DNA from: Stereum hirsutum FP-91666 SS1
Taxonomy: Eukaryota > Basidiomycota > Agaricomycetes > Russulales > Stereaceae
Direction: 5' to 3'
Length of the DNA: 64,000 nucleotides
Assembly: GCF_000264905.1 (NCBI RefSeq)
Contig: NW_006763135.1
Span: 62,001-126,000, forward strand
The notes below the pieces were generated by a model. The model searched no databases. It saw nothing but the letters and a program-made list of their open reading frames with translations, and had not been told where the DNA came from. This document shows, piece by piece, positions 1 through 64,000 of the stretch (positions are counted from its first letter, which is position 1; every line of letters begins with the position of its first letter). The position numbers and the translations under genes are program-made.

Positions 1-626
1 ATGCTGTGCTGGTCTTGAAAGCGTGCCGCCTAGGAAGGGTCTACACCAACCCTTCATGAGCATATTTAGAATATAGAACAATAAACGCGTATACGCACCC
101 TACGGCAGCACCAACTGTCCATGTGAGCGGAATCGCCCTGAACGCCCTCGCCCTATTTCCATCGTCCGTAATCTCATTCAACACCGTCTTCGCGATCCCC
201 AAGGATCCGTTGAAACATCCCTGGAAGAATCGACTGATGACCAGGAGGTAGAAGGAGGGCGCAGAGCCGAAGGAGAGTATTGAGATTGAGAGGCCGAGGA
301 GGCCGAGGAGGAGGATGGGACGACGGGCATAGCGGTCGGAGAGACGGGCGCAGAAGACGACAGAGAGGGATTCCCCGATGTAGAATACAGATTCCTGGAT
401 TTGGAACGTTGAGAGGAGAGAAAGAGTGGGAAGAGAGAAAGGGACGTACGATGATGCCGGCGTAGTAGCCCGTTTTTGTGTCGTCATCTCCAGTGATTCC
501 TGACTCGCGGATGAAGGCGTTGACGAAGGGGTCGATGACCGTCGCGCAGAGCGGTTCTGTCCACATTATGAGCACAATCAGCCAGAACTCGCGAGGGAGT
601 GAAGACCGCGTCGGTGCGTTCACCAT
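1..626 (-). CDS. MFS transporter, 5' part, truncated by window edge
   Basis: Major facilitator superfamily membrane transporter, resembling the fungal multidrug/ZRT-like drug:H+ antiporter group. Exons on the minus strand are 450-626, 99-394 and <1-40. Both introns have GT/AG ends and keep phase (0, then 2). The start is the first ATG (626) ahead of PREFW. Helix 1 reads LIVLIMWTEPLCATVIDPF. The loop 2-3 signature SDRYARRPILLLG matches the MFS G-x-x-x-D-(R/K)-x-G-R-(R/K) motif in a slightly degenerate form. The later segment SRFFQGCFNGSLG and the end VGPFLGGTLSRP fit helices 4-5 of this family. About 170 residues, roughly the first five helices, are present; the rest lies outside the window. 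Substrate cannot be told. Confidence 0.85.
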
Positions 627-2915
627 TTTTTGTCTGGCGGAGAGGAGGAGGACGACGGCGAGGGGTGGCTGAACAACGTCGGTTCTTGAGAGAGCATGTC
701 GAAGCCGTAGACAGCGCTGTTATCCTCCAATCGAGCGAGAGCATTCACGGATGCGAAGAGCTTTCAACGCCGTCTAAGTCGACACGACAAATTGCAAGAT
801 AAGCAAGAGTGACAAGATGCATGATGTGGAATCGACAAACGCCAGTCCTTCAGAGAACAGAGCGACTCGAAATCCTGTTGACCTTGGAAAGGTTTGTTTC
901 GTCATGCAAATAAATATGTGGGGCAGAATGGTGAAGATATCCATGAGACAAATGAGAAGCTGGCAATGACTTGAGCATACTTTGCAGACGACACGGTGAT
1001 GCAGGTTGAGCCCAAACTTCATTCTGGTCGTCATTCCCGATATGGATGGCTTCCCAGCGTGTCGCAGACGTTGGGTGGCGTCCATAGTGGGCGCCACTTC
1101 CACCCTCTCCTTTAACCACGACCACGACGTCAATTTTTGATCTTGCTTGCCTACATACATGCTATCAGAGAGACCACACTGTAACTCCTCTGCTCACTGT
1201 CCTCACCATCTCAACACGCACTGGCCAGCTTCGGTGTAGCTTCTTGTCAGCCTATTGCTTTGGCAGACTCCCGTCGCGACGACTCGCGAGGAAATTGTCA
1301 AGAAGCCCGAGCTGTCGACACGGGATGATACTTCATGGCTCCAGTCTTCTTATTGTTTGTCGCGACCAGATACTTATGCTCTATTTGATGAGTTGGCTTT
1401 CTCGTGGTCCATGTATGCATATCCTCATTCTAAACTAGTGAACGGAACGACTGCGCGCCCCAACCCACAGTTCTCTTGCTTGTACTCGGGGCACTTTGGA
1501 TGTTCCACCTTTCTCGCGGGTGCTCGTAACCGTTCATTTTGTGCTCTTCAGACGTTGTTGTTTGAAGCGCTGAGTTGGATCCCGAAGTCGGGAAAGGGAG
1601 GAGATATGTTCCCGGCATCACATCATCGCCTTCAGACCGCCTCGGTGTGTGTTCTCTTCAAGTAGTGCTAATAATGCCACCACATTTGACCTGACCATAT
1701 ATAATGCATCGTTATATCAGTGCGTTTATTCTACTTTTTCTGACTAAACTTGCCTAACTCCAACGATGTCGAGTGCCGAATACCTAAGGCCAAGCAAATC
1801 ACTCCACCACGCTATCTATATCCCCAGGCCTCCGTCACCATGAAGATGTCGAGACAGGAATAGGGCCGCTACAAATGGTGCAGTTCATTTTGGGGTCATT
1901 ACCGTGGATTTTTGTTCACCTGAGTCACTGCCGCAATTTTCCTCCTTGATCGCCAGCAAACTCTGCGCGCAATAAAACAACTGGACACTCATTGTTGATT
2001 GCATATGCTCCTTCCAGTCCTTGCGTGTCGACTCAAATAAGACGATACCTATTTTAAGTAAGTCACTTCAGTTTCCACCATCGAAAACTTGACAGGCGTA
2101 CTCACCATCACATCAGATCATGTTTCATTACACTCTACGGTGAAAGGCACTCGTCTCGACGCAATCTCACCATCATCGCTATTGTAGCTATGCATGCATG
2201 TTGAGGGCGTAGACTCTACCTCGCGTTTTGAATGACGTACGGACGAGCATTATTTTGATGGGTTGTCCTGATGAATCCTTAGCTGCATGAGGTCGCCGTA
2301 GACAATTTCACTGAGGATAGCCATGCCATCCAGGTGTAGTGTACCGTTCCGCACCCTTCAATCTTCACGATCAAAAGGAGGCGCCGACCGTACTGCATTA
2401 TAGACGGAATATGCTCCGGTTCTGCGAATGATGCGGCGGATGGCCCAAATATCACCTGGACTGTGCGGCAGAACGCCTGTCTTGAGGTATGTTTTCCTTT
2501 CTATCCATAGTCCTTTGTGGTCTCACATCTTTTTGTACTGCAGCCGTCGAATCTGATAGAAGAAAACATACAGGGCTGTCCCTTCCCTAAGGTATGCTAC
2601 TGATATAATGCCTATATGCGGATCGATCCTCTCGCAGCCTTCGTGGCGTGTGAAGGGGCGTACCATTAAGATATGGGCATCTGTTTCTGCTTGCGTTCGA
2701 GTACCCGCCTTGATGATTCGGGATTGGATATCATGGTGATATGAATGATTTATTGGTGTTTCAACCCAGCCATCTCGCTGTTTGTGTCATCAGTGAAGTC
2801 GTCGGGTGCTCTCCTCGCTCCATAAGAACTCTCGGTGGCGAGTTGAAATGTACGCATAGTCCTCTAACCCCTCCAGAACCATTGTATCAACACCATCGTC
2901 TACACGGAGAGTCAT
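627..2915. other. intergenic stretch without a recognisable gene
   Basis: About 2.3 kb between the MFS gene and the 7-TM gene. Only short open frames are present on either strand, with no family signature, coherent splice pattern or RNA gene that I can recognise. It probably holds the promoter regions of both neighbours. Confidence 0.5.
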
Positions 2916-4495
2916 ATGATGTCCAATAACCTAACCGTGACGACTGTTCAGCCCGACGTTCTTAGAACAGACGTCATCGAGGCAGCTTTAGGTATGGGTG
3001 TGTGGGGTACGTATATCTTGGCTCTCCATGCACCACAGCAAACTGCTGACCGTCCTCTCCCAGGAATATACAGCGTTCTCTTCGTCGCGGCGACGTACAC
3101 CCTCATGTAAGTCCAGATCCCACGTCGTTGCCTGTACTGGAAGGGAAACTGATTTTGTACTCAATACCGGCTTGGAAAGAACACAAGGGTTGAAGAGCTC
3201 AAAAGCACGCCGGGTTCTCCTCCCTCTGACAATCGTGATGTTTTCTGGGGCATGCGTTGTCGAGATCACCTACATCTGGAGCTTCATAATCAACATACAA
3301 AAGATCTCGTACCCGGCTTCTCTGGCCCCAGTTCACCAGTACGATCAAATCTACAGGTGTCTCGTAGTTTTTAGTCGAGTGAATGTCAGTCCAACAAGTC
3401 TTCCTACAGCATATATCGCTTTGATTTAGGCTCACCTCTCCACTATTTCTTCATCAGTATATAATAAGCGATGGTGTAGTTTGCTGGCGAGCATGGGTCC
3501 TGTATCCATACAGCAAACGAGTCCGGTTTCTTCTTTCGCTCTGCATGCTGTGTAGCATGGGTGAGTGGGCAGCTTAGGCTTCTGATCCTGTGGGATTTGC
3601 ATTCATTGAAATATACTATAGCGGCGTCATTTGTGGATGGTACACTCTCGATCCGATACGAAACGCGAAACCACGTCAACTTGACCGATAAAGAGTCTCT
3701 CTCGCTCTTCATCCCACTTCTCTTCACGAATGTAGTGGCTACATCGTTGGTCGGTTGGAAGTTTTGGTTAGTACAAGCCACTCAATCATACCCCACGTCA
3801 CCGCAACCATTTCATCCTCTCAATGGCGTTCACGTACACTTCGCAGGCAATGTCGTCGCGACATAGCTGCAAGTATTTCGCACGACGACGGGGCGATGGT
3901 GAACAGGTCTGCTGTCGTACGAGTTTTGACACTCCTTGTCGAGTCAGGGTTCCTTTATATCTTATACTGGGTAACTTCAAACAGCAGCTAGATACTACTC
4001 AGAAACGTGATTAACGTCGCATCTTTCGGTGGTAGATTATCACAATGGCGAGCGCTCTCTCCATATTAGGTGGTCTAGCGGACGGTATATTCGAGTGCAT
4101 TCTTCCGCAGGTAGCTGTACGTACTCTAATCTTTCCTCTCTTTACTCTTTCACTCACCGCACATTTCTTTGACTCACGACTTCGCACAGGGAATATATCT
4201 GAGTGTAGTCATCCTCGTCGTCTCTCTCCAGAACCCATCCAATCCATCTGCATCCATTCTTACAACCACCGGGGTCGAGGGTTATCCTTCCGGAGCTATG
4301 AGATTTGCATCTGCGCATAACTCTGCCGGTACACGGTTATTTGGCACTCGTGGTATGAATTCGACTGGGCGCGGACCGGGTGCACCTTGCATTGGTCCAA
4401 GTTTTGTGGAGAAGGTGGAAGGGCTGGGGAGAATGGGTTTGGAGGAGAGTGAACAAGGGTCGGGCGAGGGTCTGGGTGCAAAAACATCTATGTAA
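2916..4495 (+). CDS. seven-transmembrane protein, basidiomycete family of unknown function
   Basis: Eight exons give a closed frame of 352 aa: 2916-3006, 3064-3106, 3180-3356, 3469-3560, 3622-3766, 3847-3970, 4036-4116 and 4190-4495. Introns are 57-112 bp with GT/AG ends. Hydrophobic segments include GIYSVLFVAATYTL, VLLPLTIVMFSGACVVEITY, the segment around DGVVCWRAWVLY, LFIPLLFTNVVATSLVGWKFW, VLTLLVESGFLYILYW and GIYLSVVILVVSLQ. The (I)SDG-VV-CWRAW and LLVESG-x-x-Y-x-x-x-W motifs are what I recall from a large Agaricomycete 7-TM family that lacks a known ligand or role. The last 80 residues are a Gly/Ser-rich, probably cytoplasmic tail. ATG 2919 is an equally good start. Exons 3 and 4 use less typical acceptors (aaag, ataag), so those borders are the least certain. 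Confidence 0.75.
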
Positions 4496-6094
4496 GTTTG
4501 ATGGTCATTCGGTTATGGGGAGAAATGACAGTGTACTTCGAGGTGTATGAATGAACGAGGGAAACACATCTCGTTTCATGGGTAAAGCATTCTCAGAGTC
4601 TCATCGACATAACATATTCTCCGAAGAAACGAGAGTATAAAATCGCTTGCAAAGGTCCATGAATCTCAATCGTGCATAGTTAGGCCGCGTCGCTGGCAGT
4701 CGATTCGACTCGAAGAGGGAGAAAAATCGCCAGCCACACTTCCGCACTCACATTCAATCGGAGTTTACGGCTGAGCCGGCTCGGCCTATCCTAACCACCT
4801 GGCGATGACGCTTTCTCGTACGAGCTCGTTCTCTGTCTCTCGGTCACCGTCTGGCTCCCTCTGCTTCAATCCCGTGCAGCCGACTCGTACCAAGACAACC
4901 TCACAATTCAGCATTATAAGTAGTCTGAAACCTATGTCGTCAAAATCGACGTCATTTTCCTAATTGCAGTCTCTAAGCCATCCCAAAGAGTCGATCCGAC
5001 GCGCTGTAACGCCGGACCAAGGGAGGCTTGGTTGTTCGCATGATCGCCCTCGTTTCCTCCGTCGTTCTCAGCACCGTAGCCAAGCCTTGCACGCACAAGA
5101 CACATGCTAGCTCCGTGGATGCTGCTTATAATATCATGGCTCTGTGTCTATGCTTCTGCCTGGGTTGGAAGCTGAGCATCGCTATCACGGTCATGTTTCC
5201 ACTAGTTTCCAATCACTTTCAACATATCTCACACTTGGACCTTTAGGAATGTGCACAAGGCTTCTTCACCGCACAGAAACCACCGGCGTTGGAGTCTACC
5301 AGCATTTTTCCGAGTACCATTGAGGGTTGTCGGACATCGGCCAAATCGCACAACTCTGGCGGACTATTTTGGGATTGCCTCCGGATCACCGGACCTCGCC
5401 GAACGCCACCCATTCCCGTCAGCCTCTGTCAGGACTCGCAGGACGTCGCACACAATTGCGAGCAGTGACCAGGCATTGCAGAGCTGGAATCACAGTCCTC
5501 CGACGGGCCCATCCATTCTTGCTGCATGGCAGGGGCGACACCGCCTGCCAGTGCCGTTGACCCCAGACGAAACGAGCGCCACACAGTCATCGTGCATACG
5601 CTTGATTACGTGCGCTGTTGATTTTCGTCGTCGTCGACCTTCAGGTTGGCCTTCCTTTCTTACGCGACTCTCGACGTTGAGACGTGCTGCTCTCTCGCGC
5701 CTATAGTGGATCCACACCCTGGCAACCCCTTCCGGGGCAGTCGTGAAATTGTGGATCCGTCGCGTGTACCGCTTCGTTCATTGTCCAAGACCGGCCGTCG
5801 TACTGTCGCGCAACCCTCACATGACCCAGCGCGATACTTCGAGAGGATAGAGGGCCAATTTATGTGATGGGAAGCTTCCTTAGGCAGTGGATTAAGGCAT
5901 TACTAGTGTGTCTTTCCACTTTTTCCATCCACCGACTTTCGCTGACTGAGCTTGCCGTGCTCATTTATCTCCAGACTCGTCTCTTGCTACGTTTAGTCCA
6001 TAACACTCAATGTACTATAACATGTGCCATAAAAAATAGTATGTTGTTTCGAGTATTGGTATCGTGTGCGAAGGAAACCAGCGATATGTAAGAA
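4496..6094. other. intergenic stretch without a recognisable gene
   Basis: About 1.6 kb between the 7-TM gene and the Plavaka transposase. Short open frames (for example 5251-5706 on plus) show no family pattern, signal peptide or splicing partner. The right part presumably includes the 3' end of the Plavaka element, but I could not locate a CACTA-type terminal repeat here. Confidence 0.5.
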
Positions 6095-9000
6095 CTAGTA
6101 TGAGTCAAAACCGGCGGCTGCTAGGATGTCGCCGTCGTCCGGCTCTTCGCCTGACCCTCCTTCGTCATCGGAATCCTCGTCATCGTCAGAATCCTCTTCG
6201 TCTGAGTCGCTCTCGTTGTCCTCTTCCTCACCCTCTTCATTTTCTCCTGGAATGTCTTCCCCAACCGCTTCCGGTACGACTCCGACTTCCTCGGCTCCTT
6301 CATCATCCTGCCACAATGCACCGGCTGCCGGGACATCGAGTCGAAGGCTTTCGTTGCATGAACTAGTGCTCCTGTGCCCTACACCACCGCCGCGGAAACG
6401 CATAACCATATCTCGATCAACGAACCTAGCAATATGGTTTATTATCACGAGAACGGTTGAGACACCCATCCGAGGGTAATAAAAGATATAAGACTCACAT
6501 ATTCACGTACATGGAGTCCCAATCGTCCTCCTCGTCCTCGATGTTCTTGCCATGGGAGCGAGCGAGTGAAGGACTGGCGAGGAGTGTGGATGTACGGCCA
6601 TAGTGGTACGCAGGAATGATGTGTGCGCCGCGGACAACATCAGCCGGGTTGACGAAGCCAAAGGCATCCGGTACATCTTCGTGGACGAAGCGGAGACGAG
6701 GAAGGCGTTTCCTCACCCAGCCGTAGTCGTTGACGGGATCGGTATACCAACGGACCCACAGGAACTCGAAACGCTGCCAGTCCCCCGCTTCGCCGTTAAG
6801 GCCACGGTGGCGTAGCATGCAATGAAACACGCAAATGACGCGTGCATACCAATATGGATGTGCGCCATCCCGCTCGTCGTTCGAAAGCACCATGATATCG
6901 CGACGCTTTCGAGGATTGATGGAGTCCTGAGCTCTACGAACGTCGTAGGTGGTGTAATTGATGCGAAGACGACGGTGGCGATAGAAGCGGTTTTTCTGGA
7001 TTTCGATGTTATCGCGCTCTTCAGGTGAGAACTCACGCTCCTCGATGCCCATAAGCCGTGCATATGCATGATCTATGAAACGGATAGCGAAGTCCTGCAG
7101 GGATTCAAAAAAAAAGGAAAAAGCCCAATGAGAGAATGACACAAGTATGTTGCTAAGGGACAAACCTTGAGGGCGGGATCAGTACCACCATGTGCATCTA
7201 GCCAGGTATCGAGCTCGACGACATCCCTTTGAGATTGCGCAATGTGGTGATGATCCTCCGGGTTTGTGTACGGAAGAGGCTCGTCGGTTCTTGAATTGCG
7301 CTTGCGACGACGTTTGGTTGTCTTGACTTGTTGGGAGGCGGGGTCTTCGTCGCCGGTTTCGCGTTCTACACTGCGTTCTACATCAGCACCCGCGATCTCA
7401 GGGTGCTCCTTGATTATGTTCGCGTACAGGCGCCGCATGAATCGTTCACGGGCTTCATGCTGAGCTAGCTGCTTCTCAAAATTGTTCTTGCTGGTCCGTT
7501 GGAATCGTTGCTTTGAAATAGGATGTGCCACTTCTACCTATATATATCACCGATGATTAGCGACAATGTACAACATTGGATTTTCAGCGAACAAACCCAT
7601 TGTGTGCTATAAATATCCGTAGTTCCGATATATCGTATAGCATCAGGGTAGTCAGCTAGTCTGTGTGTCTTGTAGGTACATAGATTGAACGGTTTGGGTT
7701 TGGATGTGGCGACGGTGGGTGGTGGCGCAGGCTGAGTCGTAGTGACAGTAGTTGTCGAGTAGTCGGAGGTGGTATTCGTGGCGGCGGCGGCGCGTTCTGC
7801 TATTCGAAGCTCGCGTCTCGCCCGGGCTCTAGCCTCTCGTGGCAGCTCGAATGTTGTGAAATAAGTGCAGGTTTTGTCTGTGAACTTTCGCAGCGAGTTC
7901 CCAGCCTCGATGCAGATGTTGTCGAACTCTGCTAAGGTAGACGTTAGATGAAGGCGCATTTTTCCGTATGCATGCCATGATGAAAGGTCGAAAAGGAGGT
8001 CAGAGATAGTTTTGTCGTGTTCGTCGGGGAAAAGGCCCTCAAAGACTGGGATGGCGCACTAAAGATCAGAAGTTGAGTGCATGAATTGGCGATACCGGTG
8101 CTCTTAACAACCATGACAGACCTGTAAAAGATCCTCAAAATCCCGCGCGGCAAGCTTCTTCATGAGGGACGCGTTTCGATGAAAACGCCGTATCGTATCA
8201 CGACCAAAAGTAGGCACCTGTCGGTAACTGGACAACGTCAATTGTGGCACTTCTGGGGGTTCAGATAAGAGTGATATACCGTTCATTCAGGATATCCTCC
8301 TTTCCTTCCTTGAGAGCGAGGATGATACGAATTAAATGAGTGAATATTGCCTTCCAGACACCGAGTTCAAACTCGTGTAGAAGGTCGACTAGTAAGAGAA
8401 CATAATAATTAAACTGTTCGAGGAGGTCGAGTTGGTCGAGCTTGGAAAATGCGTTCTAGATAGAGCCTAATAGTCAGTAATGCTGGAAGGAGATAAATGA
8501 ATCGATACATACACGGATAGGAACGGTAGAATATTGCATTATCTCATCTATGCTGGCAGCGTTGACTGGCACTCCAGACTCGTAGATCGCACGGCGGGCA
8601 TGCTCGACCTGGACCCGGCGAGGGTGGTTGTCGATGCGAGTCTTCTGCTGCCGGGTGTGCATATCCGACTTCATGCCGACCTTCCGAATGTCTTGCTTTT
8701 TGACGAGACAGCTTGGGCAGGGGCAAGTGCCGAGGTTCTTGATATTTGCGATGAGAACTCTGTGCGAGTAAGGTGGAGTGTCAGTACAATGCAAAAACGA
8801 TTCGGGAATAGGAAAACTTACTTCTCTGGGTAGTCCGCAGAGTATGAGAAGAAGCGAGGGAAGAGGCGGCGAACAATACCGTCGCCACAACGGACGAGAA
8901 TACCATTCTTGTATGCCTCAAGAAACTCAGGATCGAGGAGAAGGTCCCAGATAAGCTGGAAGAGATCACGCTTGCAGTGCGTGAGGACTTCGGGTTTGGC

Positions 9001-10641
9001 ACTGTGTCCGTAGGCCTGTCGATATGTGTCCTGGAATGTCTCAGGAAGCTATATAGAACGAATGTAATGGTGAGATCAAAATGTATGATGAACTATAATA
9101 GAAACTCACCGAGGGAATGTAGGCGAGGTGATGACATGAATGAGAAGATGACTTGCCCAGCGTGTATTTTGACTGAGCGCCAGCCCTCAGGTAGAAGGGC
9201 CACAGCGAAGCATCGCCGAATTGGGCTAGATGTGTTGCGTCCGATCCCAGAAGCAAAGGTGCGACGATGTATTCACAAGAGTCAGAGTCGCCAGGAAGGC
9301 GCGGAAGAGAGGAGATCGCAGCGTGAGCTTCGAGCATAGCAGGGGAAGAGTACAGTTCGCCGTAAATCCGCTCGTCTAGACCACCGGGCTCCTCTGGTTG
9401 TATATATTGCTCGAATGGGGTAGTGTGCAGAGTGGGAGCGATAGCCTCGTCTCCGTAGACCTCACGAACTATGTCGAGGATCTTCCGATGACGAATATGC
9501 TCGACAATCAAAGGAGGCGCGGATTCTTCGGACTCCCACTTTACCTTTGCACATGGCAATCGCAGTGTCACGGACGAATCAATCCAGCCGCTGTCAGAGC
9601 GTAGAGGATTGGCACTATCCTCAAGGTACTTGTCGAGGCGCTTACTCTCACGGGCGAAGTTAAAGTCCTTCACGTCGCTCGCCGGAAAATGTTGAACCAG
9701 CTTACTGAGTCGCGTCGTCTCCGGTCCCGATTTGACTCGAGGACCCGAATAGTGCCAGTACATCATAAGTGCTGTGCCTAGGTTCTCGAACGGTGCAAAA
9801 GGGTTGTCAGAGTCGGAAGGAAGGTCGGATGAGAGACCGCCACCAGTAGAAGTCGTGGTTGCCGATGCAATCGATGGGTGTTGGAGTGTTGGAGTATCGC
9901 ATATACTGTCGAGGGACGCCCCGAGCTCGGGTATGTGGGACGGCTTGTTTGGATAGACGCGATAGACGCCGAGTTCGTTCGGTGTTGTCGTGACAGGTAT
10001 GGGAGCAGGTCGCTGTGGCGTGAGTGGTTCAGAGGCGGGAGGCAGAGGTGCAGGCGGTTGCGGAAGTTCGATTGGGTTCGGGGTCGGAATATGAGACATC
10101 TTCTTGGCTTCAAGACCCGGTACATAGTCGATTAGGCGTTTTGGTGCACGTATAGGGCGACCGGAACGTCGAGAACGGAGCACTTCGGCGGCGGGTAGAA
10201 TACTGTCCTCTGTGATCATCTATTTGCCAAGAGAATAACGATATCAGGATGAGTCTACGTGAACATAGAGATGAATCGAGGTGCAACTCACGGCATTGAC
10301 ACTGTCCTCAATGGGTGATATACGCAAGTCGCCATCTATATCGATCGGTGCCTAAAGAAAAAATTGTTACTACAATCAAGTAGAGATATAGAAAAGACGA
10401 CATTCACCGTGTTATGTGAACCGCTGCTGGACGCGACTGGTAGCGCTGTTAGATCGCTTCGTGGAGCGAGATGGATGCGTTTTGAGCTCCCAGAAACATC
10501 TGCTGCAGGAGCGCCGGGGCGTTTCACTGGTACAACCTTCCGTGCTCTGTCTTGATCACATTTTTCTCGATGTTTCAAGAGCTGGCGATTCGTTGTAAAA
10601 GTGTCTTTGCTGCAGCCGGGACATTTGAGCCTTGGAGGCAT
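6095..10641 (-). CDS. Plavaka-type (CACTA/CMC) transposase, apparently full length
   Basis: Multi-exon transposase reading from 10641 to the stop at 6095-6097. The N-terminus MPPRLKCPGCSKDTFTTNRQ begins a C2H2-like zinc finger (CPGC ... HREKC). In order follow a proline-rich linker; IVAPLLLGSDATHLAQFG (about 9260-9200), the SDAT-x-L block typical of Plavaka; IANIKNLGTCPCPSCLVKK (about 8750-8690) with its CPCPxC knuckle; LLVDLLHEFELGVWKAIF (about 8390-8340), a core catalytic-region signature; VPTFGRDTIRRF (about 8220-8180); LRINYTTYDVRRAQDSINPR (about 6970-6910); HPYWYARVICVFH; and FVDRDMVMRFRGGGVGH (6430-6370). The C-terminus is acidic (EEDNESDSDEEDSDDDEDS). No frame break was found in these blocks, so the element may encode an active transposase. 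Neither the element ends nor a target duplication were identified. Exact exon borders were not all resolved. Confidence 0.85.
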
Positions 10642-11554
10642 GTTGGAGATATTCGGAGAGGGTGTGGTGGTGATGGGAAAGACCAATGAAAGACGCGAGA
10701 ACGAAAGCCCCAGAATACAGGAAGTAAGGTAAATTTGTTCGGGCCGATGGAGCGAGACCCGGAGCATAAATGAGCGATGCCTTATGGCTGCCATCAAGAA
10801 GCACAGTTTAAACTCGAAGGCCGGTGACTCCATGAAAGCTGCAGGTAGACAAGTGATCATTTCACAGTCCACCATCTGTCCATAAGTGTTAAGTTTGCCG
10901 GCTGGAGGTCAGTGCTTTTCAAAAGATAATAGCGTTGAAAATATCCCCGACTTCATGTAGAGTGATCCTTCCTCAACATACATTTATGACGAGGATCAAA
11001 ACCCACCGGTCGCTGAGCGGATCAGTGTTGGCATCATGATATGCGAGCTTCCTCTTCGCAGAATGAAGTGTGTCGAGCCATAAAGCTAATGGACTACCTT
11101 TCCAGGTGGTCATGCAGAAAATACCCAACAGAGCTTTTGGAAAACCACTAGCATTCAAAGACCAAGGAGTCGTCCGTACGAGATCTGAGAGTCAAGAATC
11201 AAGCAGATGATAACGGGTTCCAAGCAGGTTCTGCGGATTAAGTATTGCAAAGTCGACTCGACACTCGAGTGAAGCCATCAAACAGCTAGGTATTTTCTGA
11301 CGGCCATTGAAAGGGATCCACTCGCACTGTAGTTCGTCAGAAAGTTATTCTCGTTTCACCTACTTGTGAGCGTCGTACACGGTACAGCGCGTGCCCAGAT
11401 GGTGGTCGTGCATAGCAAGATCGCAAGACGTCCGGATTGGGCGAGAACACCCCACGTGCTACGATCAAAATCAAACTCCGACCTCGTCCAAGTTCACTTA
11501 TATCCTGGGCGTGGCACCTCCGCTCGCTCGTTCTTCTTCCTCCCCTCCACCAGT
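10642..11554. other. divergent spacer between transposase and DUF6698-like gene
   Basis: About 0.9 kb between two genes transcribed away from each other. It should hold both promoters and perhaps one end of the Plavaka element. A short palindromic stretch around 11263-11276 (tcgacactcgagtg) is visible, but no clear CACTA-type terminus with a partner near 6 kb. Confidence 0.4.
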
Positions 11555-14106
11555 ATGCCCTCTGCCCCAGTGTCCTCCTCTTCCAGCTCCTCTTGTCCCC
11601 CCTCATCCAGCTCTTCCTCTGACGAGAGCCGCAATACATCTGTTCGCGACACGTCTGACAGCGTAGAGAACGATGCCACACAAGATGAGTGCGTTTGTAT
11701 TTACTTCTATCTTTGAATTTAAACTGATTTACTGCTATCAGGAACAACCCATTCGTCAAGGCATCTCGCTGGATTTCACGTGGCTACGATCTCTTTACTG
11801 GCCTTAGGACACTCTTTGAGGTCGGTATGGCTCTCGACGAGCTTGTCATGCTTGAAGAGACCGAGGAGAACAGCGAACCAGGCCTGACCCTCGTCACGAA
11901 AATTGGTATCGTACACGGTCTGTGAGTACTCGTCTCTTGACCATACTCCTCTCTACCGTGGTAGATGCAGAGCTGAGTGCGTTCAGGGATGACGATGAGG
12001 TTCTTAGGTGCCAGAGAGCATACAAAAACATCCTAGCTCATGTTCCCGGCCTCGCTAAGTGTATGGCCGAATTCGTCGACGCTGGCGATCTCACGGACTT
12101 TTGGAATAAACTTCAGAAGGTATGTTGCACGCTACGTAGCCGTTGGTTTGCTGGAGTTTCCCAATGATGTACTTCCGTGTACATGCGGTCATCTACGGAT
12201 ATTGATACGTGCATATATGCCTGCACGACAGCACGCATTCAGTCTACCTGCATATATGCGGGTTCTCTACTGTATCTATGCTCAATGCTGCATATATGCG
12301 TCATTTTTGTGACTCATATTAATTATACAGCTTACTAATGTATACCAACAGGTTAGATCGTCTGCGAACTCCGGTAAAAACGAGGACTCCTGCAAGTTCA
12401 AGAAGTCTCTCGCGGAATACGCTGGTGCCACCTCGACTGAAAAGAACAGGGGTTTCTGGAGCCCCTTCTATGGTCGCCTCCTGACTCCTTCGAGCTTACT
12501 CGTAGAGTATGATGCTGATCCTGTGGAGCAAGTTTCTCGCTTTTACTTGCTCACCACTGTCTAACGTTGTTTATCTTGGACAGATTCTGCCGCCAAGCGC
12601 GACTCCCAGGAGGCGACGTCAGGATCACCGACGCTGAACTCCCCAGTTTGGTATACCCGTGTGGTGTGTGTAACCCCGAGGATATCCTCGAAGGTTTCAC
12701 ACAGACCGAACTTCTCGTACGAGTATGTACTACACTCTTTTCATCATCGCATACAACGTGTTATTAGGCACGTACTAATTCATGACAAGTTTGGGCGGAT
12801 GGTTCTTCAAGGGCCGACATACGCCATGGAAGAGCCGAAAGCCCCTATGCAAAGGGGAAATTCCAAGAAGCACGACATACGGAACGTCACCGAAGATTTT
12901 GTCGCGTACTGTGTCACACAAGTAGGTCATCTCTCGACTGTTTCTAATAAACGGCTTTCCAGACTTCTACAGGTTCGTATCGCCGTGTCCGGAAATGGGT
13001 TCGTCGAATTAGACGGGCTATTTCACAATGTCACGCTATATTCGACCGTCGTCAGTCTTATCCGACTGAATCCGGCTAAGAAGAAGTCAATTTTAGCATT
13101 CTGGAACTTGTGAGTTACTCTGTTATCGTTCGGAGTATCGCTGACACAAGCATGTATGAAGGAAATGTTTTGGCCATGAGGACGGTTATGTACAAAAGAA
13201 ACGAAAAGCACAGGCCGGCGAACCTCTCTCTGTTCTTGAGAGAGCGAGATTGCAGAACACTGCTCAGGTTTCTCCCGAAGTGGCGCCAGCAGGACGTACG
13301 TCCCCCGTGTATCTTCTCTCGCTGTTGTCACACCTGTCGAGTCTGCTCTGACGAACTCTATCAAGCCACTGTGTCAGCTGCTACCGAGTTAGGCACTGGT
13401 ACGTCCAATAACCTTCCCGATGTTCGCAATTTAACTTGATTCAATGATCAGGCCCGAACACCGTCCCTGCTGCGACGTCCACCGAGCACAACCCTTATCT
13501 CACGACCGTGTCTACATCAAGAAATACAGGCGACGCTGCTTCCGTTTCTGCTCGGTCTGCTGGCGACGCTGGAGATTCTCTTGGCTCTACGGCGGTTACT
13601 ACTTCAGTGGATTCTGTGTCCGAGTCTCTCAGCGAGCCTGTGTCCAACAGTAATGTCCACGATCATTCCCCTCGTGCGCATCCTCCTCCAATTGGTTTTG
13701 TGTTACATCTCTGATCATCACATTTCCCACTGCATGCACAGCGACAAGCATTTCCAGCTCGCACACGACCTCATCACTCTCCATTGACTCTTCCGACATT
13801 CCTAATGGCTCTCATGCATCCTCTCAAGACGTAGTCTCTGTGTCTTATCCTGCATCTACGAACACGACGCCACCTTCAACATCATCTATCTTCGAGCCGC
13901 TCCCCTCTGGCACTGAGAGCCGACTGGCCTCTGCGCCGAAAGAGAAGATTATTCTACGATCACAAGCACCTCGGTCCACGAAGAAGACGAACGGTGCCGC
14001 TGCAGCGAAGAAGCGCAAAGCGAAGGACGCCGTTGATGGAGATGGTGCGGAGATGCCTGCCCCTCCGAAGGCTAGGAGGAAGTTGAATGGGAAGAAGACT
14101 GGATAG
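11555..14106 (+). CDS. DUF6698-like protein, spliced, function unknown
   Basis: The gene starts with a Ser-rich N-tail (ATG 11555) and has about ten exons. Supported exons are 11555-11688, 11742-about 11916, about 11957-12119, 12352-12506, 12584-12722, 12790-12921 and 12973-13109; the remainder to the stop at 14104-14106 is less certain. The central blocks NRGFWSPFYGRLLTP, FCRQARLPGGDVRIT, GPTYAMEEPKAPMQRGNSKK, VTEDFVAYCVTQ and VRIAVSG follow the order I recall for DUF6698, a domain expanded in Agaricomycetes and often near transposons. The C-terminal 200 residues are Ser/Thr-rich and end in a basic, possibly nuclear-targeting stretch (KKRKAKDAVDGDG, KARRKLNGKK). No catalytic motif is seen. 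The intron at 12120-12351 is unusually long for this window (232 bp). Confidence 0.65.
12210..12299. repeat. three copies of tgcatatatgc inside an intron
   Basis: The palindrome-bearing 11-mer tgcatatatgc occurs at 12210-12220, 12249-12259 and 12289-12299, spaced about 40 bp apart. All three lie within the long intron of the DUF6698-like gene. The rest of each interval is not clearly repeated. Confidence 0.8.
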
Positions 14107-15759
14107 CAGCGGGCGATCCCGACGTGTCTTCTTGTACATTTGCTGTGACCGCGTCCTTATTATTTTCCTTCTTCGCTCGTGTACGCTGTAGGCATCAGAT
14201 CCCGGTGTACTTAAAGTAATATCTTGCAATCACTCGTGATACATGCTTTCTCTTGTGTGCGATAGCGACGGTTGTTCGAGATCACCGCATCTAGTAAGTC
14301 TTGCCCGCTCTCGCGTTTTGAGCTATTCTCGCGAGAATTTACTTACGTAGGCAGAGATACAAGCCTCTCGCAGAGAAATGGCGTCCGAGGGCCTATTTTA
14401 GCTCTTGCTAGACCTTTTGGCCTCTCGCGTGCGCTCGTGCGAGCCTTGCAATTTGGCCGATGGAGCTGGCAAGGTAGGTTCAGATGTCTTTCATTTGGGG
14501 CAGGCGCGTGGTCGCCGGCCAGACGTTTATCCTTAATCACTGCCCTCACTGTGGCTCAGGGAAGCGCGTTCATGCTAATCTTGGGGCTTCAGGCGTTCAT
14601 GCCCAAATTTACATCGTGCAGTGCTGACGCGGGGTGCTCCCTCGTGGCTCAGCACGATTGTCTTTTTCTGGAATTCGTGACGAGGAAAAATGCCCATGTT
14701 GCATACTATACGTCTTCTTGGTGGATTGAGTTCATTCTCGATGCTCAAGCCTATAAGGATCCTCGGAAAGATATTCAGTTTTGGGTGTTCAAAGTCATGA
14801 TGCCCGCCTAGTTATTAGGCGACTGCGGAGCACGGTGACACTTCGTGTATTGAACTGGCTTCATGGCAGTGACGGCACGAAGAGAAAAATGATACACGTA
14901 CCCTGAACATACGTTCTTGCACATGTTCTTGCACTTCATCACGCGTGCGAGTTGGGGGAGCATACGTACAATTGAGACGGGCCCCCCAAAATGTATCAAG
15001 AACTTCGACCAACGTTGCGTACCCCGCTGGAAATATATCCCTCTCTAAAGTGTCTTTCTAGGTAAGCCGCATGGCAGATGTTCCCATATCAGGTGTTTCA
15101 AAGGCAATTCACAGGAAATAGTCTCATGTTCGAACATCGTGGTGTACCTTCTATGGAATGGAACTCTAACCGAAGCACTGTAGCTCAAAAACCCTTCTGA
15201 AGGCTGAGTTACGTCGTGAAGTGGAATATGGTCGTTGTCACTCGTTCTGGACAGACCCAGAATGTCTCATTCCAGCGGTAGATATGCCCAACTCTGTCTA
15301 TTTATTGACGTCGCAGAAAATGAGGGGTCATCTTTGCTTGCCTCTATTAGCTGTTGCAGCCGATGCACGATGGTGCACATTCTCCTCACACGTTGATGCG
15401 ATCTCAGAAACCAAATCGACCGCGGTGCGGTAAATTGGGACCTCAGACAGCTTTATCTATTCCTGCGGGGAGCTTTGGCGTGTGTATTTGATTGACATGA
15501 GGCATTGTGCTAATACTCGTCCAATGTTTAGGAATTTTATCCCGCATTCAAAGTAGCTTCTGGTGCAGAGACAACAACACGTGGTTCTCCGCTCATCGCA
15601 GTCACATAGCCCTTGAGAAAAAAGCGGGAACAAGGTGGTCGATCCAACTGTCCAACCAGAACCGTCCTTCAGTCGCTTATTTCCCATCGACTCCCGCTGT
15701 CCCGCTCAGGTCCCGCCCAGTAATAATTCACATGTAATTTATCTGCGCCACCTCGGCAG
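14107..15759. other. stretch without a recognisable gene
   Basis: About 1.65 kb between the DUF6698-like gene and peptide gene A. An open frame at 14272-14811 (plus) has no family signature and no codon pattern like its neighbours. A 14-bp perfect palindrome attctcgcgagaat sits near 14327-14340. No tRNA or snRNA was recognised. Confidence 0.4.
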
Positions 15760-15766
15760 TATAAAA
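15760..15766 (+). promoter_or_regulatory. TATA box of peptide gene A
   Basis: TATAAAA 97 bp upstream of the peptide A start codon. A TATA box sits at a similar distance in front of all seven paralogues. Confidence 0.65.
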
Positions 15767-15862
15767 CCATGTCAGTCGTTTAGTGAAGTACCTCATCCAT
15801 TCGGACCCACACAGCAGCACTCATCGTTTCGAGCCCTCACCCAAACAACGAATCATCCAACC

Positions 15863-16116
15863 ATGCAGTTATCCATCAAGACCGCTTTCTTCGCCCTCGC
15901 CGTCTTCTTGCCTCTTGCTTTCGCTGCTGCTCTCGAGCAGCGCACCGAGGACATCGAGTGCAAGCCTATCCTCCAGTCTTGCGCTGTCGATGCTGAGTGC
16001 TGCGCCGATCTTTGCGTTGCTGGCGTGAGTATTCTTTCATTATCCCTCTGTTATCCCAGGATTCAGTCTCTTGAGCAATTTGGTTGATGATATTATGCTC
16101 AAAGCTCTGCCTCTGA
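15863..16116 (+). CDS. knottin-like secreted cysteine-rich peptide, member A
   Basis: Two exons, 15863-16024 and 16105-16116, with an 80-bp phase-0 GT/AG intron, encode 57 aa. Residues 1-21 are a signal peptide (FFALAVFLPLAFA core). A dibasic-like site EQR (25-27) could be a Kex2 site, leaving a mature peptide of about 30 residues. Cysteines are spaced C-x6-C-x5-CC-x3-C-x4-C. The first five are on exon 1; the sixth lies on the 12-nt exon 2, which encodes three residues and the stop. This is the inhibitor-cystine-knot framework; a knot fold is inferred, not shown. The role is unknown: effector, defence or signalling peptide are all possible. It lies about 30 kb from the other six members and next to the HMG cluster. 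Confidence 0.85.
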
Positions 16117-16904
16117 GGCACTCTGCCCCTTTATATATCCAATGGGACAAGTTGAACGTTCGTCGAGGTCGGTACTCCCTTTCAACATCATTTTTCAGGC
16201 TTTGATTCCGATCTCATTCTCCATTTATTATTCTTACATTAGGTATCGGAGCAGCTGGATCTGGTTGTATGGACCGGGGAGTAGTACTGTATGAGCTGTC
16301 AATATGTTGAAAATATTTCGATTGTTGATTTATGCGGATAAATATAACGTGGATGACCAGAATTGAACGGTATGACCCTCAATAAGGACTGAGCTCGAGC
16401 GGTGCAATGTCAATGATCGTATACTAAGACGCCGTCTTAGGAGTTGGGGCCACTGTGGCGCTACTATGAACGTCTCTAGCGTCGTCTACACTATTTCTGT
16501 ACTCTTTCCCATGCGGACCTCATAGTTCACTGTAAGACTTTCAGGACGGATCGACTCCAAGATAACATCTAATAGCGCGCGCATCCGGCCTTGTTTACTT
16601 TGAGCTAAAGCTTCTATGCAGGCCCTGACGCGCAGTATACTGTGTTATATCGGGGCATCCTCGCTGATTGACAATATAAAGATACAAGAAAATAGCAGGC
16701 CCTTCCCCGCCCTTCCCCAACCTTCGTGGCTTGTGTTTTCTACGCGCGGATAGACCAACCTTGAAACCCGACCCTCTACCTATGTGACACATCTCAGTCT
16801 CTAGACAATGCCGTACATCTCTCCTCTTCCAATGCAAAGCATTTTGACAAAATATGTGGAGCCTTATCACTGGAGTACGCAATGAAACGGGACTTCAAGT
16901 ACTA
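16117..16904. other. spacer without a recognisable gene
   Basis: About 0.8 kb holding the 3' flanks of peptide A (plus) and HMG gene 1 (minus), which converge here. No further coding signal was seen. Confidence 0.4.
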
Positions 16905-17806
16905 TTACTCTGAATGCCGTCTTGAATGTGTTTGCGACTCGCACCCATCCCAATTCGAAAGCGAGGACCAACGGCGGGTAGGGGGGTTGGTGGAAGCAGA
17001 GCTGGAAGAAAACGCTGCCTCATAGCTCGAAGAGTAATCTATGGATACCGAGGCCGAGGGAGGTATGATATCGGTGGGAGACGGTGCCGACGAGGGAGGA
17101 GTAATGGTACTGGAAATGAAAATGACCCCAAGTGTAAGCTTAAATGATCATTAGGACTGGATGAGAGAACATACAATGCCGGTAGATTTTCACCGTAGTA
17201 GCTATTATCTGGGTTAGGAAAGTCTGGCTTAATCGGCGGAGAAGGGAGCTGCGACAACACATATTCAGTGGAAGTATGCAAAACAGTGGGGAAGGTGCAT
17301 ACCAAAATACTATTCCCGTCGTTATATCGAGAGTGTTGAGCCTGGAGAACGTAGGGGGCCTTCTCCTCATCTGTCATGCGACGCCATTGTTCATTCAATA
17401 TTCCGATAAGTTTCGTCTGATTGACGCGGCCAGTAGTATCTCTGCATGCATCCTCCAGGTACGGACGCCGCTGATACATGAACATATGCCACGAGTTATG
17501 TTTGGGACCTTCTTCGGTCTGGCGTGCTTGTTCACTGGCTATAGTTTCGAAAGGTCGTCGTTCTTCTGGCGTCATTGTATTCCATTCTTCGCTTAGACGA
17601 GGCGTCAACTTCTGTGGCCTAAGACTCGGGTGACCTGCAGGGAGCTGAGCCTCAAGTTGAGCTCTACGAGAGGCTGCAAAGACTCGGAAGGGAGTGGGTC
17701 CACGATGAGAAGAACAGTTCTGTTTCGATAGTGTGCTCACGTAAGTATGGTAAGATACGGGGTGAAAGAGGATTTTCTTGCCTTTGTGTTCATACTTATT
17801 TACCAT
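16905..17806 (-). CDS. HMG-box protein 1 (two HMG-like domains)
   Basis: Three exons, 17303-17806, 17175-17248 and 16905-17109, join to a closed frame of 260 aa with introns of 54 and 65 bp. The first HMG-like domain begins near GPTPFRVFAASRRAQLEAQL and includes EEWNTMTPEERRPFE. The second contains HNSWHMFMYQRRPYLED and LNEQWRRMTDEEKAPY. These W/M/P-x-E blocks are typical of HMG-box helices 2-3, so DNA binding in the nucleus is expected. The C-terminal Ser-rich tail ends with SSLSNWDG, a motif shared with the two paralogues downstream. The start is uncertain: paralogues have a 5-codon first exon, while here the frame is open from ATG 17806. Confidence 0.75.
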
Positions 17807-18672
17807 ATAATCGGCGTAAACTGAGAATACACAGGCGAGCTATCAGCTTAGAGGTAGATGGTCGTCGAGGGAGAGGGGTCATGTAGATGCTTGCCTGCGT
17901 AACAGTAGTCTTTTATATTACAGACAGTCAAACACGGCCATGTCTCACTCTCCATTTCACCGTGTCAACTGGTGGACCAATCTGAAACATTCAGTATGGA
18001 TACAACAGCTCAACTAGGCAGATATGCTTCAATAAAGTCAATTGTCCAGATTCTGCTTGGCAACGGTTGTGACCATGAAGTGCCCAGTACCACACTGACC
18101 TCGGCAAAGGGATCGTACCTCACATATTTCAAAGTCAATGAAAGACATGTGGCACTCGTAACATCATGGCACATAGCAAGAGCTCCAAGGTGTATGAGAT
18201 CGATGGTGCTCCGGCTACCAAATGTCTACCAGCGGCGCTGGCACGCAAACTCAGCAAGCGAAACCGCATGCAACGCCCACTCGAACGGAAAAAATCTCCT
18301 AGAACGAAGGTTGTCGATGGATGACGGCCTAGAAATACCAATACTCACTTTGACGGACATAATTCGATAAAACGGCGAATCAGTATCGAACCACGTTTGA
18401 CATCTGGCGCTCAATATCCGGTCGTCTTCCCTCCAGATCTCAGAATATTGGAACTCAGAGTGATATTGTGGCCCAAGAATATCAAGGACCTTGGGGCTTG
18501 GGATCGCCTCGATAGCACAGGGAAAGCTCTTAGTTTATTTGGCACAGTAAACGAAAACAAGGCAGTGGAAAGGGAAGATGACGACTATGCATACTAAAAG
18601 GATGGTTGAGATGAAGAACGAGAATGTCTAGAATCCTACCTAGCATCATCGTCTCCGCTGTCACGGCCGCGT
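17807..18672. other. spacer between HMG gene 1 and the split HMG gene
   Basis: About 0.87 kb. Both strands have open stretches (17972-18370 plus; 18226-18414 minus), but neither resembles an HMG box or another family I recognise. It may contain the promoter of HMG gene 1 and the 3' UTR of the split gene. Confidence 0.35.
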
Positions 18673-19354
18673 TCAGGATTGGCTCCTATTCCAGTTCGCA
18701 AGCGAGGAATATTTACTGAGAGGAGGGCGTTGTGAGCGTTGAGGATCCGGATTTTGGTGATATATTTCAGGACTATCCGTATGATATGGGTATTGCGAAG
18801 CAAAGGAGGGCGAGAAGGACTCAGTAGACACCGGTGTATCAGCGGAAGTAATTGAGTCTTCTGGAGAGTAGGGCGAAGAAGAAGAACCCATGCTGATGTC
18901 GCCGTACCCAAAAGGAGGTGGAGCGTTGAAGTAGCTTTGTGGGCCATGAGAGGGGTACTGGAGCTCTGAGGCGGCTTGAGCAGGCATGTGTGACGTTGAG
19001 GAGTACCTGAAGGGAAACATACATCATTATTTTGACTAGAACGCGGTAATCCGAATCGCAGGAATAAAACACTGGCCTTGATACATCAATTTGTTCTTGA
19101 AGCCTATCGTTCTGGATTACACCGCTGGGACCGTTAGTAATACTGACACGCTCCGAACGTCGAGCCTTCTCTGCCCATGATTGCTTCTCCACTGCAGGCA
19201 TCTTATCCCAAGCCAGGGAAACTAGTCGGTTTGCAGTATTCGCATCCAAGCCCTCCCCTTCCATCTCGTCGCGCATATACGAGTATTTTGCCAATATATC
19301 CCGCTTGAAAGCGTAGAATGCAGCTTGCGCAGGGAAGTCCTGAATGCTCTGAGC
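18673..19354 (-). pseudogene. HMG-box gene 2, C-terminal half, cut off by transposon
   Basis: Two coding pieces, up to 19354 (including the 8-bp duplication) down to 19077, then 18673-19006. The upstream piece encodes AQAAFYAFKRDILAKYSYM and AWDKMPAVEKQSWAEKARR, a second HMG-like domain. The tail is Ser/Pro-rich and ends with SSLANWNR, matching the tails of HMG genes 1 and 3. The intron 19007-19076 lines up with the last intron of gene 3 but starts with GC (gccagt) instead of GT. It no longer has a start codon; its N-terminal half is 9.2 kb away at 28557-28822. Together the two halves would code for 266 aa, and the frame closes exactly. Confidence 0.8.
19347..19354. repeat. left 8-bp target-site duplication of the 9.2 kb transposon
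   Basis: CTCTGAGC at the left border; the same 8 bases occur at 28557-28564 at the right border. Taking one copy away restores the HMG gene frame with no gap against its paralogue. Confidence 0.85.
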
Positions 19355-19369
19355 GGACGGTTAACAATT

Positions 19370-20056
19370 TAGCGTGCAATACTAGCTTGTGCCCGCCAAC
19401 TGCTAGCTTGCGTTAGCTTTTGGCTGGGCAAGCTGAATTGTCCAAGCTAGCTTGCACGCTAACTAACATAGTTAGGTGCCTCGCGTGTGTAGCTTGGACA
19501 ACTTAGCGTGCACTAGCTTTTACACAGTCAATGCCCGCCCTAGTTAGACAGCATGTACCAGCGTACTAGTATGTAGTTGACGCCTCCGTGCTCGTGGTTG
19601 TAATGAACATGAGAGTCGATAGCATACATTCACTTGACCCAGGATAAACTGTCATCGATTTGGTGCTTTGTACAAATAAACAAGCCAACTTCTCCTCAAC
19701 TCCTGTGGATCAATAAGAGGGGATACACCAATTGTTTCGCACCGAAAGCCGTGACATAGTTAGCAGCAGAGTTCGAGCCGGATATTGCCGCGCTGACTTC
19801 GAACCCAAACTTGTCAATGATGGTTGTGAGTGGCGCTCATCGTCTGTCGACGAACCCACGCACGCCAGCATCACACCAGCTGCACAGTAGCCTTGTCATT
19901 TCTCGTCTATACTGCACTTTGCTCGTTATCTTGGGCTAATCTCATCTTTCTTCAGGCATTCTTCCTTGCTCAAGCTAGCTTGAAGCTAGCTTGCACGCTG
20001 ATGAGCACATATGCCCATACGGCACGCTAGCTTGTGTAAACTAGCTTGCAACTTGT
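19370..20056. repeat. left subterminal palindromic repeats of the transposon
   Basis: Two clusters (about 19370-19525 and 19966-20056) of short variants of CTAGCTTG/CAAGCTAG and TAGCGTGC in both orientations, probably transposase-binding sites. Between them is unique-looking sequence. Confidence 0.7.
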
Positions 20057-20998
20057 GACTTGGATGTGCCATCGACATCTTCATGCTCTGTGGGATAAAA
20101 ACATTCCTCTCCTTCATCTGTTGAGTCTTGTTTATTTATTGCTTGTGCCCGGCTACTCTGTGGCTCGCTTTCTCCGAGGAATTTCACACCACCCGTGGGC
20201 ACCACGCTCGCTCAGTTTCTTTGCTAGACACTCAGATGCCAGTCCTCTTCTGGCCCCGATTGTACCACAGCTTACACGCGATATCTTGCTATTGATCTAC
20301 GATTGAGATCCAAAGCTCGACGTTGACCCGACTATGCCTTCTAGTTGAACTCGTTGCATCGTTCGTGCTGCATTGCTTTCAGCTGGGGAATGATATCTAG
20401 TCCCATTTTCTGACAACACATTCAACGGTATACCTGATGTGTCAAAATACAGCTTGGATCATTCTGTTTCTTTGCTGCGTAACAGTCGCCGAATGAGCCT
20501 GATTCCATCTACACTGTAACTCACCCGATGTGGGACATATCCTACCCATGCCGTCGCATGGCCATATTTTTCCATGCATAATTAAAGCGCAAAACCGTCT
20601 CAATCTCCCTTGTAAGATAATGTGGGATAATGGAGAGCCATTCTAGGCCATGTTGGCCATCCTTTGTGTGGAGGTTGCTGTGTGGCGCGCCACACCAACG
20701 ATGTACTGAATGAAAGTTGAAGTTCGCCGCTCACACACACCCTGGCTGCAAGTTTCCTTCGAAACTTTTCCGGTGATCACCACTGCCTATAATGTCTATG
20801 CAGACTTTTGCCGCTTGCCCTGGCCGTTCCAATTATTGGAGTAGACCTCACATGTTGATAAATCGTTCCGTCCTCAACATTTGCTTCCGTTGAATTGACA
20901 GGACCCCGAATTTCGATCATTTTATGACTCGCATTTTCTTCCTTCGTCCCTCGCTCCTCGTCTACGTCCTCCCTCTGCCTCTCTTCCTCCTTCACGGC

Positions 20999-23900
20999 AT
21001 GTTCACTCGATTACTGAACCTGTTTGGTCTTGAATGGAAGAAGGACAATACGACACCGCCCTCTTCTAACAAGGGACACAGCCAAGAGAAACAGCACACC
21101 GTTCCACAAGCTTCGAACGGCACACCAGCTCAATTATTTGCTCAGAGCACCGGTCCGTACACTTTCTTCTTTTAACCTCAATGTGAGCTCACGGGATTGG
21201 CATTATGTATGTGTCAGATGCTGCTACAATCACATCCATCGTCAATCTCGCTTCAAACGCCACTGCCCTCGCACTTGCCTCCCTCTCGCCCGCGAACACT
21301 CACCAAGCGGACCTACCTTCGGGCACTGCACAATTAGCACTACAGCGCACCCAAAGTAGCACCACAAGACCAAGTGAAACAGACAATAAAACCAGAGACT
21401 TCCAAGCGGACGATTCAGAGCCAGGTATGTGATCCATGTCTCACTGCTCACAAACTCGAAGCTGGAACTCTTCGCGGTGATGTAGATTTTAGGCGCAATT
21501 ACCCAAATAACACCGTTGTTCGTCGATATGTCAAGGGACAAGAACCGGCTGGGTGGAAGGAAGTCAAATGGGCAATGCATTCGTCGGGTAAGCAAAACTG
21601 GCGAGGTAAAAAGTGGCCGCGGTCTGGTTGCTTGGGGGCTATCGTTTGCAATGAGCCGGATTGTGGCTGGGTGACCAGGCCACTCACGACGAAGGAGCGT
21701 CGTGAAGAGCAGCTGAAAGAGATATGTGGGCGAGCAGGTTGTGGGAGTACATCCCATGTTCGCCATGTCTGTCATGCCGCCACCTACGTCTACGAGGAGT
21801 ATGACGAAGCTACTGGGCAGACCTACTCCGTTTGGGAGCACGATGGCGAGCACAAGCACCCGATACCTCCAGGAGGACCAGTGACAGTGGCTGAGAAGGC
21901 GCAGATCGATGCTCAGGTTGTTCGTCGTCCTGGAGCGTCCGCTCATGCCCTACGAACGGGAGATCCGCTACCCGGCTCGGTTCCTCTGCCTGATATTAGC
22001 CCGAAACTGGCCGATCCTCGAGCTGCACGCTACCAAGTTCAGCAGAGTCAGGAGCGGGTGGGAATACACCACACGAGCTCATCCAAAGGCGGCTTCGCTG
22101 GACTAGAGACACTGCGAAAACTTCACAGTGAATTTAAGTCGACATTCGTCGTCGAGATGCAACTTCTGGATGAGCTTTCTATCGTTCTTCAGACACCGTG
22201 GATGCTCGAACGACTTCATCATAATGTTGATCTATGGATCACTGAGCGCGACGGCCCGTTATTCACATCTTTACCTATCCAATTCGGTGCCCAAACCGAC
22301 GGCGATAACAAGTTCTTCAAAGACGGAACGCTCATTCTCACCTGCGTTTATGATACGACTATCGAGGGGTGGGTACCAGTCCTCTATACTTGGCTCGAGC
22401 GACAGAACACCAGTCATTTGCGACATCATTTTCGTTGGCTCTTCAAGTGCATCATCGAGCATGCAAAAGGCGACTTCGACCCCAGAATGCTGTTTAATGT
22501 ATGTGTTACCTCTATTCGTGTTTGCCTGTCACCTTATACCATGGACTAGGTCATGGATTTCTCTCAAGCACAAGAATCTGCCTTCGAACATGAATTTGTC
22601 GACGCTCTCATGGCTTGGAAGCAGCCTACCTTCGATGGACTTGCGCCTACGACTCGCTCAACAGCCATGGAGGAAGAGCGCAAGCTCTTCCGCGAGGAAG
22701 CCAAGAAGTACAGACGGGGGTGCGACGTCCATTTTACGCGCTCCGCGAAACGCATTAGACGCAGCGGCGCGTTAGTCTCCCCGGAGAACATACCTCTCTT
22801 CGACGAGTTCTGCACCATCGTCATCGCACGCTCGACTACTCCATCCCAGTTTGACGACATCGTAGCTCGCGTTCGTGATCGACTTCCTGGAATTCGTGGC
22901 TGGCTAGAGTGGTGGCTCCGGCCTAATATTCGTTCCATGGCCTTCCCGTCGCAGTCGCATAGTGATCCCCAGCTCCTTGACGATACACCCAATACTTCTA
23001 ACCCGGTGGAAACGCAACACTCGCTCCTTCACCACGCCGTCGGTACAGATCACGATCTCATCTCTGGCGTTCAGAACCTTCACCTTCACGTTCAGGAGAT
23101 GGAAAAGCGTGTACACGCCATCGAAAGTAAGCCTCAAATATTACCTGTTTTCCTTTCGGATCGTCAGTACTGAAGGTTATATGTTTTATAGAAGGTCATA
23201 TCAATCCTGGTCGAGCACCGAAGACGGCACGGAGATCGACGAAGGCATGGGAGGTAAACGACGGGCGTGCTCCAGATACGCTTGAGGCTCTTCAGGCCGC
23301 CACCTCGCAAGAACGAGCGGCTCCACTTGATACCAAACGTCGGACCTCACGACAAGATCATCCTGGGTCTGATGTGCCTTCACAGTCGAGAACACTACCC
23401 GCGCCGGAATCGCGTACTCAACCCACAACTCCATCCGACATATCGCATTCGCATCCTACTTCATCAGTGATAACCTTCCCTCGTCTCCTCCATGGGTATC
23501 AGTGGAGAGACAACTCTTGCTTTCTCGACGTAGGACTGGAGATCATGTTCCACGTTTACCTCCGTTGGTCACCTCAGCAAAGATCCAGGTTTATCAAAAA
23601 CTTTCGTGATAACTCTTCCCCCTTAGTCGACATGATGTACCACTTTCAACAGCGTCTCCAGTGGGCGCGATCGCCGGAAGACTCGGAAGAACATAGACTA
23701 GCTGGTACACGGCTTCTTGGGCTCGCTCAGACCAAGTTAATCTGCTGGATTGCAGACCGTTGGTCTTTGTGTCCTCGGGGTAGATTTGGCGACTCTGTTA
23801 TCTGGTTTCAGAACCTTCTAGAGGCGAGTTATCTCCATTATCTGCATGCTTCATCTTCTAATTCTATTCATTCGGTTTCCAGGATTCTACAGACGGACCA

Positions 23901-26900
23901 CCTGGAGACATAGATATCATTCGTCGGGATTTCAGTATCGTACAAAACGTACGGCGTGAATGCGAGGGCGGACACGTCCAAACCGAAAAGATCTCAAATT
24001 CCAACATGATTCCACACGTTATATCCGTCTACGACATTCTTATCACTCGACTAGCTCTCTCAGTCAGCGCCGCAGACTCGATTAACCTCCAGGCCTACTT
24101 CCAGCATTGCATACCGCGGATCACTCCACGTGTTTCGCATTACGAGGCTTCCAATATGGCCCACAACATCACTGTCGATACTTGTCCTGAGCCTGGTTGC
24201 CCGGAGCGTATACGAAACACCCATGTCATCACAGGATGGCCTCTTTTTTTGCACATTGTGCCTGAGACGTCTCAGTCAACCGCGGAGACGTTTGGAGATG
24301 GACACTTAGCTGTTCAGCCCATGACCTCGTTTACCATTCGAACACTACCCGTATCCTTTGGAAGCCCTCTATCATTGGGATCAGACTCCGAAGTAGCCCC
24401 GGCTGAGGTGGTATATGATATCGTTGCTCGCATTATGTATCGCCAAAACAAGACCCACTTTCAGGCGGAAATTCTCTCCTCGGGTCGAGTATATCTGTAC
24501 GACGACATGCGGCATTCTGGCATTTCTCAGGATATCGGAGACAAGTCGGTGATGGAACGAGCAGATCCTACGGCAGTACTAATGGTTTATCATCGCCGTT
24601 CGTCTTGCTCTGTGAGTCTCTTCCTACAACTTAAGATGTCGTCGCAGAATTGACCTCTCCATAATTATAGTTATCGTACCGACCCGTTGAAGAGCTGGTT
24701 CATCTAACCTCCAAGGGGCCCGCATATCTCGACGGTTACGGACTTATGCCAACGCAGAGTGCTGAACACCGACCATCCCCTCAGGCAAAACATCCACCGT
24801 CAGCTCCGACCAAACCTCCCCAACCTCCCTTCGTCGAAATTCCTGTCCCACATCCGCAAAACGATCTCTCATCCACCGAGGCAGAAGCCCACACAGCGAC
24901 AGGCATTCCTCGTCCCTCGAACTCTCAGGAGTATCCTTCTACGAATGCACCAAAGTCGTCAGAAGTTGCTGGTCAGAGCGCCCAACTCTCATCAACTGAA
25001 CGTCCTGCCTCCGTGGCTCAAAAAGACACGAAATCTACGAAAAGAAAATCCTCGAATGCTCGTCAACTTCCGTTGCCATTTCCGCTCACTGAAGGTGTTA
25101 AACGCTCTGTCCCACACTCGAAATCCAGAAATGGTACTCCGAATAGCGTGGACGAATTCTTCGCAGCGACCGTAAGCACCACATATCCTCGTGAACAACG
25201 CTCCCGATCGCAGAGTTCATCAATCCTCCCTTTCGACCAAATATCATGCATCGGTTGTTACGACGAGTCTGGAAAACCTGGAAACCACACTCTACCAGCT
25301 CTTCCAAATACTGCCAAAAACAATGACGACGACGCCATTCAATGCGGTAGATGTGACCGATGGTCACACGTATACTGCATTCGTACTCAGTGGGGCGTTC
25401 CGGAGGACTTGGAGGACTTTTGGATGTGTCAAGTCTGCAGGAAGCTCGCACCCGAAGAGGAGGTTTTATGGAATGATGAGACATAGTAAGTCATTGTCGC
25501 TGCACATCTTTTCTCTGTAGGCGCTCATATAATATCTAGCATCGGAAAGTACTTCCTCCTTCCGACAGAAAACTCAGGGAGCACATGTTACCTCGCGAAG
25601 GTCGTTTCGCGGGATGTTATCCACGCAGTTATGGAGTGGTTCGACTACAATGTCTACAGAGCTTCGCATGAGCCCGACGCTGAGGGTCAATTTCGTGTGC
25701 CTACTCAGAGAATTGTCGAGGCTTTGGACGAATCACATCCGCGAGCTTCCAGGGTAGGTTCTTCTTATACCATATGGATCAGAATAATAGACATCTGAAC
25801 TCACGGTATATATTAGGCAGGATATATCGAATGGCCTAAGCAGTTATGCCAAGAAGCGCACGAACGATTCTCTTACGAGAATGCGACCATCAGCAGTGCT
25901 ATTGACGATGCGTTCGGTGCTATCGTAGAGATCCTGATCCGCACTCGATCCCATCCAGTCATGGAGATGTACGACAAGTGGCGACGCTCACCTCAAGGTC
26001 GAAGGTCGGTAGTTCTCCGCGGCAATACCTGGGCTGACACTACATTCAACATACCAATTCTTCCTGGTGATTCCTCTCTCTTGGAACGACGAATATCACA
26101 TCTCCACCGAGTCCTTCAAGAAAGACTACCAGATGAAGTTGAAAAAACGCACTTCGAGCTCGCATTCGAACCCGGATCAGTTCTCCTTCGACTTGTCATT
26201 CTTCGGGTGTATCTAGGACGTTCTTCGTTATCGGACCAGGAAATCTTCGACCTTGTTTGTGCTGAAAGTATCCATCCCGTCCCAACCGAGTGGCAGAAGG
26301 CAGCTCAGGCGCTATTCGGTGTTTCCATAAACACGGGATCAGAGACTGATTCGGATGCAGGCTATGGCCCGGGGACCGCGGCCATATCTGATCTGACTAT
26401 GCGCCTAGAACACCATATCGCACGGCGCATAACTCCGAGCGACATTCTTGAAGGCTGTGTGGAGATTCGTACGACATCCGGAGAACCGTACGCCTGGACT
26501 GGGTCAGTTGAAAACCAGTTATCGGGAGGCCCTCCATTCTCCGCATTTCGGCCCCGGCCAAAGGCTGCGAAGACAGCGAAACGCGATCGAGATGATGGTG
26601 CAGAAAATAATGGAGAGAATTCACAAATTGCGGACTCACAAGTAGGTCCAATCTTCTTCCTCGATGAGTAAGAGCTAACTCTCTCCAGGGTCAAGACACG
26701 TCCGTCGCAAAACGACAGAAACTTACAGATGCTGGGGCTCGAACGTCTTTGGTACGAAAACTTATACAAAACCCTCTTTATTATGAGACTGACTCTCCAC
26801 GATCAAAATACAGGCAGGAGATATTGGGGCAAGTCCTCAGGAGTCAATTGCTGTGAGAAGAGGAAAAGGACGACCAAGAGGCAAGAAAACCCGAGTTCCT

Positions 26901-26963
26901 GTCGTAGGATCGCGTTCGAGTCGCCGACTGCAGGAGAAGAGTGTATTGGCGTCGGGTATCTAG
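20999..26963 (+). CDS. transposon polyprotein: zinc module, DDE transposase, USP-like protease, PHD finger, AT-hook
   Basis: One multi-exon gene with ATG at 20999 and stop at 26961-26963. Domains in order: a GCM/FLYWCH-like zinc region (CLGAIVCNEPDCGW ... CGRAGCG ... DGEHKHPI, 21620-21870); a DDE transposase with FGAQTDGDNKFFKDGT and WVPVLYTWLER (22280-22400), then MDFSQAQESAFEHEF after an intron (22553) and WLEWWLRPNI (22900); a ubiquitin-protease-like domain with Cys box WRDNSCFLDVGLEIMF (23500-23550) and His box KTHFQAEILSSGRVYLYDD (24450-24510); a proline-rich linker; a PHD finger (CIGC ... CGRCDRWSHVYC ... CQVC, 25248-25440); a C-terminal region of unknown fold; and an AT-hook GKGRPRGKK (about 26860). 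All blocks read without stops once short introns are removed, so the element may be intact. I recall similar large proteins in other Agaricomycetes. The alternative of several adjacent genes is less likely, since no internal promoter or stop separates the domains. Confidence 0.75.
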
Positions 26964-27117
26964 TGGTAGTGAATGTAAAGTTCCTATCGTGCATGTCGGC
27001 ATCTATCTTTTATTGATAGGTATGTAGGGTGACGGGTATTTACATGGCTAAGGACGATGAAGAGCCATGTAAACAGGAGTGATCACAGACTATACAAAGA
27101 CTAGAATAACGGGAAAT

Positions 27118-28546
27118 TAGCTACAAGCTAGCTTAGCCCCGCAACGCACGCCAAGATCCATTAAGTCAGACGCAGCGTGGCCCGCAAGCTAAGCTAGCAA
27201 TGCACGCTAAAACCATTAAGGCATATGTAGCGTGGCCCGCAAGCTAAGCTACAAGCTAGTCGTTTCGTTGTACAAGCTACTTTGTCAACTCTCGCTAGCT
27301 TGTGTTAGCTTGTGCATCAAATGTTAAGCTAGAGCCGCTTCAAACCTTAGTAGCGGTCATCGTTGATCGTAATGGTTTACAAAGGCTTAGCGGACATAGT
27401 GTATCGAGCTTCGCGGCGAAAAATCAGACACCGATGTCCGACATCGCTCAGTCATTCTGAACATCGACCGGCTGACAGAGAACAAGCACGAACTGAAAAG
27501 TGCTGTACCTCAAAAGCTATATCAAAACTCATGGTAGCTTGTTCAAGTATTTCATGCACAGAGACGTTCGAGAGTATCTACAAGATATAATCTACGAACC
27601 TCATAAATATTACCGGGTAGCAGATGAGAGAAGATGCCACTGGTAGCCAATACTACCGGCGACTATGAGTTGATCTCTAGATTAATAAAGACCACACGCG
27701 TCAAACGAATGCCCTCGATGTCGAAATGGTCACGCCAAATGATATCGGCACGTTGGCCCAGGCTATTTTGCTTTGTAAATATATGATGCCAGGTGCCTCA
27801 GAACCAAAATGATTCGCCTGACTTCAGTGCAGAAGGCATCAAAGGCGAATAGTGGATTTAAACCCGTTCAAAATCCTAGGACTCAAACGGCTGATTAGGA
27901 TTTCGGATCGACAGAATTAAAGGACATACGGAGCCTTTCGTAATGTTCGCTAACGATCCCGTTGTTGCCCCCATGAAATTTTGATGCAACAATTTCACGA
28001 GGTAAAAATTAACTTTTGTCGAGTTACTTAGAATGTTAGTACACGCTATATGTATAGATCTTCACGGATATTACTCATGAAGGGTACGAGTTTTGGAAGT
28101 TCCTTGAGTACAACCAGGTCGACCTCAGACAGCATTAGAAGTCACGATGTATACTATAAGCCTGAGGAAAGTAATCGAAGCGGAAAGACTAAGTACAAGT
28201 CGTCTTTGCTGTCGCTGTGATTAATTAAGACAGTGATTTCATAGTAGAAGCCGCCGGTGACGAAAGCGTAGGAGGTCATGGGCAGCCCCACAACCTAACT
28301 GACGAGAAGAATCTAGCTAAAGAGCGGACGGCGGCGACAGAGCAGCCGGTGATGAAAGCGTAGGTGGCCGTGAGAAGCTCCACGACCTAACTGACGAGCA
28401 GAATCCAGATACATAGCAGACGACAGAGATAGAGAGGGTAGGCCCGACGCAAGCTAGCTGAGCCATTCCATGCACGCTAAGAACCATTAAGTCAAGCGCC
28501 ATGTGGCGCGCACGCTAAGCTACAAGCTAGCGCCACACGCTAATTT
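27118..28546. repeat. right subterminal palindromic repeats of the transposon
   Basis: Clusters at 27118-27340 and 28446-28546 with the same GCTAGCTTG/AAGCTAAGCTAC and TAGCGTGG/C motifs as the left side. The phrases ccattaagtcagacgcagcgtgg and ccattaaggcatatgtagcgtgg show a repeated subunit within the first cluster. Confidence 0.7.
28239..28410. repeat. two-copy tandem repeat, about 100 bp, inside the transposon
   Basis: Two diverged units share gaaagcgtagg ... ctaactgacgag ... agaat. They lie in the non-coding right arm of the element. Confidence 0.65.
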
Positions 28547-28556
28547 GCGCTGGCTC

Positions 28557-28822
28557 CTCTGAGCCTCGGACTCAGTTTCGTAAAGTCGTTTTTGATCGTC
28601 CGGCATAGCTTCCCACTCCGCGAAGAGCATAGGACCTATCTGTTGCGCTGAAGGCCTCCGTCCACCGAGTGATGGGAAAATCTCTGCTGCAAGCTGCGGT
28701 TCGCGTTGTTTCTTCCAGATAGCGTACGCACTAGGTCCCTGTAATGCAAAATACAACCACACATTTTGAACACGGTAGCGAAAACTGGGGGAAAACGAAG
28801 CACATACCTTATTCTTGGACAT
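28557..28822 (-). pseudogene. HMG-box gene 2, N-terminal half, cut off by transposon
   Basis: Exon 1 is 28808-28822 (five codons, MSKNK). After a 69-bp intron, exon 2 runs from 28738 to the transposon border. It encodes a full first HMG box (GPSAYAIWKKQREPQLAAE ... FAEWEAMPDDQKRLYETE). The exon structure is the same as in HMG gene 3. Translation would now continue 12 codons into the transposon end and stop at 28520-28522, giving a 77-aa protein that keeps the HMG box but loses the second domain and the tail. Right duplication copy: 28557-28564. Confidence 0.8.
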
Positions 28823-29459
28823 ATTTGCTAGCACAATAGATTCCAAGCGAAACGCGTGTGACGTTGGTGATATGGGCCTCGGAGTTGACAAGGAAAGCTC
28901 GAGATATGTGACACAAGATAAGTCCACGGTTGATAGAGAGGGACCTCAATGTAGACGACGGTGGATGAATGGAGGTGGGAATGGCGAGTCGGTGGAAGAA
29001 GCATGGCTTTATATCTTCTCGGCTACTTAGCTGTGTCGTTTCCATTATTATGTAAAAACCCACATACGACAGAAGCAACCAGACAATGGCAGGGCCTAAT
29101 CCAGAGTGTCAACAAGGTTTTCCCGAATGACGTCAGCCGGTGTCGCGTCTTCTCAATTGTTGTTCGTCGGTATATTGTCAGCGATAAGGATTGTTGACAT
29201 ATAAGCCCGCAACGAGTGCCAAGGAAACGAAGTCTATGGGAGGGACCGGCTGATACCTCGGCGGTCTGCAGTCCGGCTTCCGTGGTTGTGGGGATAAAAT
29301 CTGGCCAAGGTGCGAGGTTGAGCGAGATGACGGCGGGGTATGGTTGTCTTATTTTCTACGTACTGAGAGACGTATACACAAAGACAAGCGGCGAATAAGT
29401 TGTCCAGGAATGAGGAATTTCAGGACAAGTACTTGAGAAAGATCTTTTCTTTTCGTAGT

Positions 29460-29545
29460 TGTGCGTGGCGAGGAAGTCGACTCAAACTCTGAGAGCTGAT
29501 CCCGATTTAAACTCCGATTCGTGTACGCCACTGGGCCACATCAGC
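29460..29545 (-). repeat. short repeat with TGTGGCCCAGTGGC core, copy a
   Basis: Minus-strand sequence starts with GATGTGGCCCAGTGGC and shares CGGAGT, AATCGGGA, TTGAGTC and TTCCTC, in the same order, with copy b at 31.5 kb. The core fits a pol III A box (TRGYNNARNGG), so a tRNA-derived SINE is possible. A fragment of a decayed gene is the alternative. Confidence 0.5.
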
Positions 29546-29837
29546 GGGGTGAGGCCCAGGCCATCCGAAATTCCTAGAGTATCAATGACAAAGATCGAAC
29601 AATTCACTGCAAGTGTCAGTTCAGACGTTCGCACTGCCTCCAATACGGAAGACAAATATTTGCATAAAAAAGAAGTTTATTCGATGGCCAATGTCTTCAA
29701 GCCGCCAAGTAATACAATTCCGCTCATCAACTACGGTAAAAAGAATTACCTGCAACGCGGTAGCTCACATACGTTCTCCCTACATAAAGCTCTACGGCAG
29801 TAAGCAAGCAAACTGAATTCTGAACGCCCAACTCCAG

Positions 29838-30894
29838 TCATCTTCGCGATCGGTTTCCGTCCCAGTTCGCAAGCGAAAAGTCGGTACTGCGATGAATTTG
29901 AGGATTAGGATCTTGATAGTGAGCCCCAGGACCAGCCATCTGGTTGTGATTCTGCGAAGTGAAGGAGGGAGAGACGTCCACGGTAGCTGAGGGGCTGGTT
30001 ATGTATTCGGAATAGTATGTCGACGAAGAATCCAGGCTACTATTTCCGTAGTTGATGGGAGGCGAATTGTTCAGGTCGGTCTGAGGAATACGAGAGGAAC
30101 CCTCGAGTCCCGAGTGGACATACGGGGGCCTTGTTGTCGCTGACGAGAACCTGAAAGGAACAGAATTCCTGTTTAGACGCGGTACCACTAATCACAGAAC
30201 TAGAGCACTGACCTAGATAACTCACTGTGCTCTTGAGATCCGTTCGACTGGGTTTGCAGAATGTTACCTCCCCGTTCCAAACGTCCAACAGGCCCCTGCA
30301 TCCAAGGTCGTTTCTCCGCTGGTCCCATCTTGCCCCACTCTATAGCGATCGAACTCTCGACGAAATCTTCTCTCAAACCCGCCCGTCTTACCATCTCGTC
30401 CCGCATAGACCGGTATTCGTCCCGCCTCGTCTTTCCGACGCCATGCTGTACCCAAGATCGCTGCTCCGCTGGACCGGTCAAGTTCCGCCACTCCAGAGCA
30501 ATCGACTTGTCGACAGAATCATCATCCAAACCGTGCCGTCTTATCAAATCGTCGCGTATAGACTGGTATCCGCCCAGCCTTGCCTTCCTGAAATAGTGGA
30601 ACGCAGCTCTCTCTGTGGATCTTTCAGCGAGCTGCGCGTCCAACTCGGTCCTATACTGTCCTTTTTGTGCGTCGGTCATGGCGGTCCACTCCCTCAAGAG
30701 CTCGACAGCCAGCTCCTGAGATGTCGGTGGAAATCGATCCCGTGCGAACAGTTCTGCTGCGAGCTGTGGTTCACGTTGTGCGTACCAGATGGCGCACGCG
30801 CTAGGCCCCTGCGATACGCGATAGGACAAAATATTTTGAACATAGGGAAGGTCATGCTAGGGAAGAACAAGTCACGTACCTGATTCTTCGACAT
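29838..30894 (-). CDS. HMG-box protein 3 (with internally duplicated second domain)
   Basis: Three exons, 30880-30894 (MSKNQ), 30213-30808 and 29838-30150, give a closed frame of 307 aa with introns of 71 and 62 bp. The first HMG box starts GPSACAIWYAQREPQLAAEL and contains LREWTAMTDAQKGQYRTE. It is followed by two tandem copies of a 51-residue HMG-like module (Y-x-S-x-RDxxxRRxGL ... SIAxEW ... GPAExRxW). The Ser-rich tail ends with FSLANWDG, the motif shared by all three paralogues. Predicted nuclear DNA-binding protein. Its role is unknown; no homeodomain or pheromone-receptor gene is nearby, so there is no sign of a mating-type locus. Confidence 0.8.
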
Positions 30895-31529
30895 TGTTTC
30901 TATCACAATAGATGACGAGATAAATGCGTTTTACGTTGGTAATAAGGGCCTTAAGTTGACAGGGAAAGCTCGAGAGACAAGACACAAGGTAAGTCAAGAG
31001 GGTCCACAGAGAGAGGGCTCGCAGACGAGGGCAAGTAGAGTGGATTCAAGCCTTTGCTGAGAGAGAGGACGAAAGGAAAGCAAAGCACGGGTGTGAAGGA
31101 GGAACTTGACGAACGAATTATCCTGCCATAAGCACCCGATGGATATGGTATATATACAAAAACGACAAAGCTTTGTTTATCGATGGAGCCGGCGGGCCCA
31201 CCACCAAAACAGCCTACGCGGCCTTTCCATTCTTTGTGATCGGAGTGCCCACGATCGCTTAGCAACAACTGGCAGTACCCTCTATCCAACAAAGAACAAT
31301 ACGGGAACAAAGATAACGTACAAAAACGGGAGTACCGTTTCAGGCCTAGTTTGACACGAGCCAAGACCGCCGCCCCGCTCCAGAAAGCCACGAACGCGAT
31401 TATCCGGTGTGATGGGGCCCATCATATTGATAAGTGTGACAATGTTGACGAGATGCCGGAGTCGAATGGCACGCTGGTATGGTACAAGCTCGGATGGCAG
31501 GGAGGAAAAGACTCAAGTCTCAGTTGCAG

Positions 31530-32285
31530 TATTAACGTCCCGATTCAGACTCCGTCTCAACCGTGCCACTGGGCCACACGGGCTCGAACCCGAACGTCGA
31601 CGTCGGAAGCCCATATGGCAGGTTGAGCTGAGAAAGAGGGGCAGAGCGCAGAAGATGGAGTGAGCTGCCCCGACACTGTACATGAGTGCATATATCTGGA
31701 GTTGCCCGAGAACAGTGACACTCGACGTGCGTCGTCGATTCCATCCGCCACATGGAGTCTATACGGGTAGCGACAGGGCCCTTCAAGCTCGAGAGTGGCC
31801 AGCATACTCCAGCGTAAGAGAAACAGATGCGTATCCCATACGAGAGTCAGAGAAAAGCTTCGTTGCTTACACCACTGCGGCCTGGCTCACATGCATCAGC
31901 GGACACGCAACTCCAAAGATCGACTTTGAATACGAACGTTCAACACGCCGTGAGACTGGACGGATAGCCTGCCCAGTACTCTTCCGCCAAATCTCCCAAC
32001 TCCTCCCGATCTCCCCATTGAGAAGAAGAGGACGAGTCCCGGATAAGTATCGTCCGCAGTATCGATTCTAGGCGGGCTCGTGAAGCTCGAGAGGTTCCAG
32101 TACTCACGAATAGTAGATGTTCCAATGCGTAGCCAAGATGAGAATGTGGACGCACAGTCGGAGGGAACAACTTTCGTGTCGTCGGTTACGCCACTGGGCC
32201 ACATCCACAGACACGCGAGCGGCATGAACGCCAAAGAACAACATTGAACACGAATGTTCAACAACGCATAACAGACTGAAAACAG
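31530..32285 (-). repeat. tandem repeat units of about 300-340 bp with A-box-like core, copies b, d, c
   Basis: On the minus strand three related units lie head to tail. Core positions are near 32200 (TGTGGCCCAGTGGC), 31885 (diverged) and 31570 (TGTGGCCCAGTGGC). Units c and d also share CTCTCGAGCTT and a TACGCAT stretch, and their starts share GAATA/CACGAACGTTCAACA-like sequence. In copy b the core is preceded by CGGGTTCGAGCCCG, which resembles a tRNA T-arm (B box). No open frame spans the units convincingly. Confidence 0.55.
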
Positions 32286-32390
32286 ACGAACTTATAATTA
32301 GCCATACTATACATGTTCACGACCTAGACAACGAGAATGAAGAAATCAGTCGACATGCTCGCTCAACACTTCATACCGAACCCACCTATA

Positions 32391-33404
32391 CTACTCCTCC
32401 CTCTCCCGCTCCCCACCTTCCTCCTCCCCCACAATCCCCCTCCAAACCCCCCAATTCCTCTCCACCTCCCCATAAACCACCCCCCAATCCCGACAGCCCT
32501 TCTCAAACCTCTCCCTCGGCGCTCCATCGTCTGCCGCGCTGCTCTCGAGCCCGGTGTTGGCGGAGCAGAGGATGGATTGGTGGAGGTATGCGAGGCAGTG
32601 GCGGGTGAGGCCGGAGTAGGACGTTGGGTAGCGGCCGTCTGCCTCTGCGTCGGAGGAAGCGGGAGAGGAGTGGGAAGAGGAGGTGGAAGGGGGAGAGGAC
32701 CAGTCCATGGGTGTGTGGGGTGGTGATGTGAGGTTTAGGTAGGACGAGGTGGTGTATGGCGACGAATTCCGCATCGAGCGGGAGAGGACGTAACTCTCTC
32801 TTAGGATATCGAGACATTTCAATTGATGGAGCAGCGTCGGGGTGTATTCTTCGTACTCTACTTCCACTTCCACCTCTCCTCCATTTCCTTCCACGCCTTT
32901 CTGGTCGTCCAGGATGATGTGGGAGGACGCAGGCGGATCCGGCGACGGCAGATGAATAAGATGTCCCGTGGGCGGTATGAGCGCTTTCCACTCCGCGATA
33001 CCGAGAGGCGTGTCGAGCGCGTAGTGGACTGAGGTTTGGATGTGCATGGCTACGGGGGGAATGGCGTCCCATGGGATGAAGAACGTGAGGTCGTCTGTGT
33101 GTGATGGCGTCGGTTAGCGTTCGGTGGTGGTCGTCATCATAGGGAGGAGGGATTGAGGATGGGGAATGGGAGGAGGGAGAAGGAGACGGAAAGGAGACGG
33201 ACCGTGCGGGCTGGAATGACGACGATGAGAGAGAAAGGCATTGTAGTCCACGAAGACGAATGCGAGGAAGGTGAGGAGAAGTAAGCTAGCGAGGGAGAGA
33301 AGGACAATTCGAGAGCGGGAGAGCGGCGTCGGCATCGTTCGTTCGTCGTTCTCCACGGCGTCTGAGCTCTCGCTTTGGGTTCCAGGGAAGGAGGAGACAT
33401 GCAC
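32391..33404 (-). CDS. UstYa-like (DUF3328) protein with degenerate motifs
   Basis: Exons 33203-33404 and 32391-33094 with a 108-bp phase-1 intron give 301 aa (278 if translation starts at ATG 33335). A single membrane segment, VLLSLASLLLLTFLAFVFVD, near the N-terminus suggests a type II membrane protein. Family hallmarks are HYALDTPLGIAEW, LLHQLKCLDILR and TRHCLAYLHQSILC. UstYa-family oxidases, known from ribosomal cyclopeptide (dikaritin) pathways, carry two HxxHC motifs. Here they read HQLKC and LTRHC, so one histidine is missing from each, which may mean altered or lost activity. The start lies about 390 bp from the divergent UstYa-like gene at 33797, probably sharing a promoter region. 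Confidence 0.8.
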
Positions 33405-33796
33405 GGAGACGGATTGAGAGATGCAGGATCAGCGCTCAGCAGCTCCAAGAGTCTCGACCCATCGAAAAGCAAAACGCAGAGATCCTCGGAGGAACGCCAT
33501 TGACGTATCACGATCCCATCCTCCCGTCCCCGCGAAACATCACAGAAGAGTAGCGCGAGACAAGCCTGAGACGACAGAACTTCATCACAAGTCAGACGCG
33601 ATTCACCGGCGCCGCACTTCCTCCACCGGTGACAGAAGACGGAAGAGGAAGACGTGATGCCCTCTTTTCACCCTCGTTTTTTCCCTTCACTTCATCTTGA
33701 GAATCTATATGCGTTTCCCCGGATGGGTTCATTGAGGTGTTGGAGTTCCCAGGCCTCGACAGAGCTGGAAAGAGAGGAAAGGAAGGACGCCCCGAA

Positions 33797-34765
33797 ATGC
33801 CCCTCATCAAGTCCCTCGGCTCAGCAGGTCTTTTCGTCGTCGTTGGGCTCAGCGTCTCTCTCACCGCATTGCGTATAGGACAGACTGTAGTCCATCTCAC
33901 GACGCACGATGTCGGTGCGTCTTCCCATTCCGTCCTCTCACCTCTCCACTTCACCTCTCCACCCGACGACCCCGCATAATCGCAACAGTACTCACCTTCC
34001 CCTCCTCGCACCACAGACCCCGAACCAACCTACAGCTGGATCGGAAACGACAGACCTTCGTCATGGGATCTCAATCAACGCTCGACACCTCCCGTCCTAC
34101 TTACCCTCTCCGACTCAACGCATTACGCGCTAAATAACACGCCGCTCATCTCTTCCCTCTCCTCTTCCCCGTCCTCCAACTCCCCGTCCAACTCCAACTC
34201 CACCACCCCGGTGCCTCATGCCAACAACGACGACGACACACGCTCGCACCCGTCCCCCTACTCCTCCCTCCTCTCCAACGCCGAATGGTCCGCCGCCGCC
34301 CTCGCACCCGGCAAAACAGGGCACGTCCGTCTCGGTCCAGACCATCGCATCTTCGCACTCACGCTCTCGCACCAGAATCACTGTCTGAAGATGATACAGC
34401 GTGCGCTCCTTCCTTGGGTTGGTCCCACTCAACACGGTGCCGAACGTCCAACTCAAGGCGGCGGAGATGGAGGAAGGGTGATGAATGATGGGGAGGCGAA
34501 ACCGCACCATGTGAGACATTGTTTTGATTATTTGAGGCAGACTTTACTTTGTTCTGCGGCGAGCACGGTCGAGAGGGGGGATTTTATGAAGAGTGCTGGA
34601 CGTTACTTTGGAGATGATTCTCTAGCTAGGGAAGGGACAGACGGGGACGATGGGGGGAGGATGTGGAGGGGCGATACGTTGGTGTGTGAGGATTGGGAGA
34701 GCGTGTTTGGGGCGCTGGATGGGAATTTGGGGGAGTGGGAGGAGTGGAAGGCGATGTGGAATTGA
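33797..34765 (+). CDS. UstYa-like (DUF3328) protein with intact HxxHC motifs
   Basis: Exons 33797-33914 and 34017-34765 with a 102-bp phase-1 intron give 288 aa. N-terminal membrane segment: AGLFVVVGLSVSLTALRIG. After a Ser/Asn-rich region come WSAAAL and the two motifs HQNHC (LSHQNHCLKMIQRALL) and HVRHC (HVRHCFDYLRQTLLC), both complete. The family catalyses oxidative cyclisation or related steps on RiPP precursors in ascomycetes; activity here is inferred from homology only. No obvious multi-core RiPP precursor lies next to it; the nearest secreted peptides with Kex2-like sites are 11 kb away (B-E). Confidence 0.8.
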
Positions 34766-36175
34766 AAGGTTCGTTCTCGTTCGGAAGGGTTAGATTTCTG
34801 TTTGGAGGAGTTGATTTGGCGATGGTTGGCTGGTCGGTTGATGGTCGTTGGGTTGTTGTATCGATTCTACAGTATTTCATGGGTTATTGAGCATTTTGTC
34901 TTCGCAGCAACGCTATTCGAGTTGTCGTGCACTAGAGTATGTACAGACATCCATCCCGAGAACGTCTCCAGAACACGCCGCGTAAGACAGGCGTAGACAT
35001 CTCGAGCTTAGCACTGCATTCATCCAGATTCCAGACAAGATAACTTAGCACGACGCCACCAGACGACACCAACGGAGCTCCCAGCCAGAGAACACCACAA
35101 GCAAAGCACCTGTCATGATCTATGTAACAGTAGCAGACGAGCACAGGTCTACGAGTATGGACATCATAGAGTAGCTATAGACGAAACGGGTGGGAGCAGA
35201 ACGGAGGGCGATCTCGTCGTTGTCGGCGTCGTCGTAAAGCGACGCGGGTAACCCTATAATAGACCTAACCCGATATTCAGTCTTCCGCCATTGTCGACGT
35301 CGAGGACATCGGGTCTGTTTATTTGCTACCCCCACTAAGTAGTGCTTTCTTCGGGATCTCCACGTTACTACGACTCCACGTCTCGCTGTCTCGCTGTCTC
35401 TGTGGTGCAACCTGTCACTCGATATTGGCATGATCCGCTCTGTAGACTGTCGCAGACGCGGACACGGACACGGACACGGACACGGACTCAGGCTGTCAAA
35501 TTTCAAAGCAACGATGGGATGGGAAAGATTCGCACTGTCGCTCGAACGCAAGCTCGAGCTCAAGCACACAAGAAAACACAGACTACGAAGCCTCTCGTCA
35601 CCGGTATGTACTTACTCTAGACTGACACACTTGTAGTTGTACTGGTATTTCGGACATTTCAGACCAGCCTGAGGACATGGTTTCATCACGGATGGACCAT
35701 GGGTCGAAAGCGCCCAGGAACATCGCAAACTGAATCAGAAATCTCTCGATTCTGGAAGAGGAATGTGCACTTACCGCACCGGAAAGCTAGGAGCTTGACC
35801 TTGACCTTCCTCCGTATGTGTGTCACCCACGCCGAAATTAGAGCGTTGCGTTCTGTTGTGTGAGGTGATCCCCTTTCGGTTTGAACTTTGGACTCTTTTT
35901 GCTCTGGAGTCTGGACTGGATTGGGTGAGCGGATCCGTGGCGTCGCAGTCCGCTGATCATGGGCTTCTACATACATGTTCGCTGGCAATCGGCGCTTGCT
36001 GCTCTGCGACTCTTTTCGTCGGATCGGTCGTGATTGAGATTGAGATTCATTCCGCTCCTTTGCGCTCTGCTCGCCCTCGAGAACGATCCTCACGCTCATT
36101 CATCCTCCCCGTTTGCGTATCTTCCGCCCTCCTCCCTTCTGTCCTTGTACTTGTCTCTCCAGCTCCACTCCCACC
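34766..36175. other. intergenic stretch without a recognisable gene
   Basis: About 1.4 kb between the UstYa-like gene and the membrane protein gene. It contains a short (GGACAC)n microsatellite at about 35459-35486 with four to five units. No supported coding or RNA gene was seen. Confidence 0.45.
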
Positions 36176-37772
36176 ATGTTTCGTCTCCTCTCTCGTCCTC
36201 CGGTGGACGATGAACATGAACCACTCGTCTCCCAGTCTCGTTCTCAGTCCGCCGACGATCTCGATATCGAGCAGGAAAAACCGGACCATGAACAAGTACA
36301 AGAGCTCTCACCTGTGCTTTCTGATACCGGGACCGCCGTCAACGACGAACACCACGAACACGCTCCTCCCAACCGATCACGACCATCAGCGACATCTCCC
36401 ACTAATCACAGTACCCGATTCTGGGCATTCGTCTGCGTCGTCTGTGCCGCTATCAACCTCGTCCTCGCCGTCCTCTTCCCTACCGTCCACTTACATTCCC
36501 CCTCCTGGTCGAAAGGCGTGGCGGAGACTGAAAGATATGGACTGCAGCCGATGCGTCCGTTCAATATGAAAGACCTCTCCTCCCTGAAGCGTCCGTCGCA
36601 TTTCATAGGATTCGAACAGATCGACCGACAAGCCATCGCCTCCCTCTCCTCTTCTGGCGCAGTGCAAGCAGAGAAGAAGCACCAGTTCGACAACTATCCG
36701 ATCGTGGTGGCGCAGGTGGATAGTGCGCGGGGAAGAGAAGACGAGAGTATGGGTGTGTTTACGAGAAGGAGGATGGTTAGGGTGGGGGTTGTGGAGGGGA
36801 CGGAGAAGTGGGTTTTTGTTAATAAGACTGTGAGTTGGGTTTGGTCGAGGTTTTTTTTTTTTTTTGCTCTGGTCGCTTGTGTCTGTTCTTGTGCATACTG
36901 CTGCAACAAATACCACGTCCGTTCGAGTGTTCGCCCCTTCTATGATCTCTCTTCTGCCACCCCACATCCCTTCGCCCGCATATCTCTTCCTTTCCCTTCG
37001 CTTTCCTGTTCTCAGACCACTTCTACTTTCTTCTCCGTCGACTTTGCGTCCTATACGTATCGAACATACCACTGATCTCTGTGGTCCATACACATAGGTA
37101 TCCACCATCTTCCAATTCCGAGCATTCGACTACGGAATGGAACAATGCGACCTCCGAATCTCCATCCCCGCCCTCCCCCTCTCTTCTTCCTCCTATTCCT
37201 CCTCGTCATCATCAAATCCCGACTCATTCCCATTATCGATCTACCGCCTCGACGCCCCCTCCGAACTCGATCCGTACGCCCTCACGCAGCGTACCCGGCC
37301 TTCGAGGATCGCGAAATTGGCGGATTTGCAGCCTGGGGTTTGGTTGCCTGAGTCTTACGGGGAGTCTCATGGCGGAGGTGGAGAGGAAGACGAAGGGGGA
37401 GCAGGGAACGCGACGTTGCATATATCCGATATTTCAAACCATGGTGACTCTTCCTCTTCTTCTAACACAACCAACGGCACCCCCACCTTGCATACCTCGT
37501 CTCCCCCGCCCGGCCACGACCACAACTCTCCCCGAAGAACAAGACACACGACGTACCACCGCTCCTTCCACTGCGCCCGCGAAGAACTCTACACCTTCGA
37601 ACTTGCGTGCTCGGACGTGGAAGTACAGAGAGGAGGAGAGGGGTGTGCGGTGGAGTGGTGGCAGGATGAGGAGGGGGTGGAGGCTGTTGGTGGGATGAGT
37701 GGCGCGGAGTGGGGAAGAGGAGGAGGGGGAGAGGGGCCGATGGTGTGGGTTGTTCAGAGGGAGAGTGAGTAA
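36176..37772 (+). CDS. single-pass membrane protein of unknown function
   Basis: Exons 36176-36829 and 37098-37772 join in phase 0 to 442 aa. ATG 36176 (context ccaccATG) is chosen although the frame is open a little further upstream. A hydrophilic N-terminal region of about 80 residues (acidic, Ser/Arg-rich) is followed by one transmembrane helix (FWAFVCVVCAAINLVLAVLF) and a long extracytoplasmic domain. The conserved-looking block FRAFDYGMEQCDLRISIP begins exon 2. Further on are low-complexity Gly/Ser/Glu stretches and two cysteines in FHCAREELYTFELACSDVE. I recall Agaricomycete proteins with the AFDYGME-x-C pattern, but no function. The 268-bp intron contains a 15-base T run and is longer than usual here. 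Confidence 0.65.
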
Positions 37773-39108
37773 GTGTGGAAGCGGGTATGCCGGGTGGTTG
37801 ATCATCTATGTAATTTAAGTCACTTATGGATTCACCTTCATCCTAGGCTTGACGTGAGTTTTTGTATCTCTTCTTTCGTTCTCCGGTTTTGAGAGTCGGA
37901 CGGTTCGCAGTCATTCGTTCGTTCGTTTGTACTTATACTTATACTCGTACTTATTAGCACTTACACCTCCGAGTCGTAGTGCGGCTTTAGCTTTGACACA
38001 TGCGTTTCATCAAGATCTCTGCGTATTCGTGCTCGTTGTTCCACGTACTTACAGTGAGAAATCGGAAAGTGATAGACTGACCATGGTGAGTTGGAAGGCA
38101 GTCGGTGCCACACTGGTGACGGGTGGCGGTGGCGTCGTCGCCTCGGGCCTCGTCATTACGGACTCCGCTCTGCTCTCCGGAAATCCACCACCTCGACCCT
38201 TTCGTTCTGGACACCCATACCCGGACCTGCCCTCGAACCTGTCACTGGTCACTGTTTGCTTGGTCTTGGTCTTGATATTTGTCTAACTTGATTGCTCGAA
38301 GGGTAACGAAAGCTTGAATTGGTCTGGGGACTTTGACTGTAGCCATTGTAGTTTCAGTCGACACCGTGACGAACAGCTCGACAGACCGCGAATGTTTCTC
38401 TGATGGGCTTGACTTAGCTCTTCTCGGGCTAGTACCTCAGACGGGAATGTGCCCGAGTGCAAAGGAGTGCCTTCCCGTTCGTTTACATCAGTTTGTTGTT
38501 CTGGGACTGATCCGAGTTCGTGTACAGAAGAAATGATGATTTCGTGGACGGTGAGGAGGGATATGGAAGGGAATTGTCCTGATGCTCGCCAGGAGTATCT
38601 TTTTGTTCTGCATCTGCCTGTAGAATCCCGACTGTACTGACTCAATTTAAATACCACAGGTTCAGCTCCGTCATCCCCTTCTTCGCAATCTTCTCTTCTT
38701 TTGAACTCAGGTCCCACGAGCAAGCCACTGAGGAGCAAGGCCACCGAGGCTAGTCTCTCTGGCTCATACGACGGTGATGCAGCTGCCCCGTTCAGGGCAA
38801 ATATCAGAATCACTACGGTCTGTTATCCACGCGCCTATTTTAAACAGGTGAGCGGTGATGGCGTCTGTGTCCCAAATTGACAAGTCCAGATAACGGAGAT
38901 GCAGCGTAAAATACGATGAGTACACTCGTGTATGAACTGCCATTGGCAGTGGAACACTCGAGACGTGAGGAACTGTAGACCGACCGAAAAGAAGATGACC
39001 ATAGATCACAACGCAGGTTCGCGGTGTTTCAAGCTTGTGTATGTTGAAGCGCTACTCGTCCCGAAACACAATCTAACATGGCAATGTTGTCATCCTACAT
39101 CAGCTCCA
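37773..39108. other. intergenic stretch, mostly unassigned
   Basis: No firm gene. A 67-codon frame at 38083-38286 is listed separately. An open frame on minus at 38283-38813 begins with a hydrophobic stretch but lacks family similarity or splice support. Confidence 0.4.
38083..38286 (+). CDS. possible small membrane protein, hypothetical
   Basis: A 67-aa frame with two hydrophobic segments (VGATLVTGGGGVVASGLVI and LVTVCLVLVLIFV) around a Pro-rich loop. The ATG is immediately followed by GTGAGT, so the site could instead be a splice donor. Not recognised; may be chance. Confidence 0.25.
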   Translation: MVSWKAVGATLVTGGGGVVASGLVITDSALLSGNPPPRPFRSGHPYPDLPSNLSLVTVCLVLVLIFV

Positions 39109-39197
39109 GCAGAACGATCACCCATTGGACGTAGGACCCGTGAGGGGGAGGTACCTCTATAAACACGGGTCCTACGTCCAATGGGTGATCGTTCTGC
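39109..39197. repeat. perfect 34-bp inverted repeat (hairpin) with 21-nt spacer
   Basis: The left arm 39109-39142 is the exact reverse complement of the right arm 39164-39197. The spacer agggggaggtacctctataaa continues into the 20-bp direct repeat described below. Likely a rearranged element end. Confidence 0.9.
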
Positions 39198-40922
39198 AGG
39201 GTTTTCAGGGGGTTCCTTATAAGGATATGAGGTGGGGGATTGTGTCTCCAACCTCGATTTTTGCGGTCAAAAACCGGGGGACAACAGACCCGGGAGCCGG
39301 CCGGCGGCCAAAAACGGATCATGTGACCTACTGTGCCGGACTAGGATCCTGGACAGATGGGCTTTCTCGTTCGTTTATTCAATATCCTGTCTATTAATTG
39401 CAACCAAATGGCACATCTGGGTAGTACGGCATATATTTAGTACCATTACAACTTTTTGGAGAGTCTGATGTGCTAAATCATCACCAACAAATATTTTGCG
39501 ACGATGACTGGGGAAAGTGGCAAAACAGGAAAGCTGGACGCGCGCCGAAAGCGCCCGGCTATTGCCGAATGAGTGGCGAAAAAAAGGTCAACAGGCGCCA
39601 CACCCCCTTGACCACTGATTTCGTACACATAACCGTTAGAAGACCAGCAACAATTTACAAAAAGTACCTATAGCGTTTTACCATGTATCATGCTATCGGC
39701 ATAAATATTTGTGGAGAGCTGCACGACCTGTTGCACTCGAAATTCATTCGGGTATTTGAGAGGTGCAAAATCGGCCACTTCTATGAAATTGTGCTCTCTG
39801 GAAGCCAAACAGTCTGGTAAAAATAAGCAGGCCTCGGCAACAGAAGTATTTGATTAGGTCTCCAAGACTAGGGCATATATGTAGCGGTTCACATCATGTT
39901 TTGGCGATGTGAACTAAACCGATGACAGGTTCAACACTTCGCAAATTTGTCCCGTTGGAGCGTTGAAACTCAATTCACACTTCAGTGTGAACTCGACGGG
40001 AGAGTGGTCTCTTTCCACCTCTCCCCATTCGCTGTCGCGAACCAAAATGGCATCCACCGTTTGGCATGAGCCCCATGTACTGTAGTATCAAGAATATGCT
40101 TGTTGTCAAAGGTCATCCGGAAGTAGGACGGGGATACAAGCAGGAGCGGACCCGTCTCGAGAATCCAAACTCAGTGTGAACTGAGTATTATCTCCCGCAC
40201 CACATCTGACATTTTGAGTTCAAACTTTTCGCTTCCAGAATGACGAACGAAACTGATGTGAACCGCTACATATATGCCCTACTGTAAGATTTTTGTATGA
40301 GCAAGACGACAGATGCTAGAGCTAGAGCCTCACAAAGTGGGAGCTTCTTGTGGCCCGTTAGCCAGAGGATCCCCTCAACAAAAGATGTTGCACGCAAAAT
40401 TAAGCAAACATTGTCTGCCAGAGTGGCTTGGAATCACTTATGTCATGTCCGTATTCATGCTCCACATATACTTTTACGAACATATAGGCTGGCATTAAAG
40501 GCTGGTCGAGGCGTCCATGTCGGTCAAGCTCTCTACATGTGGCAAAATTGCCACACAAACCCCATCTCTGATGACATTTCACCATGTTCTACAAAATACT
40601 CACAAAAATCACACAAAGTGTTTTCGCATATTGCACGAGATGGAATAGACCTACAGTTTATGTAGAAAGCCAAAGGTATGAATAGGCCTCCTTAAAATTC
40701 CAGAAAAGTTTGTCCAGCTTCTATGTCCGTCCAGCTTCCTAGTCCGCCACAGTATTATTTTCCCAATCCGGTAATTTTTAAGGGGGATCGGGATCCAACC
40801 TACACCTCCGGCACCGAGTCCCGCTGGGGGATTATCGTACCAATGGATCCAACCTTCGGCCCCCCGGGGCTCCAAAACCGGGGGATTAGGATCCAACCTC
40901 CCCCTCTATAAACACGGGTCCT
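39154..40922. mobile_element. about 1.75 kb non-autonomous element or repeat nest
   Basis: The 20-mer cctctataaacacgggtcct occurs at 39154-39173 and again at 40903-40922. Inside both ends are variants of GGGGGATT ... TCCAACCT: near 39235 on the left, and near 40783, 40828 and 40873 on the right. No transposase frame is present. A smaller MITE (39871-40279) is nested in it. The exact ends and superfamily are unknown. Confidence 0.5.
39871..40279. mobile_element. Stowaway/Tc1-like MITE, 409 bp, TA target duplication
   Basis: The terminal inverted repeats are identical over 26 bases, starting gggcatatatgtagcggttc, and are flanked by TA at 39869-39870 and 40280-40281. There is no coding capacity. 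The TA duplication and size fit a Tc1/mariner-type MITE. Confidence 0.8.
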
Positions 40923-40941
40923 TTGGACATCGTCGGATTCG

Positions 40942-41110
40942 AGCACGTGGACCGACGGATGGGAGAGCGATGGGAGTAATGGTGGACGTACGTGCCAAAG
41001 GGGGGAGGCATAAAGGCCAAGGTAAGAGGCGAAAGATCTATGATATTTTGCCATCATGTTTTGAACATTTCAATCAATCGTAAATCAGATATTTAAGGCT
41101 AAGACTGTAG
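40942..41110. repeat. dispersed 197-bp repeat, copy R1 (partial)
   Basis: Shares accgacggatgggagagcga, ggtggacgt, aaaggccaagg, atgatattttgccatcatg, catttcaatcaatcg and aggctaagactgtag with R2 and R3 at 43 kb. It lacks the first about 40 bases and begins directly after the direct repeat that ends at 40922. Confidence 0.85.
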
Positions 41111-42888
41111 TCATCAGCAAGACCGCATGTCACTAGCGCGTCTATCACACTCTAAATCGATCTATGCGGTCTTACTGCTCTGCGCACTTAGACCGCACCC
41201 GAGTTTGTAGACTCGCTAGAGGCTGGGCTGGCGTTGCAGGCAGTCCTAGAGGTCTCGCTAGTGAATCGACTCGGAGCAGCTTCAAATTTGACTTGGTCCC
41301 ACAAGCTTCCTCCCTCTTCATGGATAGCCGTACGACTCTTTGTGTTGGTACGTAGTGGTATTACTCGATCACGTACTTTGAGAGATATACCCAGTCGATC
41401 CCTAATATCCAATCTTACCAGTCCGCCATCTGCATCTTCACCGAACTGGAATGAGCAGCCGGGAAGAGCATACCGAGCAAATTGACAGCGCAATGGGACG
41501 TGATGATGGTGCTATTAAAGCGGGCGAATCGGGCGAATGCAAGAGCGTGGGCACTGGGCAGGCGCAAGAGCGGGCGTCGAGCAGGGCCGGTGGCTTCAAA
41601 GTTCAAACGCCTGCCCTAAACAAGCACGTGAGTCCACAACGTCTGTTGATTTGCGCTTGGCAGCTTTTGGCTTGAGCGCGCGCCGCGCACCATCCTGCAC
41701 CATCCTCTCCTCTCGTTTGTGATACGCTCTGAAACCGTCGTATGTCTCCACTCGAGATTGTTGCATGCCGCGGAGGGATGAGGAGATGGATTAGGATGAA
41801 TGGGAGAGGAATGGCCGTGGGTAGGGTTCATAGAGTCTGTGACGGTATGTGTATATCCTGTTCGTCGACATCGTGGGGTTTCCGGGCTGGGATTGAGGCT
41901 GTACGTGAAATGCGAGAGGTTTCGGGTTCGTCGAGAAGACCCGAACCCTTGTCGCCGTTCGTATCGACACCCTTATCCATGTAGTGTCCGTGCGTAGAGG
42001 CTGTGACAAGTGTGTCCGTGTCGTTGCATTCGATGGCGAGGGCAGAGACTCCCCCGTCAAGCGAACGATCGTCGGCATTGTCGCTTGACACTTCGTAATC
42101 TCCTTCGCCCAGTCGGTCGTAGTCACCATTTATCTTTAATTTTGCGATCCCCCTTTCCAGGACCTCGTCATTGAGTATCCAAATGTCTATTTGAAGCTTG
42201 CTCCGTTTGCTAATCGTATCGGCTCTCACTGGACTCATACGGGAGTCTGCCCCTCAATGATGAATGAGTGTGGTGTGTTGGGCCACAAGGTATGTACCGC
42301 CTGTCTCATCCCTGTCTTTCACACTGGTAATGCTCATGTATCATTATATTGTAGATCATCCTATCGAACGATGGGTAAACTGTGATTTACAAGTAAGTCC
42401 GCGCTACCCCTTTGACCCGTTCACAGTTCTGTGCTCAACGTACCCGCTACTGACTTCAATGACCTCTTTTGGCTGCTCAGAGTGATCATTTGGAACCACG
42501 AAGACATCTGATGGATAGCGAGTGTGAGGTATTGAGGAAGTTCTTGCGGAGCATGATAAAGGGAGGGTGTGCAGACGCGTGGATGTACGAAGTACAGCGG
42601 TGTAAGTCGGAGCTATCTATTTTGCATTTACTGTAGTAGTATATACTGGTCCTGGCCATGTTGCTCCGAAATATAGTGATTTATCTACCAATCCGAACCC
42701 TGTGTGAAGCTCTATAGAATTGCTCTGACCCGAAGAGCAGCTCTTCGAGACTCTATGGCCACTCTAGCCACAGAGCTGCCAGTCTGCTCAAATTTCTGTC
42801 CGGTGGTTCCTTAGAGGCCGGTGGTGTGGTCTAATTAGTCTAGAAAGTCTATTCCTAGACCGGATAGACGCTTGCGGTCTTCCTGATG
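41111..42888. other. stretch without a firm gene; possible ULD relic at 41828-42238 (minus)
   Basis: The minus frame 41828-42238 contains YDRLGEGDYEVSSD, which loosely resembles REFVERGDYDISSS of the ULD gene at 43.2-44.6 kb, and it has the same side-relationship to a copy of the 197-bp repeat. It could be the remnant of a duplicated copy. The rest shows no coding signal. Confidence 0.3.
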
Positions 42889-43281
42889 GTTCGTAAATGA
42901 GTAATATTCCTTACCGTCTAGTGAACATGGACTGACGGATACGGGAGCCATGGGACTAATGGTGGACGTGCAAAGGAGGGGACGCGGAAAGGCCAAGGTA
43001 AGAGGCGGAAGAACTATGATATTTTGCCATCATGTTTGAACATTTCAATCAATCGCAAATTAGATATTTGAGGCTAAGACTGTAGTTCGTACATGAGTAA
43101 TATTCCTTACCGATTCGTGAACGTGGACCGACGGATGGGAGAGCGATGGGGGTAATGGTGGACGTGCGAAGGGGGGGAGGCAGAAAGGCCAAGGTAAGAC
43201 GCGGAAGAACTATGATATTTTGCCATCATGTTTTGAACATTTCAATCAATCGTAAATCAAATATTTAAGGCTAAAACTATA
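42889..43281. repeat. two tandem copies of the 197-bp repeat, R2 and R3
   Basis: R2 is 42889-43084 and R3 is 43085-43281, head to tail. Both begin gttcgtaMatgagtaatatt and end ggctaaRactRtag/a. R3 is closer to R1 than R2 is in the middle part (tttgaacatttcaatcaatcgtaaatca). Confidence 0.9.
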
Positions 43282-44561
43282 ATTCGTACCGAGGTGCCTT
43301 CTATAGATGATTCTTATACGACGCAGATAACGTGCATCTGTGTCTGATCCTGCCGAAGGTTCCGAGCCCGGAGTCGAGGAGGAGCGTGGATTGTTGGAGT
43401 CATTCAGTTCACCATGCTCCTGCTCTGCTGGGTGTTCAGATACCTCGGAGACACGTGCCCTACTTGTCATGTACCACATTCCGCAATACGAGCTCCAAGA
43501 TTATGCTGTCAGATTGTCGATCAAACTTGGGTGAAAGATAAGAGATCGGCACAGCTTACCAGTTCAAGCCTGTGGAAGCATCTCTGTAGTCGTCGCGATG
43601 GCACGAGGGGCACCTGTCTATTATCATAGTCCCTTGAAGTCTGTGCAGTAGTGCGTTCATGTTGATAGAGTCACCAGCAGACACTTTCCATCTCGTGGGT
43701 TCGATGGTGAGGTTGCTCGACGAGGACGAGATGTCGTAATCACCGCGCTCTACAAACTCGCGACCGCCACGCCTGCGGAAATAAAAGCGAATGAATTCAT
43801 CGAATTCCTGTGGCCAGATCAATCAAGTTATATCCGACAAGAGAGTGTGATTAACCGGACATACCGGCCATGTACGGCACAACTGATGCGGAAGGCGGAT
43901 GGTTTGTCCCAGCATGTCGTTCAGCACTATAGGTCTTTCGTTATCGTTCAATCCCCCTTCCCAAGCATATCCAAGTACTCTGGGAACTCCTTCTACACAT
44001 CGGCGAATCTCCAGAAGAGACGTATTTGTCGTTTGGATGAAGGCTTGCGCTTGACCAATGGAGAGGCTGATATAATGTCAGTCCTATTCACAAAAGAGAA
44101 TAGTGATGGAATGCGTCGGGTGCGTACAGTGACAATATCCCATTTGAGGCTATGCTCTGCTCATCCATCTTCCTGCGTATCTCCACGAGATCTTTCCTCT
44201 GAAAGGACCTCCACTGGACTTTCCTCCAAAAGTCCGTCACTTTGCTTTTCGACCCTCCTGCGCGAAGACTAGGTTGAAACTTGGAAAGCCTGTCATTGAG
44301 GTCACGAATGATGGCATCGTAGTTTTTGGTAGCCTGATAAAGTGCCCTCTGAACAGGTAAGGTGAGGATATCGACGCTGGCCGCGAAGGCAACTCCCCGA
44401 ATGAGGTTGAGCACTTCTAAGGTCGTGTTGAGTGAGGCCACCAGCTCCTGGTACTCTTGAGGCGCGCCTGCTGCGTCACGAATGATTTGAACGACGTTGT
44501 ATGTGAGCTGAATTAGTGAGAAAATGTCCCCAAGGGAGCCGAAGGTAAACGCAGCGGACAT
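43246..44561 (-). CDS. STAND-N-like / ubiquitin-like domain (ULD) protein with zinc ribbon
   Basis: Four exons (44128-44561, 43865-44066, 43560-43807, 43246-43492) close a 376-aa frame. Introns are 61, 57 and 67 bp. The N-terminal helical region (FGSLGDIFSLIQLTYNVVQ, IIRDAAGAPQEYQELVASLN) matches the N-terminal domain found on fungal STAND/NLR-like proteins. The middle block ERPIVLNDMLGQTIRLPHQ then REFVERGDYDISSS fits the ubiquitin-like domain often found after it in Agaricomycetes. CPSC in exon 3 and CSYCGMWYM, completed across the last intron, form a C-x2-C pair, a probable zinc ribbon. The last 11 codons and the stop lie in repeat R3. A regulatory or innate-recognition role is inference only. 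Confidence 0.75.
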
Positions 44562-45285
44562 GAGAGATGACCAGAGGAGGGACAGAACCAGACAGTACGT
44601 GGGCGGTTTGCAGCACGCCAATTCTTATATGGTCAGCGGGAGGATATGGCGAGGCATACGCATTGCACTTGCATTGCCTAGTCTATTTCTGAATTGTGGC
44701 TGAGGACAGTCTGCATCGTATCGGAACAGCTTCGGCACAGCCGTGAGAGCTTGAAGGCTGCGAACTTGCATATATATTTTCCCGTCGAGGCACTTAGCGC
44801 TCGACGAGCACTGCGAAATTCATGTCAGTTCTGCGCAGACCGTCTCCGTTCAATCTGACTTCGGTAAACATCTTCTTTGACTGGATGGATTACTCCTAAT
44901 CTGAGATGAATCAAAGCCTGGAGAAGAATGCCTACGCCAGTTGTTCCCCAACACTTTTCGTTCGTGCCCATAAATACTCTGCGCGTCTCGGACTGGCTAC
45001 TTTGAACTCATTATGCTTCAATTATGTCTCTTAAAATGGATTCCTCGCATTTTCACTCGGCATGCATAAAGAATTCTCGACTACACTTTATGTAATTGCA
45101 CTATTAATCATAAATCTAGAACCGTACATGGGAGTTTCGCGAGTATCAACGCAATCATTCCAGCCCCTTACCTAACAGTTCGAGGCTACAGCTTTGTACT
45201 CAAGCTGTATATTACACCGGCCAAGTTGATCCTTGTCTATGAGCTAAAGAGTGGCGACGATGAATAAGCTCCTGCCCAGTCTCTT
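44562..45285. other. spacer without a recognisable gene
   Basis: About 0.7 kb, AT-rich in its right half. Upstream region of the STAND-N/ULD gene. No other coding signal was seen. Confidence 0.4.
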
Positions 45286-45578
45286 ACCTGTTTGGACGCT
45301 CACTGGGCCTTGTCGATCCAGCTCATCCGCGGTATTCTTCGGAATTCATTCCATAGACACTTCAACCACATACAAAAAAATTGTATGCTATCGGAGGCAC
45401 TCCTACATCGTATCCTGCATCCTACAGTCGAGACAAGAGACACAACGGAGGTAACTAATCAGGTTTTCTAGTCATTGTAACTACGTAAATTGAAACGATA
45501 TCAAACTGACCTTCACTATTACTCAGTGAGAACTGACCGTCGTAGGCCTCAAGATACCTCGCGATTCAGCCGCATGGC

Positions 45579-45832
45579 TCAAAGACAGAGCTAGATACCG
45601 TCCTCATTCACGTCAGCTCAGCCCGACAATCACAGTGTAGATGGGAAGGAAATGAAATCGAACTTACGCCAATGGAGCACAGATCCCCACAGCAATCACT
45701 GTCGACCGAGCAGCTCGAAAGGAGAGGCAGACACTCTTGACGTGTGGCCTCAGATTCGGTCGCCAACGCAGTTGAGATGAGTGGTAAGAGCACAGCGAGG
45801 GCGAAGAAGGCGGATTTGAAGGAGAACAGCAT
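45579..45832 (-). CDS. knottin-like secreted cysteine-rich peptide, member B
   Basis: Exons 45668-45832 and 45579-45590 with a 77-bp phase-0 intron encode 58 aa. Signal peptide to about residue 24. The propeptide ends at EATR (28-31), the only member without a KR or QR site. Cysteine spacing is the family C-x6-C-x5-CC-x3-C-x4-C, with the sixth Cys on the 12-nt last exon. It is the most diverged in loops 1 and 2 (loop 1 LPLLSS, loop 2 SVDSD) and in the fourth loop (SIGL). It lies in duplication unit 1 and is the sister of member C. Confidence 0.85.
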
Positions 45833-45907
45833 GGTTGGTTGTATTTGACTGAGTTGAATGGCTCGATGAGGGGATGAGGATGAGGATAAAAACGACGGTG
45901 CTGGGTA

Positions 45908-45914
45908 TTTTATA
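45908..45914 (-). promoter_or_regulatory. TATA box of peptide gene B
   Basis: TATAAAA on the minus strand, about 80 bp upstream of the start codon at 45832. Confidence 0.6.
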
Positions 45915-47327
45915 TTTCAAGATAGGGGTGACGTTGGGGTGAGATGGCCGTCTCATTCGGAGGGTGGATCCAGGCAGTCCGGGAAGTACCTCTTCGCTTT
46001 GTGACAGATCTGTCAGGCCAAGAACGTTAGCCTCCCTAGTCTTCAATGACTGTCTGTCACTATTCCCTGTAAAAGTTTCAACGCCGTTGTTCGCTTAATC
46101 AAATTCCTACAAAATAGAGCTATTGATACAACTCTCGTAGATAATGGTCTCCGATCCACAGACAGGAGCTTGGTTAAATGACAGTGACAGAGTGGCATAT
46201 GCTGCTCCCATTTGACTCAGACAAAACCTCTTTTATATGAGGGTCAACATGACCATTCGATGTATTAGCACGATTCATCGAGCGCAAGGCGTTGACAGAG
46301 ACTTGACTGCTGAAAATCAAAACGTACAGCGGGGTACACGAGTCATGATGTACCGCTGACGCGAGTAATGACAGTATCCCTTAATAGAGAAGTGATGGGA
46401 GGAAGGAAGGAAGGAAGTCATATTCAGAGCATGTAACGGGCTCATGAAAACGACTACTTATGCAACGTGGCGGTCATGATGGAAGGTACTTGGGGAGGAT
46501 CGGGTGCAAGTGAAATGCCAGCCGGAATGAATTAGTAAAACACTGTAGATTCTAGCGTCACCGTCATAGTTGCCTACTGTTTCCTGCTATGTGCTTCTCA
46601 AAACTCAAACTAATTGTTGTACAACGTGAGTGGAGTGATACTACGATCCGATGTGGACCGGGGACTGGTGTGACCATTGCAGAGCAATTGTGACCTTAGC
46701 GCGGACAAGTAATGTGGAGATGAAGATGCCGCGAATGTATACACTCACTAGTACGATGATCCACTGCGGATGGAGACCATACCGCGTGCGAATATCAACA
46801 ATTGGGACAGAATTCAACTACCAGGTATCGCAAATGCTATTTTAGTGGGGATGACGGACTCGTTCCACGCTACGGTTTAATCCTTCCTATAACCTTCGTA
46901 GAAGCACAATGTTTGACGTGAGCCATGGCCACCGACTGGCGACGATGAGTATCATTTCGTCTCCGACTTTCATCTGTTCAAACTTGGTTCAAACCCTGAC
47001 TGGTCCTTATCAAGCCAGCTCATCTTCGTTTCTCTTCGGACACCACAGTATTGATTTCGAAGACATTTCAACCACATACACCGAATGCACACATCCGAGG
47101 CACTCCCACTTCGTGTCCTACATCCTACAATCGGAACAACAAACAAAAACGGAGGTAATCGGGGTTTTCTGTTTTCTTATGCGTATGCGCACGCCAAACT
47201 CTGCCGACGAAACCTATAAACATATAATTCAGTATGAACTGCATTTCCGAAATATAACAACATCAAACTAACCTTCACTATCACTCATGGTAGAGGCCTC
47301 ACGAAACCTCGAGACTCAGAGGGTGGC

Positions 47328-47573
47328 CTAAGCGCAGAGCTGAACACCGTCCTCCTTCACGTCAGCTCAACCCAATCATGACGACGTAGAGGTAGGTGTA
47401 GAAGAAAGACCACTCACGCCAGCGACGCAGAGATCCGCGCAGCACTCGCTGTCGACCGCGCAGCTCTGAGCGACAGGCTTACATTCGCGCTTTGCCTCAG
47501 AGGTCGACGTGGCGGAGACGAGGGGCAAGAAGACGGCGAGAGCGAAGAAGACAGACTTAATGGAGAACTGCAT
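47328..47573 (-). CDS. knottin-like secreted cysteine-rich peptide, member C
   Basis: Exons 47418-47573 and 47328-47339 with a 78-bp phase-0 intron encode 55 aa, the shortest member. Signal peptide of about 21 residues, propeptide ending AKR (27-29), mature part about 26 residues with only one residue before the first Cys. Family cysteine spacing, with the sixth Cys on the 12-nt exon; the C-terminal residue is Ala. The near-minimal mature form shows that the N-tail is not needed for the scaffold. Confidence 0.85.
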
Positions 47574-47647
47574 GGTTGTTTGAACTTAGCTGAGTAGAAT
47601 TGTTGGATGAGTGGGTGAAGATGGAGATGAAGACGAAAGTGCTGGGG

Positions 47648-47654
47648 TTTTATA
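47648..47654 (-). promoter_or_regulatory. TATA box of peptide gene C
   Basis: TATAAAA on the minus strand, about 80 bp upstream of the start codon at 47573. As in gene B, it is followed by a cagcac stretch. Confidence 0.6.
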
Positions 47655-50012
47655 CTCTACGGCGATGTCGGTTCTGCATGGGATACTACGGATAAATTGC
47701 TAGTAATCGTGAGGCTCAAATGTGTCACTTGAGGAATTACACCACAGTTCGCATCTTGTGGAGCCAGCATCGAAGGAAATAATGTCGGCAGAAAAGAGGA
47801 TCGTTTTGTGAGCTCCTCGAGCTTGAGTGTCTATGTTCGTCCGGAGGACGCACCACAGTGCTCACGGTGCCCCAGTCGAGGGTGCCGCTTCGGTGCGTCA
47901 CAGGTGCGTCTGACACCGTTGACCTTCGATAAATAGATGTAATCATGCTCTTCAAAACCTTCAGCCGCGTTCTTCACCCAGTAAGAGTGGTACGGAGATA
48001 AAGCCAGCGGTACTGCTGCTGCAATTAATGTGTTGTGGAGGCCGGCGTACCTTAATTCAACAAGAGTGACGGTGGTCATATGTTTGCCCCGTACATCGGC
48101 AATGGATGCCAAGATATACATACATTGTAGCACAACGCATCGAGGCCAACTCGAGAAAGCGACCTCGTTAGTGGGAATCCAAACCTAACACGGGTTAAAC
48201 AGTTCATGATCCACAGCTGATGCGTGTAATGAACAGTACCCCTAGGTGGACCATCAAGGGGCGAAGTGGTCATGAGAAGAATCACGGAGTTGATGAAGTT
48301 GCAGCGCACATAAAGACACAGTGACACAATGAAACGAGTCGCCTGAGACTCAAAGGTGTATAAATTTGTCGTGTCAAAGGGGGAGTCTCCACAAAAGATC
48401 ACCGCTGCAAAAACCGTAGAAACGTAGGCACTCCTCAGCAGGGGTGTGTGCCTTAGCACCCATGCTCATTGTGGCGAAGCGGGGTAATGCGATGACCCGG
48501 TGGAGATGTGGGCAAAGTGGAGGTAGACCAGACGAGAAATGTGGAAATGAAAATGCCACGGATAAATGAGTGGACGACTATGCGAATGGCTAAAAACGTC
48601 GGAAAACGCTGAAGGGTTTCCCATATTCGAAAACTTATTTCAGCTACTTACGACCTACAGCCTCTATTGAGGCTGTGGTCATTGCGCATCCTGCAGCAAC
48701 ACAAAAGATTTCCCGAGGGGATAAATCCTTCGCAATGTATCCCAAGGTTGACGATTACCACATGAGATACACGTTGAATCCACGTGTTATATGTGCACAC
48801 CGAGTCCCCTAGAAATGAACTGATGATTGAGCGAGTGACCTCCGGTTTAAGGTTCTTTTGAGCGAATGGTATTTTAGTGTGTCAATCTGTTCAGCTATAA
48901 CGCTGTGGAAACCCGTAACGGAATTCTGCACTGAAGTGGGACATCATGAGACTCAGTCTCCACTTCTCACATGGAGCTATGCACCGTTGTCTTCAAGAAA
49001 AGAAGAAAGATGTGTGTGTATCGATGGAAGAGATCGAGGGCTACCAGAAAAAGGTAGCCTGCGGCTGTAGGACGGCGATCTAGTGAGACATGTGCATTGG
49101 ACAGGAAGCTCACGCGCGTCTCGGGCATGTTGAAATCTCCCACTCGGAGAAATATCTCCTGTATGGATGCACAATGGGTAACAAGCAACGGAAAGATGCT
49201 CCCACATTCATGCCCGTGCGGGAGAAGATTCGGAGAAAGGGTATACAACTTAAATCGACGATACAGGTGACTCAAGTGCATGAGGTCAAACAAGACACTA
49301 AAGGGAAAATTGGACCATCGTCACGATTACAGGATGCTACCGCACGTACAGAGGGAAAGATCAGACTTGAAGAAAAGGTGTTCCAGGTCCCCCGGTGTAT
49401 TGCATAGACACTACCACTTCATATTCGGAATGCGGGTCCAGATTATGGTGTATAAGGCCAGTAATGAAAAGGCAACTAGGGACGATGCGCAAGATATGTT
49501 CAAAAGTCAACAAAAAAATCTACACCTCAGGGCGAAATGGTGCAGTGGAAGACAGCACGGGCAGATTCGGATCACAGATTTCAGAACTTTAAGGTCTCAC
49601 AACACGCCACTCCGTAATACTCCGGCAACAACCAACGCCACATCTTCTGCACAGCTCGCGTAACAGTAGCTATAGTCGGTCAGGACGTCTCCAAACTTAG
49701 ACGAGGATACAAAGTCCCGGATTTATAGATTGTCCAGCTGTGCAATAGAGCTTTACGTTCCTTCACAGACACACGTTTAGTCCACCAAAACTTTACACAA
49801 TGAAAAACGAATAATATTATTCGCGGCCGATGGATACAGGGTATTCTCTAACATCACAGCAAATGACATATCGGGTATTCTAATTCCGAAACAGTGATAC
49901 GCATTATGGTGTCAAATGAGGTTTAAACGACACCATAGTCTGAGTGACATACCTATGCTAGGACATCATCCGGGGGTGAGTGCCAGTGCTGGCGCGCTTG
50001 AAGGCGTGCAAT

Positions 50013-50249
50013 TTACAAACACAGCTGAGGACAAGTTAATTGTGTCAGCAAAAGATCTGTAGCAACGACGTAGGCTCATGAGCTCACTCCGACGAGGCAG
50101 AGGTCAGCACAACACTCGCTATCAACAGCACAAGACTGAAGAAGAGGCTTGCATTCGTCAGCATCTGAGCGCTTTTCTTTCGGCGGAATAGCGACGGCGA
50201 AGGGCAAGAAGACGGCGAGAGCCAAAGTGGTCTTGATGGAAAAGTGCAT
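50013..50249 (-). CDS. knottin-like secreted cysteine-rich peptide, member D
   Basis: Exons 50088-50249 and 50013-50024 with a 63-bp phase-0 intron encode 57 aa. ATG 50249 (MHFSIK) is chosen over an in-frame upstream ATG at 50297 because it aligns with the signal peptide starts of all paralogues and lies downstream of the TATA box at a normal distance. Kex2-like site KEKR (24-27), acidic N-tail SDADE, family cysteine spacing, fourth loop LVGL. The last exon uses CTG TGT TTG TAA. Confidence 0.85.
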
Positions 50250-50312
50250 GGTAGAGTGGATTGTTCTGTAGACAGGGTGGTGAGAGATGGAAAACAAGCA
50301 AATGTGAGGGTC

Positions 50313-50318
50313 CTTATA
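50313..50318 (-). promoter_or_regulatory. TATA-like box of peptide gene D
   Basis: TATAAG on the minus strand about 65 bp upstream of the start codon at 50249. The sequence further upstream (tagtaatcgtg) resembles the same region of gene C. Confidence 0.5.
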
Positions 50319-51868
50319 TTGCTACGGGGTCTCTAACTTTCCCAAGTTCATAGTAATCGTGCTGAGAATCGAATCGCTGCGTGCATGCCTTGCAAGAATT
50401 CGAGAACGCTGCTGATGAGAAACAACGAGTAGCCCGAAGTCGTGGAAATGTTTTGTGAATACCAGAGGCCGACAGCGGAGGTACAAACGCAGTGTGCGAC
50501 GTGATAAAACAGTTGAGCAAACACGCGTTAGCTCCAAGTACGATACAATTGGGGTGCAGCCGTTATTTATCTGTGACCAGCTAACGTAGTAGGTCAGCCA
50601 AAGCAAAAACGTGCACGAGGTAATCACATAAGTACTCCCGCACCAATAAATTGGGGAGTCGATAGACCATCCACAACTCCCCGCGAAGTAGTTCTCCATC
50701 GTTTTCCAAATGCAGAAAAGGTGCAATCTCAGAAAGCCATGCTAAGAAGAGTCGCGCACACCACGAAAGCATGGACACGCTGCAGACACGATGCACAGCA
50801 TCCCAGCCGTGCAATCCATTTTCCTGAGCACCCTTCAAACGAACCAAATGCATATCCCTTCAACAAGCCAAGTCTAGAGCTATTGAGTACTGTTGATTTA
50901 TGAGATGAGCCAAAGGTTCAAAAAGGAATACGAGAAGGAATCATAGTGGGTTTAAACGAGCTAACATGCTAGTAACCAAGACTCGTCAGAGGGATCTTCA
51001 TTGGGAGCAACAGGTCCGCGAACACTGGATTCATCTCACGCCCAGGCATTTATAACACGGGCAGAAGATAGTGTGTCTCCGAAGTTTTCGTTGGCATGGA
51101 CCACGCTTTCGGAGATTAGAGGCGTGGCGAGAAGGCTTCCATAAGGCAACCAAGAACGATTCCCAAGTAGCACAGGATATTTCAGAAATAGAAAGGAGGC
51201 GATGCTGCAGTCATCGTCGTCAAGTATTGAGACGCGGCTAGGTCATCAACCCGTTATGATTATACCATCGAATGTGTATGGCTCGCAGTTTTATCCAACC
51301 CTGAGTCAAATGTCAGAGACAATCAGATCATGTGCACCGGTAAAGATGCGAGAAGAATACACACACATGCCTGAATCAACAAAAACCTCAATTGACAACC
51401 TTCCACTATATAGCTGGATCACTACTCACCAGAAGCGACAGAAGCCCATACCGAAAGACAAAGATTATACGGATAGTCAGTACCATCCGGAACTGAGCGG
51501 ATGCCGAGAGCAGCTACTTCAAAACGCGCCGAGAATCACAAGCAGAGTTTTCAAGGCCCACAGTCCGAAGGTTCTCGTTCAAAAGACGCACTCAATGAGA
51601 TCGTTTGGTTAACATACGGTTGATGTAGAGTTTACCGAAGTCAGTTTACCGACGAAGAAGTATATTTCCAATAGGTTTACTCGTATAAATTCCCCAACAT
51701 GCACCCACAAACCCGAAGTAGTTATCCCCACGTAATAGCAACACGACAGCTTGGAGAGGACGTGCATTAGTAGAGTCCCTAGTGCGATGGAAAGTATGGA
51801 AGCGTTGCACTCACCACGGCTGGAGAAGAGAACTCGTATCTCCAGGGTATATAAGGAGTGGAAGTCTC

Positions 51869-52113
51869 TTAGGCACACAGCTGCATCAAGAGGATCAGTC
51901 AACCGGGATTGACCAGAATATGACTGAAAACAGGGTGAATGTACGTACACCAGCGACGCAAAGGTCAGCACAGCACTCGCTGTCGACGGAGCAAGATTGA
52001 AGGAGGGGCTTGCACTCAGCCGTACCCCAGCGCTTCTCTGTGAGGGCAGCAGCGGAGGCCAAGGGCAAGAAGACGGCAAGAGCGATGAAAGCGGTTTTGA
52101 CGGAGAACTGCAT
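51869..52113 (-). CDS. knottin-like secreted cysteine-rich peptide, member E
   Basis: Exons 51949-52113 and 51869-51880 with a 68-bp phase-0 intron encode 58 aa. Signal peptide of 20-21 residues; site TEKR (25-28) followed by WGTAE before the first Cys. Members E and F share EKRWG at this position. Family cysteine spacing; the C-terminal residue after the sixth Cys is Ala, as in C. Confidence 0.85.
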
Positions 52114-52208
52114 TGTGAATGAATGAATGTGGGATAGAGTCTCAAAGGGGGGAGTGCTTCTGGGTTTGGGGTCGAGTGGATGGGGAGCTTGAAGGGGAGA
52201 GGAGCCAC

Positions 52209-52215
52209 TTTTATA
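52209..52215 (-). promoter_or_regulatory. TATA box of peptide gene E
   Basis: TATAAAA on the minus strand, about 100 bp upstream of the start codon at 52113. Confidence 0.6.
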
Positions 52216-55200
52216 CTGCAGGTTGAATGAAGCCTAGACCAACAAAGTAATGGGCGGCGCCCGTTCTCGTAGATGGAACATGGTCATGGAATATTTGGTT
52301 CTCCCTCGAACTGGACGGACCGTGCGACATTCGGGATAAAAAGATGACTGAAAATTTTCAATACTACGAACAACGATGGGACCAGAAGGCGAAGTTCTCC
52401 AGAGTTAGGGAGGGCTAACAGTTTCATTGGTCAGGGCGTTTCGTACCCCGCCTTCGATTCGGATGGGCAATAAAGCTATTCTTGACATTGAACTGCTCTG
52501 GCAACGCTCCCTGGTCAATGCAGAAAGAACAAGGGGGACACAGACAGTCGGGTATCTAGACTTCTATGATGGCGTCAATGGATGAAACTTCCGAAAGGAA
52601 CTGAAGTCATTTCCGTAACTTTCGTAGGGCAATATACCACACACCGGCAGAAACTCCCCGCACAGCAACGTTAGAATTATCCTGGGCGGGTAAAATTACG
52701 CATGCGTGTCATCGAGGAGTTATCCTCCCCCGTATGTACACGTGGATGCTGCCTTTGTGGACGGAGGTCAATGTGAAGCAGCCGAGGTGTCAGTTGATGG
52801 ATAAAAGTCTATGATCATTACACAGTAGAGGACTGTCGCCGGAGAACCGTTCCTGAGACCGATACTTCTTGTGCGCCCAGCCCTATGACAAGACAGACAC
52901 ATTCACACATCAGTATGGCATACTGTAATTGAGAAGACATCGGGCAATCAGAGAACTCCAGAGGCTGCGGGTGAGATCAAAAAGAGAACCTGCCTGCGCT
53001 CAGCAAAGTTTTGTGGCCACACCAAGCGCTTACGAACGGCATATTATAAAGACGACCCACCAGATTAGGGCCCGAAGACGTACTGGCGTTAAGAAAAATC
53101 CGAGCTAACCAGTCAGAATTCCATGGCGGTGTAACCGATTCAAGGTCTGTGTTTACCTGCACAAAGGAAATTCCGTTCTCCTGGGTATCTTTTGAAAACG
53201 ATAGAGAAATACTTGTACCGGATACCTCGTACTTCTACTTGTGCCACACAGTAAACGGCCTGAGAACGGCAGTTCAGCATAGTCATGAGATGTAATAGAA
53301 CATCGCGACACAAAGTTGAATACCCTGAAAACAAGGCCGGCGGGGAGAGTGCGGTGAAGAATCAGATCTATAAGCCAAGTTCAGTGTGTGAGGCATCAGC
53401 GCTATTGTCGTCTAGACCCATGCGGAATCGATCCGAGCTCGGCAGGAAAGAGATGGGAAGTCCACGGAATTCCAAACTAGCTAGAACCGGGGGAACAGTG
53501 ATACAAAAATCCTGCATCAAGGTGACAGGCCGACCAGGCGAAGAATATGTAGTCAGCATCACTTATCATCATCGTCTGTACCGTCGCGCGTTGAGACCGT
53601 GCTACGTCGAGACATTCTAGTTCCATGATTATGATACTACACCCAGAGAGGACACCAGAAGTTTGCAGTGAATCCAAGGACAATCCGAGATGGATGTTAT
53701 CGATGAGAGCGGCGAGCGCGAACAAGGGAAACGTGGCATCGTCTATACAAGTCCCACGCTGGCGGGTATTCCCGGCACGTAGCATCGCTGGTGTTTCCAC
53801 TTCTGCGACACTTGATACTTACCTTCTGCAACAAGAGTCCATGCTCGGATACTACAACTGTTTATCCTACATTAACCCCTGAATGAACCGCGTCGCTTGG
53901 ACACTTACGATGAGCTACAGGTACAATTGTCGATAAATTGCCCGCAGGCTTTCTCGCTACTTCGACTTACACCTCTACATATTGCGTTTCACCGGCAATG
54001 CTCCCGAGCCTATCTATCCAGGCATTTTCTAGTCCGTGACTGTTGTGGTGGCATACGTTGCTTCATATCTTCGACCGTTCAGGCGCCTCGCTTGCCGGAG
54101 GTATCGACTCCAAAAGTCGTACACTCGCATGTATCCTCACCGCGGCATCAGCATTTTCTCTGGAACGAATGACCTCTCCCTATTCAACGATCGTGGCACT
54201 TGCATCCAGGGGAGAGCTGAAGCTGTTGTAATTCCGGCAGAACAGTCGTATGAGGTTATGTACCAGAGCGTCATCGTCGGTATGCTCGTGTCATGGTGAC
54301 TCTGTCGCCGATACTGAAATACTGAAATACCGTTTCTCTAGCGCGTGCAGGGAGTCATTCTGCCGATTGGAAAGTATTATTCTTCGTATCATATACTTCA
54401 CTCACTCTTTTCCTGCGACTTTCATCCTGTGACAACCGGGAACGTACATCAGCCTACTTATGGTGGCGTATCTCACGGGCATTGCGTTTGGATACTTCCC
54501 TCCAGAAGGGTCTTCCCCATGCTCTCGTAAGGACTTTTGTCCGGTGCGTCAGGCTCCTTGGATTTGAAACAGTAGGGGTGACTTGAACTTCATGCAGAAT
54601 GAGGATTGTCCCTGTCACCAGGCGTCGTCGAGGAGGAGCTATCACAGGAGAAGGGCGACAATGACGCTCGGATCAGCCATCAGCACAGTTGAACATCGTC
54701 GGCTTCTTTGCGATGAGTCTTTACTAGCTACTTGATGCGAGTCTGACGATATATTCAGTCTATGCGATGACGAGGCAAAGGCATATAGGGGCTCGTTACC
54801 CTCTGTGCTTATATGGCCATCGCCCGACGACAGCGAAGCAGTTCTTATATATGGCAAGTCCATCACACATCGTTACTCCCTCTGGTGAACGGTACGCGAA
54901 TTTTAGCTTATGTTGAGAATCTCTGAGTAGCAAAAGGAGTTGATATCGACTATGACGAGAAAGTGGAGGGGCCGAAGCAGAAGCGTGTAACAAAGGACCG
55001 TTCGGTTTTTGAGCGCTACTCTACACATAACGGGATACACATTATATGTCTGTCAGTCTCTTTTACTGGCCACTCAGACCAGTTTACTGCCAGCATATAA
55101 CCGTACGAGACTGCTTCCTTTCCGTCGCGGAGAGCGAGAAATTGAACGACTTCAAAGGTCGTCCGCTACATCTGTGATCTGTACTTTTTTGAACTCGAAT

Positions 55201-55488
55201 CGCCCACACTGGATAGTTTCTTAGTAAAAACATAGTGATATGGTTATTATACTACATGCATACCCCGCTACGTACAACAAGAGGCAGCCTGAGGCTTTTC
55301 TGCTTGAGCAGGAGACAAGGAAGAAAGATAATGTGGCCCATACATAGACGTTCTATTTTGAAATTAGCGCCACATGCCCACGTGTCGATTGTTGAGCTTG
55401 TCGTCCTAGACGTCGTGCTCAAGACTGCTCCTCTCTCACCGTCAACGTCCAGGTCCAACCCACATTCTCCTCTACGGCCACAGCAGCC
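52216..55488. other. long stretch without a recognisable gene
   Basis: About 3.3 kb between peptide E and EMC6. Several short open frames on both strands (for example 53477-53800 minus and 53285-53620 plus) lack family similarity, repeats or splice-supported extensions. No transposon ends were recognised. Confidence 0.45.
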
Positions 55489-56024
55489 ATGTCAACGCCT
55501 GCTGAACTCGCTTCACAACGTCTTTTCGCGCCCCATATCGTCACCAACACGCACACCATCTCCACCATCAAATTCATCTCCTCCACCCTCGCCGGCGCCG
55601 TCGCAGGCATCTTGGGCCTCGAAAACGCTTATGGATTCGCTCTTTTCGCATTCTCAACACTGCTCACGTCTCTGTGCATGTTGGCGTTGAACTTTGGAGG
55701 GAAGCCGAGCAAGTACTTGCCGGGTGGGTGGTTGGAGATGGTGAATCCGGGGCAGGAGAATACGATGAGTTTCGTGTTGGTGTGGACGTTATTTTATGGT
55801 GCGTTTTCTTCATTTAATCGCTCCTTTGGAGCTTTTTTGAGTTGTTTCTGACGATGCCATCCATGTCTCTGTTTGTTTCGATGCATATGTCGGTGTACTT
55901 TGCAACGTGCAGGTATTGTACACGGTACGTTCTTTGCTCATGCTTATGGGGACGATCGTGTTGCTCTGGAAACTAAATCTCCCCCACACCCTTCTGGCTT
56001 ACTGCTATTTCAGTATACGACTAG
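55489..56024 (+). CDS. EMC6: ER membrane protein complex subunit 6 (EMC6)
   Basis: Exons 55489-55798, 55913-55924 (a 12-nt microexon) and 56014-56024 give 110 aa, the usual length for EMC6. The protein has the conserved hydrophobic block with ENAYGFALFAFSTLLTSLC, then KPSKYLPGGWLEMVNPGQEN, TMSFVLVWTLFYG and the C-terminal GIVHVYD. The last residues are only obtained by including both short exons, and their match to the conserved end of the family supports the splicing. It is a core subunit of the EMC insertase for membrane proteins in the ER. It is an ordinary housekeeping gene within the peptide cluster and a useful synteny anchor. Confidence 0.93.
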
Positions 56025-59000
56025 CCTGGATACTCGCTCTCTTCTATGTTGCCTACCTGTGCTGGCTAGGACTGCGTTAAGACCCTTGGACTTGGCCCGT
56101 AGAATCATGGGGACACGTAACGCATTGCTTTTGAAGCCTATCCTTTAGAACCCTCAGTTGCGCTTCTCGCTGCCTAAGATTATGCAGCGCTAGACGAATT
56201 CACCATCATCTTGTGGTCGTCATCGAGCGCTGGTCATTCACACTGTAGCCCATGAGGGGAAAATACCTTTCTACCGCACGTCGAGTATTCTCGTTGGATC
56301 ATGGATCCTTTCCACATACTTGGGAGAACCCAAAACCCCATGGTCTTATCTGCGAGGACGGTCACAGGATTTGTGGCGCCGTTTTGACGTGAACGCCACA
56401 CAATAAAAGTGGAGACTAGTCACTGGGGGCTGCAAATCGCGCTTTGTACGCATTCCTCCTGGTTATATAGCGACTCTATGGAGGTACCTTTGTTCTTGGC
56501 ACCGAAATGACCGGGGTAGACAGCGACTGGAATCCCTCACAGTATTTTTTCCCGACGTGGTTCATGACGAAGTTCGCGATGCGTCGTCCTTGCCGTCCAG
56601 CTCGGATCTTCTTCGTCTCCTTGTGGGATATACGAATCGTGGTATCCTGACCCTGACGAAGAACGTACGTAGGAGAAAACCCATAATACCTACAGCGGTG
56701 CCGGGGATCGCATTGACCATTACGCCCTCAGCTTTAACTGCGGGCTCCACGCATCTATCTTCATCTCTCCGGGTGCGAACCCCCTAAGTCCGACTTTAAT
56801 GGGCTCAACAGCCTCAAATGCTGGTGGTGTTAATCCCCATTCATCCGGCCTGCGTAGCATCCTTTCAACTGTTAAAGCTAGACTTGTGTATTTAGTGCGA
56901 CTTTAGTTTCCTCTCTCGGGCTGTCTGTCAGTCCTCCGCATGTGATGCGGAAGGTATGCGGCGTCGTCAGCACTCAGGTCGACATGTGATGGTCACCACC
57001 ACTCGCAGCTCTCACTCCACGCTTCAAAGAGGTTAGATTCGCTGTTAACATGCGATGATTTGATTGTCGTCGTCATTTTGTCATTTCGATACGGTCTACC
57101 ATGGTCGTTTTACCGTTCACGATCGTGATGGTGGCACTGGTCTTACCTCGAGAGCCATATATAGCTGGTACGAACTCAAAATCCTCGTTCAGGCTCGACG
57201 ATCCCAATCCTGTCGGGGTCGGTGCTATCGAGGATGTAGATGGACAGTGCACCCATAGCACGAGGACTCGTGAATACGTACGTATACTGCGGTCAAACTT
57301 GAGGACCCCGCCCTCGTCGAATCGATAACGCATGTGGTGTATTTCGACGGAGAATAGACCACGAATACGTACACGCAGGTCATGTCGCGCTTGTCAGATG
57401 GGGTGATGATGCAAACGCTGCTTAGGTGCGCTGAATATTCTGTCAGCTGGCGTCTTGTGTTCAAGGAGGCCTTGCTCTGCTCATACAACCCACGCTTTCT
57501 AGACATATTCCGGAAGTATGAAAAATCTTCTCAAACTGCTTACTTACTCTCTTGCGTTCATGCCATTACTCGTCACGTTTTCAGGAAATTGTTGCAGGTC
57601 CGTTCCAGGACGTTCCATTGTTCTCGGCAAGTTCTCGACTTCCTGCCTCTCAAAAGAGCCAACCACAATTCCATTTCTGTATATGTCACAGATGCTTCCG
57701 TTGCCCAACTCTGCCCCACATACCCTGATATATCTTTGCCCGGAGTCCCCGGGCGCTCGAGCTGATCACATCGCTTGCACTTCAGCTTTCAGATTGGCGT
57801 CCATTCTGTTTGGGAGATCTCCTTGCTGCAAGGGCCCGGAACGTAGATGTGATATATTGGATATCCTTCGGCGACGAGTTCGTACCTTCTTCCAGTCGCG
57901 CCGACGCCTATTTTTTTCCTGGATGCGCATAAGACGGCGTAGAGGGGCGCAGGGTATAATTCACCTGTTCAGTGACCAGTTGAACTGATTTTTCGTGGTC
58001 ATCGATGACGCACAGTCGTCCATGGTGCGCGATGTGTGTATCGGTTCGTCTCCAAAGAAAGAGCGATCACATTTCCCAAACAAGAATTTGAGGGCTTCGT
58101 GACGTGATAGGAACTTTGTGGCGCAACTTTGGTCGCTCCGGTGTTGAACACTTTACTTGAGTGGAAGCGTAGTCCCCTAAACGAGCCCGATGAAGACGAA
58201 GTCGAGAAGCTGATCCCTGAGGAATTACGATCATGTTCGTACTGAATTGCTTCTTTGAGCGTCCTAAGTAAGCTGTCCGACAGTTGTTCCGTTCAATTAT
58301 TTCACGGTCTTTGTGGCTGGATTCCGGATCTAGAAACCGAGGGACACTCTTCGATCGAGTTAAATACGATTCTTCATTGAGGACGCCTAACTGATCGTAA
58401 CTTGTGTCCAACGCTCGCTCAGCTACGATCTGCAATAATGCTTGCACTATAATTCATCACCTGTCAAGCGTTTGGTTTTCGGGACCGCGGGACTGTCCAA
58501 GCACACTCTTCGCGGACTCGCAGTATTCTTGGAGATATTCATTTGTTAACGCGTTGAGATGGACGGACTTAGTGCGTGGGTCGACAGTGGTCTAAAGAGT
58601 AATTCCCCTCAGCTTGCCCTCAGCCCAACGAAGATCTTTGTATTCATACTTGGGGGAACACCACTGTCGAATTCAAAGGCTTCACGAACTGTCAATCTAT
58701 GTTACTACCGTCATTCGGGGACATCCGTGCTCTGCCGCTTACGGACCTCATTTCTCGACCTCCAGACGGGACTCTTCGTGAGCCCTTGACAGATACTCCG
58801 CTCGAGTTGACAGAACGCTTACTTGTGATCCTCTTTTTTGCACGAAATAGGTGCCTCAAACCTCGAAGATTGGGCAGATGCGGCGCGCTCCGATCATTAC
58901 AACTTTCTCCCATGTCAATTGTGTCCAACTAGGTCGACACGGATGCACACGAGCCCCGAAGTTGTAGGGCCCATCATCGAAGCTCGAACCAGCTTCTTCC

Positions 59001-59067
59001 GAATTTCGCGCCACATCAAGTTCAACTTCAAGCCACGAACTTCCGGACCGCCACATCTGTCTCCAAC
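56025..59067. other. long stretch without a recognisable gene
   Basis: About 3 kb between EMC6 and peptide F. Open frames such as 57382-57765 and 57518-57988 (plus) overlap in different frames and show no family pattern. No RNA gene or clear repeat was seen. Confidence 0.45.
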
Positions 59068-59074
59068 TATATAA
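59068..59074 (+). promoter_or_regulatory. TATA box of peptide gene F
   Basis: TATATAA 111 bp upstream of the final base before the start codon region at 59185, in the context shared with gene G (TATATAAACCT). Confidence 0.65.
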
Positions 59075-59184
59075 ACCTCCAGCACTCTCCACCTTTCCAC
59101 CCTTATCCTCACAGGAGACCACTCAGCGCACACCCCCCTCTTCATACCTCACTCATATCAATCCACTCGCTCTTCATATCAAAG

Positions 59185-59476
59185 ATGCAGTTCTCAATCA
59201 AGACCGCTTTCCTTGCTCTCGCCGTCTTCCTTCCCCTCGCCTCTGCTGCCGTTCTCGATGAGAAACGCTGGGGTGCAGGCACTGGCGGCGGTGGAGGCGG
59301 AGGTGGCGGTGGCGGAGGTGGCGAATGCAAACCGCTTCTTCAGAGCTGCGCCGTCAACAGTGAATGCTGTGGTGACCTTTGTGTCGCTGGGGTACGTTCA
59401 TAATTTACTCCGTATTAACCTTGTATGACATTACTAATGGTTTTGTTTCAATTGCCGATCTTAGCTCTGTCTCTAA
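59185..59476 (+). CDS. knottin-like secreted cysteine-rich peptide, member F (polyglycine tail)
   Basis: Exons 59185-59391 and 59465-59476 with a 73-bp phase-0 intron encode 72 aa, the longest member. Signal peptide of about 21 residues, site DEKR (25-28), then WGAGT, a run of 13 glycines (34-46) and Glu before the first Cys at 48. Family cysteine spacing, with Asn in loop 2 (AVNSE). The glycines are coded by mixed GGC/GGT/GGA codons in a (GGNGGN) pattern that suggests expansion by slippage. It shares the extended TATATAAACCTnC promoter with member G. Confidence 0.88.
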
Positions 59477-61822
59477 AGACATCGTGCACCGTTACGTTCA
59501 TCAACCGATGTACCAGCTGGCTCGAAATTAAGGGCTTTTTGTACGTATCCTTCACTTCTCAGCTATACTCTCCCTCTTCCTCCTGCTATCGTTGTTTCTC
59601 GTTGGGCCAGTACACTAACATGTAACTCCTCCGATATCAGGCTACCGTTACAATGCTATGGTGTTCCAAAGACTGTCGTTGATGGTGACCTCGGTCTGAA
59701 TGTTGTGAACTATGTACTGTCGTTTATGTTGTCCCAATGTCTATAATACACGCACTCCTTTATATTCGATCGCCTTTCATTAGTACTCGAGTCTGTGAAG
59801 TGCTCTGCGTCGCGATACGACAGTTTGCCGTGGACTGGAATGATGCCACTGTTCGACATTTGCTAAGAGCGTGCCCATGGTGACATGTGCATGATAATCA
59901 TCACTGCATTGTTGAATTAAGTCGCGTCTCCCCGACGTTGCATGTTTTTGGCCATGATTCGCATCGGACGTTCTATAAGTCGCCACGTCTTCATCTCGTC
60001 TGTGGCGGTAAGTTCATTTCAAGCGGAGACTCCCAAAAGAACTTCCCCGATCAATATTCCACTCCGAGTGTCTCCGAGTCTTGGCCTGCGCTGTTGCTTT
60101 CTGATAGAGCTTGAGTCTGTTGCTTACGGAACCCATGCTCTTGAACCTCTTCTTCTCTCCTGATGTGGACTGTAGCTGGTATATGTGGCTCTGTTACGGC
60201 GGGCCAAGGACGAACTCTCATATCCGCGGGCAACGTTGAAGTTTTCCCTCGGCTTTCGTTCATGATCTAGGTTCTCACCCCAGTGGCTCTGGGGAAACCC
60301 AGCTTACCGACGTGGGACGCTGTACGTGTCAGAAGCACCTTCCACTTTGAGTGCACGGAGATGTCAGGCATCTGCCAGGGATTATTTTGATCCCTCCTAT
60401 GTGGTCGCGTCTTTCCATTCTCCATCCTCGTCCCTGTGTCTGCACAACCCATCTACGCCCTATTGTTAGCATATTTGTTGACAGTCTTGCACGGGGCGTC
60501 AATATCTGCACAGTTCTCGCAAGTATATCAGCGAACCTTTTTTTATGGTCTAATACTGTCAAACCTTCCTAACACCGCATTTTAGTCTGCACAATCAAGC
60601 TCATAGTGATTTCAGTTGTAGGCTTGGTGCTCAATTGCATAACTCGAATATGGTCCATCAGCATCAGTAGGACTGAATGAGGCACTTCCCATTCAACAGA
60701 GGTCCCATTTGATGGCGGGCTACAGTTGTACCTGGAGGGCTCGCATAAGTATGGTATCGAAAAGAGAGGTCGAATTACTATACTGGTCCACAAGGACGTG
60801 CCCATGGGTCTTCATAGAGTGACTGCTTGCTACCATATTAGTAAACAACTCGCTCTGGAGCTGTTACAGTGGTCTCAGGATCTTATCCGCAGACATCGAG
60901 TGACGTCTTGTGCTTTGGTCAGATGGTCAAAGTAATAGTTCTTCTCGTAGGCGGGTATCGCTTAAGACTCCTCCCGTACTCCTAACGCTCACTCCTCGGT
61001 CGAGATTCGTACTGGGCTCCGTACTGGGCTCCATAGCTTGTGTGCAATAGCTTAGCGTATCCCCATAAATCTACGACATTCCACTGCAGAGGATGCGCAT
61101 TTATATCTTCATAAAACTTTTGGTCTTGTCAAATAGCCATCGTGCGCCCAGCTATCGCCTAACGTGTGGAGTTTGTCACTTGTCATACAGCACAGGCTAA
61201 CCGAAAATAACATTGGTGGAGTAGTCTATATCTTCATTTGTTGTTCTCTGCCAGGTACCAATGGTCAGACCATGGTGTAGACGTACGTCTATTCAACCCG
61301 TTGTCGAAGGGAAAGAGAAATTCCAACGAGACGGGCGGCAAGAACGATGTGCATCGTCACAAATACACAGTAGCGTATATTCCCGTATAGATGGGCGACA
61401 TTTCTAGACATGATATTTGTTTTTCACTCTGAACTAATTTTCACATTACTCATTGCGCTTATATATTGACCCAAGCAGTCAATTCCTGAACATAGAGTAT
61501 TTCTCGCATATAAGCTTCTTGCTCTCATTGATCCCAGTATTTAGGAATCCCAGTGCCGTATCGATCTTCACTTCAACCCTGTCGCGAGGAGATATGGTGG
61601 CCCGGAGATTCAGTTACAGAGCACGGTTGAGAACGTAAGTGCTGTCGGCCCACTGATTTAGGAGGCCCACTGCTTCATTATCACTCTCGGTCAGGTAGGA
61701 TTAGCCGCATCATGATCGCATTCGGTTCCTCGTTTTCCAATGTTGTAGTTGCGTTTTCCAGGTTCTCCCACTTTATTTTGATTCGCTCCTGCCGTTAACT
61801 CTCGTGTACAATATCCGTACAG
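59477..61822. other. stretch without a recognisable gene
   Basis: About 2.3 kb between peptides F and G. It includes a 12-bp direct tandem duplication gtactgggctcc at about 61008-61031. No supported gene. Confidence 0.45.
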
Positions 61823-61829
61823 TATATAA
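61823..61829 (+). promoter_or_regulatory. TATA box of peptide gene G
   Basis: TATATAA about 100 bp upstream of the start codon at 61928. Confidence 0.65.
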
Positions 61830-61927
61830 ACCTACCCTTCCCTCCTCATCTACTCATCTCACTCACCCACTCACATACACACACAAGCGCATCCCACTTT
61901 CACAACCAGACACCTCATCAACCGAAT

Positions 61928-62260
61928 ATGCAGTTCAATCTCAAGACTGCCTTTCTTGCCCTCGCCGTCTTCCTCCCTCTCGCATCTGCGGTGGCACTTG
62001 CAGAGAAGAGAGAGGATGAGGGGGGTGGGCGTCCACCGCAATGCAAGCCCTTACTTCAGAGTTGTGCGGTAGACTCAGAGTGTTGTGGAGACCTTTGTTT
62101 GGCCGGAGTACGTTATTGTTCACGTCCTTCTCCTCTTTAATCATGCGATACCACGACTCTTCAGGCCTTCATCTCCAGCTTCGCTCATTGAATGCCGTAA
62201 TGTCACTATCCGGACTATGCTCATTTGTTATTCTATATCTTCCTCTAGCTCTGCATCTGA
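61928..62260 (+). CDS. knottin-like secreted cysteine-rich peptide, member G
   Basis: Exons 61928-62107 and 62249-62260 encode 63 aa. The phase-0 intron is 141 bp, about twice as long as in the paralogues, but donor (gtacgt), acceptor (ctctag) and the terminal exon CTC TGC ATC TGA fit the family. Signal peptide of about 21 residues, site AEKR (25-28), N-tail EDEGGGRPPQ, family cysteine spacing, C-terminal Ile after the sixth Cys. It is most similar to F in the signal peptide and core. Confidence 0.85.
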
Positions 62261-64000
62261 GCACATCATCAAGTGATTTCCAAACCGAACGTACTGGTGT
62301 TCCCCTGAGATTGTTTTGTGTAAGCTGCCATTATGTTCTATCCCGTAGGTGCTCAATCTGACCATAGTGAATTAGTTCCTTGTATTCGACTGCACACCAT
62401 AGTATTCACCTACGAGCAAAGCGAGATATGGTTGGATGTCATATTTGCTGTCTTGTCATTGTTGTAGATCGATTTATTTTTGATGTTTGGTCGAGATCTT
62501 TTCTCCCTCGCTCAAATAAATTGCTCTCCAATCGTCTTTCCCACATTGTACGCATGACGTTCATAAAACACGTATTACATTTCAATTGGCTCGCGTATTT
62601 CAAGCATCGTGCTGGGACTATTGTCGTACACGATATAAGAGCACGGAATGGTGTTCAAGGCGCTGGGAAGTACCCTTTCGCTGTTGGATTCGCACCAGAA
62701 CCGGAACAAGATAAGTCGTAGTAATTCAGTAAAGCAACGATTAAAGAGATGCAGTAGCTCGGATAGCGATAGCAATAACCCTGTAATTGGACAAAGGAGG
62801 ATGGAAATCCATACTAAGTACTCGTCATTGCATTGGTTAAGATTTCGGAGGCCGTGTTCACGCAGGTCCTGTCTGTGAGAACCATACGCTAGCGTAGTGA
62901 ACGCGTATGCTTCACACAGCCATCTCTGAAATCATATTACAGACCAAACCGAAGGCCAGTTCGTACATCGGTACTACTTGCAACCGACATCGGAAATGAT
63001 CATCTCGAGTGCCCTCCACTTGGAGACTGTCGCGGGATTTGGACACGAGAATTATGGTGGGGAGTGCTGAAGATCAGCTCAAAAAACCACCTCCCAACAC
63101 ACGACGTAATAGTCTCGTTGGATTTATTCAGACATCGACAGCTTCGTCCATAAAAGCCACAAGGAAACGCCACACTGACTTACGGTGCTAGTGTGGCGTC
63201 GTTTCAAGAGGAGAAACAAATGTGAGCATTTTTTACCGGTCATCCGGCAAACATTAGTTAGCCGTTCCGAATTCTCTTCGCTGGTATTTCTTAACCTTCA
63301 GTCCACCAAGTGATAGTACCAAGTCCAGCAGCTTTTGGCGTGGAACAGAAGTCTAGCTGAAGTCTATCTCTATTTCAAATTTATAGGCCTAAGTTTCTCC
63401 CTAAACTGGATCTCCCACTCTCGTCATCTTTCGGAGAGGGCACACACTGGTACATCACCGACGTTCATCGATACAGTACGACTTTAGCAAATGTCCGTGT
63501 TCCTTCGCCGTCGTGGTACACCGGTGGCGATAGATTCAGATGTAATTGCTTGTGAAGATGTATAGGACGTGTTGATGGTCGCGGACTCATACTGATCCAG
63601 ACGGAAGGAGGTCGAGTACCTCGGTTCTTTCTCATGGTACTCATCGTCTTCAGTGCTCCGTGATGCTCAGAATCCGGTGCACAGGCACTCTATACCATGC
63701 TTGCGCTGAGATGTGCTGGCTCTTTGGTTCGTACCACACACTCAGAGACTCAAGTTGCACCTCTATTTTTGGCTGATCTCTCCTATTGGCAAGGATCGCA
63801 CTTCATACGAGAGTTGTACGTACTAAACTTCAGATATAGCCAAACGACTGCTGAAACTGACTTCGTTGTTTGATTTCACACGACCGCTTCCACATCAGTG
63901 ATAGTCTCGCTCAGCACAATCAACACGACGAATGCTCGAGCTCCTCGCATCAAAATGCGTGAGAGTTCTCATTGGCATACTCCACTACTTCTTACTCTCT
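62261..64000. other. right end of window without a recognisable gene
   Basis: About 1.7 kb. Short frames such as 62380-62721 (plus) show no family pattern. The peptide cluster could continue beyond the window edge. Confidence 0.45.

Follow-up and report, generated by a model that had tools for sequence, protein, structure and literature searches.

The stretch of DNA analysed here (the window, 64,000 nucleotides of contig NW_006763135.1 of Stereum hirsutum FP-91666 SS1) carries seven small genes, A to G, all of them present where a first-pass annotation had placed them and all with open frames. Gene A is located on the forward strand at 15863..16116 and is composed of exon 1 (15863-16024), an intron (16025-16104) and a terminal exon (16105-16116), with a TATA box at about 15760. 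Genes B to E are on the reverse strand: B at 45579..45832 (exon 1 45832-45668, intron 45667-45591, terminal exon 45590-45579), C at 47328..47573 (47573-47418, 47417-47340 and 47339-47328, respectively), D at 50013..50249 (50249-50088, 50087-50025, 50024-50013) and E at 51869..52113 (52113-51949, 51948-51881, 51880-51869). Genes F, at 59185..59476 (59185-59391, 59392-59464, 59465-59476), and G, at 61928..62260 (61928-62107, 62108-62248, 62249-62260), are on the forward strand. The seven genes share, as had been proposed, the six-Cys core C-x6-C-x5-CC-x3-C-x4-C-x-stop, and the pattern C-x6-C-x5-CC-x3-C occurs seven times in the six frames of the window but in none of 100 Markov-simulated windows. 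The order C-C-CC-C-C is the framework of animal inhibitor cystine knot (ICK) peptides.

Genes B and C share their flanks and represent a tandem copy. With this exception, nucleotide similarity between the window copies is confined to the coding exon or lies close by; for this reason most of the copies seem to be old, their likeness being maintained by selection. A scan of the window against Rfam gave nothing at the gathering threshold, no site was found in a telomere-repeat search (TTAGGG x4), and an early search of the genome with a CC-motif pattern, which gave as many matches as its control, was discarded.

Each window gene contains a GT-AG intron of 63-141 nt whose donor lies exactly 9 nt past the codon of the fifth Cys. 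The terminal exon is 12 nt long, encodes Leu-Cys-x-stop and supplies the sixth Cys. Across the family the intron is in phase 0, three codons past Cys5, and the donor position is identical in 16/16 genes with short Cys loops (see below). An AG followed by Leu or Ile, Cys, any residue and stop arises by chance in 1.2% of 20,000 draws of random 50-225 nt stretches. Alternative GT/AG pairs that also yield a late Cys exist in B, C, D and G, and gene A reaches one via a GC donor; the intron pair reported here was selected among the alternatives because it is common to all genes. In gene G, reading through into the intron also meets a chance Cys. From the comparison of the genes, A-G are predicted to be spliced to the 12-nt last exon.

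The precursors are organized as a hydrophobic leader, a variable spacer and a core of 24-34 residues with six Cys. The common leader, judged by eye, supports secretion, in agreement with the signal peptide previously claimed for A-G, and it is almost certain that this is a secreted six-Cys family. A Kex2-like site had been claimed in all seven precursors; a dibasic site is found in five of them (C-G), but A and B carry QR and TR, respectively. Among the 18 precursors tabulated in the whole genome, KR or RR is located ahead of the core in 11, and the rest show ER, QR or TR; C2y, by eye, has KR too. The net charge of the core is -1 to -4 in 17/18 and 0 in C3d. The spacer of gene F contains a run of 13 Gly.

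The expansion of the family holds, although its size had been understated at seven. Genome searches, one of them with a composite query identical to no single gene, give a lower bound of at least 19 genes over seven contigs, 12 of them outside the window, with no internal stops in the matched exons. All 19 precursors carry a single core. The Cys loops are 6-5-0-3-4 in 15/19 genes and 5-5-0-3-4 in one (C3c), which together form the 16 short-loop genes, whereas the remaining three have a long fourth loop (6-5-0-9/10-4). The precursors end in Cys-x-stop in 17/19 cases, in Cys-x-x-stop in C6 and in C-T-I-Q in C2z. The N-terminal part of the chimeric C4 has no second clear copy in the genome; one weak match contains an internal stop. 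In a tree of 17 precursors (all but C4 and C2y) no fork reaches the strong mark and 10 of the 14 inner branches are open. Middling support was obtained for the long-loop pair (84/93), C3a-C3b (91/89), C17-C19 (88/84) and C3a/b/d (80/73). Of 17 promoters (those of the 19 genes except C4 and C2y), 16 have a TATA box between -40 and -160, versus 6.9% in the background, the sole TATA-less gene being C2z.

Selection was assessed on 15 genes, that is, without C4 and the three long-loop genes; since pairs of unequal length were skipped, C3c is absent from the core counts, and D and C19 from the signal counts. In the core of the seven window genes pS is 0.79 and pN 0.16, and the resulting pN/pS of 0.20 is to be taken as a guide value, since synonymous sites are near saturation and the pairs are non-independent; without the Cys it is 0.30 (bootstrap 0.17-0.45). 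The core of the window genes is under purifying selection and the spacer carries most of the variation. The C3 genes are looser (pN/pS 0.53 on three of equal length) and vary in loop 1, a pattern compatible with relaxed constraint or with diversification of this branch. Arms races of toxins and effectors usually lead to diversification; the window-seven core does the opposite. The window genes therefore give no support to the idea of a diversifying repertoire. The earlier argument from variable N-tails to an effector or defence repertoire keeps its premise, since the spacer does vary, but the step is weak, as the mature core is conserved.

The cores had been described as knottin-like, and both the Cys spacing and weak PDB and Pfam matches, mostly to knot peptides, point in this direction, the fold being deduced from sequence. 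The short-loop lengths (16/19 genes) are within what we take to be the ICK range, and the long fourth loop (3/19) is outside it. The best PDB match, obtained with a composite query identical to no single gene, has an E value of 1.2e-4 that sums two stretches, the better of which alone gives 0.048; this alignment has V-D-S ahead of the CC pair in common. No curated Pfam cut-off, including those of Conotoxin (PF02950) and Toxin_12 (PF07740), was reached by any of the 14 proteins scanned (all 19 except D, G, C4, C6 and C2y), C2z had no knot family among its Pfam matches, and NCBIfam gave no match for three proteins. Shuffled controls match more weakly and more rarely than the cores, although some that preserve the Cys weakly match knot families: four Cys-kept shuffles gave 1, 0, 3 and 0 PDB matches, including a single knot peptide, and in Pfam one weak match each appeared in 2/5 controls with the Cys kept and in 0/5 with the Cys moved. 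A low-confidence AlphaFold2 model of the unspliced read-through of gene G (pLDDT 48.9), with a helix and two isolated residues in strand conformation, is uninformative on the fold. From the spacing and the matches, an ICK fold is likely. A different, non-knot fold around the six Cys is unlikely: non-knot Pfam models such as Dickkopf_N and LEAP-2 do score on par with the knot models, but the PDB matches are mostly knots and the loops of the short-loop genes presumably have knot lengths.

We read the cores as acidic, hydrophobic knottins with a conserved target, secreted by an Agaricomycete. The core would be freed by signal peptidase and a Kex2-like protease, would fold as an inhibitor cystine knot with disulfides 1-4, 2-5 and 3-6, and, being acidic, hydrophobic and non-cationic, would act extracellularly on one conserved partner rather than diversify against a host. 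This whole reading, secreted disulfide-rich and knot-folded mini-proteins binding a single conserved partner, stands in our judgement at an even balance. The partner would most likely be a surface or wall receptor of the fungus itself, with a role in development or signalling; failing that, it would be some conserved target of a competing or grazing organism. That the peptides are ligands of a conserved partner falls slightly short of an even balance, about half of that weight going to self-signalling; in this case many copies would share one conserved core, and spacers and promoters would set time and place.

The same peptides could instead defend hyphae or fruiting bodies against fungivores or microbes as protease-stable knot toxins or inhibitors, a possibility that we consider appreciable but clearly weaker. 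Ion-channel knots have the same framework, multi-copy genes with TATA boxes suit a strong inducible output, and the genome contains class II peroxidase and GH7 genes (lower-bound counts), like those of plant-litter decayers. However, the core is acidic, not cationic, and a conserved mature core behind a variable spacer differs from the usual venom pattern. A role as effectors on a plant host, comparable to rust MLP124266/AvrP4 or Cladosporium Avr9, is improbable. The rust family has, in the available excerpts, the same layout of signal peptide, disordered charged N-part and C-terminal knot in a multigene family, but its Cys spacing is unlike the one found here (PMC6889267), and the core of the window genes is conserved, not diversifying.

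Two other classes of precursor were considered and set aside. Maturation as RiPPs by UstYa-type oxidases is very improbable. The interval from A to B does contain two UstYa matches (C5:94481 and C5:96331, with the domain in ORF 32391-33047), and dikaritins likewise have, in the excerpts available, a signal peptide and a Kex2 site (PMC9233826); they have repeated cores, which are absent here, six Cys suffice to explain the conserved residues, and on the family's other contigs none of the UstYa matches listed, a lower bound, is within 100 kb of family genes; among the listed matches only those of the C5 locus are that close. Lipopeptides resembling mating pheromones are hardly probable at all: the precursors are small, multi-copy and presumably processed, and the long-loop C2z ends in C-T-I-Q, which has the CaaX form, but 18/19 precursors end without the CaaX length, and the 21 STE3 matches are all on contig C11, where there are no family genes.

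To our knowledge, Avr9 has no CC pair. The assertion that few such fungal families are known needs amending, since an expanded family has been described in Histoplasma and its relatives ('Fungi1', which takes in Avr9 and Melampsora lini relatives), with n = 30 transcripts carrying the domain in one legend (PMC4503680), a structure has been solved for Melampsora MLP124266, of a 13-member family (PMC6889267), and further fungi have been mentioned as having knottin-like proteins (PMC8715435, PMC12204505, PMC12705615), all as far as the excerpts of these sources go. In the literature consulted, structural data on fungal knottins concern Avr9 and MLP124266, both of plant pathogens, and the expanded family is one of human pathogens. 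Fungi1 knottins are, like the A-G family, small, secreted and lineage-expanded, with a C-terminal six-Cys pattern; by description, the A-G family differs in its adjacent CC and in its sixth Cys on a terminal exon (PMC4503680). MLP124266/AvrP4 shares with A-G the signal peptide, variable N-part, C-terminal knot and multigene character, but its Cys at 39, 44, 50, 55, 58 and 64 define loops 4-5-4-2-5 without CC, versus 6-5-0-3-4 in A-G (excerpts of PMC6889267). The Magnaporthe BAS3 group, annotated as scorpion-knottin-like by profile comparison and modelled on a plant defensin, is also a secreted fungal family but an ascomycete effector (PMC8715435, PMC11043172). In the literature searched (titles and passages, among the matches listed, with few subscription papers covered) no knottin family of Agaricomycetes was found, and six core sequence motifs had no literature match. 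The mushroom matches, in the excerpts returned, compared spider knottins with amanita toxins or dealt with hyphal 'knotting'.

The spider and cone-snail ICK peptides (Toxin_12, Conotoxin, Conotoxin_I2) have the framework in common with the fungal cores and, in the best PDB alignment, V-D-S ahead of the CC pair, with all Pfam matches below cut-off; the fungal cores, in contrast, are acidic and belong to a different kingdom, for which reason the likeness is probably convergent. That mushroom-formers' own extracellular signals or surface ligands form a conserved cystine-knot family on a venom-type Cys framework is a rather unlikely generalization at present. Because gene finders may lose a sixth Cys on a 12-nt exon, genome annotations may overlook families of this kind. 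A family of at least 19 Agaricomycete genes with C-C-CC-C-C, in which selection seems to be purifying, would be a case of this scaffold in a conserved fungal job and not in a host arms race.

A six-frame scan of the window found the six-cysteine core up to Cys5 in seven copies, namely genes A (near 15.9 kb) and B to G, and no eighth copy. The strict pattern C-x6-C-x5-CC-x3-C was absent from 100 Markov-simulated windows. All seven genes have an open frame that starts with M-[QHL] followed by a hydrophobic leader, a good donor 9 nt past the codon of Cys5, and an acceptor followed by a 12-nt exon contributing Leu-Cys-x-stop, confirming the seven genes with leader and core described in the first-pass annotation, whose limits for B to G (45579–62260) are exact. 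Alternative GT/AG pairs yielding a late Cys are present in several genes; only the chosen pair is common to all seven. Since a random downstream stretch provides such a terminal exon with a chance of 1.2%, its presence in every gene is not luck. Read-through into the gene G intron, over 62108–62137, reaches a chance Cys, as does that of a gene on contig C3 (C3:2524387), and in both cases six Cys could survive intron retention.

A genome search with gene E as query detected 16 genes on C5 (the contig of the window), C17, C19, C2, C3, C4, and C6. A composite query restricted to the core recovered these 16 short-loop genes with no addition. A C3 member used as query reached two divergent C2 genes that led to a third; family sizes from these searches are lower bounds. 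The three C2 genes (C2x, C2y and C2z) are tandem relatives (C2:1809815–1813751) whose Cys4–Cys5 loop has nine or ten residues, instead of the three found in the other 16, and which carry KR immediately before Cys1. Loop 2 (five residues) and the Cys5–Cys6 spacing (four) are constant in all 19 genes, and loop 1 has six residues in 18 of them (five in C3c). The donor position is common to the 16 short-loop genes, and in the long-loop genes, read by eye, the intron lies three codons past Cys5. The terminal exon measures 12 nt in 17 of the 19, 15 in the C6 gene and 18 in C2z, which ends in C-T-I-Q, a CaaX-form. Taken together, A–G and their relatives almost certainly constitute a real, conserved family of secreted six-Cys peptides, as judged from sequence. 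Of 17 promoters compared, 16 have a TATA-like box between -40 and -160; random stretches of the window have one in 6.9% of cases. The high frequency in the family would suit strong, regulated expression.

A Kex2-like site had been proposed for all seven window genes; a KR or RR is present ahead of the core in five of them, and the other two lack it. These dipeptides occur in 11 of 18 tabulated precursors, the remainder having QR, TR or ER. ER also terminates the propeptides of certain fungal secreted enzymes, so cleavage at ER sites is possible. A chimeric gene on C4 (C4:2701787–2702135) joins the core, preceded by an intron and with the usual intron near its end, to a secreted N-part of another type, in which RR occurs several times. 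This arrangement suggests that the core is mobile as a module.

Nucleotide similarity among the window genes covers the coding exon plus at most some tens of flanking bases. The exception is B–C, in which flanks are shared; long shared flanks are also found in C3a–C3b, C3c–C3d and C2x–C2y. Because similarity is mostly exon-bound, and the window core shows a pS of 0.79, near saturation, with a pN of 0.16, most C5 copies look old and their core appears to be kept by purifying selection. The signal part has a similar pN/pS ratio (0.24, six window genes). Outside C3, loops 1 and 2 vary little: B, C, C2a and the C17 gene show one or a few changes. The C3 branch may be relaxed or diversifying, since its ratio is 0.53 (three genes). 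The spacer between signal peptide and core does vary, being only a few residues long at its shortest and extended by a Gly run in F and by a long insert in C6, as noted when an effector, defence or signalling repertoire was proposed. However, venoms and effectors do not usually combine a conserved core, here apparently under purifying selection, with a variable spacer. Our best guess at a putative role, a tentative one, is that the peptides bind a conserved partner.

Two UstYa-type (PF11807) matches lie between A and B (32391–33047, minus strand; about 34331–34585, plus strand). A link of the family with these oxidases is probably due to chance, because among the matches listed (at least 30 pieces in the genome search) none lies less than 100 kb from the other family loci, the nearest being about 114 kb away on C6. 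Between E and F, inside the peptide cluster, an ORF for EMC6 (ER membrane complex subunit 6; 55489–55803, plus strand) is a possible synteny marker. The ORF next to gene A (17039–17806, minus strand) matches the HMG box at two positions, and a PHD-finger ORF is located at 24746–25486 (plus strand). The best matches of a class II peroxidase stretch are lignin-degrading peroxidases, the two best entries including 7oo5, presumably an Agrocybe enzyme. Genome searches gave at least five peroxidase matches, at least three GH7 gene places and many STE3 matches, all of the latter on a single contig. These genes would fit an Agaricomycete, probably a mushroom-former.

With respect to the fold, a PDB search (E up to 10) with a composite core of the C5 type yielded 12 matches, eight of which we take to be knot peptides; its best E value, 1.2e-4, is a sum over two stretches, the better one reaching 0.048 by itself. 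The C3d core gave nine matches, all presumably knot peptides. As controls, four shuffled sequences with the Cys kept in place had 1, 0, 3 and 0 matches, of which one was a knot peptide. Sub-threshold Pfam matches to knot families (Conotoxin, Conotoxin_I2, Toxin_12, Toxin_19, Toxin_27, Toxin_23) were found in 13 of 14 proteins, C2z matching none, together with non-knot or other models (Dickkopf_N, LEAP-2, UPF0506, DUF1847, an Ig model); no protein reached a Pfam cut-off, animal knot families included, and ten shuffles gave two weak matches. Taken together, these matches favour a knot fold, short of proof, and the cores are likely to be cystine knots. A structure model was poor; its query was the read-through product of gene G, extending into the intron, and not the spliced product.

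Among known knottins, the animal knots match the Stereum family below Pfam cut-offs. In fungi, the available descriptions include an expanded family in Histoplasma and related fungi, to which Avr9 and Melampsora proteins also belong (PMC4503680), the rust protein MLP124266, a solved knot with 4-5-4-2-5 loops and a disordered N-part from a 13-member family (PMC6889267), and Magnaporthe BAS3, which profile comparison placed with scorpion knottins (PMC8715435). The Stereum family cannot be classed with them, because its CC framework sets it apart from MLP124266 as described and its comparison with the Fungi1 knottins (Histoplasma, Avr9) covers layout. Its layout, as far as those descriptions go, resembles that of the Histoplasma/Avr9 group, MLP124266 and BAS3.
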